From NCBI RefSeq assembly GCF_023715895.1, contig NZ_JAMBOO010000035.1, positions 1 to 41,128 on the forward strand: a stretch of 41,128 bases of DNA, read 5' to 3'. The DNA is from Domibacillus indicus (lineage in GTDB: Bacteria > Bacillota > Bacilli > Bacillales > Domibacillaceae). Positions 1-41,128 of this stretch are shown here, piece by piece. Position 1 is the first letter of the stretch. Every line of letters begins with the position of its first letter. Made by a program: the position numbers and the translations under genes. The notes under the pieces were generated by a model that saw nothing but the letters and a program-made list of their open reading frames with translations, made no database searches and had not been told where the DNA came from.

Positions 1-206
1 ACATAAATACATCGAATTCTATAACACCTCAAGGTGTCAAAAGAAACTACATAACCTTTCCCCTGTTGAATATCGTGTGAAGGCTATGTAGCTCTTTATG
101 AGTGTCTACTTGACGGGGGGCAGATCAATCATTTTTGTTGCATTCTATTCTGATCAACAGTAGGCCGATACTGTTGAGAAAGAGATTTTCTCAAAAAAAG
201 ACTGCA
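1..206. other. Intergenic stretch with two small inverted repeats
   Basis: No gene is recognised here. Two short inverted repeats are visible: ACACCT/AGGTGT at about 24-37, and a perfect 9-bp stem TCAACAGTA/TACTGTTGA with a 6-base loop at 154-177. The second is followed by an A/T-rich run and could be a transcription terminator or an operator. Reading frames across it look like noise. Confidence 0.3.
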
Positions 207-392
207 TCATATGTAGCCTTTAGAATCACTTCTTCTCTTTTTTATCTCCCGGTAAGTGACTATCAAGTATCCAAGAGTATAAGCGCCCCATCCGCCAATA
301 TAGTCAACCTTGTCAGCCTCAAAAAAGAAAAGCATTGCCACCGAATAAACAAGTGTAACTATCAAATAATTTCTTAATATTATCTTAAACAC
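207..392 (-). CDS. Small two-helix membrane protein, unknown function
   Basis: A 61-residue protein. The start is GTG at 392, preceded by a good ribosome binding site (AGGAGAT, about 8 bases upstream), which argues that the frame is real. Residues about 4-24 are strongly hydrophobic and a second hydrophobic stretch lies at about 33-47. The C-terminal end is very basic (IKKRRSDSKG), consistent with a cytoplasmic tail under the positive-inside rule. I do not recognise the family. It stands alone on the minus strand, 165 bases past the integrase stop codon and in the same direction. It is probably an ordinary small Bacillus membrane protein, but no function can be assigned. Confidence 0.55.
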   Translation of the reverse strand: MFKIILRNYLIVTLVYSVAMLFFFEADKVDYIGGWGAYTLGYLIVTYREIKKRRSDSKGYI

Positions 393-557
393 GATATCAA
401 TCTCCTGGATAAAAATTCAAATTACTGTTAGACCCTCAAAGGAATACAATAATCTTTTACAGTTTAACTCTATATTCCTTTATTAACCGTCAGTTGGAAG
501 CTTCGCTAAGTTACATTTTTTACCGAGAAACCTCATTTATTTTCCGAGTTTCTTCTA

Positions 558-1685
558 TTATATATACCTTCCCAGCGCATCATCTTTCCATTGGTGAACG
601 ACATGCTGCTCCCTTTCCATGATCTTCTGCAAATAGATCATCGTGGTCTCAATTTTCTCATGGCCAAGTGCACGCATGATGGCATACACATCACTGTTAT
701 TCATGTAGCTGATAATCGCAAAGCTATGTCTAAACTCATGTGGTGTGATTCTCTTCTTTCTTGCCTGAATCGATAAGATCGGCACCTTCTCGATTTCATC
801 TCCCAGCATCGTCGCAAAGTATGATGGTCGGAACGCTTTCCACCGACTGTTTGGAAAAAGCGGTTCATCATTATTGCTTGGGAAATCTGCCGACAGAAGG
901 CGGGTTTTCCGGTACAACATAATACTGTCCATCACCTTGTCTCGAAGCGGAATATCCCGCTGCTTGTTCCCCTTCCCGATTACATGCAGATAAAATCCGC
1001 CAAGGATCGGATCAAACCGGACATCCGATACTTTTAAGCGGCACAGCTCATCATTCCGCATACCGGTTCCTACCAGCACATGAATCAAAGTAAACATAAT
1101 GGGATTACGGTCCCGATAATAGTCCAGCAGCTGAATGACTTCGCCTGGTCCCAGGTCGCGGTTCGGCCGGTCATCCTTCCGGACGGTTGCCGGGCGCAGT
1201 CCTTGGTGAATCGGCTGCTTGAGATAGCGATTCTCGTGCAAAAAACGAAAGAAACTCTTAAGGATGGTCGTTTTACGCGCGAGAGTCGCTGCCGAATACG
1301 ATCCTTTCTTTTTTACATGAGGGCTCTCTTCCGCAAGCCAAGTCTGGTAACGCCTCAGGTGACGCGGAGACAAACTTTTAAATAAGGATCCTTCTTCAAT
1401 CTGCTCAATATCCAGCCCGATTTCATACGGAAAATGCATCATGTTCTGGATCATTTGAGACAATTCCCTTTCATACTCATTCAGCGTGCGGTCAGAGCGC
1501 TCGGCTTCTTTATTTAGGTTTATACTGCGGTACAGATAGTAATGAAGCACATCCCTGTCGTTAAAATAAAAAAATGGGTCTTTGTTTTCTTTCTCAGCCT
1601 GATCTATCCGTTCAAGCAGCTGCACGGCTGCTTCCGTCCGGTCAGCCGGAAAAAGCGGCTGGCTGTTTGGCATCAGTTCAAACAT
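558..1685 (-). CDS. Tyrosine recombinase / integrase
   Basis: A 375-residue site-specific recombinase of the phage-integrase (XerC/D-like) family, which cuts and rejoins DNA through a covalent phosphotyrosine link. The core-binding domain covers roughly residues 40-160 and the catalytic domain about 175-365. The full catalytic set is visible: R210 (GTGMRNDEL), K238 (VIGKGNKQR), H316 and R319 (TPHEFRH), H342 (LGHEKIETT) and nucleophile Y351, so it should be active. The start ATG at 1685 has a strong AGGAGG 7 bases upstream. It is longer than XerC/XerD (about 300 residues) because of an N-terminal extension. It diverges from the helix-turn-helix gene at 2568, a pairing typical of integrating elements. 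Whether it mobilises the inositol region is unknown, since I found no clear attachment-site pair. Confidence 0.9.
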   Translation of the reverse strand: MFELMPNSQPLFPADRTEAAVQLLERIDQAEKENKDPFFYFNDRDVLHYYLYRSINLNKEAERSDRTLNEYERELSQMIQNMMHFPYEIGLDIEQIEEGSLFKSLSPRHLRRYQTWLAEESPHVKKKGSYSAATLARKTTILKSFFRFLHENRYLKQPIHQGLRPATVRKDDRPNRDLGPGEVIQLLDYYRDRNPIMFTLIHVLVGTGMRNDELCRLKVSDVRFDPILGGFYLHVIGKGNKQRDIPLRDKVMDSIMLYRKTRLLSADFPSNNDEPLFPNSRWKAFRPSYFATMLGDEIEKVPILSIQARKKRITPHEFRHSFAIISYMNNSDVYAIMRALGHEKIETTMIYLQKIMEREQHVVHQWKDDALGRYI

Positions 1686-2567
1686 ATGTCTTCCTCCTAT
1701 CTTTCCGGATCAGCATCCGGATTCTTTTAACCTCCTGTAATCCTTCATTCATTCTTTATGTAATTAATCATTTTCACATTCAATCAAATGAGAATAAAAG
1801 AAAATATATATATGCATTTATTAATGTTTAACTTTATTTTATTTTTATTAGTTATTTTTCTATTTAATTATATCATTATTTATTTAATTAATTTTCAAAC
1901 TAGCCTAATTTAGTGAAAAAAAGTGTCTCTTTGTTTTACTAATTATAAATGATTAAAAATTTATATGATAAGTATTTAATTTATAATAATTAAATTGTAT
2001 GTAATTAATTAAAATGATAAAATAAAATTAATCATTAAAATACAAAAAGAAAAATAGATATTTAATTTTTAAAACGAGAAAAGAAAAACATCAATATACA
2101 CATAGGTAATGAAATAAGAAGGAATAAAGAAAAGAAGCGAATTGAATGACGAAGTGGACTCTTTCTTGAATATTCCAGTATCAGGAATAAAAAAGGATGA
2201 AGCAGCATCGAGTCGTTAAAGTGGTCTTCTCGGATGGCCGCGAGCAGTTTGCGAATTTTTTCTATAGGAAGTGTTGGTGAACCGATTTGGGAAGGAGCAT
2301 CACTTATCGATCAAGGAAGTTTTATTAGAAATGATGAGTGATGTGGATTACCACATGTGATTTGCGGAAACCTGTGTGGAGTTACACATAACTAAAAAAC
2401 AGCCAGGGGGCGACCTGACTGCAAAAATGGTTTGTTTCGTCGTAGGAGTTAGGATGTTTGAGCGAAACAGTAACAGTATGAACCAAAATAAATCCTGCTA
2501 TACCCATAACATACCGAATCGCGTAAGGATACGTACATAGATATTTTTTAAAGGATGGATAAAAACC
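1686..2567. other. AT-rich intergenic region with a decayed coding-like stretch
   Basis: 880 bases without an intact gene. From about 1740 to 2110 the DNA is extremely AT-rich, which could hold the promoters of the divergent integrase and helix-turn-helix genes or a recombination site. From about 2197 to 2340 composition becomes coding-like. A frame beginning ATG at 2197 reads 27 codons (VVKVVFSDGREQFANFF...) and stops at 2280. The sense continues in another frame (VGEPIWEGASLIDQGSF) to about 2342, suggesting a frameshifted remnant of a small gene. I do not recognise it. Confidence 0.35.
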
Positions 2568-3593
2568 ATGCAAATTAACCAAGACAAATACTACTCAACA
2601 AAGGAAGTCGCAGAAATGATTGGCCGCTCTGTTTCTACGGTCCATGCTTATGTACAGGAAGGGAAGCTAAAGGCTGTGGAGGATCCGTGGGGTGGCCATC
2701 ACGGACTGCTTTTTTCTAAAGAAGAAATTGAACGGCTGATCGAAATCATGCCCAAAACGCCGGAAGGTTTAACCTTAAACCAGGCTGCAGAATATCTGCA
2801 GACGAACCGGAACTTTATTGCCGCTTATATTAAAGAAGGTCTTCTTCCCGCCTCTGAAGGACAAATAAGAGGGCGAATAATTCCACTGATTCAAGAAAGC
2901 GATCTTAAAGAATTCAGTGAGCTGCACGAAAAGAAAATCTGGGAAGACCGCCTTTCCCAGCGGCAATACTACAATAAAAAAGCCAAAGAAGCGGCCTACC
3001 AGCGCTTTTCTTCTCCTTCCGTTCCGGAAGCAAGACTTATGCGCAAAGGTTTAGGCGACTGGTACTTCATCGTGCCAGGAACCGAGGATACATTCAGCTA
3101 TATGGAAGGCATCTATACACACAGGCTAACACCTGACTATTCCATTGAAATGGGCAAGCGCAGCACAAAGCCTGGATATGCGGTGCTCAATCTGCCGGCC
3201 GTTTATTCCCTTACTTATCAAACGATGGATCTGCTTTATCAGCAGGTTCCAGTGGCCAATCTATATATGGAACGGTTAAAAGATCGGTGGGTTATTCATA
3301 TGAAAGATGCCCGGTTAAATGGTGTTTCTGTTGAGTTAGCTGACTTTCTTAAACGTTCGACCAAACAAGGGCGTGTGCGGTATGTTCCGGAATATGAGGC
3401 ACTCAGCATTGAATCGGAGGAAGAATTACTGTCGGTTTCCCTGTCCGTAGATATTAAGGACTGGCTTCGAAGAAAAGGAGAACAGACGGGCAAGAGTATG
3501 CAGGATATTGCTGCGGAGATCCTCGAAGAAGTTTATAAACGTGAACAAGGTCAAAGCGGAGATAATGTTAATCACTTTCAAGAATTCAAATAA
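2568..3593 (+). CDS. Double helix-turn-helix DNA-binding protein (excisionase/MerR-like)
   Basis: A 341-residue protein with two N-terminal helix-turn-helix units of the MerR/excisionase (HTH_17) type: about residues 8-37 (STKEVAEMIGRSVSTVHAYV) and 68-97 (TLNQAAEYLQTNRNFIAAYI). A central region of about 150 residues is unrecognised. The C-terminal part (about 290-330) ends in a charged helix (SMQDIAAEILEEVYKREQ). ATG 2568 is preceded by AAAGGATGG. The gene is divergent from the tyrosine recombinase and followed by a strong terminator, so it is a one-gene unit. Its location and its multiple copies suggest a role in element maintenance or excision control. That role is inferred: the DNA-binding domains can be seen, the target cannot. 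Confidence 0.8.
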   Translation: MQINQDKYYSTKEVAEMIGRSVSTVHAYVQEGKLKAVEDPWGGHHGLLFSKEEIERLIEIMPKTPEGLTLNQAAEYLQTNRNFIAAYIKEGLLPASEGQIRGRIIPLIQESDLKEFSELHEKKIWEDRLSQRQYYNKKAKEAAYQRFSSPSVPEARLMRKGLGDWYFIVPGTEDTFSYMEGIYTHRLTPDYSIEMGKRSTKPGYAVLNLPAVYSLTYQTMDLLYQQVPVANLYMERLKDRWVIHMKDARLNGVSVELADFLKRSTKQGRVRYVPEYEALSIESEEELLSVSLSVDIKDWLRRKGEQTGKSMQDIAAEILEEVYKREQGQSGDNVNHFQEFK

Positions 3594-3638
3594 AGTAAAA
3601 GAACTGACTCAGATAAGTCAGTTCTTTTACTTTATTTC
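3592..3638 (+). terminator. Strong intrinsic terminator of the helix-turn-helix gene
   Basis: A perfect 18-bp stem (left arm 3592-3609, right arm 3616-3633) closes on a 6-base loop CAGATA. The left arm overlaps the TAA stop codon. The right arm ends in a T-rich stretch (CTTTTACTTTATTT). The corresponding place after copy 2 no longer forms this stem. Confidence 0.85.
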
Positions 3639-3891
3639 TGTAATTGTTTGGTTCCAATTTTAGTGAGGTGGAGAACCTATTTCAAAAGCTATGTGAAAGA
3701 AGCTGCATAGCAACCACTCTACATTTAACCGAGCTTTCTACAGAAAGGCTACACTTTGTACCTTCATCACTTGTAAATTTTGTAGATATATCTTTTAGTG
3801 TTATATGTATTTGAATTTAACACATAATGTTAAAATTTAATTTACGCTCATTTCAAAATTCCTTCCTATATAAGCGGTTGCACTTCGAATT

Positions 3892-3919
3892 AAAAAAAGA
3901 AGACACTTTAAAAGTGCCT
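3892..3919 (-). terminator. Intrinsic terminator closing the iolX-side operon
   Basis: On the minus strand a short stem (AGGCACT/AGTGTCT, one G-T pair) is followed directly by TCTTTTTTT. It lies just after the truncated Gfo/Idh gene and would end leftward transcription of the iolI-iolX unit. Confidence 0.6.
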
Positions 3920-3922
3920 CCA

Positions 3923-4156
3923 TTATTTATTATCTTGTGGAATATACACGGCATCAACATCTGGATCTTCCAGCAATTCTTCATAGGTGCTGTAAATTAT
4001 AGGAATGCCAAATTTCGCAGCAATGTCATGTACCTTATGATTCGAACTCGCAATAGCCATAACTTCTGCATTGGAGGCGTCTTTTAATGCAGGAAGTAAT
4101 TCATCTTGAGCAATTTTTGCCGTACTCAAGATTCCCCAGCGAACTTTTCCCCTCAT
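3923..4156 (-). pseudogene. Truncated Gfo/Idh/MocA oxidoreductase (N-terminal fragment)
   Basis: About 77 residues of the NAD(P)-binding Rossmann domain of a Gfo/Idh/MocA dehydrogenase: VRWGILSTAKIAQDELLPAL, then EVMAIASSN and YEELLEDPDVDAVYIP. Intact members run on to about 330 residues and carry PLPNHLH after VYIP, followed by the EKP motif. Here the frame ends at QDNK and a terminator follows, so the catalytic domain is missing. The family-like start is ATG 4156; an upstream in-frame ATG at 4195 would add 13 unlikely residues. A cre-like site lies upstream at 4208. It is a decayed relative of the dehydrogenases in this cluster and presumably non-functional. Confidence 0.8.
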
Positions 4157-4207
4157 TTTCCAACTCTCTAACCTTTCAATGGTTTTACAAAGCAATTCCT
4201 AGCTAAA

Positions 4208-4221
4208 AGAAATCGTTTACA
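4208..4221 (-). promoter_or_regulatory. Candidate cre (CcpA) site
   Basis: Read on the minus strand, TGTAAACGATTTCT matches 13 of 14 positions of the cre consensus TGWAANCGNTNWCA. It lies between the iolX stop codon and the truncated oxidoreductase, so if used it would control only the relic. Carbon catabolite repression of inositol genes is established in B. subtilis. Confidence 0.45.
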
Positions 4222-4242
4222 AATAGGCGAGTAAAATAAAAT

Positions 4243-5271
4243 TTAGATATTCACCGGATTCGCTGAATCCAGTGAGACCGTTTTGCCTGTTTTATAAGAT
4301 TCTCTACCACCGGTCGCAATTTCTAAGGCTTTTAAACCATCTCGTGCCGTTACACTGGATTTACTGCCTTCTTCAATGCTCTTGAAGAACTCTTTTAATT
4401 CTAAAAAGTATGCATCCGTAAATCTATCTGGAAAGTCTGGGACAATGTCATGAGTGTATCCTGATGGAGTAAGAATAATCATATTGTGATGACTCAAATT
4501 GTTGCCAATCAATAAGGTTCCTTCTGTTCCGATAACTTCCGCTCGAATGTCGTAGCCATAGTAAGCATTTCTGCTCGCTTCAACATCTCCTGCAGCTCCT
4601 GATTCAAATTCAATATAACTAAGCGCCTGATCTACATCATTGTATTCAGCCACATATGGATACTTAATGACTTTTCCACGCGATAAGATATTTGTTACTT
4701 CTGAATTCATTAGGAAACGGGCAATATCGAAATCATGTATTGATACGTCCACAAAAATACCTCCGCTGTTTTTGATATATTCAGCTGGAGGTGCTACTGG
4801 GTCCCGTGAAATCCCTCTAAAATAAATGGGCTTTCCAATATCACCAGCTTCAATACGACGTTTCGCTTCAGCGTAGGCAGGATCAAAACGTCTCATAAAT
4901 CCAACTTGGCAAAAGATGTTATTTTCTTCTATTATTCCGCATATTTCCCGACCATCTTTCACTTCCAAAGTAAGAGGCTTTTCTACGAAGATGGCTTTTT
5001 TGCTCAATACAGCTTTTTTCAATACTTCAAAGTGAGTACTAGTAGAGGTTGCTATAATAACGGCATCAATACTGCTGTCATTAAAAACGTCTTCCGGATT
5101 ATTTGTATACTTTGGTATCTCTAATTCTTTCGCTACTCTTTCAGCTTTTATAATATCTATATCGCAAACCATTGTTACTTCCGCATTTTGAATTCTTGTC
5201 GAGGCATTTACCGCATGCCAGTATCCAAGACGACCCAAGCCAAGCACGGCACATTTAATTTTTTTTCCCAT
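4243..5271 (-). CDS. iolX: scyllo-Inositol 2-dehydrogenase (NAD), IolX-like
   Basis: A 342-residue Gfo/Idh/MocA dehydrogenase that should oxidise an inositol (most likely scyllo-inositol) to 2-keto-myo-inositol with NAD. The N-terminal Rossmann motif is VLGLGRLGYWHA (about 9-20). The catalytic lysine is K98 in VEKP, and D175 and H179 lie in GGIFVDVSIHDFD, the Asp/His pair of inositol dehydrogenases. The stretches QVGFMRRFDPAYAEAKRRI and RAEVIGTEGTL, and the length, agree with B. subtilis IolX (YisS, 342 residues). It could instead be a myo-inositol-preferring IolG. It lies downstream of iolI (gap 136 bases), probably in one operon behind the operator at 6348. Confidence 0.75.
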   Translation of the reverse strand: MGKKIKCAVLGLGRLGYWHAVNASTRIQNAEVTMVCDIDIIKAERVAKELEIPKYTNNPEDVFNDSSIDAVIIATSTSTHFEVLKKAVLSKKAIFVEKPLTLEVKDGREICGIIEENNIFCQVGFMRRFDPAYAEAKRRIEAGDIGKPIYFRGISRDPVAPPAEYIKNSGGIFVDVSIHDFDIARFLMNSEVTNILSRGKVIKYPYVAEYNDVDQALSYIEFESGAAGDVEASRNAYYGYDIRAEVIGTEGTLLIGNNLSHHNMIILTPSGYTHDIVPDFPDRFTDAYFLELKEFFKSIEEGSKSSVTARDGLKALEIATGGRESYKTGKTVSLDSANPVNI

Positions 5272-5407
5272 ATTTCATCACCATTCCTTATTTTTTTATA
5301 TGTTTACTGCTGACTGAATGAACAATTTGCCTAATGGTTCACTGAAACCACGTCTGTTGGAACTTCAGCGCTGAATCAAATCAAATAATTTTAAAATGAT
5401 AATAAAA

Positions 5408-6241
5408 TTAATTACTCTGCATAATACTATTTAAAAAAGGAGCTGTTTTTTCTTTTACTGTCCTAATAAATGTTTCTACATCCCAAGTATCATATTCTGG
5501 GCGAAATAGTTCTACCGATACTAATCCTTGATAATTCTTCCCATTTAAAATGTCCAGATAATTATGGATTGGAATTGCACCCTCTCCTGGAAAAAGACGA
5601 TCTTCCTTTTCTCTTAAAGATCCAGGGGGATAATAATCCGCGTCATTAATGTGAACCAAGAAGATTTTATTGATGTCAGCATTTCTTAAGTCTTCGATAT
5701 TTGAATTCATTGCATAGAAATGAAAGAAATCCAGTGATATTCCAACATTATCTGCATTTACAGCTTCAACAATTTCATAGCACTGCTTAAAATTATTTAC
5801 ACAAGCACTTGGGTTTCCTATAAATTCATAGGCAAGCCTCATATCAAACTTTTTTGCTCTTGCAGCTATGTCTTTTAATACTTTTACTGATTCGCTTTTA
5901 ATTTCTTCCAATGAATATTGTGTTTCATGAAAAGAGGGCACGATGACAATATCCTGAATGTTTAATTCTCTTCCAACTTCAAATAGGAATTCTAAATCCT
6001 CATCATTTTTCCTTTTTGTTTCTTTATCTGCAAATAATATTTCTTCAACGGCATTTAGAGAAAGAGGTTTTAAGGAAGATCGTGCAAAAAAATCTTTTAA
6101 ATCCTGCATGGAATTTCGAGTAAAATAGTCTTTCAATTTTTCAATCCTTAACTCTATTGCGTCAAAACCATAATACTCGCAGTAACGCAATTCTTCTTCC
6201 AGTTCGGCTTGTATTAATGTAGGATTGTAGCCTAATTTCAT
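5408..6241 (-). CDS. iolI: 2-Keto-myo-inositol isomerase (inosose isomerase)
   Basis: A 277-residue TIM-barrel of the xylose-isomerase-like superfamily, nearly the same length as B. subtilis IolI (278), which interconverts 2-keto-myo-inositol and 1-keto-D-chiro-inositol so that chiro-inositol can enter the main pathway. The four metal ligands of IolI are in place: E139 (LAYEFIGNP), D171 (GISLDFFHFYAM), H197 (FLVHINDA) and E244 (VSVELFRPEY). Other shared stretches are CVNNFKQCYEIVEAVNADNVG and DRLFPGEGAI. ATG 6241 has a GGAGGAAC-type site just upstream. In B. subtilis iolI sits inside the main iol operon; here it is 17 kb away, paired with iolX. Confidence 0.88.
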   Translation of the reverse strand: MKLGYNPTLIQAELEEELRYCEYYGFDAIELRIEKLKDYFTRNSMQDLKDFFARSSLKPLSLNAVEEILFADKETKRKNDEDLEFLFEVGRELNIQDIVIVPSFHETQYSLEEIKSESVKVLKDIAARAKKFDMRLAYEFIGNPSACVNNFKQCYEIVEAVNADNVGISLDFFHFYAMNSNIEDLRNADINKIFLVHINDADYYPPGSLREKEDRLFPGEGAIPIHNYLDILNGKNYQGLVSVELFRPEYDTWDVETFIRTVKEKTAPFLNSIMQSN

Positions 6242-6347
6242 TCAAGTTCCTCCTTCAGTAATTTTCGTAGCCAATATTTTAGAGAAGCAATAAGGTAATT
6301 TTTAAATGAGCAAAAGGCCATTCAAAAATAGCTAAACTCTTTTTGCA

Positions 6348-6363
6348 GATTAATCGATTAATC
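6348..6363. promoter_or_regulatory. Palindromic operator GATTAATCGATTAATC (site 1)
   Basis: A perfect 16-bp palindrome with a central CG, the hallmark of LacI-family operators, about 107 bases before the iolI start. The identical 16-mer is found at 7532-7547 ahead of the binding-protein gene. Two identical sites in adjacent intergenic regions point to one regulator, most simply the LacI protein encoded at 7670-8671. Confidence 0.75.
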
Positions 6364-6433
6364 AATTGTGAAAAGGTGTGCTATAATTATCGTTAATTCA
6401 CTGTTTTATTATATACAGCTACATCTCTTATAC

Positions 6434-7408
6434 TTATTCAGAAATACTCTTTAGAAATTCTAATTGTTTTTGAGCATTATCTTTCGTAACAATCTCGATA
6501 CCACTGTCAATTCGTTCCTCAATTTTTTCTCCATTGATTGCTTTCAGTGCATTTTCAACACCCTGGTATCCCATATTGTAAGGGCTTTGTGCAATGGTCC
6601 CAGCAAGATTTCCGCTTAAAATAGATTCTACGGCTTCCTGCGTTCCATCAGTCCCGATAACTTTTACTTCATTCCCTTTTGCTTCTACTGCACGCAAGAC
6701 TCCGAGCGCCATTTCATCATTGGCCGCAAATACTCCTTTTATGTCGGCATTTTTTTCAAGAAGGTTTTCCATTACAGACATAGCTTTTGCTTTATCACTA
6801 TCGCCTGGCTGTTCTGCTACAATTTCCATCCCCGCTTTTTCAAGTTCTTCTTTTGCTCCTTTAACCCGATCGTCTGTTGCGGGGTTCCCAAGGGCACCAG
6901 CAAGTAAAGCAACTTTGTCTCCTTTTTGCAGCATGGAAGCCAGCAGCTTTCCTCCTTCTTGCCCAGCGGTAAAGTTTTCAGTTCCTATAAAAGTTGTTTT
7001 TCCTTTTATATCAGCATCCGTATCCACTAATAATACCGGCATATTGGACTGGGATGCCCGCTCTAATACTGGTACAACGGTATCCGGATGTGAGGGCGCT
7101 ACCACAATAGCTCCTGGGGACTGGCTTACTTGATCCTCCAGTAGATTTACCTGCTCCATAGTCTGAGACTCTGATGCTGGCCCCACAACTGTAACGTTCA
7201 CTCCGAGTTCTTGGCCGGCGTCTTTCGCTCCTGCTTCAACGTATTTCCAGTACGGGCTAGAAAGTGTCTTCAAAACAACTGAAATCTTTTCCGATTCCTT
7301 GCTGTTTCCATCACTGCTTGCTGCTTGATCTTCTCCACTACAGCCTGCAACAAATGTCACGCATGATAGTACAGTTGCCATACCCAATAATTTGAATTTC
7401 TTGTTCAT
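6434..7408 (-). CDS. Sugar (ribose/inositol-type) ABC importer binding lipoprotein
   Basis: A 324-residue solute-binding protein of the RbsB/Peripla_BP_4 type. Residues 1-23 are a lipoprotein signal peptide ending in VAGC, so the mature protein would be anchored by Cys23 on the outside of the membrane. Family stretches include ISVVLKTLSSPYWKYVEAGAKDAG, GAIVVAPSHPDTV, FIGTENFTAGQEGG and GVFAANDEMALG. GGGGGAA precedes ATG 7408. No permease or ATPase adjoins it, so it probably shares the importer at 13.5-16.1 kb, whose own binding protein (16251) is clearly related. Its place upstream of iolI and iolX, with the same operator, suggests an inositol isomer or derivative as ligand; that is inference. 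Confidence 0.8.
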   Translation of the reverse strand: MNKKFKLLGMATVLSCVTFVAGCSGEDQAASSDGNSKESEKISVVLKTLSSPYWKYVEAGAKDAGQELGVNVTVVGPASESQTMEQVNLLEDQVSQSPGAIVVAPSHPDTVVPVLERASQSNMPVLLVDTDADIKGKTTFIGTENFTAGQEGGKLLASMLQKGDKVALLAGALGNPATDDRVKGAKEELEKAGMEIVAEQPGDSDKAKAMSVMENLLEKNADIKGVFAANDEMALGVLRAVEAKGNEVKVIGTDGTQEAVESILSGNLAGTIAQSPYNMGYQGVENALKAINGEKIEERIDSGIEIVTKDNAQKQLEFLKSISE

Positions 7409-7528
7409 TCGTCATTCCCCCATATTTTATTAAAAAATATACTCAGAAAGAATTGCATTTTTTTCAAATAAAAGGTACAGCTTTTTTTATTAAGTGTGAA
7501 AAGACTTCTCTGCTCCTTTCTTAGTTTT

Positions 7529-7550
7529 TTTGATTAATCGATTAATCAAA
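7529..7550. promoter_or_regulatory. Palindromic operator GATTAATCGATTAATC (site 2)
   Basis: A 22-bp perfect palindrome whose 16-bp core (7532-7547) is identical to the site at 6348. It lies about 120 bases before the binding-protein start and about 120 bases past the end of the LacI gene at 7670. A central CG and perfect symmetry are typical of LacI-family operators. Confidence 0.8.
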
Positions 7551-7603
7551 GATTAAACTTTTACCAAGTTGAAGTCTCCGTATACAGCAGAAGTCAACCG
7601 GTA

Positions 7604-7617
7604 AGTAAGCGTTTTCT
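7604..7617 (+). promoter_or_regulatory. Candidate cre (CcpA) site
   Basis: AGTAAGCGTTTTCT matches 12 of 14 positions of TGWAANCGNTNWCA. It lies upstream of the operator at 7529 and of the binding-protein gene, so catabolite repression could be layered on specific repression. Confidence 0.45.
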
Positions 7618-7669
7618 TTTTTAAAGTGTAAACTAGTTTTCGTAAAATGACAATACTTTTTTTGAAAAT

Positions 7670-8671
7670 TCATTCAACTTTCCCTACCGACTCCCTAGCT
7701 ACCAGTTTTGGCTGAAAGCGAATGGCTTGTTTTTTGGTACTATTTCTTTCTATTTTATCTACCAGTATATTTATCACAAAATGTCCAATCTCCGTAATTG
7801 ACATTGATACTGTCGTTAATTGAGGTGAAATAATTTTGCATAAAAAGGTATCATCAAGTCCAATTACAGAAATATCTTTTGGAATAGATAAACCAAGATG
7901 ACGGGCAGCTTGAACAATACCAACTGCAATTACATCATTCCCACCAAATACAGCTGTTGGACGATTCGGGGAGTTAAGTAATGACAGCGCTGTTTTTTCT
8001 ATTTCTTCAAGTTCTGTTTGAGAATCAATAATAAATGAATCGTCAATTTTAATACCTTGATTTAAAAACTCTGATCGGAAACCCTCAATACGACCTAAGC
8101 TGCTAGCCGAATTTTTTTCAACAATAATTGCTACATTTGTGTGCCCAAGTGATAGTAAATAGTTTGCTGCTATTTTTCCCGCTTCTACATCATCACCTGC
8201 CACACTATCAAATTGAAATTCGGGACGTTCATGACCAATGCAAATAGTGGGTATTTGTTTTGTTTGCATTTCTTTTAATAGTTCTTCATTTCTAAACTTA
8301 GCAGTAATGATGAATCCATCAACATTTTTCTGCTGCATAATTTCAAAAAGCTTTCGTTCTTGATCAGCATTATTTTCCGTGCTGCACATAATAACGCTAA
8401 ATCCCAATTCCTGTGCTTGCTTTTCAGCATGTTTTAAGTATTCCATGTAAACTGGATTGAGGACATCTGGTACAAAAAAACCGATTGTGTAAGTAGACTT
8501 GCCTTTTAGCGCAGAAGCAGACATGTTCGGTAAGTATTGTAGTTCTTCCGCAATTGATAAAATTTTTTTTCTTGTTTGTACCCCTACACGTCCACGCTCA
8601 TTTAAGACATTTGAAACTGTTGCCGCGGATACGCCGGCTCTTTTAGCAATATCATAAATGGTAGTCTTCAT
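7670..8671 (-). CDS. LacI-family transcriptional regulator A
   Basis: A 333-residue LacI/GalR-family repressor. The helix-turn-helix is at about 2-25 (TIYDIAKRAGVSAATVSNVLN), followed by the hinge helix (PNMSASALKGKST) and a periplasmic-binding-protein-like sensor domain (YTIGFFVPDVLNPVYMEYLKH... to VARESVG). I start at ATG 8671 because AAGGAT lies 7 bases upstream; an ATG three codons earlier (8680) would overlap that ribosome binding site. It lies directly upstream of the binding-protein/iolI/iolX genes, whose two identical GATTAATC palindromes are its most likely targets. The effector is probably an inositol or an early product, but this cannot be read from the sequence. Confidence 0.88.
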   Translation of the reverse strand: MKTTIYDIAKRAGVSAATVSNVLNERGRVGVQTRKKILSIAEELQYLPNMSASALKGKSTYTIGFFVPDVLNPVYMEYLKHAEKQAQELGFSVIMCSTENNADQERKLFEIMQQKNVDGFIITAKFRNEELLKEMQTKQIPTICIGHERPEFQFDSVAGDDVEAGKIAANYLLSLGHTNVAIIVEKNSASSLGRIEGFRSEFLNQGIKIDDSFIIDSQTELEEIEKTALSLLNSPNRPTAVFGGNDVIAVGIVQAARHLGLSIPKDISVIGLDDTFLCKIISPQLTTVSMSITEIGHFVINILVDKIERNSTKKQAIRFQPKLVARESVGKVE

Positions 8672-8873
8672 AAGAATCATCCTTATTTCTTTTACCTATA
8701 ATTATAATAAATTTTCAATGAAATTAAATATGTTGAATAGATGCTTTTTATTTAACGTAACATATCTAATTAATTTCTGTATCGATAAATAAGTAATTGA
8801 TCGAAACGTTTGAGAGAGTACGCTTAATAAAAGGAAAAAAAACCAGGTTAGGTTCTTCAACTAAAAGAGAATG

Positions 8874-9885
8874 TTAACGCTCTTTTTTCTTTGCTGTAGA
8901 GCTTCGCACCACCAATTTAGGAGACAGGATGACGCGCTGTTTGGATTCCTTCTTTTTCTCAATTTCTTCGATAAGCAGCTCCACTACTTTTTTTCCCATC
9001 TCATCAATCGGCTGGGCAATCGTTGTTAAAGGCGGCTCACAGATTGTAGATAGGATGGTATTATCGAACCCAATAATCGATAGCTCACTTGGAACTTGTA
9101 CATTCCGCCCACGTGCTCCCTGCAGTGCCCCGATTGCCAATGCTTCCGTAGAAGCAAAAACGGCTGTTGGCGGGCTGTCCTTTTGTAACAGGCTTAACAT
9201 GGCATTTTTTCCTTCTTCAATGGAAATATTATTATGTATCACGAAGCTTTCATCATACGTTAAACCATATTCCTCGAGCGCACTTCTATACCCTTGAACC
9301 CTTGATTGGATGATTGAGTATGTGGTGTCCTCGGTAATCATTGCAATCTTTTCATGTCCAAGGTCAATTAAATGTTTTGTGGCTTCATATCCACCTAAAT
9401 AGTCATCCACCAACACGGTATCCACTGCTAGGGAAGGAACGTCCCTTGAAAGCAGGGCAATCGGAAGCTTCGCTTTCACCAGCTCTTTGATAGACTTCTC
9501 TTTTTTCAATCCCGTTGCAACAATGATGCCATCTATATACTTTTGCTTCAGGATCGAAATGTATTCCAATTCATTTTTAATGTCATTGTCCGTGCTGCAA
9601 ATCATCAGGCTATAATTGTGCCGCTTAAGATGGTTTTCAATACTGCGCGCTACTTCTGCCATAAACGGGTTGGCAATGCTCGGTATTAAAAGCCCGACCG
9701 TTTGAATTCGCTTTTTTACGGATGCCGTATGCCGTAACACTGGGCTGATAATTTAATTCCTGCATTGTTTCCTGCACTTTTTTTCTTGTTTTGTCTGCCA
9801 GGTTCCCAGTATTATTAAGCACTTTAGATACAGTAGAAATGGACACGCCTGCTTTTTTAGCCACATCATAGATGGTAGGTTTCAT
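8874..9885 (-). pseudogene. LacI-family regulator B, frameshifted by a 7-bp tandem duplication
   Basis: Start ATG 9885 opens a normal LacI N-terminus (TIYDVAKKAGVSISTVSKVLNNTG) that runs to ELNYQPSV, then leaves frame. The sensor domain (SVKKRIQTVGLLIPSIANPFMAE... to VVRSSTAKKKER) continues in another frame to 8874. The break coincides with ATGCCGT occurring twice in tandem at 9722-9735 (sense ACGGCAT). Removing one copy restores VTASVKKR and gives exactly 334 residues, the length of the intact close relative at 17624-18628 (VAASVRKR). The helix-turn-helix of the two is the same (VSISTVSKVLN), so they probably recognise the same operator. As it stands only an isolated DNA-binding domain of about 50 residues plus a tail would be made. 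Confidence 0.88.
9722..9735. repeat. 7-bp tandem duplication ATGCCGT x2
   Basis: The heptamer ATGCCGT occurs at 9722-9728 and again at 9729-9735. Seven is not a multiple of three, so the duplication shifts the frame of LacI regulator B. Such a duplication can revert by slippage. Confidence 0.9.
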
Positions 9886-9965
9886 CGTTTCCTTTCCTCT
9901 CGTTTCTTTCTCACTATTTTATAATCTATTTTACCTCAGTTTTACTGGAATGAAATAAGATGTTC

Positions 9966-10053
9966 GCGGATAATAAGGATAAAAGGGAGAGTAGACCGAC
10001 AGGAGTATGTAGGACATTGCTACGGAGATCCTTGAAGGAGGATATCAGCGGGA
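9966..10053 (+). pseudogene. Relic of the helix-turn-helix gene (3' end only)
   Basis: About 90 bases match the 3' end of the genes at 2568 and 34098. The clearest part reads GACATTGCTACGGAGATCCT, coding D-I-A-T-E-I-L-E-G-G-Y, against DIAAEILEEVY in the intact protein. The frame is broken by several stop codons upstream. It has the same orientation as the other two copies and is followed, as copy 2 is at a distance, by a resolvase-site-like repeat. It marks an old rearrangement point between the iolI side and the ABC-importer side of the cluster. Confidence 0.75.
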
Positions 10054-10075
10054 CAGACACTGAATCAACATTATT

Positions 10076-10103
10076 GATTAATGAGACATTGATTTTGATC
10101 AAT
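10076..10103 (+). repeat. Partial resolvase-site-like repeat
   Basis: GATTAATGAGACATTGATTTTGATCAA resembles the left half of the two longer repeats at 35593 and 36050 (GATTAATGAGACATAGggTTTGAGCAA). The 28-bp palindromic half seen in those is absent here. Confidence 0.5.
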
Positions 10104-10179
10104 TAACTCTTTAGATTCTAAAGAGTTTGTAGAATTGCTTTAAATTTAATAGTGAGAAAAAGCGGTTTATTTATAAAAC

Positions 10180-10241
10180 AAGCTACAAACAGAACAAGAA
10201 GCATATAGAAAGCTATATGCTTCTTGTTCTGTTTGTAGCTT
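10180..10241. terminator. Very strong bidirectional-looking hairpin
   Basis: A perfect 29-bp stem (left arm 10180-10208, right arm 10213-10241) with a 4-base AAAG loop, immediately after the stop codon of the epimerase-like gene at 10252. It would terminate leftward transcription; the flank on that strand is T-rich but not a clean T-run. Its length is unusual for a simple terminator. Confidence 0.75.
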
Positions 10242-10251
10242 TTCCAATAAT

Positions 10252-11082
10252 TTATTCTACTTCTATCTTTAAATGATCCCATGCTTTTATTTGCTCTAAT
10301 GAAGTTTTATAGTAATTTGTCAAAACCTCAATATAACCTTCCCCCTTAACGGCAGTAAAAGGGTTTGGTCCTTCTGCAGTCATTTCCATAATGATTGGAC
10401 CTGTATAATTCATGGTATGTAGCATTTCTATCTGGCTCTTAATATCCGCGTGACCATTTCCAATTGCCTGACGATTGGAATCCGCTACGTGGTAAACTCC
10501 TAACTTGCTTCCAACGTTTCGTAATGCTTCTACTGGATCAGCTTCTTCAATGTTCATATGGTACGCATCAAGAAGAATGAACAGATTTGGGCTGTTGACA
10601 GCTTCAATTAACTTTAATGCTTCCTGGCCCGTAACAATTTGATGGTTTTCATAGCGATTTAACACTTCAAATACAACTTCGATATTTAGGCTTTCCGCTT
10701 TCTCCATCACAGCTTTAGAACTCTCGACAAGCAGCTGCCAATCCTTGGAAAGATCCCCGCATCCCGCTGTTTTGCCTACATCTCCATGCAGACAAATTCT
10801 ATTGGCTCCTAATTCTCTTGCCCAGCTTAACAAGTCTAAGAAATATTGAACAGCTTTTCCTCTGGTTTCTTTGTTATCACTAGAAATGTCTACGTTATCT
10901 GGTGTTACAGATAAGATTTTCAACTCATACTTAGACAGGATATCTGCCAGTTCCCTCGGATCTTGTGTCAAGTCTCCTTGAACTTCTACACCTTCTACCC
11001 CAATTTCTTTAGCTAGTTTGCATTTTTCTTCAACAGAAATATCTCCAAAAGACCATAAGCATAAACCATAGTCTCTACTCAT
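10252..11082 (-). CDS. Ketose 3-epimerase-like TIM-barrel sugar isomerase
   Basis: A 276-residue protein of the xylose-isomerase-like TIM-barrel superfamily. Likely metal ligands are E139 (VVFEVLNRYE), D172 (LLDAYHMNIEE), H198 (VYHVADSNR) and E233 (IIMEMTAEG), with R204 in DSNR. Their spacings (33, 26, 35, and 6 from His to Arg) equal those I recall for the D-tagatose 3-epimerase active site, so epimerisation at C3 of a ketose or inosose is the best guess. It could also be an inosose isomerase or dehydratase in this setting. A strong AGGAGGT precedes ATG 11082. It lies 66 bases after a LacI gene, with which it is probably cotranscribed, and ends at a very strong hairpin. The substrate is unknown. 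Confidence 0.7.
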   Translation of the reverse strand: MSRDYGLCLWSFGDISVEEKCKLAKEIGVEGVEVQGDLTQDPRELADILSKYELKILSVTPDNVDISSDNKETRGKAVQYFLDLLSWARELGANRICLHGDVGKTAGCGDLSKDWQLLVESSKAVMEKAESLNIEVVFEVLNRYENHQIVTGQEALKLIEAVNSPNLFILLDAYHMNIEEADPVEALRNVGSKLGVYHVADSNRQAIGNGHADIKSQIEMLHTMNYTGPIIMEMTAEGPNPFTAVKGEGYIEVLTNYYKTSLEQIKAWDHLKIEVE

Positions 11083-11148
11083 ATTTCTACCTCCTTTATT
11101 TACTTTATAGGTTTTTCATAATCTCAGATAACTTATTTCAGATCACTC

Positions 11149-12159
11149 TTATATATCATGATGAAATGATGTGGAGTTTCTCACCATCAGGCTAGTTTCT
11201 ACAATATGTGTTCTCATATAAGTTTCTGCTCCATCGATTTGCTTTATAAGGAGCTCGACGGCCCGACGCCCCATAATGCGTATAGGCTGAGCAATAGTTG
11301 TTAACGGAGGAGAAGTTAATTCACAAATTGAAAGGTTGTCAAAGCCGATAATAGACAGTTCTTGGGGAATACGGACATTCATTTCTCTGGCCGCTTTGAT
11401 TACACCGCCTGACAACACATCACAGGATACAAAAATGGCGCTGGGACGTTCCTTCAAAGCGAGCAGCCGTTTTGCACACTCGTATCCATTTTCAATAGAG
11501 GAAGCTGTTTTAACGACAAACTGCTTATCCAGAGGGAGCTGCGCTTCTTCCATTGTGTCGTGAAAAGCACGAAGACGTACCTTCCCGGCCGCTGTATTTT
11601 CTGCAATCATGGCGATTTTTTTATGATTAGACGCCAGCAAATGACGGACCGCCTGACAGGCGCCTTCATAGTTATCTATTGTAATAAGCGGCATTACGTA
11701 ATCTTGTTTTTCTGGTTCCGTAGAAAGGAAGACCCCTTTCAGTCCGCGCTTTTTCAATTCATCTTCAATAATTTCGGGATAATGGTCAGAAGCCACAATA
11801 AAGCCATCTACGTCCTGCCGAATAAGTGCAGATACGCAGCTTTTCTCTTTATCCGGCTGGCCGTCTGTGCTGCAGACCATAATACTAAACCCTTGAAATC
11901 GGCACTGTTCGCTAATACTCCTGGTTAATTCAGCAAAAAAAGGAGAGGCAATATCTGAAACGAGAAGACCAATTACTTTGGTCTTTTTTCCTATAAGAGC
12001 TTTTGCCATTTCATTAGGGTGGTAATTCAACTTTCTAGTCGCTTCCAGCACTCTACGCTTTGTATCCATGCTGATTAATCCCTTATTATTGATTACTTTT
12101 GAAACGGTCGCCGTAGATACACCCGCTTCTTCTGCCACATGATAAATCGTTGCTTTCAT
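11149..12159 (-). CDS. LacI-family transcriptional regulator C
   Basis: A 336-residue LacI/GalR repressor. The helix-turn-helix is ATIYHVAEEAGVSTATVSKVIN at about 3-24, the hinge region HPNEMAKALIGKKT, and the sensor domain runs from VIGLLVSDIASPFFAEL to MVRNSTSF. The recognition helix (T-A-x-x-x-K) differs from those of regulators A, B/E and F, so it should read a different operator. It sits between the IolG-like dehydrogenase and the epimerase-like gene on the same strand and probably controls that unit or the ABC importer upstream. An AGGAGAGG-type site precedes ATG 12159. No palindrome was identified immediately upstream. Confidence 0.88.
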   Translation of the reverse strand: MKATIYHVAEEAGVSTATVSKVINNKGLISMDTKRRVLEATRKLNYHPNEMAKALIGKKTKVIGLLVSDIASPFFAELTRSISEQCRFQGFSIMVCSTDGQPDKEKSCVSALIRQDVDGFIVASDHYPEIIEDELKKRGLKGVFLSTEPEKQDYVMPLITIDNYEGACQAVRHLLASNHKKIAMIAENTAAGKVRLRAFHDTMEEAQLPLDKQFVVKTASSIENGYECAKRLLALKERPSAIFVSCDVLSGGVIKAAREMNVRIPQELSIIGFDNLSICELTSPPLTTIAQPIRIMGRRAVELLIKQIDGAETYMRTHIVETSLMVRNSTSFHHDI

Positions 12160-12206
12160 AACGCCTCTCCTTTCTGTTGTTTTAGAATGAACATTTTGAA
12201 TAAGAC

Positions 12207-12227
12207 CAGGCTGTCAAGAAAAGCCTG
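12207..12227 (-). terminator. Weak stem-loop between dehydrogenase and LacI genes
   Basis: CAGGCT/AGCCTG form a 6-bp stem around a 9-base loop in the gap between the IolG-like gene and regulator C. No good T-run follows on the minus strand, so it may attenuate rather than terminate. Confidence 0.3.
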
Positions 12228-12286
12228 TCCTGATATAACCTTCTTGTTTCGCTTATCATGAAGTGCTTTTTGAGCTATTGAAAAAT

Positions 12287-13318
12287 TTATGACTGGACGC
12301 TTTTTGCCATTTCCACTTCTTCAAGTTTAACCGGCTGACGTGCTTGAACGGATTTGATGCAAGCTAACGCAATAGCCAATGCGTTTCGAGCATCTTCTCC
12401 TGTCACATCCGGCTTGTTTCCAGAACGTACACTATCAACAAAAGATGTTAATTCAGCGACGTAAGCGTCATGCAATAATTCTGTGTCTTTTCTGTAAGTG
12501 TCCATACTGATGCCGTCTGCTGTATAGCGGGTCATATTCGTTTGCTGGACACTTCCGGCTGTCACCATGCCGGCTGAACCAAATATTTCTCCGCGTACAT
12601 CATATCCGTACACCGCTTGGAAATTTGCTTCTGCGGTAGCAATAGCCCCGTTATCAAATTTAATTGTTACGACAGCTGTATCAAGCAGCCCTTTATCTTT
12701 GAAATCCGGGCGAACGAGCGCATCGGCTACTGCGTACACTTCAGTCGGTTTTGCGCCTGGATTTAAATAAAGAAGTGTATCAAAATCATGAATCAATGTT
12801 TCTAAGAATATTGTCCATTCTGGAATTGGCGTGGGGTCGCCAAGTCCTGGATCACGCGTTAAAGATCTTAACAGCTGTGGTGTACCAATACGCCCTTCAG
12901 CAATATTGTCACGAGCAGATTTAAAGCCTGAAGCAAATCGGCGGTTAAATCCCACTTGCAGGGCGACATTGGCTTCTTTTGCTGCTGCAATTGCGGCATC
13001 TGCCTCCTCAAGGGTAACGGCCATCGGTTTTTCGCAGAACACCGCTTTTCCTGCTTTAGCGGCGGCAATAACCAGTTTTGCATGTGAGCGGGCAGGTGCT
13101 GCAATAACTACTGCATCCACTTCTGGATCATGAAACATCTCTTCTGGACTTGTATACGTTTTGGCCGCACCAAGTTCAGACGCCAGTCTTTCGGCTGCCC
13201 CTGGAACCGGATCAGCAATCGCCACAAGTGATGCTCCATACACTTTACGCGCAATGGAAGTACCATGAAAACTCCCCATACGTCCTGCCCCAACAAGTCC
13301 TACTTTAATTTCTTTCAT
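12287..13318 (-). CDS. iolG: Inositol 2-dehydrogenase-like Gfo/Idh/MocA oxidoreductase (IolG family)
   Basis: A 343-residue NAD(P)-dependent dehydrogenase. The Rossmann motif is GLVGAGRMGSFHG (about 7-19), the catalytic lysine is K97 in CEKPM, and the motif FNRRFASGFKSARDNIAEGRIG is characteristic of myo-inositol dehydrogenases. H177 lies in LIHDFD. One oddity: the position four residues before this His is usually Asp (D-x-x-x-H), but here it is E173 (FLETLIHDF). Codon use looks more GC-rich (many GCN Ala codons) than the iolX region. It follows the ABC-importer genes by 223 bases, with a hairpin and a palindrome between, and precedes regulator C. Expected role: oxidise myo-inositol (or an isomer) to inosose; exact substrate uncertain. 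Confidence 0.72.
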   Translation of the reverse strand: MKEIKVGLVGAGRMGSFHGTSIARKVYGASLVAIADPVPGAAERLASELGAAKTYTSPEEMFHDPEVDAVVIAAPARSHAKLVIAAAKAGKAVFCEKPMAVTLEEADAAIAAAKEANVALQVGFNRRFASGFKSARDNIAEGRIGTPQLLRSLTRDPGLGDPTPIPEWTIFLETLIHDFDTLLYLNPGAKPTEVYAVADALVRPDFKDKGLLDTAVVTIKFDNGAIATAEANFQAVYGYDVRGEIFGSAGMVTAGSVQQTNMTRYTADGISMDTYRKDTELLHDAYVAELTSFVDSVRSGNKPDVTGEDARNALAIALACIKSVQARQPVKLEEVEMAKSVQS

Positions 13319-13400
13319 TTTTTGTTCCTCCTTTAATAAATATAATTTTAGTTGATATACTGGCTCTTACTCTTTCATTCAAAATTCTGTGTCCCTAAAC

Positions 13401-13416
13401 AGGAAAGTTCTTTCCT
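13401..13416. promoter_or_regulatory. Palindrome AGGAAAG-TT-CTTTCCT (site 1)
   Basis: Two perfect 7-bp arms around TT, 83 bases before the IolG-like start. Related palindromes occur at 18961-18984 and 19071-19090. It has no central CG and so differs from the other operator types in the window. Likely an operator; the binding protein is unknown. Confidence 0.5.
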
Positions 13417-13447
13417 AGAGTAACAAAAAAATAATTTGTAGATTAAA

Positions 13448-13480
13448 TGCAGGAAAGCAATTTTTTAATTGCTTCCTGCA
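13448..13480 (-). terminator. Hairpin after the ABC permease gene
   Basis: TGCAGGAA-GCAATT pairs with AATTGC-TTCCTGCA (one bulged A) around a T-rich loop, 62 bases past the permease stop codon. It probably ends or attenuates the importer transcript before the IolG-like gene; the downstream T-run (13425-13432) is slightly displaced. Confidence 0.5.
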
Positions 13481-13541
13481 GCCAATATATTAGAACATTC
13501 AGTATCTTTTGTACCTATTTATAATTACACTTTCAAGAACT

Positions 13542-14525
13542 TTACTTGTTTTTGCGCTGCCGTAGAACATCCACATATACAGCGGCAATGATAACAAATC
13601 CGATAAAAGCCATTTGCAGATCTGCCGCGACGTTCATGAGGTTAAGTCCGTTGCGGAGAACCGCAATAATCAAAGCACCAATCAACGTGCCCCAGACTGT
13701 ACCTACTCCACCAAAGAAGCTGGCTCCGCCGATAATAACAGCCGCGATCGCATCCAGCTCAAAGCCAAGACCAGCAAGAGGAAAAGCGGAGTTAACGCGT
13801 CCTACCATCACTAGTCCAGCTAATCCTGCCATAAAACCGCTGATCGCATACACGATAATTAGTACACGGTCCACGTTAATTCCTGATAAGTGAGTCGCTT
13901 CTTTATTTCCACCAATCGCATAAATATACCGGCCTGTCATCGTACGCGTTAAGAATAGGTGAAGAATCACACACATTACAATAACAAGAATAAAGCTATA
14001 AGGAATAATACCGATGGACTGGCTGCCAAAAAACTGAATCATGAATGGGAAACCTGCAATGGGTGCTGCCCCCGTAATAATCAAAGCAATACCACGTGCG
14101 ATGTTCATGGTTCCAAGCGTTGCAATAAATGGATGGGGCAGGCGCAGCTTTGTTAGCATAATGCCATTTAAATATCCGCAAAACGCACCTACAAGCAGAC
14201 AAACCAGTATTCCTACAATTGGGTGAAGGCCCATATTTACCGTAACGACGCCCATCAGCATAATCGAGATAGCCAGGATAGCGCCGACGGACAAATCAAT
14301 GCCTGCTGTTAAAATGGGCAGAAGCAGCCCAAGTGCCAATAGTGCATTAATGGAAGACTGGCCTGCGATATTCATAATGTTACTCAGCGTTAAAAAGTCA
14401 CTGTTCAATGCTGATAAAATCACGACCAGCAGTGCAAGCCCAATTAAGGATCCGAACTTGCTCATGAGTCCCTTGGAAATTTTTTTTGATTCCAGTTTCT
14501 TTTTCCCTACTGCTAATTCTGCCAT
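13542..14525 (-). CDS. Sugar ABC importer permease (RbsC family)
   Basis: A 327-residue membrane protein of the BPD_transp_2 (RbsC/inositol permease) family that forms the channel of a sugar importer. Around eight to ten hydrophobic segments follow an N-terminal lysine-rich stretch. Family signatures include ILTAGIDLSVGAILAIS, LPHPFIATLGTMNIARGIAL and FELDAIAAVIIGGASFFGGVGTVWGTLIGA. Its start lies 2 bases after the stop of the ATPase gene, so the two are translationally close. With the ATPase (14528) and binding protein (16251) it makes a complete importer. The context suggests inositol or a related polyol rather than ribose. Confidence 0.88.
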   Translation of the reverse strand: MAELAVGKKKLESKKISKGLMSKFGSLIGLALLVVILSALNSDFLTLSNIMNIAGQSSINALLALGLLLPILTAGIDLSVGAILAISIMLMGVVTVNMGLHPIVGILVCLLVGAFCGYLNGIMLTKLRLPHPFIATLGTMNIARGIALIITGAAPIAGFPFMIQFFGSQSIGIIPYSFILVIVMCVILHLFLTRTMTGRYIYAIGGNKEATHLSGINVDRVLIIVYAISGFMAGLAGLVMVGRVNSAFPLAGLGFELDAIAAVIIGGASFFGGVGTVWGTLIGALIIAVLRNGLNLMNVAADLQMAFIGFVIIAAVYVDVLRQRKNK

Positions 14526-14527
14526 GT

Positions 14528-16087
14528 TTATTTTCCTCCTACTCCCGTTTTCTCAAGTGATGCAGGCTGTTCCCCTTCACAAAGATCTTCTTCCGTCAGC
14601 TTTCCTGTAGCCGCTTTCATAATCAGTTCCTGGCTGGCTTCTTCTTTTAAAAGATCCGCCGTGATTTCCCCTTCGCACATGACTAAGATGCGGTTGCACA
14701 CTCCTAGTATTTCAGGCAGTTCAGACGAAACAATCACTACGATGGCGCCATCTGCCACTAGAGAGTTAATCAAGCGGTATACTTCTGTTTTTGCCCCAAC
14801 ATCAATTCCACGAGTTGGCTCATCGAAGAAGAAGACTCTGGCTTCTGTTGAAAGCCATTTCGCAATCACGACTTTCTGCTGGTTTCCGCCGCTTAGCTTT
14901 CGTGCGTGCTTTTGAATATCATTTGGACGGATTTGAAGTTCATTGACATACACATCAGATTTTTTATTGACCTCACCATTTTGGATAAACAGTCCTTTTT
15001 TAAACTTCTTCAAGCTGGCAAGGGACATGTTAAAATGAAGAGACTGATCCAGAATAAGCCCTTCCCCTTTTCGGTCTTCTGTAATAAACGCCATGCCTGC
15101 ATTGATCGCGTCTTTAGGCGACTTGATTTTCACTTTTTTCCCAAAAACATGCACTTTACCGGCATCAATTGGATCGGCTCCGAAAATGCCCCTGATCAGC
15201 TCTGTCCGTCCCGCACCGACAAGCCCTGCGATTCCTAAAATCTGTCCTTGATAAGCGGTAAAATTAATGGGCTTATCTGATCCTTTCAGCTTCAAGTTTT
15301 CAATTTTCAGTCCAGGGCTGCCCAGCTGGAAATTTCCTTTTGGAAACTTATCCTCCAAGGCGCGCCCGACCATTAGTTCAATCATGGTATCTGTACTTGT
15401 TTCACTTACCTGGCGGGTAGCCACTGCTTTCCCATCGCGCAGAATCGTAATCCGATCCCCGATTTGTTTCAGCTCTTCCAGGCGATGCGAGATGTATACG
15501 ATGGCAATTCCCTGTCTTTTAAGCTCCATAATGGTCTCCAGCAGCTGTTCCGCTTCTGACGCACTTAAGCTGGAAGTGGGTTCATCCAAAATGATGAGCT
15601 TTGTGTCAATTGTCAGCGCCTTCGCAATTTCGACAAGCTGCTGCTGGCCAATACCGAGCGTGGAAACAAGCGCCTCTGGGTCAATATTCTGGCCAAGCCG
15701 TTTAAGAATTTCTTTAGACCGGTTAATCATTTCTTTCTTATTTAAAAAGGAAAACCTGCCTTTTACTTTAAGTTCTCTTCCTAAAAAGATATTTTCGTAA
15801 ACTGGCAGTTCAGGAACGAGGTTCAGCTCCTGATAAATCGTTGCAATGCCTAGATCCATAGCGTCTGACGGTGTGTTAATATTTACTTTCTGCCCTTCCC
15901 AAAACAATTTACCCTCGTCTTTAGAATAAGCACCTGTCATGATTTTGATAATGGTTGATTTTCCAGCGCCATTTTCTCCTAAAAGCACATGCACTTCTCC
16001 AGCCCTGACATCTAAATTAATATTCTTCAAGACCGGAATACCGGAAAAGCCTTTACAAACATCTTTAAGTCTGAGCAACTCTTTCAT
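14528..16087 (-). CDS. Sugar ABC importer ATP-binding protein (RbsA family, two ATPase domains)
   Basis: A 519-residue protein with two fused ABC domains that powers uptake. Domain 1: Walker A GENGAGKST at 37-45, signature LGIGQQQLVEIAKAL, Walker B LIILDEPTSSL. Domain 2 has the degenerate Walker A GLVGAGRTEL usual for RbsA-type proteins, signature LSGGNQQKVVIAKWL and Walker B VFFFDEPTRGIDV. I choose ATG 16087 (MKELLRLKD) because GGAGGAGG lies 6-7 bases before it; the longer frame from 16165 adds 26 residues without family similarity or ribosome binding site. It follows the binding-protein gene by 163 bases and overlaps neither neighbour. Confidence 0.9.
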   Translation of the reverse strand: MKELLRLKDVCKGFSGIPVLKNINLDVRAGEVHVLLGENGAGKSTIIKIMTGAYSKDEGKLFWEGQKVNINTPSDAMDLGIATIYQELNLVPELPVYENIFLGRELKVKGRFSFLNKKEMINRSKEILKRLGQNIDPEALVSTLGIGQQQLVEIAKALTIDTKLIILDEPTSSLSASEAEQLLETIMELKRQGIAIVYISHRLEELKQIGDRITILRDGKAVATRQVSETSTDTMIELMVGRALEDKFPKGNFQLGSPGLKIENLKLKGSDKPINFTAYQGQILGIAGLVGAGRTELIRGIFGADPIDAGKVHVFGKKVKIKSPKDAINAGMAFITEDRKGEGLILDQSLHFNMSLASLKKFKKGLFIQNGEVNKKSDVYVNELQIRPNDIQKHARKLSGGNQQKVVIAKWLSTEARVFFFDEPTRGIDVGAKTEVYRLINSLVADGAIVVIVSSELPEILGVCNRILVMCEGEITADLLKEEASQELIMKAATGKLTEEDLCEGEQPASLEKTGVGGK

Positions 16088-16250
16088 GGCTGTCCTCCTC
16101 CGTATTACCTGATTGTATAGGTATTGAAATACTATCTGGAATCCTGAATAAGTAATCTCCTTCACGGTACAGGAGCATTTGGATTAACCGCATTCTCATA
16201 AAAGCAAGCCTTTTACATGCTGGCAATGTATTTGTTTGGTCTGTCGGAAA

Positions 16251-17225
16251 TTACTTTCCTGTATATTTTTTAATTTCAGCAAGCGCTTCCTCAACATTTT
16301 CTTTTGTCACAATTTCTGTACCTGAATCAATCCGTTTTTCTACTTCTTCCCCGTTCAGTTTTTTAGCTGCTGCTTCAACTGACAAGTAACCCATCTGGTA
16401 TGGATCTTGTGCTACTTCAGCAGTCAGCCCGCCTGCCTGAATGGACTCCAATCCTTCAGTCGTACCATCAAAGCCAACAACTAAAATATCCTTATTTTTC
16501 GATTCAACTGCACGTAAAGCACCTAATGCCATCGTTTCACTGGTAGTAAACACAGCTTTGATATCAGGATTAGATTGAAGAATATTTTGCATAACCGTTA
16601 AAGCTTTATCTTTATCGCTGTCAGCAGCCTGTACAGTTGCTACTTTAAGTCCAGCATCTTCCAATGCTTCCTCGGCTCCATTTGTCCGCTCGTCATGTGT
16701 AGTGCTTCCCAGCTGTCCCCGAATAATTGCAACTTTATCTCCTTTGCTAAGCTTATCCGCCAGGAATTCTCCGCCCATTTTTCCGGCACTGAAGTTTTCC
16801 GTTCCAACAAAACTCACTTTATCTTCATACTCGGCATCACTGTCTAGAAAAATTACTGGCGTGTCACTATCTTTATATTGTTGAAGTGCATTTAACACCG
16901 TTGTAGGCTGACTCGGCGCTAACACTAATGCACTCGTTCCGCTTGTGAACTGATCCTGAATCATTGAGATTTGCTGGTCTACCTGTGTTTCACTTGCTGG
17001 TGCCATTACATTCACATCAATTCCATACTTCTCACCAGCATCCATTGCACCGCGTTCTGCAATCTTCCAATACTCCTCGTTAGAAGCTTTTAAAATAACG
17101 GAGATTTTTTCACTGCCGCCATCGCTTCCACCTTGAGAAGAAGTTGCGCTGTTTTCTTCCCCACAACCAGCTAATAAAAGGCTTAATGACAGAGCAGCAC
17201 CAGATAATACTTTGATTTTTTTCAT
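16251..17225 (-). CDS. Sugar ABC importer binding lipoprotein (RbsB-like)
   Basis: A 324-residue solute-binding protein. The signal peptide ends at LLAGC (Cys at about 21), so it is a membrane-anchored lipoprotein. RbsB-type stretches: ISVILKASNEEYWKIAERGAMDAG, ALVLAPSQPTTV, SFVGTENFSAGKMGG and AVFTTSETMALGALRAVESKN. It is the first gene of the importer operon (binding protein, ATPase, permease). It is closely related to the protein at 6434, with the same length and the same C-terminal pattern IDSGTEIVTKEN. GGAGGAAG precedes ATG 17225. A fragment of a third copy of its 5' end lies at 19182-19236. The AAGCGCTT palindrome upstream is a likely operator. Confidence 0.87.
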   Translation of the reverse strand: MKKIKVLSGAALSLSLLLAGCGEENSATSSQGGSDGGSEKISVILKASNEEYWKIAERGAMDAGEKYGIDVNVMAPASETQVDQQISMIQDQFTSGTSALVLAPSQPTTVLNALQQYKDSDTPVIFLDSDAEYEDKVSFVGTENFSAGKMGGEFLADKLSKGDKVAIIRGQLGSTTHDERTNGAEEALEDAGLKVATVQAADSDKDKALTVMQNILQSNPDIKAVFTTSETMALGALRAVESKNKDILVVGFDGTTEGLESIQAGGLTAEVAQDPYQMGYLSVEAAAKKLNGEEVEKRIDSGTEIVTKENVEEALAEIKKYTGK

Positions 17226-17623
17226 TTTTCTTCCTCCAACCTATTTTTAAATTTTTAAATCTCTGATAATCAACTAACTTATTTTTTAGACTGAATGAAT
17301 TATGCGTCACATGACGGATTGCTTTTATGTTGAATAAAATGTTTTTCACCAAAAATTTTTGGATAGTTTTCCTTTTAGGAGTAATTTTGCTTTTTTCAAA
17401 GTGGTTATGTCGTTTCCTCCCTAATTTTCTTGAATGCTTCCGCTTTAATTAAAACCGTATATTCTTAAGAGTTAAATGGAAGCGCTTAACTAAATAGCCG
17501 GTAAAGGGTAGGATATTTCATTTAAAAGTGAATTAGCCTATTTTTGATCAAATACCACCTAGTTCTAACCCTATTAGCCACTATACTCGCTATTTCTTTG
17601 TTTATATTCATAGAAAGCATCTA
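17226..17623. other. Intergenic control region of the ABC-importer operon
   Basis: About 400 AT-rich bases between the binding-protein start and the end of LacI regulator E. Apart from the AAGCGCTT-centred site at 17477 I see no gene and no other clear repeat. It must hold the operon promoter. Confidence 0.5.
17477..17490. promoter_or_regulatory. LacI-type operator with AAGCGCTT core
   Basis: TGGAAGCGCTTAAC contains the perfect 8-bp palindrome AAGCGCTT. As I recall, the LacI-family inositol repressor IolQ of Geobacillus reads a site with the same core (RGWAAGCGCTTSCY); only the core agrees here. It lies about 250 bases before the binding-protein start. Regulator E, encoded just upstream, is the simplest candidate to bind it. 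Confidence 0.5.
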
Positions 17624-18628
17624 TTAAATATCACCTTTATGAGCAGTAGATTTTCGGACAATCAATTTAGGAGACAGCATCACACGTTGTTTCGATTCCT
17701 TCTTTTTTTCAATTTCCTCGATTAATAATTCGACTACTTTTTCTCCCATCTCTTCAATTGGCTGCGCAATTGTCGTGAGAGGCGGCTCACAGACTGTAGA
17801 CAGCACTGTATCATCAAATCCAATAATCGATACTTCATCCGGCACTTTTAGATTTAATTCGTGTGCACCCTGCATTGCCCCAATCGCCAAGGATTCGGTA
17901 GAGGCAAAAATGGCCGTTGGCGGATTGAATTTTTTTAGAAGGCTCATTATGGATTTTTTTCCTTCCTCAAGAGAGGTGTTGTTAGTCAGGACTAAGTTTT
18001 CATCATAGCTCAGCCCGGCTTCTTCCAGCGCTTTTTTATAACCATTTACTCTCGCTTGCAAAGTAGAAAAGACCGTGTCTTCCGTAATCATTGCAATCTT
18101 TTGATGACCCAGACTAATTAGGTGGTTTGTCGCTTCATATCCGCCTAAGTAATCGTCCACCAGTACAGTATTTACAGCCAAAGAAGGAACATCCCTAGAA
18201 AGCAGTGCAATGGGGATATCCGTTTTAATCAGCTCTTTAACGGCCTCCTCTCTTTTGAGGCCCGTTGCTACAATGATGCCATCCGAGTATTTTTGTTTCA
18301 GAATCGAAACGTATTCCACCTCGTTTTTCAAATCATTGTCTGTGCTGCAGATCAAAAGGCTATAACCATACCGTTTTACATGGTTTTCAATAACACGTGC
18401 GATTTCCGCCATAAACGGATTTGCAATATCGGGAATCAAAAGCCCGATGGTTTGAATACGCTTTCTCACAGATGCAGCAACACTAGGCTGATAATTTAAT
18501 TCCAGCATGATTGCTTTCACTTTGTTTCTGGTTTTTTCCGCAAGATTGCCTGTGTTATTAAGCACCTTAGATACAGTGGAAATAGATACTCCTGCTTTTT
18601 CAGCTACATCGTATATTGTGAATTTCAT
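17624..18628 (-). CDS. LacI-family transcriptional regulator E
   Basis: A 334-residue LacI/GalR repressor: helix-turn-helix FTIYDVAEKAGVSISTVSKVLNNTG at 3-27, hinge QPSVAASVRKR, sensor domain IQTIGLLIPDIANPFMAEIARVIEN to LSPKLIVRKSTAH. It is the intact counterpart of frameshifted regulator B (8874-9885); they are similar over their whole length and share the recognition helix. It sits directly upstream of the ABC-importer operon on the same strand and is likely its local regulator. A symmetric GTAAACGTTAC lies about 30 bases before its start and suggests autoregulation or CcpA control. The effector is unknown; an inositol or inosose is plausible. Confidence 0.88.
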   Translation of the reverse strand: MKFTIYDVAEKAGVSISTVSKVLNNTGNLAEKTRNKVKAIMLELNYQPSVAASVRKRIQTIGLLIPDIANPFMAEIARVIENHVKRYGYSLLICSTDNDLKNEVEYVSILKQKYSDGIIVATGLKREEAVKELIKTDIPIALLSRDVPSLAVNTVLVDDYLGGYEATNHLISLGHQKIAMITEDTVFSTLQARVNGYKKALEEAGLSYDENLVLTNNTSLEEGKKSIMSLLKKFNPPTAIFASTESLAIGAMQGAHELNLKVPDEVSIIGFDDTVLSTVCEPPLTTIAQPIEEMGEKVVELLIEEIEKKKESKQRVMLSPKLIVRKSTAHKGDI

Positions 18629-18658
18629 TCATTTTTCCCCTTCTATTCTCTCAGCAAT

Positions 18659-18669
18659 GTAAACGTTAC
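18659..18669. promoter_or_regulatory. Palindrome GTAAACGTTAC before regulator E
   Basis: An almost perfectly symmetric 11-mer with central CG, 31 bases before ATG 18628. With its flank (TGTAAACGTTACTC) it matches 11 of 14 cre positions, so it could be a cre site or an autoregulatory LacI-type operator. Confidence 0.45.
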
Positions 18670-18908
18670 TCTAACCTAAGTTTTGTTGAAGGCTAAAAGT
18701 ATCGAGTTATGGTCGAAAAAGCTGATTATGAGGCAAAAGCTGTTCATGTCGATTAGCTTTCAATTCATAAATAAAGAAAGGGATCTTCTTTTATTCAAAA
18801 CAATAAGTTCGCTGTATCGTAACATCCACTTAATTATTAGTTTAGTTATCCTCCGTGTGGAATTGAAAGCCTCCACCACCTCTAGATTGCCTATTCACAG
18901 TTAATTTT

Positions 18909-18922
18909 TTGTAGCGCTTTTA
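18909..18922 (-). promoter_or_regulatory. Weak cre-like / AGCGCT site
   Basis: On the minus strand TAAAAGCGCTACAA matches 11 of 14 cre positions and contains AGCGCT, like the operator core at 17477. It lies about 280 bases before regulator E in a stretch (18672-19181) where I recognise no intact gene. Confidence 0.3.
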
Positions 18923-18960
18923 AAACACTGGTTCATGTACCTCCTTTCTGTTTATTATCT

Positions 18961-18984
18961 ATTTAGGAAAGTTATTTCCTAAAT
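18961..18984. promoter_or_regulatory. Palindrome around AGGAAAG-TT-ATTTCCT (site 2)
   Basis: Arms ATTTAGGAAA and TTTCCTAAAT (10 bp) flank GTTA. The core resembles the site at 13401. It sits in the gap upstream of regulator E. Confidence 0.45.
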
Positions 18985-19070
18985 GATTATAAAAATAAAG
19001 GCGACTGATACTGAAAACAAAGAGAAAATCATCCTATAAAAAACTAAAATATTTAAAAATTCATAAATAA

Positions 19071-19090
19071 AGGGAAAGTTCTTTCTTTAA
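19071..19090. promoter_or_regulatory. Palindrome GGGAAAG-TT-CTTTCTT (site 3)
   Basis: Shares GGAAAG-TT-CTTTC with sites 1 and 2 but has imperfect outer arms. It lies just downstream (leftward) of the binding-protein relic. Confidence 0.35.
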
Positions 19091-19181
19091 TGTAGAGTGT
19101 ATATTCTCATGGTGCTAATGTCAATAATATTTTTCAGTTTTTTCTGATTATTTATAAAATATAGAAATTTTTTTGATAAAA

Positions 19182-19236
19182 TACTGGGTGACAGCATTGC
19201 ACTGGATAACACTTTGATTTTTTTCCTCCAACCTTT
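19182..19236 (-). pseudogene. Relic of a binding-protein gene 5' end
   Basis: About 55 bases match the ribosome binding site and signal-peptide codons of the gene at 17225. Decoded on the minus strand they read KKIKVLSSAMLSPSIL, against KKIKVLSGAALSLSLL. The GGTTGGAGGA leader is kept, but roughly ten bases including the start codon are missing. Similarity stops after the signal peptide. It is the stump of a deleted or recombined third binding-protein gene. Confidence 0.75.
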
Positions 19237-19381
19237 TTTCAAAGCGGCTAGAGCATGGGTTGATAAAACTTTGATCAAATTAATTTTTACCATTGTTTTA
19301 GTCATCCAGGGATAGCGTTTAAAATTCAGAAGATTCAATGTCCTTTTAAATCATCTAATCACCTCCCTACTTTTATTTTTT

Positions 19382-19397
19382 ACGCATACGAATGCGT
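19382..19397. promoter_or_regulatory. Operator ACGCATACGAATGCGT (family member 1)
   Basis: One symmetric pair is mismatched in an otherwise perfect 16-bp palindrome with central CG. Four relatives lie at 21303, 22406, 33394 and 33729. This one stands upstream of the binding-protein relic and may be left over from its promoter. Confidence 0.6.
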
Positions 19398-19481
19398 TGA
19401 TATTCAAAAAAATATTAAAATATTAGAAGGTAATAATGAATTCAAATATTTATCCTACACCACACATGTTAATCATAGATA

Positions 19482-19694
19482 ATTGCAGACATGTATAAAG
19501 CGTGCTGGGCGATCGAATTCTTTTTTTGCTGGATTAAGCAGAACTTGAATGTGCCTGTGTTATTTGGCACGTCCAAAAATGTCGTGTACAATCAGCTTTT
19601 TGCGGCATTGATTGCTTATATGCTACTCAAGCTGCTGTATAACCATACTAAAGTTTCCATTTCGCAAGCCAATCTGTCTCTTGTCGACTTTTAG
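19482..19694 (+). pseudogene. C-terminal relic of an IS4-family transposase
   Basis: The frame ADMYKACWAIEFFFCWIKQN, followed by LNVPVLFGTSKNVVYNQLFAALIAYMLL, matches the conserved C-terminal part of IS4-type DDE transposases (consensus Y-x-x-RW-x-IE-x-FF-x-WIKQ-x-L and GTS-x-NAV). The glutamate of the DDE triad is the E in AIEFFF. The N-terminal three quarters are missing, and two family arginines are replaced by Cys. The plus strand carries no other gene nearby. Confidence 0.8.
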
Positions 19695-19708
19695 TGTATG
19701 CTTCTTTG

Positions 19709-19741
19709 TAGGGCACTTCCGCTAAAATGGCCCTGTTTTTT
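19709..19741 (+). terminator. Possible terminator after the IS4 relic
   Basis: AGGGC at 19710-19714 pairs with GCCCT at 19730-19734, followed by GTTTTTT. The 5-bp stem is short, so this is tentative. Confidence 0.3.
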
Positions 19742-19756
19742 ATGAATGAATAGCAT

Positions 19757-20926
19757 TCAACCTTCACTTTGAGGAAAATGAATAGGCAGCGGATGAGGCC
19801 GGTTGAAATTGCTTTTTACGTGATAAAATTGGCCTTCCTTTGCAGACTTAAGTAAGCCTTCCATCACTTCCAAGGAGTGAAAAGCCATCTGGCCGCTTGC
19901 ACGCTCTACCCGTTTGTCCCGGATTGCATACGCCATATCAATCAGGCCTATTCCACGGCTGTTCTCTTGGTGGCTCGTTTCATTAAACGGGTGAATGATC
20001 GGAACTTCTTCCCATCGGCTTAGAGGCTTCTGTCTCGGCATTGCTTTCCATCTGTACTGCTCTTTTGTTTTCAATAAAATGGGTCCGCCAAACAAATTAG
20101 GGCCGTCTAAGGGGTCAATATCATTTATGCAAATCGTACCCTTTGTACCGTATATCTCTAATCTCGGAAGCTCTGAATCCCATACATCAAAGCTCATTAT
20201 AAATGTTGCAAGGGCATTGTTAGCAAACTGCAGTGTTCCTGTGATATGTGTCTCTACTTCTACTTCAATGACGTCTCCCTGCCTCGGTTCACTTTCAATA
20301 ATCCGTTTATCAAATGTCCTTTTGGCCATTGCAGAACAGCTTCGAACCGGTCCAATTAAAGACAAAAGTGCTGTTATATAGTAGGGGCCAATGTCAAGCA
20401 GCGGACCTCCTCCTGGCTTGTAAAAAAAATCAGGATTTGGATGGAATGACTCAGTACCATGATAAGCGACAAAAGCACTTGCTCCTACAATATCGCCGAT
20501 CGTACCTTCATCAATCAGTTTCCTGCATGTTTGAAGACGTCCTCCTAAAAAGGTATCAGGTGCACAGCCGACATATAGACCTTTTTCTTTTGCTAGATCA
20601 AGAATTTTCTTTCCATCTTCTAAAGCAGCCGCTAACGGTTTTTCCGTATATACATGCTTACCCGCTTCCAGTGCTTTAACCGTAAGCTCAGCGTGCACAG
20701 CTGGGACCGTTAAATTTAAAATAATATCGATTTCTGGGTCTTCTATCAATTCCTCAGCTGTTGCATATGCTTTTTCAATTTGATGCTGATCTGCTTTTTT
20801 GCGTGCCTTTTCAAGGTTCCTGCTTGCACAAGCTGCCACATGTACGATTTCATACTTCTTTAAGTTCTGAATATACACATCACTAATATCGCCTATCCCC
20901 AAAACACCAACGTTAAATTTTGTCAC
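19757..20926 (-). CDS. Gfo/Idh/MocA family oxidoreductase
   Basis: A 389-residue NAD(P)-dependent sugar dehydrogenase-like protein. The Rossmann motif is VGVLGIGDISDVYI (about 6-19), with the conserved TEKP containing K96. The C-terminal domain carries GGGPLLDIGPYYITALLSLIGP, so the usual His of D-x-x-x-H is a Tyr (D-I-G-P-Y), as in the subgroup that acts on larger or modified sugars. It is longer than IolG/IolX (about 342) through inserts such as EIYGTKGTICINDIDPLDG. It lies 422 bases downstream of LacI regulator F, and the ACGCAT-type operator at 21303 sits between, so it probably belongs to regulon F. The substrate is unknown; an inositol derivative or glycoside is possible. Confidence 0.75.
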   Translation of the reverse strand: MTKFNVGVLGIGDISDVYIQNLKKYEIVHVAACASRNLEKARKKADQHQIEKAYATAEELIEDPEIDIILNLTVPAVHAELTVKALEAGKHVYTEKPLAAALEDGKKILDLAKEKGLYVGCAPDTFLGGRLQTCRKLIDEGTIGDIVGASAFVAYHGTESFHPNPDFFYKPGGGPLLDIGPYYITALLSLIGPVRSCSAMAKRTFDKRIIESEPRQGDVIEVEVETHITGTLQFANNALATFIMSFDVWDSELPRLEIYGTKGTICINDIDPLDGPNLFGGPILLKTKEQYRWKAMPRQKPLSRWEEVPIIHPFNETSHQENSRGIGLIDMAYAIRDKRVERASGQMAFHSLEVMEGLLKSAKEGQFYHVKSNFNRPHPLPIHFPQSEG

Positions 20927-21348
20927 AGCTCGTTATCCTCCAAATTATAATATGTTTTTACAAAGCAAGACTTTAGTTCATTTTTGGCTTAGTAAACACT
21001 GTGAATCATCCTTCTTCTCACTGTAATTTGGAGCTGGACAGTAATCGCTATCATTAAAATAGTTTTGTCGTGTATTGTTATGGAGTTTCCCAATAGAAAA
21101 TTTCTGGAGCGCCTGCCAAAAAAGGATTCAAATATAACCTGTTTTGATATGACCTCCCGGCTTGTAACTCTCCAATGCCGTTCAGAGAAACGGTACCGAC
21201 GTTTTTAATCATTCGGTAAAATATTTAAATATTAGAAGGCTCGATGTATTTTTAACTCGTATATAATGCTTGTTTATTCCCCTCTCTGCTTTTCAATCTT
21301 TTACGCATACGGTTGCATAAAAGTTTAAGAATAAAGAAGTGGAATAAA
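20927..21348. other. Intergenic region before the oxidoreductase
   Basis: About 420 bases containing the operator at 21303-21318. A minus-strand frame at about 21070-21205 (MIKNVGTVSLNGIGELQAG...) is open for 44 codons, but I do not recognise it and it has no clear ribosome binding site; it may be a relic. Nothing else is seen. Confidence 0.35.
21303..21318. promoter_or_regulatory. Operator ACGCATACGGTTGCAT (family member 2)
   Basis: Imperfect palindrome with central CG, between regulator F and the oxidoreductase it probably controls. It shares the half-site ACGCATACG with the perfect member at 33729. Confidence 0.6.
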
Positions 21349-22380
21349 TTAATTATCTATTCCACACGACTCCCTAATTACCAGTGAAGGGCTTATCTCA
21401 AGCTTTAGCTTTGCTACTGGCTCAGTCGATTCAATCTTTTCTATTAATCGCTTGCATGTTAATGCTGCAATTTCCTTAGTCGGCTGATGCACTGTAGTTA
21501 GATACGGTTTATAACATGTGCATAAATCAATGTCATCAAACCCGACAACTGCTATATCCTGAGGCACATTAAATCCTGATTCTTTTAACGCTTGTATGGC
21601 TCCTAATGCCATCAAATCATTCTGTGCAAAAATAGCAGTGACGTCTTTTACCTTTTCTAAATGATTTAGTATTAATTCGTATCCTGATTGAAAAGTTTCA
21701 TTTCCATAGATCAGCATTTCTTCGTCATATTGAATATTATTATTAATCAAAGCCGCTTTAAACCCTTCAGTTCTTAACTCAAATTCACCACCAACATTAT
21801 TTGCTGAAATACATAATATTTTTTGGTGCCCTAATTTAATTAAATGTTCAGTGGCTATATATCCCCCCTTGAATTGATCTACACATACAAAATCTACTTC
21901 TTTCGCTTGATAAAAAGGAGGAATATATTTACAAAAAACAAATGGTACGTCCGTTTTTTCCAGCACATTTATTGTCTCATCATCTAACGATGGTTCTAAT
22001 ATGATAAGACCGTCTATCTTTTTAGCTGCAATAAGTCTTTTTATGTTATTTTTCTTTGTAAACCTATTTTGAAAAAACGAAATAATTACATCAAACTCCA
22101 AACGCTCCAAGCTTTCCAACAACTCATTCTGCCAAGATTTAAAGTGGGTGTCTACTCGAGAATCAAACAAAGTTTCCGGGAGAATTACACCAATTGTATA
22201 AGTTTTATTTGCGGCTAAACTTCTTGCATGTGAATTAAATTGAAAACCGTGCTCTTCTGCTATCTTTTTTATTCTCTTCTTTGTTTTCTCTGGTATCATT
22301 GGACTATCATTTAAGGATCTCGAAACAGTTGATTGGCTAACATTTGCCAGTTTTGCAAGATCTTTTGTAGTAATTGCCAT
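21349..22380 (-). CDS. LacI-family transcriptional regulator F
   Basis: A 343-residue LacI/GalR repressor: helix-turn-helix ITTKDLAKLANVSQSTVSRSLNDSPMI at 3-29, hinge FQFNSHARSLAANKT, sensor domain YTIGVILPETLFDSRVDTHF to LVIRESCGIDN. The recognition helix (Q-S-x-x-x-R) is unlike that of the other four regulators. An ACGCATCCGTATGCAT palindrome lies 26 bases before its start and a sister site lies just past its end, suggesting autoregulation plus control of the Gfo/Idh gene. The same operator occurs at 33394 and 33729 before the SDR/iolT operon, so regulator F probably links both loci. AAAGAAGGAAA precedes ATG 22380. Confidence 0.88.
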   Translation of the reverse strand: MAITTKDLAKLANVSQSTVSRSLNDSPMIPEKTKKRIKKIAEEHGFQFNSHARSLAANKTYTIGVILPETLFDSRVDTHFKSWQNELLESLERLEFDVIISFFQNRFTKKNNIKRLIAAKKIDGLIILEPSLDDETINVLEKTDVPFVFCKYIPPFYQAKEVDFVCVDQFKGGYIATEHLIKLGHQKILCISANNVGGEFELRTEGFKAALINNNIQYDEEMLIYGNETFQSGYELILNHLEKVKDVTAIFAQNDLMALGAIQALKESGFNVPQDIAVVGFDDIDLCTCYKPYLTTVHQPTKEIAALTCKRLIEKIESTEPVAKLKLEISPSLVIRESCGIDN

Positions 22381-22405
22381 CTATTTTCCTTCTTTCATAA
22401 AATTA

Positions 22406-22421
22406 ACGCATCCGTATGCAT
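22406..22421. promoter_or_regulatory. Operator ACGCATCCGTATGCAT (family member 3)
   Basis: Near-perfect 16-bp palindrome with central CG in the leader of regulator F, placed for autoregulation. Confidence 0.65.
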
Positions 22422-22832
22422 TTATAAAAACACTTTATTAAATTTTATAATATTTTGGTCAACAGCTGAAGTGTTTTTATATTTCCATAAAATTTTAATA
22501 TTCATACGTTTTGTTATCGTTTTCATTTAGGTAAATATACATAGGAGTGCATTAATTTTATTCATATTAAAATATTTATAATTTTTAGTCAATTCTTTTT
22601 TTGTTATTCTTCAGCATTTTTCTGCTTCTTTTCAGAATAAAAATTCAAGAATTTGTTTATATTAATTACTTTACTATTTAAAAAAGAAGGATCGTCATTC
22701 AGCCCCCACTTATCCTTACGCGCTACTCTGCACTGGATTTGAAGTGCGGTATTCTGGCGAAAATATCTGGTCGATAATGATGTTTTGAGTCCCGTATCGG
22801 TTAAGTATACTCCTTTGATTCTGAAAGCAACC
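22422..22832 (-). other. AT-rich gap holding an unassigned open frame
   Basis: From 22846 (inside the end of the tautomerase gene) down to about 22605 the minus strand has an 80-codon stretch without stops, in a frame different from the tautomerase. It reads [20 protein letters not shown], then STRYFRQNTALQIQCRVARK and DKWGLNDDPSF. It lacks an ATG and a ribosome binding site. The residue mix looks protein-like rather than random, so it may be a gene relic, but I do not recognise it. The remainder (22422-22600) is AT-rich with nothing visible. Confidence 0.3.
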
Positions 22833-23222
22833 TCAAAGATCTTCTGTTAAAAACTGCGCCTTTCCAAATCCAAAACTCCAGTCTGCATCTTCATTGACTG
22901 TAATAGAAACCATTACATCTTTGGGATCAATATTGCAGTCTTTCCGTAATTCCTCGACAATATATTTGTACAAATTTTGCTTTTGTTCTTCTGTTCGCTT
23001 TTTACTGGTGATGCTAATCAACACCATATCTTTTGAGCGCTCAAACCCTAGTCCTGTGTCTTCCATAATCATTTCATGAGCAGGGTGCTGATGCACTATC
23101 TGATAGCGGTCACGTTCGGGTACTTCGAATGCTTTAAGCATGGCACGATGAACAGCATCAAGCAGCTTCTTTAATTCTTCTTCTGTTCTTCCTTTTACAA
23201 TATCAAAGCGTAGTAATGGCAT
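22833..23222 (-). CDS. Tautomerase-superfamily protein
   Basis: A 129-residue protein of the 4-oxalocrotonate tautomerase superfamily (larger, Tautomerase_2-like branch). It begins [20 protein letters not shown], so Pro2 becomes the N-terminal catalytic proline after methionine removal. The typical second repeat [22 protein letters not shown] follows, and the protein ends with [10 protein letters not shown]. Such enzymes catalyse keto-enol shifts or related chemistry. Its ATG lies 20 bases inside the end of iolJ, so it is translationally coupled to it and is the last gene of the iol operon. A role in handling keto intermediates of inositol breakdown is an attractive inference. I know of no counterpart in the B. 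subtilis iol operon. Confidence 0.8.
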
Positions 23223-24108
23223 CTTCTACCCTTCCGTTTCCTTTATTTATTATAACACCTCGTCCACTCGTCCCAAATTCTTTCATTTTTGCTTTGGCCG
23301 CTTCTTTCACTGCTTCAATCGCTGGTCTCAAGATCAAACGCGGCTCATACACATCGGGTTTTTCATTTAATGTCTGACGAATAGAAGTTGTCCACGCTTG
23401 AATATTTTCCGTGTTCACATTAATTTTAGCGTGACCCAATTCAATTGCACGCTGAAGCTGATGTAATGGAATACCCGATCCGCCGTGTAGTACCAGTGGA
23501 ATGTCCGTTTTATCCATGATTTCTTTCATTTCTTCAAAACCAAGCTGCGGTTCACCCTGATATGGTCCGTGAACAGAACCAAGAGCGGCAGCCAGTGCAT
23601 TAATGCCTGTTTCTTCGACAATGCGGATGCATTCATCAATATCCGCATATTGAATGCCACCAACCATTCCATCTTCCTGACCGCCCACTGTACCGACTTC
23701 AGCTTCGACCGAGACATCCTTTACTTTTGCATATGCCACGACCTCTTTTGTCATCGCGATATTTGCGTCAATTGACCCATGTGATCCATCGATCATCACC
23801 GATGTAAAACCGGCATCGATCGCCCGTTTGCAGCGTTCGATACTCATGCCATGATCCAAATGAAGTGCAACCGGAACAGTAATATTTAGTTCTTCTGTTA
23901 ATGCCTTGACCATAGATGATATCGTCTTGAAACCGCCAAGATAATCAACAAGCCGGTCCGAAGCAGCCAAAATGATCGGTGCCTGTTCCTCTTCCGCAGC
24001 AAGCAAAAAAGCCTGGGCAAATTCAAGGCCATTGATATTAAACTGTCCTACTGCATACCTGTCTTTTTTTGCTTTTATCAACATCTCTCTCATTGAAACT
24101 AAAGCCAT
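23203..24108 (-). CDS. iolJ: 6-Phospho-5-dehydro-2-deoxy-D-gluconate aldolase
   Basis: A 301-residue class II (zinc) aldolase that splits the phosphorylated intermediate into dihydroxyacetone phosphate and malonic semialdehyde. Very similar to B. subtilis Iol[52 protein letters not shown] (with D85 and zinc ligand H86), [30 protein letters not shown] and VLHGGSG. The C-terminus, after [11 protein letters not shown], carries about twelve extra residues ([17 protein letters not shown]) that overlap the tautomerase start. The gene is separated from iolD by 232 bases that contain the iolE relic. AGGAGAGA precedes ATG 24108. Confidence 0.93.
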
Positions 24109-24207
24109 TTAATGAATCTCTCCTTTCACCTAGTTAGCCATTAAAAAATTCACTTTGCGGCCTATATCTTGCCCTTAAGTGCTATACGTTTGCTCGGATA
24201 CAATTAT

Positions 24208-24301
24208 TTAAATGACACAACGCCAATTCTCTTTCAAAATAACGGGTTCAGGAAAGAAGCCGCCGACTTCCGTCCCTTGAACCACTGCTACTGTAATATA
24301 G
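24208..24301 (-). pseudogene. iolE: Relic of iolE (inosose dehydratase)
   Basis: In the gap between iolD and iolJ a minus-strand frame reads [20 protein letters not shown] and then KENWRCVI, followed by a stop. B. subtilis IolE has, near its N-terminus, [20 protein letters not shown] (from memory). The eleven residues [11 protein letters not shown] are identical and the flanks are similar. Only about 30 of roughly 297 codons survive, without start, metal ligands or the rest of the barrel. The position between D and J is the ancestral location of iolE in the order A-B-C-D-E-...-J. The dehydration step must therefore be supplied from elsewhere, or the pathway is incomplete. Confidence 0.85.
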
Positions 24302-24340
24302 TTTAACAAGTTAATATCCTATATCGTGTGCAATCTTCTC

Positions 24341-26251
24341 TTAATACATCTTCGCCGTTTCTAGTTTTTCTGCTCTCGCGGCATAGGCTTTTTGAACGCT
24401 TTCAAACTCGGATACTTCAGCGAGACCAACGTTCCACCATCCATCATAGCCATCCGACATTGTTTTCGGAAGCACTTTCATATCAATCAATGTGGAAACA
24501 GACTGCTTTTTCGCATCTTCAAGCGCTGCTTTCAATTCTTCTACTGTGTTGGCTTTGTAAGATTTTGCTCCGTAAGCTTCTGCCACTTTTGCGTAATCGA
24601 TGTTCATAATTTGATTATCATGTGTACGGAATTCACAGAAGTATGTTCCGCTTCCATTACCCATCTGCAGGTTATTAATACATCCATAGCCAGAGTTATC
24701 AAACAGGAGAATGTTGATTTTTTTATCGTACTGAAGCGCTGTTACAAGCTCTGTGTGAAGCATGAGGAAGCTGCCGTCTCCGACTGCCGCATATACTTCA
24801 CGGTCCGGGTGAGCCAGTTTCGCACCCAGTGCACCGGCCACTTCATATCCCATGCAGGAATATCCGTATTCAAGATGGTACGTATTCGGCACATCTGAAT
24901 GCCATAAGCGCTGCAGGTCGCCCGGAAGGGACCCGGCTGAACCGATGACGATGCTGTCCGGTGCGACTGCTTCATTGGCCGCAACCAAAGCAGCCGTTTG
25001 GGTGAATTCAGTGCCCAGCGCATCGGCGTACTCATTCATCGTTTCCTGGGAAAACTGGCCCTTGATTTCCGGTGTGAAGTTTTCACGGTTAAATGTTACG
25101 TTCGCCAGACGGTCACGTTCTGCCAGCCATTCCTCTTTCCATGCTGAAAGCAGGCCGCCAAATGCGGTTTTATAGTCTCCCAAAAGAGGTGCCAGCTGTT
25201 CAAGCGCGGTTTTTGCATCGGCAACTACCTGGAATGCGTCCAGCTTATAAGCCTGCATGCGGCTGACATTAATGTTTAAGAATGATGTTTTGTCAAAATC
25301 AAACTGCGTTTTGGATGATGTCGTGAAATCTGTATAGCGTGTGCCGACACCGATTACAAGGTCTGTATCACGCGCCACTTTGTTTGCAGCCGACGTGCCC
25401 AAGATTCCAAGACCGCCCAGGTTAGTTGGAAATGAGACTTCCACTGTTGATTTCCCGGCCTGTGTTTCTACAAGCGGGATATTATGTTTTTCAGAGATTT
25501 GTTTTAAAATGTCACGGGCACCTGAATAACGGGCACCGCCGCCGACAATAATGACGGGTTTTTTGCTTGCTTTGATCCGCTCTGCTGCGCCCTGCAGCTC
25601 GCGTTCTACCGCCGGCTTGCGGTCCAGATAATGAACACGTTTGTCAAAGAAACGCTCATCATAATCAAATGCTTCCCCTTCGACATCCTGTGCAATGCAG
25701 ATCGTCGCTGGGCCGGCTTTAGCCGGATCGGTCATCACTTCAAACGCACGGATGAGTGCGGACATTAACTGCTCCGGACGTGTTACGCGGTCCCAGTAGC
25801 GGGAAACCGCCATAAACGCTTCGTTTGTGGTTACCGCTGTGCTGTGTTCATGCTCCAGCTGCTGAAGCACTGGATCAGGCTGGCGCGTCGCAAAGGTATC
25901 CGCCGGAAGCAAAAGAACCGGAATGTTGTTCGCAAACGCGGTTCCCGCTGCTGCGATCAAGTTTGCTGAACCGGGACCCGCAGATGTCGTGATCGCATAA
26001 ATTTTGCGGCGGAGCATTTCGCGGCTGTAGGCGATGGCCGCCTGCGCCATGCCCTGCTCATTCTTTCCCTGATAGACTTTCAAATGGCCGGCATCCTGCT
26101 CAAGCGCCTGGCCGATCCCAAGCACATTTCCATGGCCAAATATGTTGAATACGCCTTCGACAAAAGGGGTTTCTTCGCCGTCCACATGGATGTACTGCTG
26201 ATTTAAAAATTTAATTAACGCTTGCGCGGTTGTTAATCGAATAGTTCCCAT
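24341..26251 (-). CDS. iolD: 3D-(3,5/4)-trihydroxycyclohexane-1,2-dione hydrolase (ThDP-dependent)
   Basis: A 636-residue thiamine-diphosphate enzyme that opens the inositol ring to give 5-deoxyglucuronic acid. The three-domain layout is that of acetolactate-synthase-like enzymes. The N-terminal domain has FNIFGHGNVLGIGQALEQD and GPGSANLIAAAGTAFANNIPVLLLPAD. The central domain has KPVIIVGGGARYSGA and DLVIGVGTRYTDF. The C-terminal cofactor domain has the motif GDGSFLMLHTELVTALQYDK, followed by ILLFDNSGYGCINNLQMGNG. Length agrees with B. subtilis IolD (637). It follows iolC by 29 bases. GAGGTGAG precedes ATG 26251. It is the core enzyme of the pathway. Confidence 0.95.
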   Translation of the reverse strand: MGTIRLTTAQALIKFLNQQYIHVDGEETPFVEGVFNIFGHGNVLGIGQALEQDAGHLKVYQGKNEQGMAQAAIAYSREMLRRKIYAITTSAGPGSANLIAAAGTAFANNIPVLLLPADTFATRQPDPVLQQLEHEHSTAVTTNEAFMAVSRYWDRVTRPEQLMSALIRAFEVMTDPAKAGPATICIAQDVEGEAFDYDERFFDKRVHYLDRKPAVERELQGAAERIKASKKPVIIVGGGARYSGARDILKQISEKHNIPLVETQAGKSTVEVSFPTNLGGLGILGTSAANKVARDTDLVIGVGTRYTDFTTSSKTQFDFDKTSFLNINVSRMQAYKLDAFQVVADAKTALEQLAPLLGDYKTAFGGLLSAWKEEWLAERDRLANVTFNRENFTPEIKGQFSQETMNEYADALGTEFTQTAALVAANEAVAPDSIVIGSAGSLPGDLQRLWHSDVPNTYHLEYGYSCMGYEVAGALGAKLAHPDREVYAAVGDGSFLMLHTELVTALQYDKKINILLFDNSGYGCINNLQMGNGSGTYFCEFRTHDNQIMNIDYAKVAEAYGAKSYKANTVEELKAALEDAKKQSVSTLIDMKVLPKTMSDGYDGWWNVGLAEVSEFESVQKAYAARAEKLETAKMY

Positions 26252-26280
26252 TTTCTACTCACCTCTTAATGAATTGTTTT

Positions 26281-27264
26281 TTACACGTATACGGCAGATG
26301 CAATCAGCTGCTCAATCTCAGAAACAAGGGGCATCGCATCAGACGAGCTGTGTTTGCTGACTACAATCGATGCGGAAGCACTGCCATATTTCAAAGCAGT
26401 TTCAATGTCTTTCCCGCTGACCAGGGCATAAAGGAAAGCCGATGCGTAGGAATCACCTGCACCGAATGTTTTCAATACGTTTGTTTTGTACGCCTGCGCG
26501 CGGAATACTTCTCCCGATTTTGCATATGCGTACGACCCTTCTACTCCGTGTTTGATGACAACAAGATCGGCTGAATGCTTGAATAGATTTTGAATCGTTT
26601 CGTTGTTGTCGCCGCCCTGGATGTTTTCCATCACATCAAACTCATCGCGTGTGCCGATGACGATATCGGACTGTTCAGCCACAAGCGAATAATAAACAGC
26701 TGTTTCTTCCGGCGACTGCCATGTGTACGGACGGTAGTCAAGTTCGAACACAATTTTCACGCCGTGTTTTTTCGCCAGGCTGACCGATTTCAAAACGGCT
26801 TCGCGTGACGGGCTTTTTGCCAGCGCTGTACCGGAAACAAGCAGAATTTTCGCTTGTTTAATATAGTCTTCGCTTACCTCAGATGGCTCAAGGTATAGAT
26901 CTGCTACATCGTCACGGTACATCAGGATGCTGCACTCATCCGGGCTTAAAATTTCCGTGAAGGCAAGACCGGTTTTATGACCTTCTTTATCTGTGACCAT
27001 GTTCGACGTATCCACGCCGACTTCACGCATGTATTTTTCAATAAAACGCCCATGCTGGTCATCCGCTAATTTCCCGATAAAGCCTACCTTCAAGCCAAGC
27101 TTCGCGCTGCCGATCGCGACGTTTGCGGGTGAGCCGCCGACGTATTTCGTAAACGTCATCGTCTCTTCCATTGGCATGTTGTATTCGTTTGCATTTAAGT
27201 CGATGCAGGCACGCCCAATGGCGATTACATCAAGTTCTTTTTCATTATTGAATGTATAGTTCAT
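26281..27264 (-). CDS. iolC: 5-Dehydro-2-deoxygluconokinase
   Basis: A 327-residue PfkB/ribokinase-family kinase that phosphorylates 5-dehydro-2-deoxy-D-gluconate at C6. Motifs: the N-terminal GGSPANVAIGSAKLGLKVGFIG, the substrate region DELDYRPYTW-like FELDYRPYTWQSPEETA, and the C-terminal anion-hole/catalytic motif TFGAGDSYASAF with the base Asp in GAGD. Length and sequence follow B. subtilis IolC (325). A good site (AAAGGAGCGG) precedes ATG 27264. The DNA just upstream contains a duplicated and partly deleted copy of the iolB end and the iolC start (see the repeat at 27251-27605). Confidence 0.95.
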   Translation of the reverse strand: MNYTFNNEKELDVIAIGRACIDLNANEYNMPMEETMTFTKYVGGSPANVAIGSAKLGLKVGFIGKLADDQHGRFIEKYMREVGVDTSNMVTDKEGHKTGLAFTEILSPDECSILMYRDDVADLYLEPSEVSEDYIKQAKILLVSGTALAKSPSREAVLKSVSLAKKHGVKIVFELDYRPYTWQSPEETAVYYSLVAEQSDIVIGTRDEFDVMENIQGGDNNETIQNLFKHSADLVVIKHGVEGSYAYAKSGEVFRAQAYKTNVLKTFGAGDSYASAFLYALVSGKDIETALKYGSASASIVVSKHSSSDAMPLVSEIEQLIASAVYV

Positions 27265-27605
27265 TCGGTTTCACCGCTCCTTTAATTGGGTTAACGTTTT
27301 AAAATCCACTCATGGTCTGGATCATTATGAAATTTCTAAATGCGTGTCAGGCCGGCCATTACGTTTAAGTAATAAGACTCGTAGCCTCCCGGTACGCCAA
27401 CTGATGCAATACTGCTGTTTTCACCTCGAATGTGTAGTTCATCCGGGTTCACTGCTTCTTTAGTCAGGTTGACGTTTTAAAATCCACTCATGGTCTGGAT
27501 CATTGTAAAATTTCCAAATACGTGTCGGGCCAGCCATCACATTTAAGTAATAAGACTCATAGCCATCTGGTACGCCGACTGGATGGTATCCAGCTGGAAC
27601 AAGCA
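27251..27605. repeat. Diverged 178-bp tandem duplication at the iolC/iolB junction
   Basis: Unit 1 (about 27251-27427) and unit 2 (about 27429-27605) align with a constant offset of 178 bases over at least 27251-27400. Anchors include AAAATCCACTCATGGTCTGG at 27301 and 27479, and AAGTAATAAGACTC at 27367 and 27545. Unit 1 holds the real iolC start plus a dead copy of the last codons of iolB (YESYYLNVMAG, a stop at the following RI-stop, then NDPDHEWILKR). Unit 2 holds the real iolB end plus a dead copy of the iolC start codon region. The end of unit 1 has lost bases relative to unit 2. Confidence 0.85.
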
Positions 27606-28284
27606 CGACATCACTGTTTTCAACGGTCATCGTTTCATCAATCGACCGGTCATCCGTATATACACGCTGGAACACGAAGCCCTGCGGCGGATTCATTTCA
27701 TGATAGTAAGATTCTTCTAAGAATGACTCATCCGGCAGGTTATCCTGGTCATGTTTGTGCGGTGGGTAGCTCGACCAGTTTCCGCTTTCTGTGTAAACTT
27801 CTACGACAAGCAGGCTGTTTGCACGTGGGTCGGAATCCGGCAGGATATTATGTACCATCCGTTTATTGCTTAAAATGCCGCGGTTTTCAATGCCGACCTC
27901 CGAAGCTTTAATGAGTACAGTCGGCAGCTGCTCCTGGGAAGGGGAATAGCATAGTGCTACCCGGGCAGCCGTTGCGCCTTCTACGTGGAAAGTTTTATCG
28001 TTGGAAACATATACGCTGTCTGTCGGCACTTTCTCAAACACATTTTCACGCGTGCCAAGGCTGCGGAATTCTTCGCTTCCTTCGGTTACGTGAATTTTGC
28101 CTGTCAGGGCGACAATGCAGCATTCTGTTTTATTTAATGATTCAGTGTAAGTGGCGCCGGGAGCCAGATCAATGACTTTAAATCCGACATATTCGAGGGG
28201 AGAGTTTTCTTGTGTAACGTCATGGACAAGTGTGACGCCTTCTGATTGTTCTTTTTTCATTGGTTTTTGAAGCAAGCGGCTCAT
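27460..28284 (-). CDS. iolB: 5-Deoxy-glucuronate isomerase
   Basis: A 274-residue bicupin isomerase that converts 5-deoxyglucuronic acid to 5-dehydro-2-deoxygluconate. Signatures: PLEYVGFKVIDLAPGATYTE, LTGKIHVTEG, WSSYPPHKHD followed by EESYYHEMNPPQGF, and VLVPAGYHPVGVPDGYESYYLNVMAG with metal-binding histidines and Glu. I start at ATG 28284 (MSRLLQKPMKKEQ) because AGGAGG lies 8 bases upstream; the longer open frame to 28356 adds 24 residues without family similarity. It follows iolA by 76 bases. B. subtilis IolB has 271 residues. Its last codons form unit 2 of a tandem duplication. Confidence 0.93.
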   Translation of the reverse strand: MSRLLQKPMKKEQSEGVTLVHDVTQENSPLEYVGFKVIDLAPGATYTESLNKTECCIVALTGKIHVTEGSEEFRSLGTRENVFEKVPTDSVYVSNDKTFHVEGATAARVALCYSPSQEQLPTVLIKASEVGIENRGILSNKRMVHNILPDSDPRANSLLVVEVYTESGNWSSYPPHKHDQDNLPDESFLEESYYHEMNPPQGFVFQRVYTDDRSIDETMTVENSDVVLVPAGYHPVGVPDGYESYYLNVMAGPTRIWKFYNDPDHEWILKRQPD

Positions 28285-28360
28285 GTTATGTACCTCCTGA
28301 TTTTTTCTTGAATGGCCTGCTGCCCGGGTTGAACCGGACAGCCAGGACCCATTCAAGCTA

Positions 28361-29830
28361 TTACTTCACGTAGCGTGCAGTGACCATTTTCTTGCGTGTA
28401 AAGAATTCAACCCCGTCTTTACCATTCGCATGAAGATCGCCGTAGAATGAATTTTTGTAGCCTGAGAATGGGAAGAATGCCATTGGCGCCGGCACCCCAA
28501 CGTTAATGCCCAGCATGCCTGCGTGGATCGTTTCACGGAACTGGCGTACCGCTGCTGCGCTGTCTGTGTACAGGCAGGCACCATTTGCCAGTGTAGAAGC
28601 ATTGGCTGTCTCCACACCTTCTGCCAGGTCTTTTACGCGGACGACTGAAAGAACGGGTGCAAAGATTTCATCCTGCCAGATCGTCATCTCCTGTGTCACG
28701 TTATCGAAGATGGTGGCGCCAAGGAAGTAGCCGTCTCCTTTTGCGGCTTCGTCTTCGCGGCCGTCACGCACAAGCGTGGCACCCTGCTCGATACCGGCTT
28801 CAATGTAGCCGATTGTACGCTGTTTCGCATTTTCGCGGATGATTGGGCCAAGGAATACGCCGTCATCTAAACCGTTGCCAATTTGAATATTGTCGGCTGC
28901 TTCTTTTAATTTTGCGATAAACTCATCGGCAATGCTTTCTTCTACTGCTACAACGGCTGCAGCCATGCAGCGCTCACCCGCTGAACCAAAAGCGGCGGCT
29001 GTTACTTCTTTTGCGGCCAGGTCAAGATTTGCATCTGCCAGCACGATCGAGTGGTTTTTCGCACCTGCAAGCGCCTGTATGCGTTTCAAGTTCGCTGCTC
29101 CTGTTTTGTATACGTATTCTGCAACTGGCTGTGAGCCAACAAATGAGATGGCTTTCACTTTTGGGTGCTCAAGAAGGCCGTTTACGACATCATGCGCTCC
29201 GTTTACGATGTTTAGTACGCCGTCTGGAAGGCCGGCTTCTTTGAATAGATCGACTAATTTCGCTGCCAAAAGCGGCGTACGTTCAGATGGTTTCAATACA
29301 AATGTGTTACCGCATGCGATTGCCAGTGGATACATCCAACAAGGAACCATCATCGGGAAGTTAAATGGTGTGATGCCGCCCACTACTCCAACCGGGTAAC
29401 GGTACATGCCTGATTCAATATTTGTAGCGATGTCTGGAAGCTGGCTGCCCATCATCAATGTCGGTGCACCGGCTGCGAATTCTACGCATTCAATCCCGCG
29501 CTGCACTTCGCCCATGGCTTCTGACAAGCTTTTTCCGTTTTCAATCGTGATCAGCTTCGCCAGCTCTTCCCAGTTATCAACAAGAAGTTGCTGATATTTG
29601 AAAAGAATGCGTGCACGCTTTGGAACAGCCGTCTGCGACCAAGTTTTAAACGCTTCGCTTGCGGCCTGCACAGCACGGTCTACGTCTTCTTTTGTAGAAA
29701 GCGGCACCTGGGCAATTTCTTCGCCTGTTGCAGGATTTACAACCGTTTCGGTCTGGCTGGACAGAGATTCCACCCATTCTCCATTTATGTAGTTTTGTAA
29801 TGTTTTTACCTCGGAATTAATTGCTGACAT
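28361..29830 (-). CDS. iolA: Malonate/methylmalonate-semialdehyde dehydrogenase (CoA-acylating)
   Basis: A 489-residue aldehyde dehydrogenase that turns malonic semialdehyde into acetyl-CoA and CO2, the last step of the pathway. Features: NAD domain [21 protein letters not shown] (about 146-166), nucleophile C288 in [10 protein letters not shown], and R111 and R287, which correspond to the arginines reported to bind the carboxylate in B. subtilis IolA (487 residues). C-terminal motif [22 protein letters not shown]. It is the first gene of the core operon, behind an 18-bp palindrome (29869) and a cre-like site (30044). AGGAGG precedes ATG 29830. Confidence 0.95.
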
Positions 29831-29868
29831 GTATATATTCCTCCTTAGAAATAGATGTTCTTATTGAA

Positions 29869-29886
29869 ATTGAAATCGATTTCAAT
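29869..29886. promoter_or_regulatory. 18-bp perfect palindrome upstream of iolA
   Basis: ATTGAAATCGATTTCAAT is perfectly symmetric with a central CG, 39-56 bases before the iolA start, where a LacI-type repressor would block the core operon promoter. Its sequence differs from the GATTAATC, AAGCGCTT and ACGCAT families, so it may belong to yet another regulator (C or one outside the window). Confidence 0.75.
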
Positions 29887-30043
29887 ATTATGTTAATAAT
29901 AATGCTCGCTGATGGTTGAGATGGATCTATTTACAAGCATTTTCCTATTTGAATAGAGTTTTATTTTACCTATACCGTTTTAATAAAGATTCATATAAAA
30001 AACCTCTCAGCTCAACACTGGAAAAGCGTCATCGATACAGGAA

Positions 30044-30057
30044 TATCAACGTTTACA
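30044..30057 (-). promoter_or_regulatory. Candidate cre site upstream of iolA
   Basis: On the minus strand TGTAAACGTTGATA matches 13 of 14 positions of TGWAANCGNTNWCA. It lies 215 bases before iolA, between it and the end of iolT. CcpA control of the iol operon is known in B. subtilis. Confidence 0.55.
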
Positions 30058-30077
30058 TCTAACATAGGTGTGTAATC

Positions 30078-31514
30078 TTAAAATTTATTTACCTGAGATT
30101 TTATATGATTAATACCATCATATTTATCTGTTTTGTCATCATAATAAGTACGGAAGGACTCTTCAATTTCTTCCAGTGTGCGACCTTTAGTTTCAGGTAA
30201 GAACTTCGCCATTAAGAAGATAGATACACATCCTACCCCTGCGAAGATAAAGAATGTTACCGACAAACCCATTTTATCAAGCATGACAGGGAACAATAAA
30301 CCAATGACAAAGTTTGTCATCCAAAGGAAGAATACACTAACACCCATGCCAAATCCTCTTAAGCGTGACGGGAAAATTTCGGATAGTGAAACCCATAATA
30401 CTGGCCCAATTGCCCCTTGCATGAAAGCGAGAAATGTGACGGTTAGTGCCAGCATCACATATGGAAGCGCCTCAGATGATACAACCGTAGATGAAAGGAT
30501 CCCAATTAGTAGAAGGGTTAAGGTTGTTCCTGTTAAACCCGTCAACATCATAGGGCGACGTCCGACTCTACCAAGAAGCCAAATCCCTACAATTGTCGCT
30601 AAAACCGAAATGACACCGTTTGCAACATTGCCGATTAATGCAGCAGACGTTGCAAAACCTGCTTGTCTGAGAATTTCAGTTCCATAATACATGATTGAGT
30701 TAACGCCAGTAGCTTGAGTAACAATGGCGATAGCAATTCCGATAAATACGATGCGACGCATCCATGGCACAGTAAGATCTTTAAACGATGCTTCTTTCAA
30801 ATCAGATTCTGCAGCCAAAGCTGTTTGAATCTCTTTGAGTTCAGTCAGCGCTTGCTCTTCTGTACGTATCTTACGGAGTATACGCAGCGCTTCTTCGTTT
30901 CTTCCCTTTTTCACAAGCCATCGGGGACTTTCTGGTACTTTAAGCATACCAAAGAATAAAAGAATTGCTGGTACTCCTGCAATACCTAACATGTAACGCC
31001 AAACTCCTTCGCCACTTAATAGGTTACCAAGAATAGCATTAAAGACGAAGGCTAACAATTGCCCACCTACAATCATTAACTCATTACGGGTAACCAATTG
31101 GCCTCTTCTATCAGAGGGCGACATTTCAGCTATAAATGTAGGAACTGCTACTGATGCTCCGCCAACAGCCATACCTAGTAAGAAGCGGAAGATAACCATT
31201 CCCGTTACGCTTGGTGATAGGGTACAACCAAGCGTAGCAATAAAGAAAAGGATTGAAAGGAAAAGGATATTTTTACGCCGTCCAATACCATCCGAAAGCC
31301 GACCACCAAATACAGCTCCTACCGCAGCCCCTAAAAGAAGAACACTTGTAACAAGACCTTCTGTGAATGAAGTTAGATTAAAATCGTCCGACATATAAGG
31401 CAAAGCCCCATTGATAACGCCGGTATCATAACCAAATAGAAGACCTCCGAATGTTGAGACTAAGACAATGGTGCTCAAAAATGATATGTGATTTTGATTA
31501 GCCTGTTTGTTCAT
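30078..31514 (-). CDS. iolT: myo-Inositol proton symporter (MFS sugar porter)
   Basis: A 478-residue major-facilitator transporter of the sugar-porter family with twelve predicted membrane helices. Signatures: GGLLFGYDTGVINGALPYM in helix 1, GRLSDGIGRRKN after helix 2, PESPRWLVKKGRNEEAL before the central loop, QATGVNSIMYYGTEIL in helix 7, and the C-terminal PETKGRTLEEIEE. It closely follows B. subtilis IolT (473 residues), the main inositol uptake system. It is the third gene of the SDR/TIM-barrel/iolT operon (84 bases after the TIM barrel) and precedes iolA by 247 bases. Another sugar or polyol cannot be excluded, but the context is strong. Confidence 0.88.
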   Translation of the reverse strand: MNKQANQNHISFLSTIVLVSTFGGLLFGYDTGVINGALPYMSDDFNLTSFTEGLVTSVLLLGAAVGAVFGGRLSDGIGRRKNILFLSILFFIATLGCTLSPSVTGMVIFRFLLGMAVGGASVAVPTFIAEMSPSDRRGQLVTRNELMIVGGQLLAFVFNAILGNLLSGEGVWRYMLGIAGVPAILLFFGMLKVPESPRWLVKKGRNEEALRILRKIRTEEQALTELKEIQTALAAESDLKEASFKDLTVPWMRRIVFIGIAIAIVTQATGVNSIMYYGTEILRQAGFATSAALIGNVANGVISVLATIVGIWLLGRVGRRPMMLTGLTGTTLTLLLIGILSSTVVSSEALPYVMLALTVTFLAFMQGAIGPVLWVSLSEIFPSRLRGFGMGVSVFFLWMTNFVIGLLFPVMLDKMGLSVTFFIFAGVGCVSIFLMAKFLPETKGRTLEEIEESFRTYYDDKTDKYDGINHIKSQVNKF

Positions 31515-31598
31515 ATTCTTGCCCCTTTCCTTTCTGTTGATAATTGATCAGGGAACGTAATCAAGGTCTCTTTTTCAATTAAATTCAATGTATTCTTT

Positions 31599-32543
31599 TT
31601 AATCGAAATCTTTAGGCAGAGCTTCCTTTAATACCTGAGTCGACTTTTTCAAAGCAGTAAGTGGATCCATCGTTAAGTCTTCCATTTCTAGGCTAACCTG
31701 TCCGTCATACCCCACCATACTCAGTACGGAAAAGAATTCCTTCCACCAGCTAACGTCATGACCATGACCTAACGCTACATAGTTCCATGAACGATTTGAA
31801 AAACTATCAATTGTTTTTGTATCAAGTACACCCTCTGCATCAACGAGTCCTTTTTCCATACGTGTGTCTTTGGCATGAACATGATAGATTGCTGGTCCTA
31901 ATTTTCTTAACGTTGCGATTGGATCTCCTCCCATCCAGAACAGATGACTAGGATCAAAGTTCATGCCAATCATGTCTCCTACATGATTTCTTAGCTTAAA
32001 GAGTGTTTCCGCATTATAAACGAGCTGGGAGCCATGATTCTCCAAAGCAATTTTTTCAATTCCATGTTCTTTTGCCTCTTTCACGGTTTTTTCCCAATAT
32101 GGAAATGCTACCTCACTCCATTGCCAGTTTAAGATTTCAAGATTGATTGGCGGCCAGCTTGTTGTTACCCAGTTAGGAGTTGTCTCTCCTGGTCCTCCTC
32201 CAGGAAGTCCTGACATCATGTTTATGGTTTTTATCCCTAATAGTTCTGCAAGTTTAAATGTTTTTTCCACAACTTTCTGGTGTTCTCGTCCCTCCTCATT
32301 TGGAGCTAACTGGTTACCGGAGCAATTCAGAACCTCAATTGAAAGGCCTCTTTCCTTTAAAACGTTTACAAATTTTTCACGTTGAATGGAACTCTCGATT
32401 AAAGCATCCAGATCTACATGTGGGGCCTTGGACCAATTCCCACATGCAAATTCTAAGTTTTCATACCCTAAGGACACGGCAGTATCAGCCATTTCTTCTA
32501 GAGACATGAAGCCTAAACAATCTGTCACCAAACTCATTCTCAT
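31599..32543 (-). CDS. Sugar phosphate isomerase/epimerase-like TIM barrel
   Basis: A 314-residue protein of the xylose-isomerase-like TIM-barrel superfamily (AP-endonuclease-2 fold). Likely metal ligands: E168 (IALENHG), D197 (MNFDPSHLFWMGG), H223 (YHVHAKDTR) and E286 (VSLEMED). An insert around 113-145 (GLPGGGPGETTPNW...) distinguishes it from IolI and IolE. GGAG lies 8 bases before ATG 32543. It starts 18 bases after the SDR stop codon and is followed by iolT, so it is cotranscribed with an inositol transporter. It may isomerise an oxidised inositol or polyol, or substitute for the missing IolE; neither can be decided from the sequence. Confidence 0.7.
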   Translation of the reverse strand: MRMSLVTDCLGFMSLEEMADTAVSLGYENLEFACGNWSKAPHVDLDALIESSIQREKFVNVLKERGLSIEVLNCSGNQLAPNEEGREHQKVVEKTFKLAELLGIKTINMMSGLPGGGPGETTPNWVTTSWPPINLEILNWQWSEVAFPYWEKTVKEAKEHGIEKIALENHGSQLVYNAETLFKLRNHVGDMIGMNFDPSHLFWMGGDPIATLRKLGPAIYHVHAKDTRMEKGLVDAEGVLDTKTIDSFSNRSWNYVALGHGHDVSWWKEFFSVLSMVGYDGQVSLEMEDLTMDPLTALKKSTQVLKEALPKDFD

Positions 32544-32561
32544 GATAAAAACTCCTTTCTA

Positions 32562-33350
32562 TTAAATTAATGTTTTCCCGCCAGCAATAGTCATTGAAGT
32601 ACCAGTAATATAGTTTGCTTTCTCGCTACTTAAAAACAGCATAAATTCTGCTATCTCCTCAGGTGTCGCTAATCTCTTCATTGGAACCTGGCCTTTTAAT
32701 AATTCTTCATATTCCTGTGGTGCTTTGCCTTCAATTACGCTCCGTTTTTGAAACACCTCTTGCAGCATTTCGGTATCTACAAAACCAGGACAAACTGCGT
32801 TGACCGAAATTCCGTATTCTGCCAGCTCAAGCGCAAGCACCTGGGTCAACGAATTAACAGCCGCTTTTGATGCACAATACGCCCCGTTTCCAAGCTCGCC
32901 AATTTTTGAAGCTTGAGATGAAATTGTAACTATTTTTCCATTTTTGACTTCGTTTCTAATCATGTTTTTTCCAACATATTTACTAAGCAGATAAACAGAT
33001 TTTAAATTTACATTGAACACTCTATCCCATTCTTCTTCTTCGATATCTAAGATTAATCTCGAAGTAGAGATACCAGCACAGTTAGCCAGTACATCAATTT
33101 TTGTGAATTGAGATTCAACTTCTTTAATTGCAGCTTCAATCTCTTTTGAAGAAGTCACATTTACAACAAGAGGTAATACTGTTACTCCTAATGCTTCTAT
33201 TTCTTTTGCAGTGGCTTCAACCATTTCCTTATTTAAATCCATCAACACAATATTAGCGCCTTGTTCAGCATATTTGACAGCCAATGCTTTCCCAATTCCT
33301 CTTGCAGCTCCTGTAATGATACATGTCTTTCCTTGTAAATATTTCTCCAT
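32562..33350 (-). CDS. Short-chain dehydrogenase/reductase
   Basis: A 262-residue classical SDR. Cofactor motif TGAARGIGKALAVKYAEQG (13-31) with an Asp after VLM (DLNKE), which favours NAD over NADP; NCAG-type motif LANCAGIS; catalytic S/Y/K in ISSQASKIG and YCASK; C-terminal YITGTSMTIAGGKTL. I prefer ATG 33350 because GGTGA lies just upstream; ATG 33362 would add MVKK behind a poor site. It is the first gene of the operon with the TIM barrel and iolT, and has ACGCAT-type operators and a cre site upstream. Probably a polyol or inositol dehydrogenase; the substrate is unknown. Confidence 0.82.
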   Translation of the reverse strand: MEKYLQGKTCIITGAARGIGKALAVKYAEQGANIVLMDLNKEMVEATAKEIEALGVTVLPLVVNVTSSKEIEAAIKEVESQFTKIDVLANCAGISTSRLILDIEEEEWDRVFNVNLKSVYLLSKYVGKNMIRNEVKNGKIVTISSQASKIGELGNGAYCASKAAVNSLTQVLALELAEYGISVNAVCPGFVDTEMLQEVFQKRSVIEGKAPQEYEELLKGQVPMKRLATPEEIAEFMLFLSSEKANYITGTSMTIAGGKTLI

Positions 33351-33393
33351 TTTTTTCACCATTTTCTATGTAGTATTTTTAGAATTTCACTTT

Positions 33394-33409
33394 TCGCATA
33401 CGCTTGCAT
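33394..33409. promoter_or_regulatory. Operator TCGCATACGCTTGCAT (family member 4)
   Basis: Imperfect member of the ACGCATACGTATGCGT family, 44 bases before the SDR start, overlapping the expected promoter or leader of the SDR/TIM/iolT operon. Confidence 0.6.
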
Positions 33410-33535
33410 AAATCAGCAAAAAAATAAGAAGAAGGATCACTAAATCTAAAGGTCTATTAAAGATCATTCCCTGATTACTAATACATATCTAATCTCAAGT
33501 TTTTGACTATCGATTATATGGATTATATTTTCTTT

Positions 33536-33549
33536 ATCAAACGCTTACA
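33536..33549 (-). promoter_or_regulatory. Weak cre-like site
   Basis: On the minus strand TGTAAGCGTTTGAT keeps the TGTAAGCGTT half of cre, but only 11 of 14 positions of TGWAANCGNTNWCA. It lies upstream of the SDR operon between the two ACGCAT operators. Confidence 0.4.
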
Positions 33550-33728
33550 TATTAACGCAAAAATTTATCTATTAAGTTGCCGCGCTATTGTAAGTCAAGA
33601 TTTGTATTTGAAATCATAGGAATCGCATTTGGACATATCGAACTTTAGATTCACTTGCCCTTGTATTCGCCATTTTTGCAATTTTTCTATGGTAACTGCC
33701 TAAGTAGCTTCTTCCTCTTTTATCAGTT

Positions 33729-33744
33729 ACGCATACGTATGCGT
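33729..33744. promoter_or_regulatory. Operator ACGCATACGTATGCGT (family member 5, perfect)
   Basis: A perfect 16-bp palindrome with central CG and the best member of its family. It lies about 320 bases upstream of member 4, a spacing compatible with looping between two LacI-type dimers. It resembles the E. coli PurR operator (ACGCAAACGTTTGCGT), with AT replacing AA. Confidence 0.75.
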
Positions 33745-34065
33745 TAAGATTTGATTTCATTCTACAATATGCAGATTATTTAGTCAATTAAATTTTTAAT
33801 TTATGTTGATTGGAAACGACAATTTTCTATTCACTTCTCAATTGTTTTATGGTAAATCGCTTGTATTCATATTCTTTTTTACTGTTGTTTTGATGAAAGA
33901 GTTTGTATCCACAGCAACTAAACTATCTTCTTTAGAATAATAGCTCTTCAGTATGTCTACAAAAATAATAGGCACTAGGGATAGTTATAAGAAAAATAAT
34001 TTTGAGGTGAATAACATGATCGATATTATTCATAACCCCTTTGAGATAAAGAAAATATAAATTAA

Positions 34066-35385
34066 AATAGATATTCTTTAAAAGGATAGATAAAACCATT
34101 CAAATAAACCAAGAGAACTGTTACTCAACAAAGGAAGTCGCAGAGATGAGTGGCCTCTCTATTTCTACGGTCCATGCGTATGTTCAGGAAGGAAAGCTAA
34201 AACCTATGAAGGATCGGAGGTAACCAGAGGCTTCTTTTTTCTAAAAAAAATTGAGCGGCTAATCCAAACAATGCCTACAACGCTAGAAGGCTTAACCTTA
34301 AACCAAGCGGCAGAGTACCTGCAGACGAATCGGAACTTTGTTGCCGCTTATATTAAAGAAGGGCTTCTTCCAGCTTCCGAAGGACAGGTAAAAGGTCGTA
34401 CCATTCCCCTTATCCAAGAAAGCGATCTTAAAGAATTCAGCGAGCTGCATGAAAAGAAAATTTGGGAAGACCGGCTTTTCCAGCGACAATACTACAATAA
34501 AAAAGCAAAAGAAGCCGTGTATCAGCGCTTTTCTTCCCCTTCCATTCCGGAAGCAAGACTTATGCGCAAAGGTTTAGGGGACTGGTACTTTATTGTGCCG
34601 GGAACCGATGAAACATTCAGCTATATGGAAGGGATCTATACACACAGGTTAACACCTGACTACTCCATTGAAATGGGTAAACGCAGTACAAAGCCCGGAT
34701 ATGCGGTGCTGAATCTGCCGGCCGTCTATTCCCTGACCTATCAAGTAATGGATCTGCTTTATCAGCAGGTGCCGGTGGCCAATATGTACATGGAGCGGTT
34801 AAAGGATCGATGGGTCATTCATATGAAAGATGCCCGGTTAAATAACGTTTCGGTTGAGTTAGCCGACTTTATTAAACGCTCGGCTAAACAAGGGGGGGTG
34901 CGGTATGTTCCAGAATATGAGGCGCTCAGCATTGAATCGGAGGAGGAATTGCTGTCGGTTTCCCTGTCCGTGTATATTAAAGAGTGGCTGCGTAATAAAG
35001 GAGAACAGACAGGCAAGAGTATGCAGGACATTGCAGCAGAAATCCTTGAAGAAGTATATAAACGTGAACAGGACCAAAGCAGGGATAGTATCAATAAATT
35101 TCAAGCATTCAACTAGAATGATGACTGATTTCCCTAAGTTAGTTCTTTATTTTCACTTCCCATGGTTGTAATTATTTAGTTCCTGCTTCTTTATTAAATA
35201 AGCGAAGAACCTGTTTTAAAAGCTATGTGGTCCCTTCCACATGGCTTCTTTGTGCTCTATACTAACTTAGGTTTCCCTAAAAAAAGGTAACATTCTGCAT
35301 CCCGGGCCGCCTGTAGATCATGTTGAGATATTTTATAATAATTTATGTATTTGAATTTAACGCATAGTATATAAAGCTAAAAAAT
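34066..35385 (+). repeat. Long duplicated unit, copy 2 (decayed)
   Basis: Second copy of the unit at 2534-3840, same orientation, diverged but alignable from the leader through the coding region to the shared tail TATGTATTTGAATTTAAC near 35345-35362. Confidence 0.8.
34098..35116 (+). pseudogene. Decayed copy of the helix-turn-helix gene
   Basis: Aligned with the intact gene at 2568, its start codon is ATT (34098) instead of ATG. The first helix-turn-helix is still readable (STKEVAEMSGLSISTVHAYVQ), then the frame ends in TAA after KDRR, close to a small deletion. From ATG 34271 the remaining 281 residues, including the second helix-turn-helix (TLNQAAEYLQTNRNFVAAYI), are intact and very similar to the first copy. 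That ATG has no ribosome binding site. It is most likely a pseudogene, though a shortened single-HTH protein cannot be fully excluded because the 3' part shows no further damage. Confidence 0.85.
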
Positions 35386-35581
35386 GCGTGAAATAAATTA
35401 TGATGCTCTTAACAGCGTCTCGCTTTGACTATGAGTTATGATCCCTCTTTAGCCTTGATTTTGCTGATTTTGATAGTTTACAGCAAAGCTAGAAGGTTAT
35501 AAATATACACTAAATTAGACTTTGCTCAAAACTTTTAATTTATGAATACGCCAGCTAATACTTGTTATCTCTAAGAATATT

Positions 35582-35710
35582 CATAAACGGTGGTTAATGA
35601 GACATAGATTTTGAGCAATGTTTTGAGACAAGAAAATATAGAATTTTTGGCAAAATAAGCTGTTCAAAAAAACATCTCAAAAACGGTCGTTTTTGATAAG
35701 GCGATAAGTG
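35582..35710 (+). repeat. Resolvase-site-like repeat, copy 1
   Basis: Contains GTTAATGAGACA (35593-35604), TGTTTTGAGACA (35619-35630) and a 28-bp inverted repeat (35673-35700) made of two 12-base arms, CATCTCAAAAAC and GTTTTTGATAAG, around GGTC. The arms all resemble TGTCTCAWWAAY or its complement. A 28-bp site with 12-base arms and a 4-base centre is the build of a subsite I for Tn3-type serine resolvases. Confidence 0.55.
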
Positions 35711-35870
35711 GGGAAAACTATTTTTCATCCTTCGTAAAATCTGAAAAATACATTTATATTACATTTTCATGCAGTATTCAAAACTGTTAAGTTTTGACAC
35801 CGTTTCTACAACAAAGTGTACATACAACAAAAATAAAGCAGCTCTTAAAACAACTGCTTTACTCGTTGAC

Positions 35871-35902
35871 ATTCTCGCTTATTCATCTACTTAAGCGAGA
35901 AT
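35871..35902. terminator. Hairpin between the two resolvase-like repeats
   Basis: Perfect 11-bp stem ATTCTCGCTTA/TAAGCGAGAAT with a 10-base loop. No long T-run follows on either strand, so it may be a terminator remnant or another recombination or folding element. Confidence 0.4.
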
Positions 35903-36036
35903 CTTTATGTAACATAATATAAAAATAGATAGGTTATTGAACACAGAATAATGAACAGATTTTTGTGACAGAAAAGACGTTAAAAAAGTGCCCTTTTAGG
36001 AACTGGGTGGCTGTGTTCAGAAAAGGACGAGTTTCT

Positions 36037-36170
36037 GCACATAACGGATGATTAATGAGACATAGGGTTTGAGCAATGTTTTGAGAAACAATAATAATAA
36101 GATTTTGGCTAAAAGAAGCTATTCATAAAAACATCTCAAAAATGATCGTTTTTGAGACAAGTAAGAAACC
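36037..36170 (+). repeat. Resolvase-site-like repeat, copy 2
   Basis: Direct repeat of copy 1, 455-459 bases to its right. GATTAATGAGACA (36050-36062), TGTTTTGAGAAA (36077-36088) and the 28-bp palindrome CATCTCAAAAAT-GATC-GTTTTTGAGACA (36132-36159). Here the palindrome is more symmetric than in copy 1. Confidence 0.6.
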
Positions 36171-36263
36171 GAAATGTCACCATAGTTCCCTTGTGCCTAC
36201 TCTCGAAATATATGCTATGCTTTAGGAAATAAACTCCAATAATAAGTAGTGGGAGGGATCTTC

Positions 36264-36626
36264 ATGTGCTTTAAACCATCTGCAACAGAAGCAGGGGACC
36301 AACTAGGAGAAATTTTAAAACATTATGAAGAAAAGAACGTACAATTCATCATACGAACAAAAGATGAGAATGCCGCCATCCCATTTATACACACAGTTGT
36401 TTCAAATATGCGATGCATGATTTTAAAGGTTGAAAAGCTTGGGAATATCATTTCCGTTGGGAGTGATAGTGACAACGACAAGGCAGGCTTCAATTTCACC
36501 AAAAGTAATATAAATAAAGTTGAAGTTGATGATACTTTTTTCCCGGGGGAAGTCAGCAGGATACAGGCCGCTTATGAAGTACACTGTAAAGATGGCACAA
36601 TGATTGAAATAGATGTGTTGGAATAG
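36264..36626 (+). CDS. Hypothetical protein, 120 residues
   Basis: I start at ATG 36264 (MCFKPSATEAGDQLG) because GGGAGGG lies 6-7 bases before it; the open frame extends to 36249 but would include the ribosome binding site. Predicted to be a soluble alpha/beta protein: an N-terminal helix (GDQLGEILKHYEEKNVQF), then alternating strands (ILKVEKLGNIISVGSD) and a C-terminal CKDGTMIEIDVLE. No signal peptide, membrane segment or known motif. It has its own terminator (36657), so it is a single-gene unit. I do not recognise the family. Confidence 0.7.
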   Translation: MCFKPSATEAGDQLGEILKHYEEKNVQFIIRTKDENAAIPFIHTVVSNMRCMILKVEKLGNIISVGSDSDNDKAGFNFTKSNINKVEVDDTFFPGEVSRIQAAYEVHCKDGTMIEIDVLE

Positions 36627-36656
36627 AAAAAGCTCTTTGAATAAAGTTTTAAGCCC

Positions 36657-36692
36657 AAAAGGAGAGAGGACTAGTTTTTAGTCCTCTCCTTT
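36657..36692 (+). terminator. Intrinsic terminator of the 120-residue protein gene
   Basis: AAAAGGAGAGAGGACTA pairs with TAGTCCTCTCCTTT (two-base bulge) around GTTTT, 30 bases past the stop codon. Confidence 0.75.
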
Positions 36693-36912
36693 ACTTATCA
36701 CATAAGTGAAAGTTTAGCCTACACAAAATCCGTTTTACAGCTAAATGTTATCTATTCAAGCAGTTATGTTAGATAAACAAGCATTATGGTATCTCATGGG
36801 CTGATCAGAAATACCAGCTAATTCAAAGCTGCCTTTATTTCACTTTTGACTACAAGCTATGACTACTGCAGGACTCTAAAGAGCATAAAAAAAAGACCGT
36901 CCGTTGACATTC

Positions 36913-37158
36913 CTATTTTTGACAGCTATTGCTTGCTTGTATGTGTAACTCTTGTTGCACAGTAGGAGATAAAGCTATTTCCTCAAACGAAATTGTTCCT
37001 GTATCGTTTCCCTTCTCATCAATAAGAAAATTCCCATATAGTCGGTAAACTTCCTTATACATACTCTCAAGGTTTTTAGCAATAACTACAATTTGGACTG
37101 TTTCGCCGTTCCGTTCGAGTTTAATAACATATCTTTTTCGTGATTGTACGATGCCCAT
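36913..37158 (-). CDS. Hypothetical protein, 81 residues
   Basis: ATG 37158 has AGGAG about 9 bases upstream, which supports a real gene. The N-terminal half looks like a beta-rich domain (RKRYVIKLERNGETVQIVVIAKNLESMYKEVYRLYG) and the C-terminus is polar. No membrane segment or known motif is seen. It converges with the 120-residue protein gene and diverges from the 37-residue peptide gene. Function unknown. Confidence 0.6.
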   Translation of the reverse strand: MGIVQSRKRYVIKLERNGETVQIVVIAKNLESMYKEVYRLYGNFLIDEKGNDTGTISFEEIALSPTVQQELHIQASNSCQK

Positions 37159-37277
37159 TTTTCATTACTCCTCTTAACCGGATGTAAGTCATATACCCTT
37201 GTTGTCTGTTAGACAAAACTAAGTTGAGAGAAGTATCTGTTCTATTCTGAAACTTTTTAAGTTATGACTACTTGAAA

Positions 37278-37310
37278 TTTAAAATTTGATTATCGAAATC
37301 AAATTTTAAA
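37278..37310. other. AT-rich inverted repeat upstream of the small peptide gene
   Basis: Perfect 14-bp arms TTTAAAATTTGATT and AATCAAATTTTAAA around a 5-base loop ATCGA, ending 58 bases before ATG 37369. It could be an operator or a leader hairpin. A second, GC-rich symmetry TTCGTCGACGAA lies next to the ribosome binding site. Confidence 0.5.
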
Positions 37311-37368
37311 GCTGCCGCCATGTGGTTACGTTCTATCCTTCTTTTCTTCGTCGACGAAAGGAGGTGAC

Positions 37369-37482
37369 ATGGATCTGATCCTTCGGGCAATCGCAACGAT
37401 TGCCAGCTGCACCAGCGCGGTTTACGCAATCCGGAACTTTAACCGGACGCACAAGAAGCCGAAGGGCAAGCACCGCAAGTAG
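37369..37482 (+). CDS. 37-residue basic, membrane-prone peptide
   Basis: ATG 37369 follows an almost perfect ribosome binding site (AAAGGAGGTGAC). The peptide starts MDLILRAIATIASCTSAVYA (a short hydrophobic or amphipathic helix), continues IRNFNRTHKK and ends PKGKHRK, strongly basic. The coding stretch is clearly more GC-rich than its surroundings. The stop codon is followed at once by a perfect 13-bp terminator. TTCGTCGACGAA abuts the ribosome binding site and may partly sequester it. The layout (short hydrophobic-basic peptide, strong site, tight terminator) recalls type I toxins or membrane-active small proteins, but I do not recognise a family. Confidence 0.65.
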   Translation: MDLILRAIATIASCTSAVYAIRNFNRTHKKPKGKHRK

Positions 37483-37524
37483 AAAAAGCCGGGATGGAGG
37501 GTAAAACCTTTATCCCGGCTTTTT
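37483..37524 (+). terminator. Intrinsic terminator after the 37-residue peptide
   Basis: AAAAAGCCGGGAT pairs perfectly with ATCCCGGCTTTTT (13 bp). The stem begins at the base after the stop codon, and the right arm supplies the T-run. Confidence 0.92.
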
Positions 37525-37578
37525 CGTGTTGAGCAAAGAATTATTAGTGAATAGTTGACCGAAACTGTTGAATAACCT

Positions 37579-37848
37579 TTACGTTAATATCAAATAAATA
37601 GAGATGCCAATCATTGCAGCCAATAGCATGGTTGATATACGATACCAACCAGTAACCAATTTTTCACCTCTGCTAAGATAGCTTGATATGATAACAAGAC
37701 CAGCGACTGATAGATAAGAATTCAAGTCGTTTAGTATCTTGATTTCCCATTCGACCGTTTGGAAATGGAAATAAAACATAAATAAAAATAGATAAGTAAA
37801 AAAGATAAACAACAATTCTTTAACTAATTGAAATTTCAAAGCAGCCAT
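37579..37848 (-). CDS. Small membrane protein, 89 residues
   Basis: Three hydrophobic segments are visible: about 10-29 (ELLFIFFTYLFLFMFYFHF), 44-58 (YLSVAGLVIISSYL) and 70-88 (ISTMLLAAMIGISIYLIL). No known motif. Start is uncertain: AAAGG directly abuts ATG 37848 without spacing, so a downstream TTG could be used instead. The gene is alone on the minus strand between two terminators. Function unknown. Confidence 0.5.
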   Translation of the reverse strand: MAALKFQLVKELLFIFFTYLFLFMFYFHFQTVEWEIKILNDLNSYLSVAGLVIISSYLSRGEKLVTGWYRISTMLLAAMIGISIYLILT

Positions 37849-37952
37849 CCTTTATTATGTAATGCCTAAATTATACTAAAGAACAATGCCCATTCATACA
37901 GCTCCTAAAAAACAAAAGATGATTAGTCAACAGTACGGTCATACTTTACGTT

Positions 37953-38010
37953 AAACGCCCCGGCTTCTTTTGACAGCCAGGGCGTTTTCAATTCAACATA
38001 ATTACATTTA
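37953..38010 (+). repeat. Terminator-bearing repeat, copy 1
   Basis: AAACGCCC/GGGCGTTT stem (37953-37960 and 37980-37987) followed by TTCAATTCAACATAATTACATTTAT. A similar arrangement lies at about 40295-40350. It may terminate the convergent genes here, or be a dispersed repeat. Confidence 0.45.
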
Positions 38011-38078
38011 TATTGAATTAGGAAGCGAGTTTTATGGTTCACTTTTTGAACTAACGCACCCCGTTAGTTCAACAAGCA

Positions 38079-38549
38079 CTACATTAACTCACCATACATT
38101 TCATATCTCCCTAAAAATTCATGTATTTCTTTTTTCACCCTTCGCATATCTCCATATCCATCCACAGCCATTTCATATTCAGCGTCTAATTCATTTATTT
38201 TTGAAAATATATCATCTTCAATATTTCGTTCCCAAGCTAATCTATAAATCGAAGTAATCACTTGATGAATTTCGAGTTCTTTTTTCGCAAATGATTTGTA
38301 CAGGAGACCTAATATAACTTTCGATGCAATATCTATGTGATTTCCTCTTGTTATTTCATTTAAAAGGCTGATAACGTCATCTATTTTTTTATTACTCGAT
38401 AACGAAACTTCGTACAATTGATAAGGAATTTCAGAAGATTCCAATTGTAATATCGTTAAATCAATCCATTCAACTACTTTAGGCAATTTAAAATACCCTA
38501 TTCCCAATCCAAGTTGATATGCAGCCAACTTCTCCGACAAATTCAGCAT
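38079..38549 (-). CDS. Hypothetical helical protein, 156 residues
   Basis: Starts MLNLSEKLAAYQLGLGIGYF and appears almost entirely alpha-helical and acidic, without signal peptide or membrane segment. Notable stretches: KLPKVVEWIDLTILQLESSEIPYQLYEVSLSS and ISLLNEITRGNHIDIASKVILGLLYKSF. The size, fold and location resemble small immunity-type proteins found singly near mobile elements, but this is only an impression. No partner toxin is visible. The start is ATG 38549; the upstream ribosome binding site is not strong. It ends beside a repeated terminator motif at 37953. Confidence 0.6.
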   Translation of the reverse strand: MLNLSEKLAAYQLGLGIGYFKLPKVVEWIDLTILQLESSEIPYQLYEVSLSSNKKIDDVISLLNEITRGNHIDIASKVILGLLYKSFAKKELEIHQVITSIYRLAWERNIEDDIFSKINELDAEYEMAVDGYGDMRRVKKEIHEFLGRYEMYGELM

Positions 38550-38630
38550 TTTTTAATCCACCGTTCAAGAATAATTTGTCTTAATTTTAGCATATTTTAC
38601 TTCAACTAAACTGACACATTCGTATTATAA

Positions 38631-38665
38631 GGTCAGCCAGAAAATATTTCTGGTTGACCATTTTT
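38631..38665 (+). terminator. Intrinsic terminator upstream of the IS110 element
   Basis: GGTCAGCCAGAAA pairs with TTTCTGGTTGACC (13 bp, one G-T) around a 3-base loop, followed by ATTTTTC. No plus-strand gene precedes it, so it may insulate the IS element or belong to its left end. Confidence 0.7.
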
Positions 38666-38689
38666 CATATGGTTTTATGATATCAGTAG

Positions 38690-38862
38690 CCAGGGTAGAA
38701 CGTAACTGCCCGTGGGGCCGGACCCCGTCAACTAAACCGTTCGCCCCCTACTTGTAGAAACATGATTGAGGCTGGTTGGGACGTAGATCTCGTATAACAA
38801 GCGAAGCTGTGATACTGCATGAAGGATTAGGGGTTACTGGCAAATCACCATATTAGGAGGAG
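38690..38862 (+). ncRNA. Candidate bridge RNA region of the IS110 element
   Basis: In IS110-group elements the non-coding left end upstream of the recombinase encodes the bridge RNA that pairs with target and donor DNA (established for IS621). Here about 180 bases before the recombinase are non-coding, more GC-rich than their surroundings and contain stem-loops, for example GGGG-CCGGA-CCCC at about 38714-38727. Ends and guide loops cannot be set without sibling copies, so the boundaries are approximate. Confidence 0.4.
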
Positions 38863-38869
38863 ATTCAGA

Positions 38870-40105
38870 ATGAATCCAGTCGTCGGTCTGGATATATCGA
38901 AAGGGGAAAGTCAGGTTCAAGCCTTTCTAGATAAAGGTAAGCCATACAGTAAGAGCTTTAAAGTAAATCACACTCTTGAGGGCCTTCGTTCACTTGTGTC
39001 GTTTCTTGAGAATGTAAAGCAAGAAGCTGGGAAGAAACCTTCAGTAATATTAGAGGCTACTGGGCATTATCAAACTCCAGTCGTTCAATACTTGGAAGAA
39101 CGGGGCTATTTATTGGTTATCATCAATCCATTGATCTCATATAAGGCAAGAGGATCAAGTTTGAGAAAAGTAAAGACAGATGCCATTGATGCCTACCTCC
39201 TCTGTGAGTTGTTTTATAAAGAGGAATTAGAACCTTATAAAAAGCGTGGAGTTCAGTTATTGAACCTTCGGAATCTTACAAGACAACACGAAAATATAAC
39301 TGGAGTTATGATTCAGACAAAGCTTCAATTTCAAGCAGTGCTTGAACAGGTGTTTCCTGAATATAAAGGGGTCTTTGGTGATTTATATTCGGTTGTTTCA
39401 CTCTTAACTCTTTCAGAGTTCCCTTCTTCCGAGGATATTTTGAGAGCCAGTGAAGAAACAATTACAGACGAGATATTTGGATTATGTAAAAGTCGATCAA
39501 TCAGGTGGGCAAAAGAAAAAGCTGTTCAGCTTAAAGCTGCAGCAGCCCGTAATCCTTTTGAAAAAACAGTGTACCAAAGCCATATATTAAGTCTTCGTAT
39601 GTATATTAATATTCTTCTTCAATACAAAGAACATCTATCAAAGTTAGAGTCAGAAATAGATGCCCTCGCTAAGGAAATTGAAGAATATAATATCATCAAA
39701 TCTATCCCTGGTATTGGAGAAAAGATCGCTGCAACGATCATTTCTGAAATTGGAGAGATAGATCGATTTACTGATCCTAAAAAGCTGGTAGCTTTCGCTG
39801 GAGTTGATCCTAGTGTATTTGAATCCGGTAAGTTTACAGCCACTAAAAACCGAATCACTAAAAGAGGGTCAAGCAGGCTTCGTCACGCCTTATATATGGC
39901 AGTTCGTTGTGCAATTCGTGACTGTCGTAAGATCAAAACAAGCGATGAAATCATTCCTCGTAATAAGAAATTACGGGAGTTCTATGATAAAAAACGTGAA
40001 GAAGGAAAACCCTTTAAAGTAGCCGTTATTGCGTGTGTAAATAAACTCTTACATTGGATATTTGCCCTATTAAAGAACAGAACAACTTTCCAGGATATAG
40101 CTTAA
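38870..40105 (+). CDS. IS110-family recombinase (transposase)
   Basis: A 411-residue IS110 recombinase. The N-terminal RuvC-like DEDD domain shows D8 (VGLDISK), E62 (LEATGHYQTP), D104 and D107 (VKTDAIDAYL). The C-terminal Transposase_20 domain has IPGIGEKIAATIISEIG, LVAFAGVDPSVFESG and the serine-bearing KRGSSRLRHAL. All key residues are present and the length is normal, so it is probably active. AGGAGGAG lies 8 bases before ATG 38870. No terminal inverted repeats are evident, as expected for the IS110 group. A hairpin follows the stop codon. Confidence 0.93.
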   Translation: MNPVVGLDISKGESQVQAFLDKGKPYSKSFKVNHTLEGLRSLVSFLENVKQEAGKKPSVILEATGHYQTPVVQYLEERGYLLVIINPLISYKARGSSLRKVKTDAIDAYLLCELFYKEELEPYKKRGVQLLNLRNLTRQHENITGVMIQTKLQFQAVLEQVFPEYKGVFGDLYSVVSLLTLSEFPSSEDILRASEETITDEIFGLCKSRSIRWAKEKAVQLKAAAARNPFEKTVYQSHILSLRMYINILLQYKEHLSKLESEIDALAKEIEEYNIIKSIPGIGEKIAATIISEIGEIDRFTDPKKLVAFAGVDPSVFESGKFTATKNRITKRGSSRLRHALYMAVRCAIRDCRKIKTSDEIIPRNKKLREFYDKKREEGKPFKVAVIACVNKLLHWIFALLKNRTTFQDIA

Positions 40106-40131
40106 AATCTACACCCAACTAAATAACACAA

Positions 40132-40161
40132 AACCTTCCAAAACATGATTAAAAGAAGGTT
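40132..40161 (+). terminator. Hairpin after the IS110 recombinase
   Basis: AACCTTC pairs with GAAGGTT (7 bp) around a 16-base loop, 27 bases past the stop codon. A T-rich stretch follows but no clean T-run, so it is a modest terminator candidate within the right end of the element. Confidence 0.45.
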
Positions 40162-40294
40162 ATTTGTCATGCTTATTTTTAGTGTATCATGCGATTTTCA
40201 AGATTTTTATTGAAAAATATTGACAAACTATTAGCTGGTTTAGTTCAATAAGACGCATTAGAGAAATCTTCTCGTGATTGCACTCAAATCGAAA

Positions 40295-40350
40295 AAACAC
40301 CCTAAGTTCTAAAGATCCAGGGCGTTCTCAATACAACAAAATTGCATTTA
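40295..40350 (+). repeat. Terminator-bearing repeat, copy 2
   Basis: AACACCCT...AGGGCGTT with the tail CTCAATACAACAAAATTGCATTTAT matches copy 1 at 37953-38010. AATACAACAAAATT recurs at 40985-40998, next to the IS3 end. Confidence 0.45.
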
Positions 40351-40363
40351 TGTCGCATTCACT

Positions 40364-40906
40364 TCACTTTATTGAATTCGCTATACTAACCAAAACCTGT
40401 GCTGTAACTTCGTCACCAATTCGCTTATCTACGCCCAAAAGATATTGCCAACCGTCTTTTTCGAATACAAACAAGTTAGACCCCTTTAAAACATTCGTGC
40501 TGTATAACGCTTCTGTTTGGTTTTGTAATTTATATACCTTTTTGATGTAATTGTTTTTAAATTCTAACCTGTTTTCGCTTGGCCGAATATCTATTTTATA
40601 ATGAACCTCGCCATTCTTCTCGTTTATATATTCAATTTCAAGGCTGTCATCCACATCACCTTCTAAGTCGTTGAAACGGCCAAAACGATGCGTAAATGGT
40701 ACGGAAGGTATTTTTATAGGCAACTTCACTTCTTTTCTAAAATGACCTTCAAATTTATCTAAAGCCTGTTCCGCAGAGCTATAGCCTAATTCAAAATATG
40801 ATTCTTCTATGGGGTGCAATTTATTCTCATTAGGATACACATGATTACTCAAAAACAAGGCTAAAGTGCTTAAGCTAAGGAACAGTGTAAAAACGATCTT
40901 TTTCAA
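40364..40906 (-). CDS. Secreted or membrane-anchored hypothetical protein
   Basis: I favour a TTG start at 40906 (MKKIVFTLFLSLSTLALFLS after initiation), because GAGGAGG lies 9 bases upstream; an ATG at 40954 would place that site inside the gene. Residues about 2-20 form a signal peptide or membrane anchor. The remaining 160 residues look like a beta-rich extracytoplasmic domain with LEIEYINEKNGEVHYKIDIRPSENRLEF and VLKGSNLFVFEKDGWQYLLGVDKRIGDEVTAQVLVSIANSI. No catalytic motif is recognised. It resembles the small lipoprotein-like, DUF4367-type proteins of Bacillus, but this is uncertain. Confidence 0.65.
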   Translation of the reverse strand: MKKIVFTLFLSLSTLALFLSNHVYPNENKLHPIEESYFELGYSSAEQALDKFEGHFRKEVKLPIKIPSVPFTHRFGRFNDLEGDVDDSLEIEYINEKNGEVHYKIDIRPSENRLEFKNNYIKKVYKLQNQTEALYSTNVLKGSNLFVFEKDGWQYLLGVDKRIGDEVTAQVLVSIANSIK

Positions 40907-41006
40907 AACAAAATACCTCCTCAGTCTTGATGAAGGTATTTTATCCAGCTGCACATCTATTTATTAACTGAATGACGGATTTGGAATACAACAAAATTTC
41001 CTGATA

Positions 41007-41128
41007 TGCTCCCCCTTAAGTGGACAGTGTAGAAAAGCAACACTACTGTTTACTCAAGGGGGATTTTAAATGGCGAAAAAACAAACATACTCTGTAGAGC
41101 TTAAACTGCAGGCAGTCGAACTGTATAT
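41007..41128 (+). mobile_element. Left end of an IS3-family insertion sequence (runs off the window)
   Basis: TGCTCCCCCTTAAGTGGACA at 41007 resembles the terminal inverted repeats of IS3/IS150-type elements (TG...CCCC...AGTGGACA). It is followed 63 bases later by the first codons of an OrfA-type gene. The right end lies beyond the window. Confidence 0.75.
41070..41128 (+). CDS. IS3-family transposase OrfA (N-terminal part, cut by window end)
   Basis: AAGGGGGA precedes ATG 41070. The nineteen complete codons read MAKKQTYSVELKLQAVELY, the typical start of the helix-turn-helix OrfA protein of IS3-family elements (pattern K-x-Y-S-x-E-x-K-x-x-A-V-x-x-Y). The rest is outside the window. Confidence 0.8.
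   Translation, partial: MAKKQTYSVELKLQAVELY

Follow-up and report, generated by a model that had tools for sequence, protein, structure and literature searches.

Remains of a decayed iolE gene in a partly redundant second iol operon of Domibacillus indicus

The inositol operon of Bacillus subtilis has the gene order iolABCDEFGHIJ. The order A-B-C-D-(E)-...-J is common to this operon and to two operons of the Domibacillus indicus genome described here, one on contig C93 and one on contig C110; unlike the B. subtilis and C93 operons, the latter is without a working iolE. Incomplete clusters have been reported before: according to the available sections of a genome survey (PMC9430895), among 1,024 genomes in which only three of iolB, iolC, iolD and iolE are clustered, the fourth gene lies elsewhere in 810, and a frameshift in an iol gene is mentioned as a possible explanation where the fourth is missing. 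In those sections the survey of split clusters counts gene presence and describes no remnant in the slot, as is seen in the present case. For Propionibacterium freudenreichii, the available excerpts of another study (PMC4437456) state that certain copies of iolE have been lost or disrupted, that others are proposed to complement them and that the strains still use inositol. The likeness lies in the loss of a redundant iolE while another copy exists; however, the losses described in these excerpts involve a transposase insertion and a gene fusion, while the D. indicus gene, from another phylum, decayed through small deletions and point changes, and the operon next to it appears to have recombined with its second copy. 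No published account of this relic was found in the literature on Domibacillus inositol, iolE pseudogenes and paralogous-operon gene conversion, which was judged largely by title and abstract.

The window, i.e., the whole stretch of 41,128 nt that was analyzed, is the entire contig C110 of a 5.08 Mb genome in 180 contigs. Its minus strand carries four intact genes: iolA (28361-29830; 587 bits with TIGR01722), iolB (27460-28356; 346.6 bits with TIGR04378), iolC (26281-27264; 407.7 bits with TIGR04382) and iolD (24341-26251; 862.8 bits with TIGR04377). Upstream of iolA, a sugar-porter gene of the iolT-like type (30078-31514, minus strand) scores 394.9 bits with TIGR00879 and has 65% identity to the transporter of the C93 operon. 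Directly downstream of the iolE stump lies a class II aldolase gene (23203-24108, minus strand), presumably iolJ judging by its place. It has 77% nucleotide identity to the C93 copy and codes for 301 rather than 283 amino acids, with a C-terminus longer by about 17 residues; judged by its sequence, it is an old paralogue of that copy. Between iolB and iolC, a partial tandem duplicate of the 3′-end of iolB (27265-27459; about 170 nt, 83-84% by cross-matches) is present, also in a second genome of the species (G041), while in the C93 operon these two genes are only 26 nt apart.

Comparison of the two strains gave dN/dS values of 0.02-0.05 for the iolA-D genes of the window operon (0.04 for iolD), indicating purifying selection; thus, the operon is probably in use. 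For the window iolJ, dN/dS was 0.54, from 17 differences; on these small numbers its constraint appears relaxed, and the gene may be losing its function too.

The gap between iolD and iolJ (24340-24109, minus strand) measures 232 nt. Its similarity to iolE is well above chance: the local score against the intact iolE of G008, a genome of the same genus, was 90, while 1000 dinucleotide shuffles of the gap gave a mean of 20.3 and a maximum of 31, none of them reaching it. The initial annotation, which had recognized an iolE stump at 24208-24301 with an intact motif, was therefore right in the identity, the position and the motif. The main remnant, established by blastn and by the shuffles, extends from 24309 to 24202 (minus strand) and corresponds to iolE nt ~88-195 (~108 nt); it includes the motif QGTEVGGFF. 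Blastn matches were obtained with five iolE-bearing loci among six searched (73-80% identity, E-values from 1e-7 to 7e-17), and the blocks aligned with the C93 iolE have 62/80, 17/23 and 4/4 identical bases. A deletion of one nucleotide at 24230/24229 disrupts the reading frame. By codon position, 26/35, 31/35 and 22/33 bases match the C93 gene, a pattern consistent with a former coding constraint that has since been blurred.

A piece of the start region, iolE nt 1-12, is retained at 24324-24313 (minus strand), with ATA at the position of the start codon: the blastn match continues from iolD for 12 nt into iolE, and the piece is also found in global alignments with the iolE genes of the loci L039, L041 and L042; this short piece was not recovered in the MAFFT alignment. 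A probable third remnant, weak and recognized by alignment, lies at about 24203-24171 (minus strand), corresponding to iolE nt ~305-337 (VSEQTYS); it is preceded by an internal deletion of about 110 nt. Its identity is 26/33 with the iolE on contig C30 of the genome G010 and 18/22 with the C93 gene, and when this block is scored along with everything that follows in the gap, 33 of 1000 shuffles do as well, which is weak. The remainder (24170-24109, minus strand) contains a sequence resembling a ribosome-binding site, AAAGGAGA, ahead of iolJ. After 24164, the tail resembles iolE no more than random sequence does (884 of 1000 shuffles scored at least as high), and for this reason the tail is not claimed as iolE; an additional block proposed there (LMAN) is ruled out on the same count. 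A single deletion as the origin of the gap is also ruled out, the alignment requiring several.

Overall, about 150 of the 894 nt of iolE are recognizable, with ATA at the start position, a frameshift and several stops. The remnant shows DNA similarity to iolE in the slot following iolD, while a full-length open reading frame with a start codon is lacking: it is a pseudogene, not a gene. The estimate of about 30 codons with the start gone was thus correct as to the presence of a remnant, which is, however, somewhat longer, and part of the start region persists in altered form.

An intact iolE is present elsewhere in the same genome, as one of the two options offered by the initial annotation had it. 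The whole genome was scanned with the IolE model TIGR04379, which has a curated cut-off of 290 bits: among 12 matches, only one exceeded the cut-off, the C93 gene (C93:355634-356491), with 387.6 bits over positions 2-288 of 290 and no stops. The nearest solved structure to its product is the IolE 3cny in the PDB (E-value 1e-128). The next-best match, C33:39925-40827, reached 153.3 bits, and two TIM barrels coded in the window had 36.8 and 29.6 bits in the same scan. The C33 product was considered as a second IolE and rejected: below the cut-off, it is IolE-like only. The C93 iolE comes after a second iolD, in an operon of the order A-B-C-D-E-transporter-iolG-like-TIM barrel-J, where the transporter, iolG-like and J genes are named by similarity to the window genes and the barrel by weak similarity to IolE. 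Therefore, the ancestral slot had been defined imprecisely as lying between iolD and iolJ: in the C93 operon, the transporter, iolG-like and TIM barrel genes stand between iolE and iolJ, while in the window operon no genes separate the relic from iolJ. The window operon is a spare, partly redundant second iol operon and that on C93 is the main one. Since IolE is a soluble enzyme, we infer that the C93 product would serve both operons in trans. In the genus set of 13 genomes, an iolE over the cut-off was found in seven, including all six with an iolD match at an E-value of 1e-200.

The same relic occurs in G041, the second genome of the species, which is assembled in two contigs. This genome has two iolD genes, C1:413248-415155, with 98% identity to the window iolD, and C2:864141-866048; both operons are present, and the C1 locus holds the same stump between iolD and iolJ. 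The G041 stump is further decayed: QGTEVGGFF is changed to QGREVGGF, one nucleotide is inserted, causing a frameshift, and the gap contains 16 nt of extra sequence. Twelve of the 232 aligned gap bases differ between the strains, ten of them in the 70 nt beside iolD and two in the other 162. The window type of iolJ plus gap was found in only two of the 13 genus genomes (G000 and G041), at 97-100% identity; the other 11 contain stretches matching iolJ and gap at 64-88%. Because the same stump is present in both strains, the loss of iolE is older than their split. An unmutated motif had been read as the sign of a recent loss, and a complete iolE had been thought possible in a sister strain; neither idea held, as the sister strain shares the stump with a mutated and frameshifted motif, and the clean motif in the window is thus no clock.

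These data also bear on the possibility that the gap is an assembly error or belongs to a contaminating contig, the real iolE being complete. The draft nature of the assembly, with 180 contigs, an estimated contamination of 3.72% and the window being one whole contig, would leave room for it; yet the two-contig, independent assembly of G041 has the same gap content in the same iolD-iolJ place with changes of its own, and the window segments 10866-19225 and 19233-34121 match G041 at 92.3% and 95.9%. An assembly deletion, which had been named as a possible refutation of the stump, is accordingly extremely unlikely. Next to no probability remains for a similarity due to a short conserved motif in common, with no iolE relic at all: although the gap tail is unlike iolE and the third block is weak by itself, the match is seen in the DNA itself, runs through about 108 nt and the start region with the pieces in their proper order, occupies the place that iolE has behind iolD in the genus, and no shuffle reached the gap score.

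It had further been proposed that a TIM barrel coded in the window, at 31599-32543 or at 10252-11082, took over inosose dehydration and made iolE dispensable. The former gene (minus strand) codes for a xylose-isomerase-like barrel of the IolE superfamily (PF01261); it precedes iolT-iolA-B-C-D, has the same orientation and stands near the head of the gene row, and a dN/dS of 0.09 indicates that it is kept. However, it reaches only 37.1 bits with TIGR04379, over a partial length, against the cut-off of 290, its solved relatives are all distant (best 2zds, E-value 2e-19), and, while related genes occur in all 13 genus genomes (36-65% identical outside the species' own copy at the same locus), these include genomes without an iolE over the cut-off and without an iolD match. 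The product of 10252-11082 (minus strand), an epimerase/IolO-like barrel with 122.7 bits on NF041099 (cut-off 300) and 35.7 bits on TIGR04379, matches mostly ketose 3-epimerases in the PDB, and also TM_0416; a third window barrel (5408-6241) has 22.8 bits on TIGR04379. Nine proteins were aligned: at the first His of the motif FHHHMGT, which is presumably a metal ligand of IolE, all four IolE and the two IolE-like proteins (from C33 and from contig C25 of G010) have His, while Glu replaces it in all three window barrels. On these sequence features, the window barrels appear to be poor candidates for IolE and, as an intact IolE is present in the genome, no take-over is needed; such a replacement is very unlikely. 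It is also improbable, if somewhat less so, that iolA-B-C-D-J without iolE represents a maintained module which, in Domibacillus as well as in other Bacillaceae and some Listeria, receives its substrate from an alternative dehydrating route (e.g., an SDR and a TIM barrel at the head of the gene row, acting on another cyclitol), with the relic marking its origin from a classical operon.

The gap 24340-24109 is thus, with high probability, a decayed iolE pseudogene in a partly redundant second iol operon, in a genome where the C93 IolE would perform inosose dehydration and where the spare iolA-D genes have been kept and probably partly homogenized. The latter aspect emerges from the identity between the two operons of the genome: 94.0% in iolA-B and 89.9% in iolC-D, up to 12 nt inside iolE, as compared to 76.4% in the stump and 77.0% in iolJ. 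Between the strains, dS is 0.15-0.29 in iolA-D and 0.03-0.05 in iolJ, the tautomerase gene, iolT, the barrel gene TIM_31599 and the SDR gene SDR_32562, and divergence is about 1-3% in the flanks (~21-24 kb on one side, ~30-34 kb on the other); a LacI gene downstream of iolJ (21349-22380) has a dS of 0.09, higher than the 0.03-0.05 of most other flanking genes. In a rooted A-D tree, the spare operon stands beside the main operons of its species and of G008, inside the G010 copies, while in the iolJ tree the window gene falls outside all other Domibacillus iolJ sampled, its exact place being weakly supported. Site patterns grouping the sequences by locus, by strain or across both were counted as 172:0:0 in iolJ, 81:6:12 in iolD, 35:2:6 in iolC, 7:7:2 in iolB and 17:8:13 in iolA. 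For iolA and iolB, paralogues within the genome are 93.7 and 95.3% identical, compared to 93.9 and 95.0% for the orthologues of the two strains, and the border of this pattern lies at the stump; iolC and iolD seem to show older exchange and patches only.

These comparisons suggest an exchange of sequence, probably by gene conversion, between the spare iolA-D genes and the main operon that reaches as far as the stump, while iolJ beyond it seems not to have taken part; the exchange would span the only stretch that both operons have in common at high identity, ending in the stump. It would be partial or mostly old, because in the tree of the concatenated iolA-D genes the two spare operons cluster by locus (support 100); single-gene trees are weakly supported. 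The divergence of iolA-D could instead have been raised by recombination with unsampled strains. It also speaks against the exchange reading that, within the main operon, iolG is only 93.1% identical between the strains, as compared to 97-98% for the iolE, transporter, TIM barrel and iolJ genes, as does the raised dS of the LacI gene downstream of iolJ. Outside iolA-D, a second island of high divergence lies at 13500-20000, where dS between the strains is 0.2-0.5, compared to 0.03-0.05 in most flanking genes. It includes a LacI regulator gene, a gene of the Gfo/Idh type and transporter genes, and may have arisen by recombination or by exchange with paralogous genes.

The following course of events would fit these observations. 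Several internal deletions, the loss of the start codon, a frameshift and stops may have destroyed the spare iolE before the two strains diverged; this loss would have cost little, since the C93 IolE can act in trans on the intermediates of both operons. Selection would have kept the spare iolA-D genes, and recombination, probably in the form of gene conversion, would have partly homogenized them with their main-operon counterparts. As the homology ends at the stump, iolE would not be refreshed and would decay on. The cause is an ordinary one, i.e., a redundant gene has decayed in one copy of a duplicated pathway, and the exchange pattern around the relic is its sole slightly unusual part. The locus is a small natural case of gene loss at the homology edge of duplicated operons, where genes past the edge decay or drift; it also cautions that an “essential” gene missing from one operon means little before the whole genome has been searched.

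Other iolD loci were surveyed in the best 80 of at least 579 confirmed loci, i.e., those nearest to the window iolD, where a full iolE was defined by more than 40% identity and more than 200 amino acids. A full iolE lies within 150 nt downstream of iolD in 42 of these 80 and elsewhere in the fetched stretch in 24, at a distance of 183-259 nt in three of the latter; in the remaining 14 it was not found in the fetched stretch, which the end of the locus cuts short in two of them. Among these 14, 11 belong to genomes with an iolE over the cut-off elsewhere. The other three (L113, L115 and L126) are from Listeria with iolD, and their genomes gave no TIGR04379 match at an E-value of 1e-20; in L113, an aldolase gene directly follows iolD. 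Nine chosen neighbor ORFs, eight from the three Listeria loci and one from Neobacillus, contained no xylose-isomerase-like barrel by Pfam. iolJ directly follows iolD (within 700 nt) in 12 of the same best 80 loci, five of them among the 14 without iolE, so that the adjacency of the two genes is not peculiar to the window.

Loss of iolE from spare operons recurs, with three separate cases: the window species, the C25 operon of G010 and Ectobacillus funiculus. In the second operon of G010, on C25, about 7 nt of iolE are joined to the last ~108 nt of that gene ahead of iolJ; the gene was lost by a different, apparently single deletion. Orthology with the window stump is ruled out, as the gap join is different and the iolJ of this operon falls among those of the main-operon type. 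Directly upstream of iolA in this operon, a gene codes for an IolE-like TIM barrel (L040 14530-15420) with 171.3 bits on TIGR04379 and an HPH motif; on these scores, it would be more plausible as a substitute dehydratase than anything coded in the window. E. funiculus has a broken iolE directly after iolD (L064 4705-5003) and four other iolE over the cut-off in its genome, which is an independent decay of iolE in a redundant operon. The repeated loss of this gene from spare iol operons is mildly useful for the annotation of inositol use.

A minor observation concerns another region of the window, where a LacI-type regulator gene is found at 8874-9740, extending upstream to about 9900. Pfam detects only the ligand-binding part in 8874-9740, and the DNA-binding half lies just upstream in another frame; it is either a frameshifted regulator or a sequence error.
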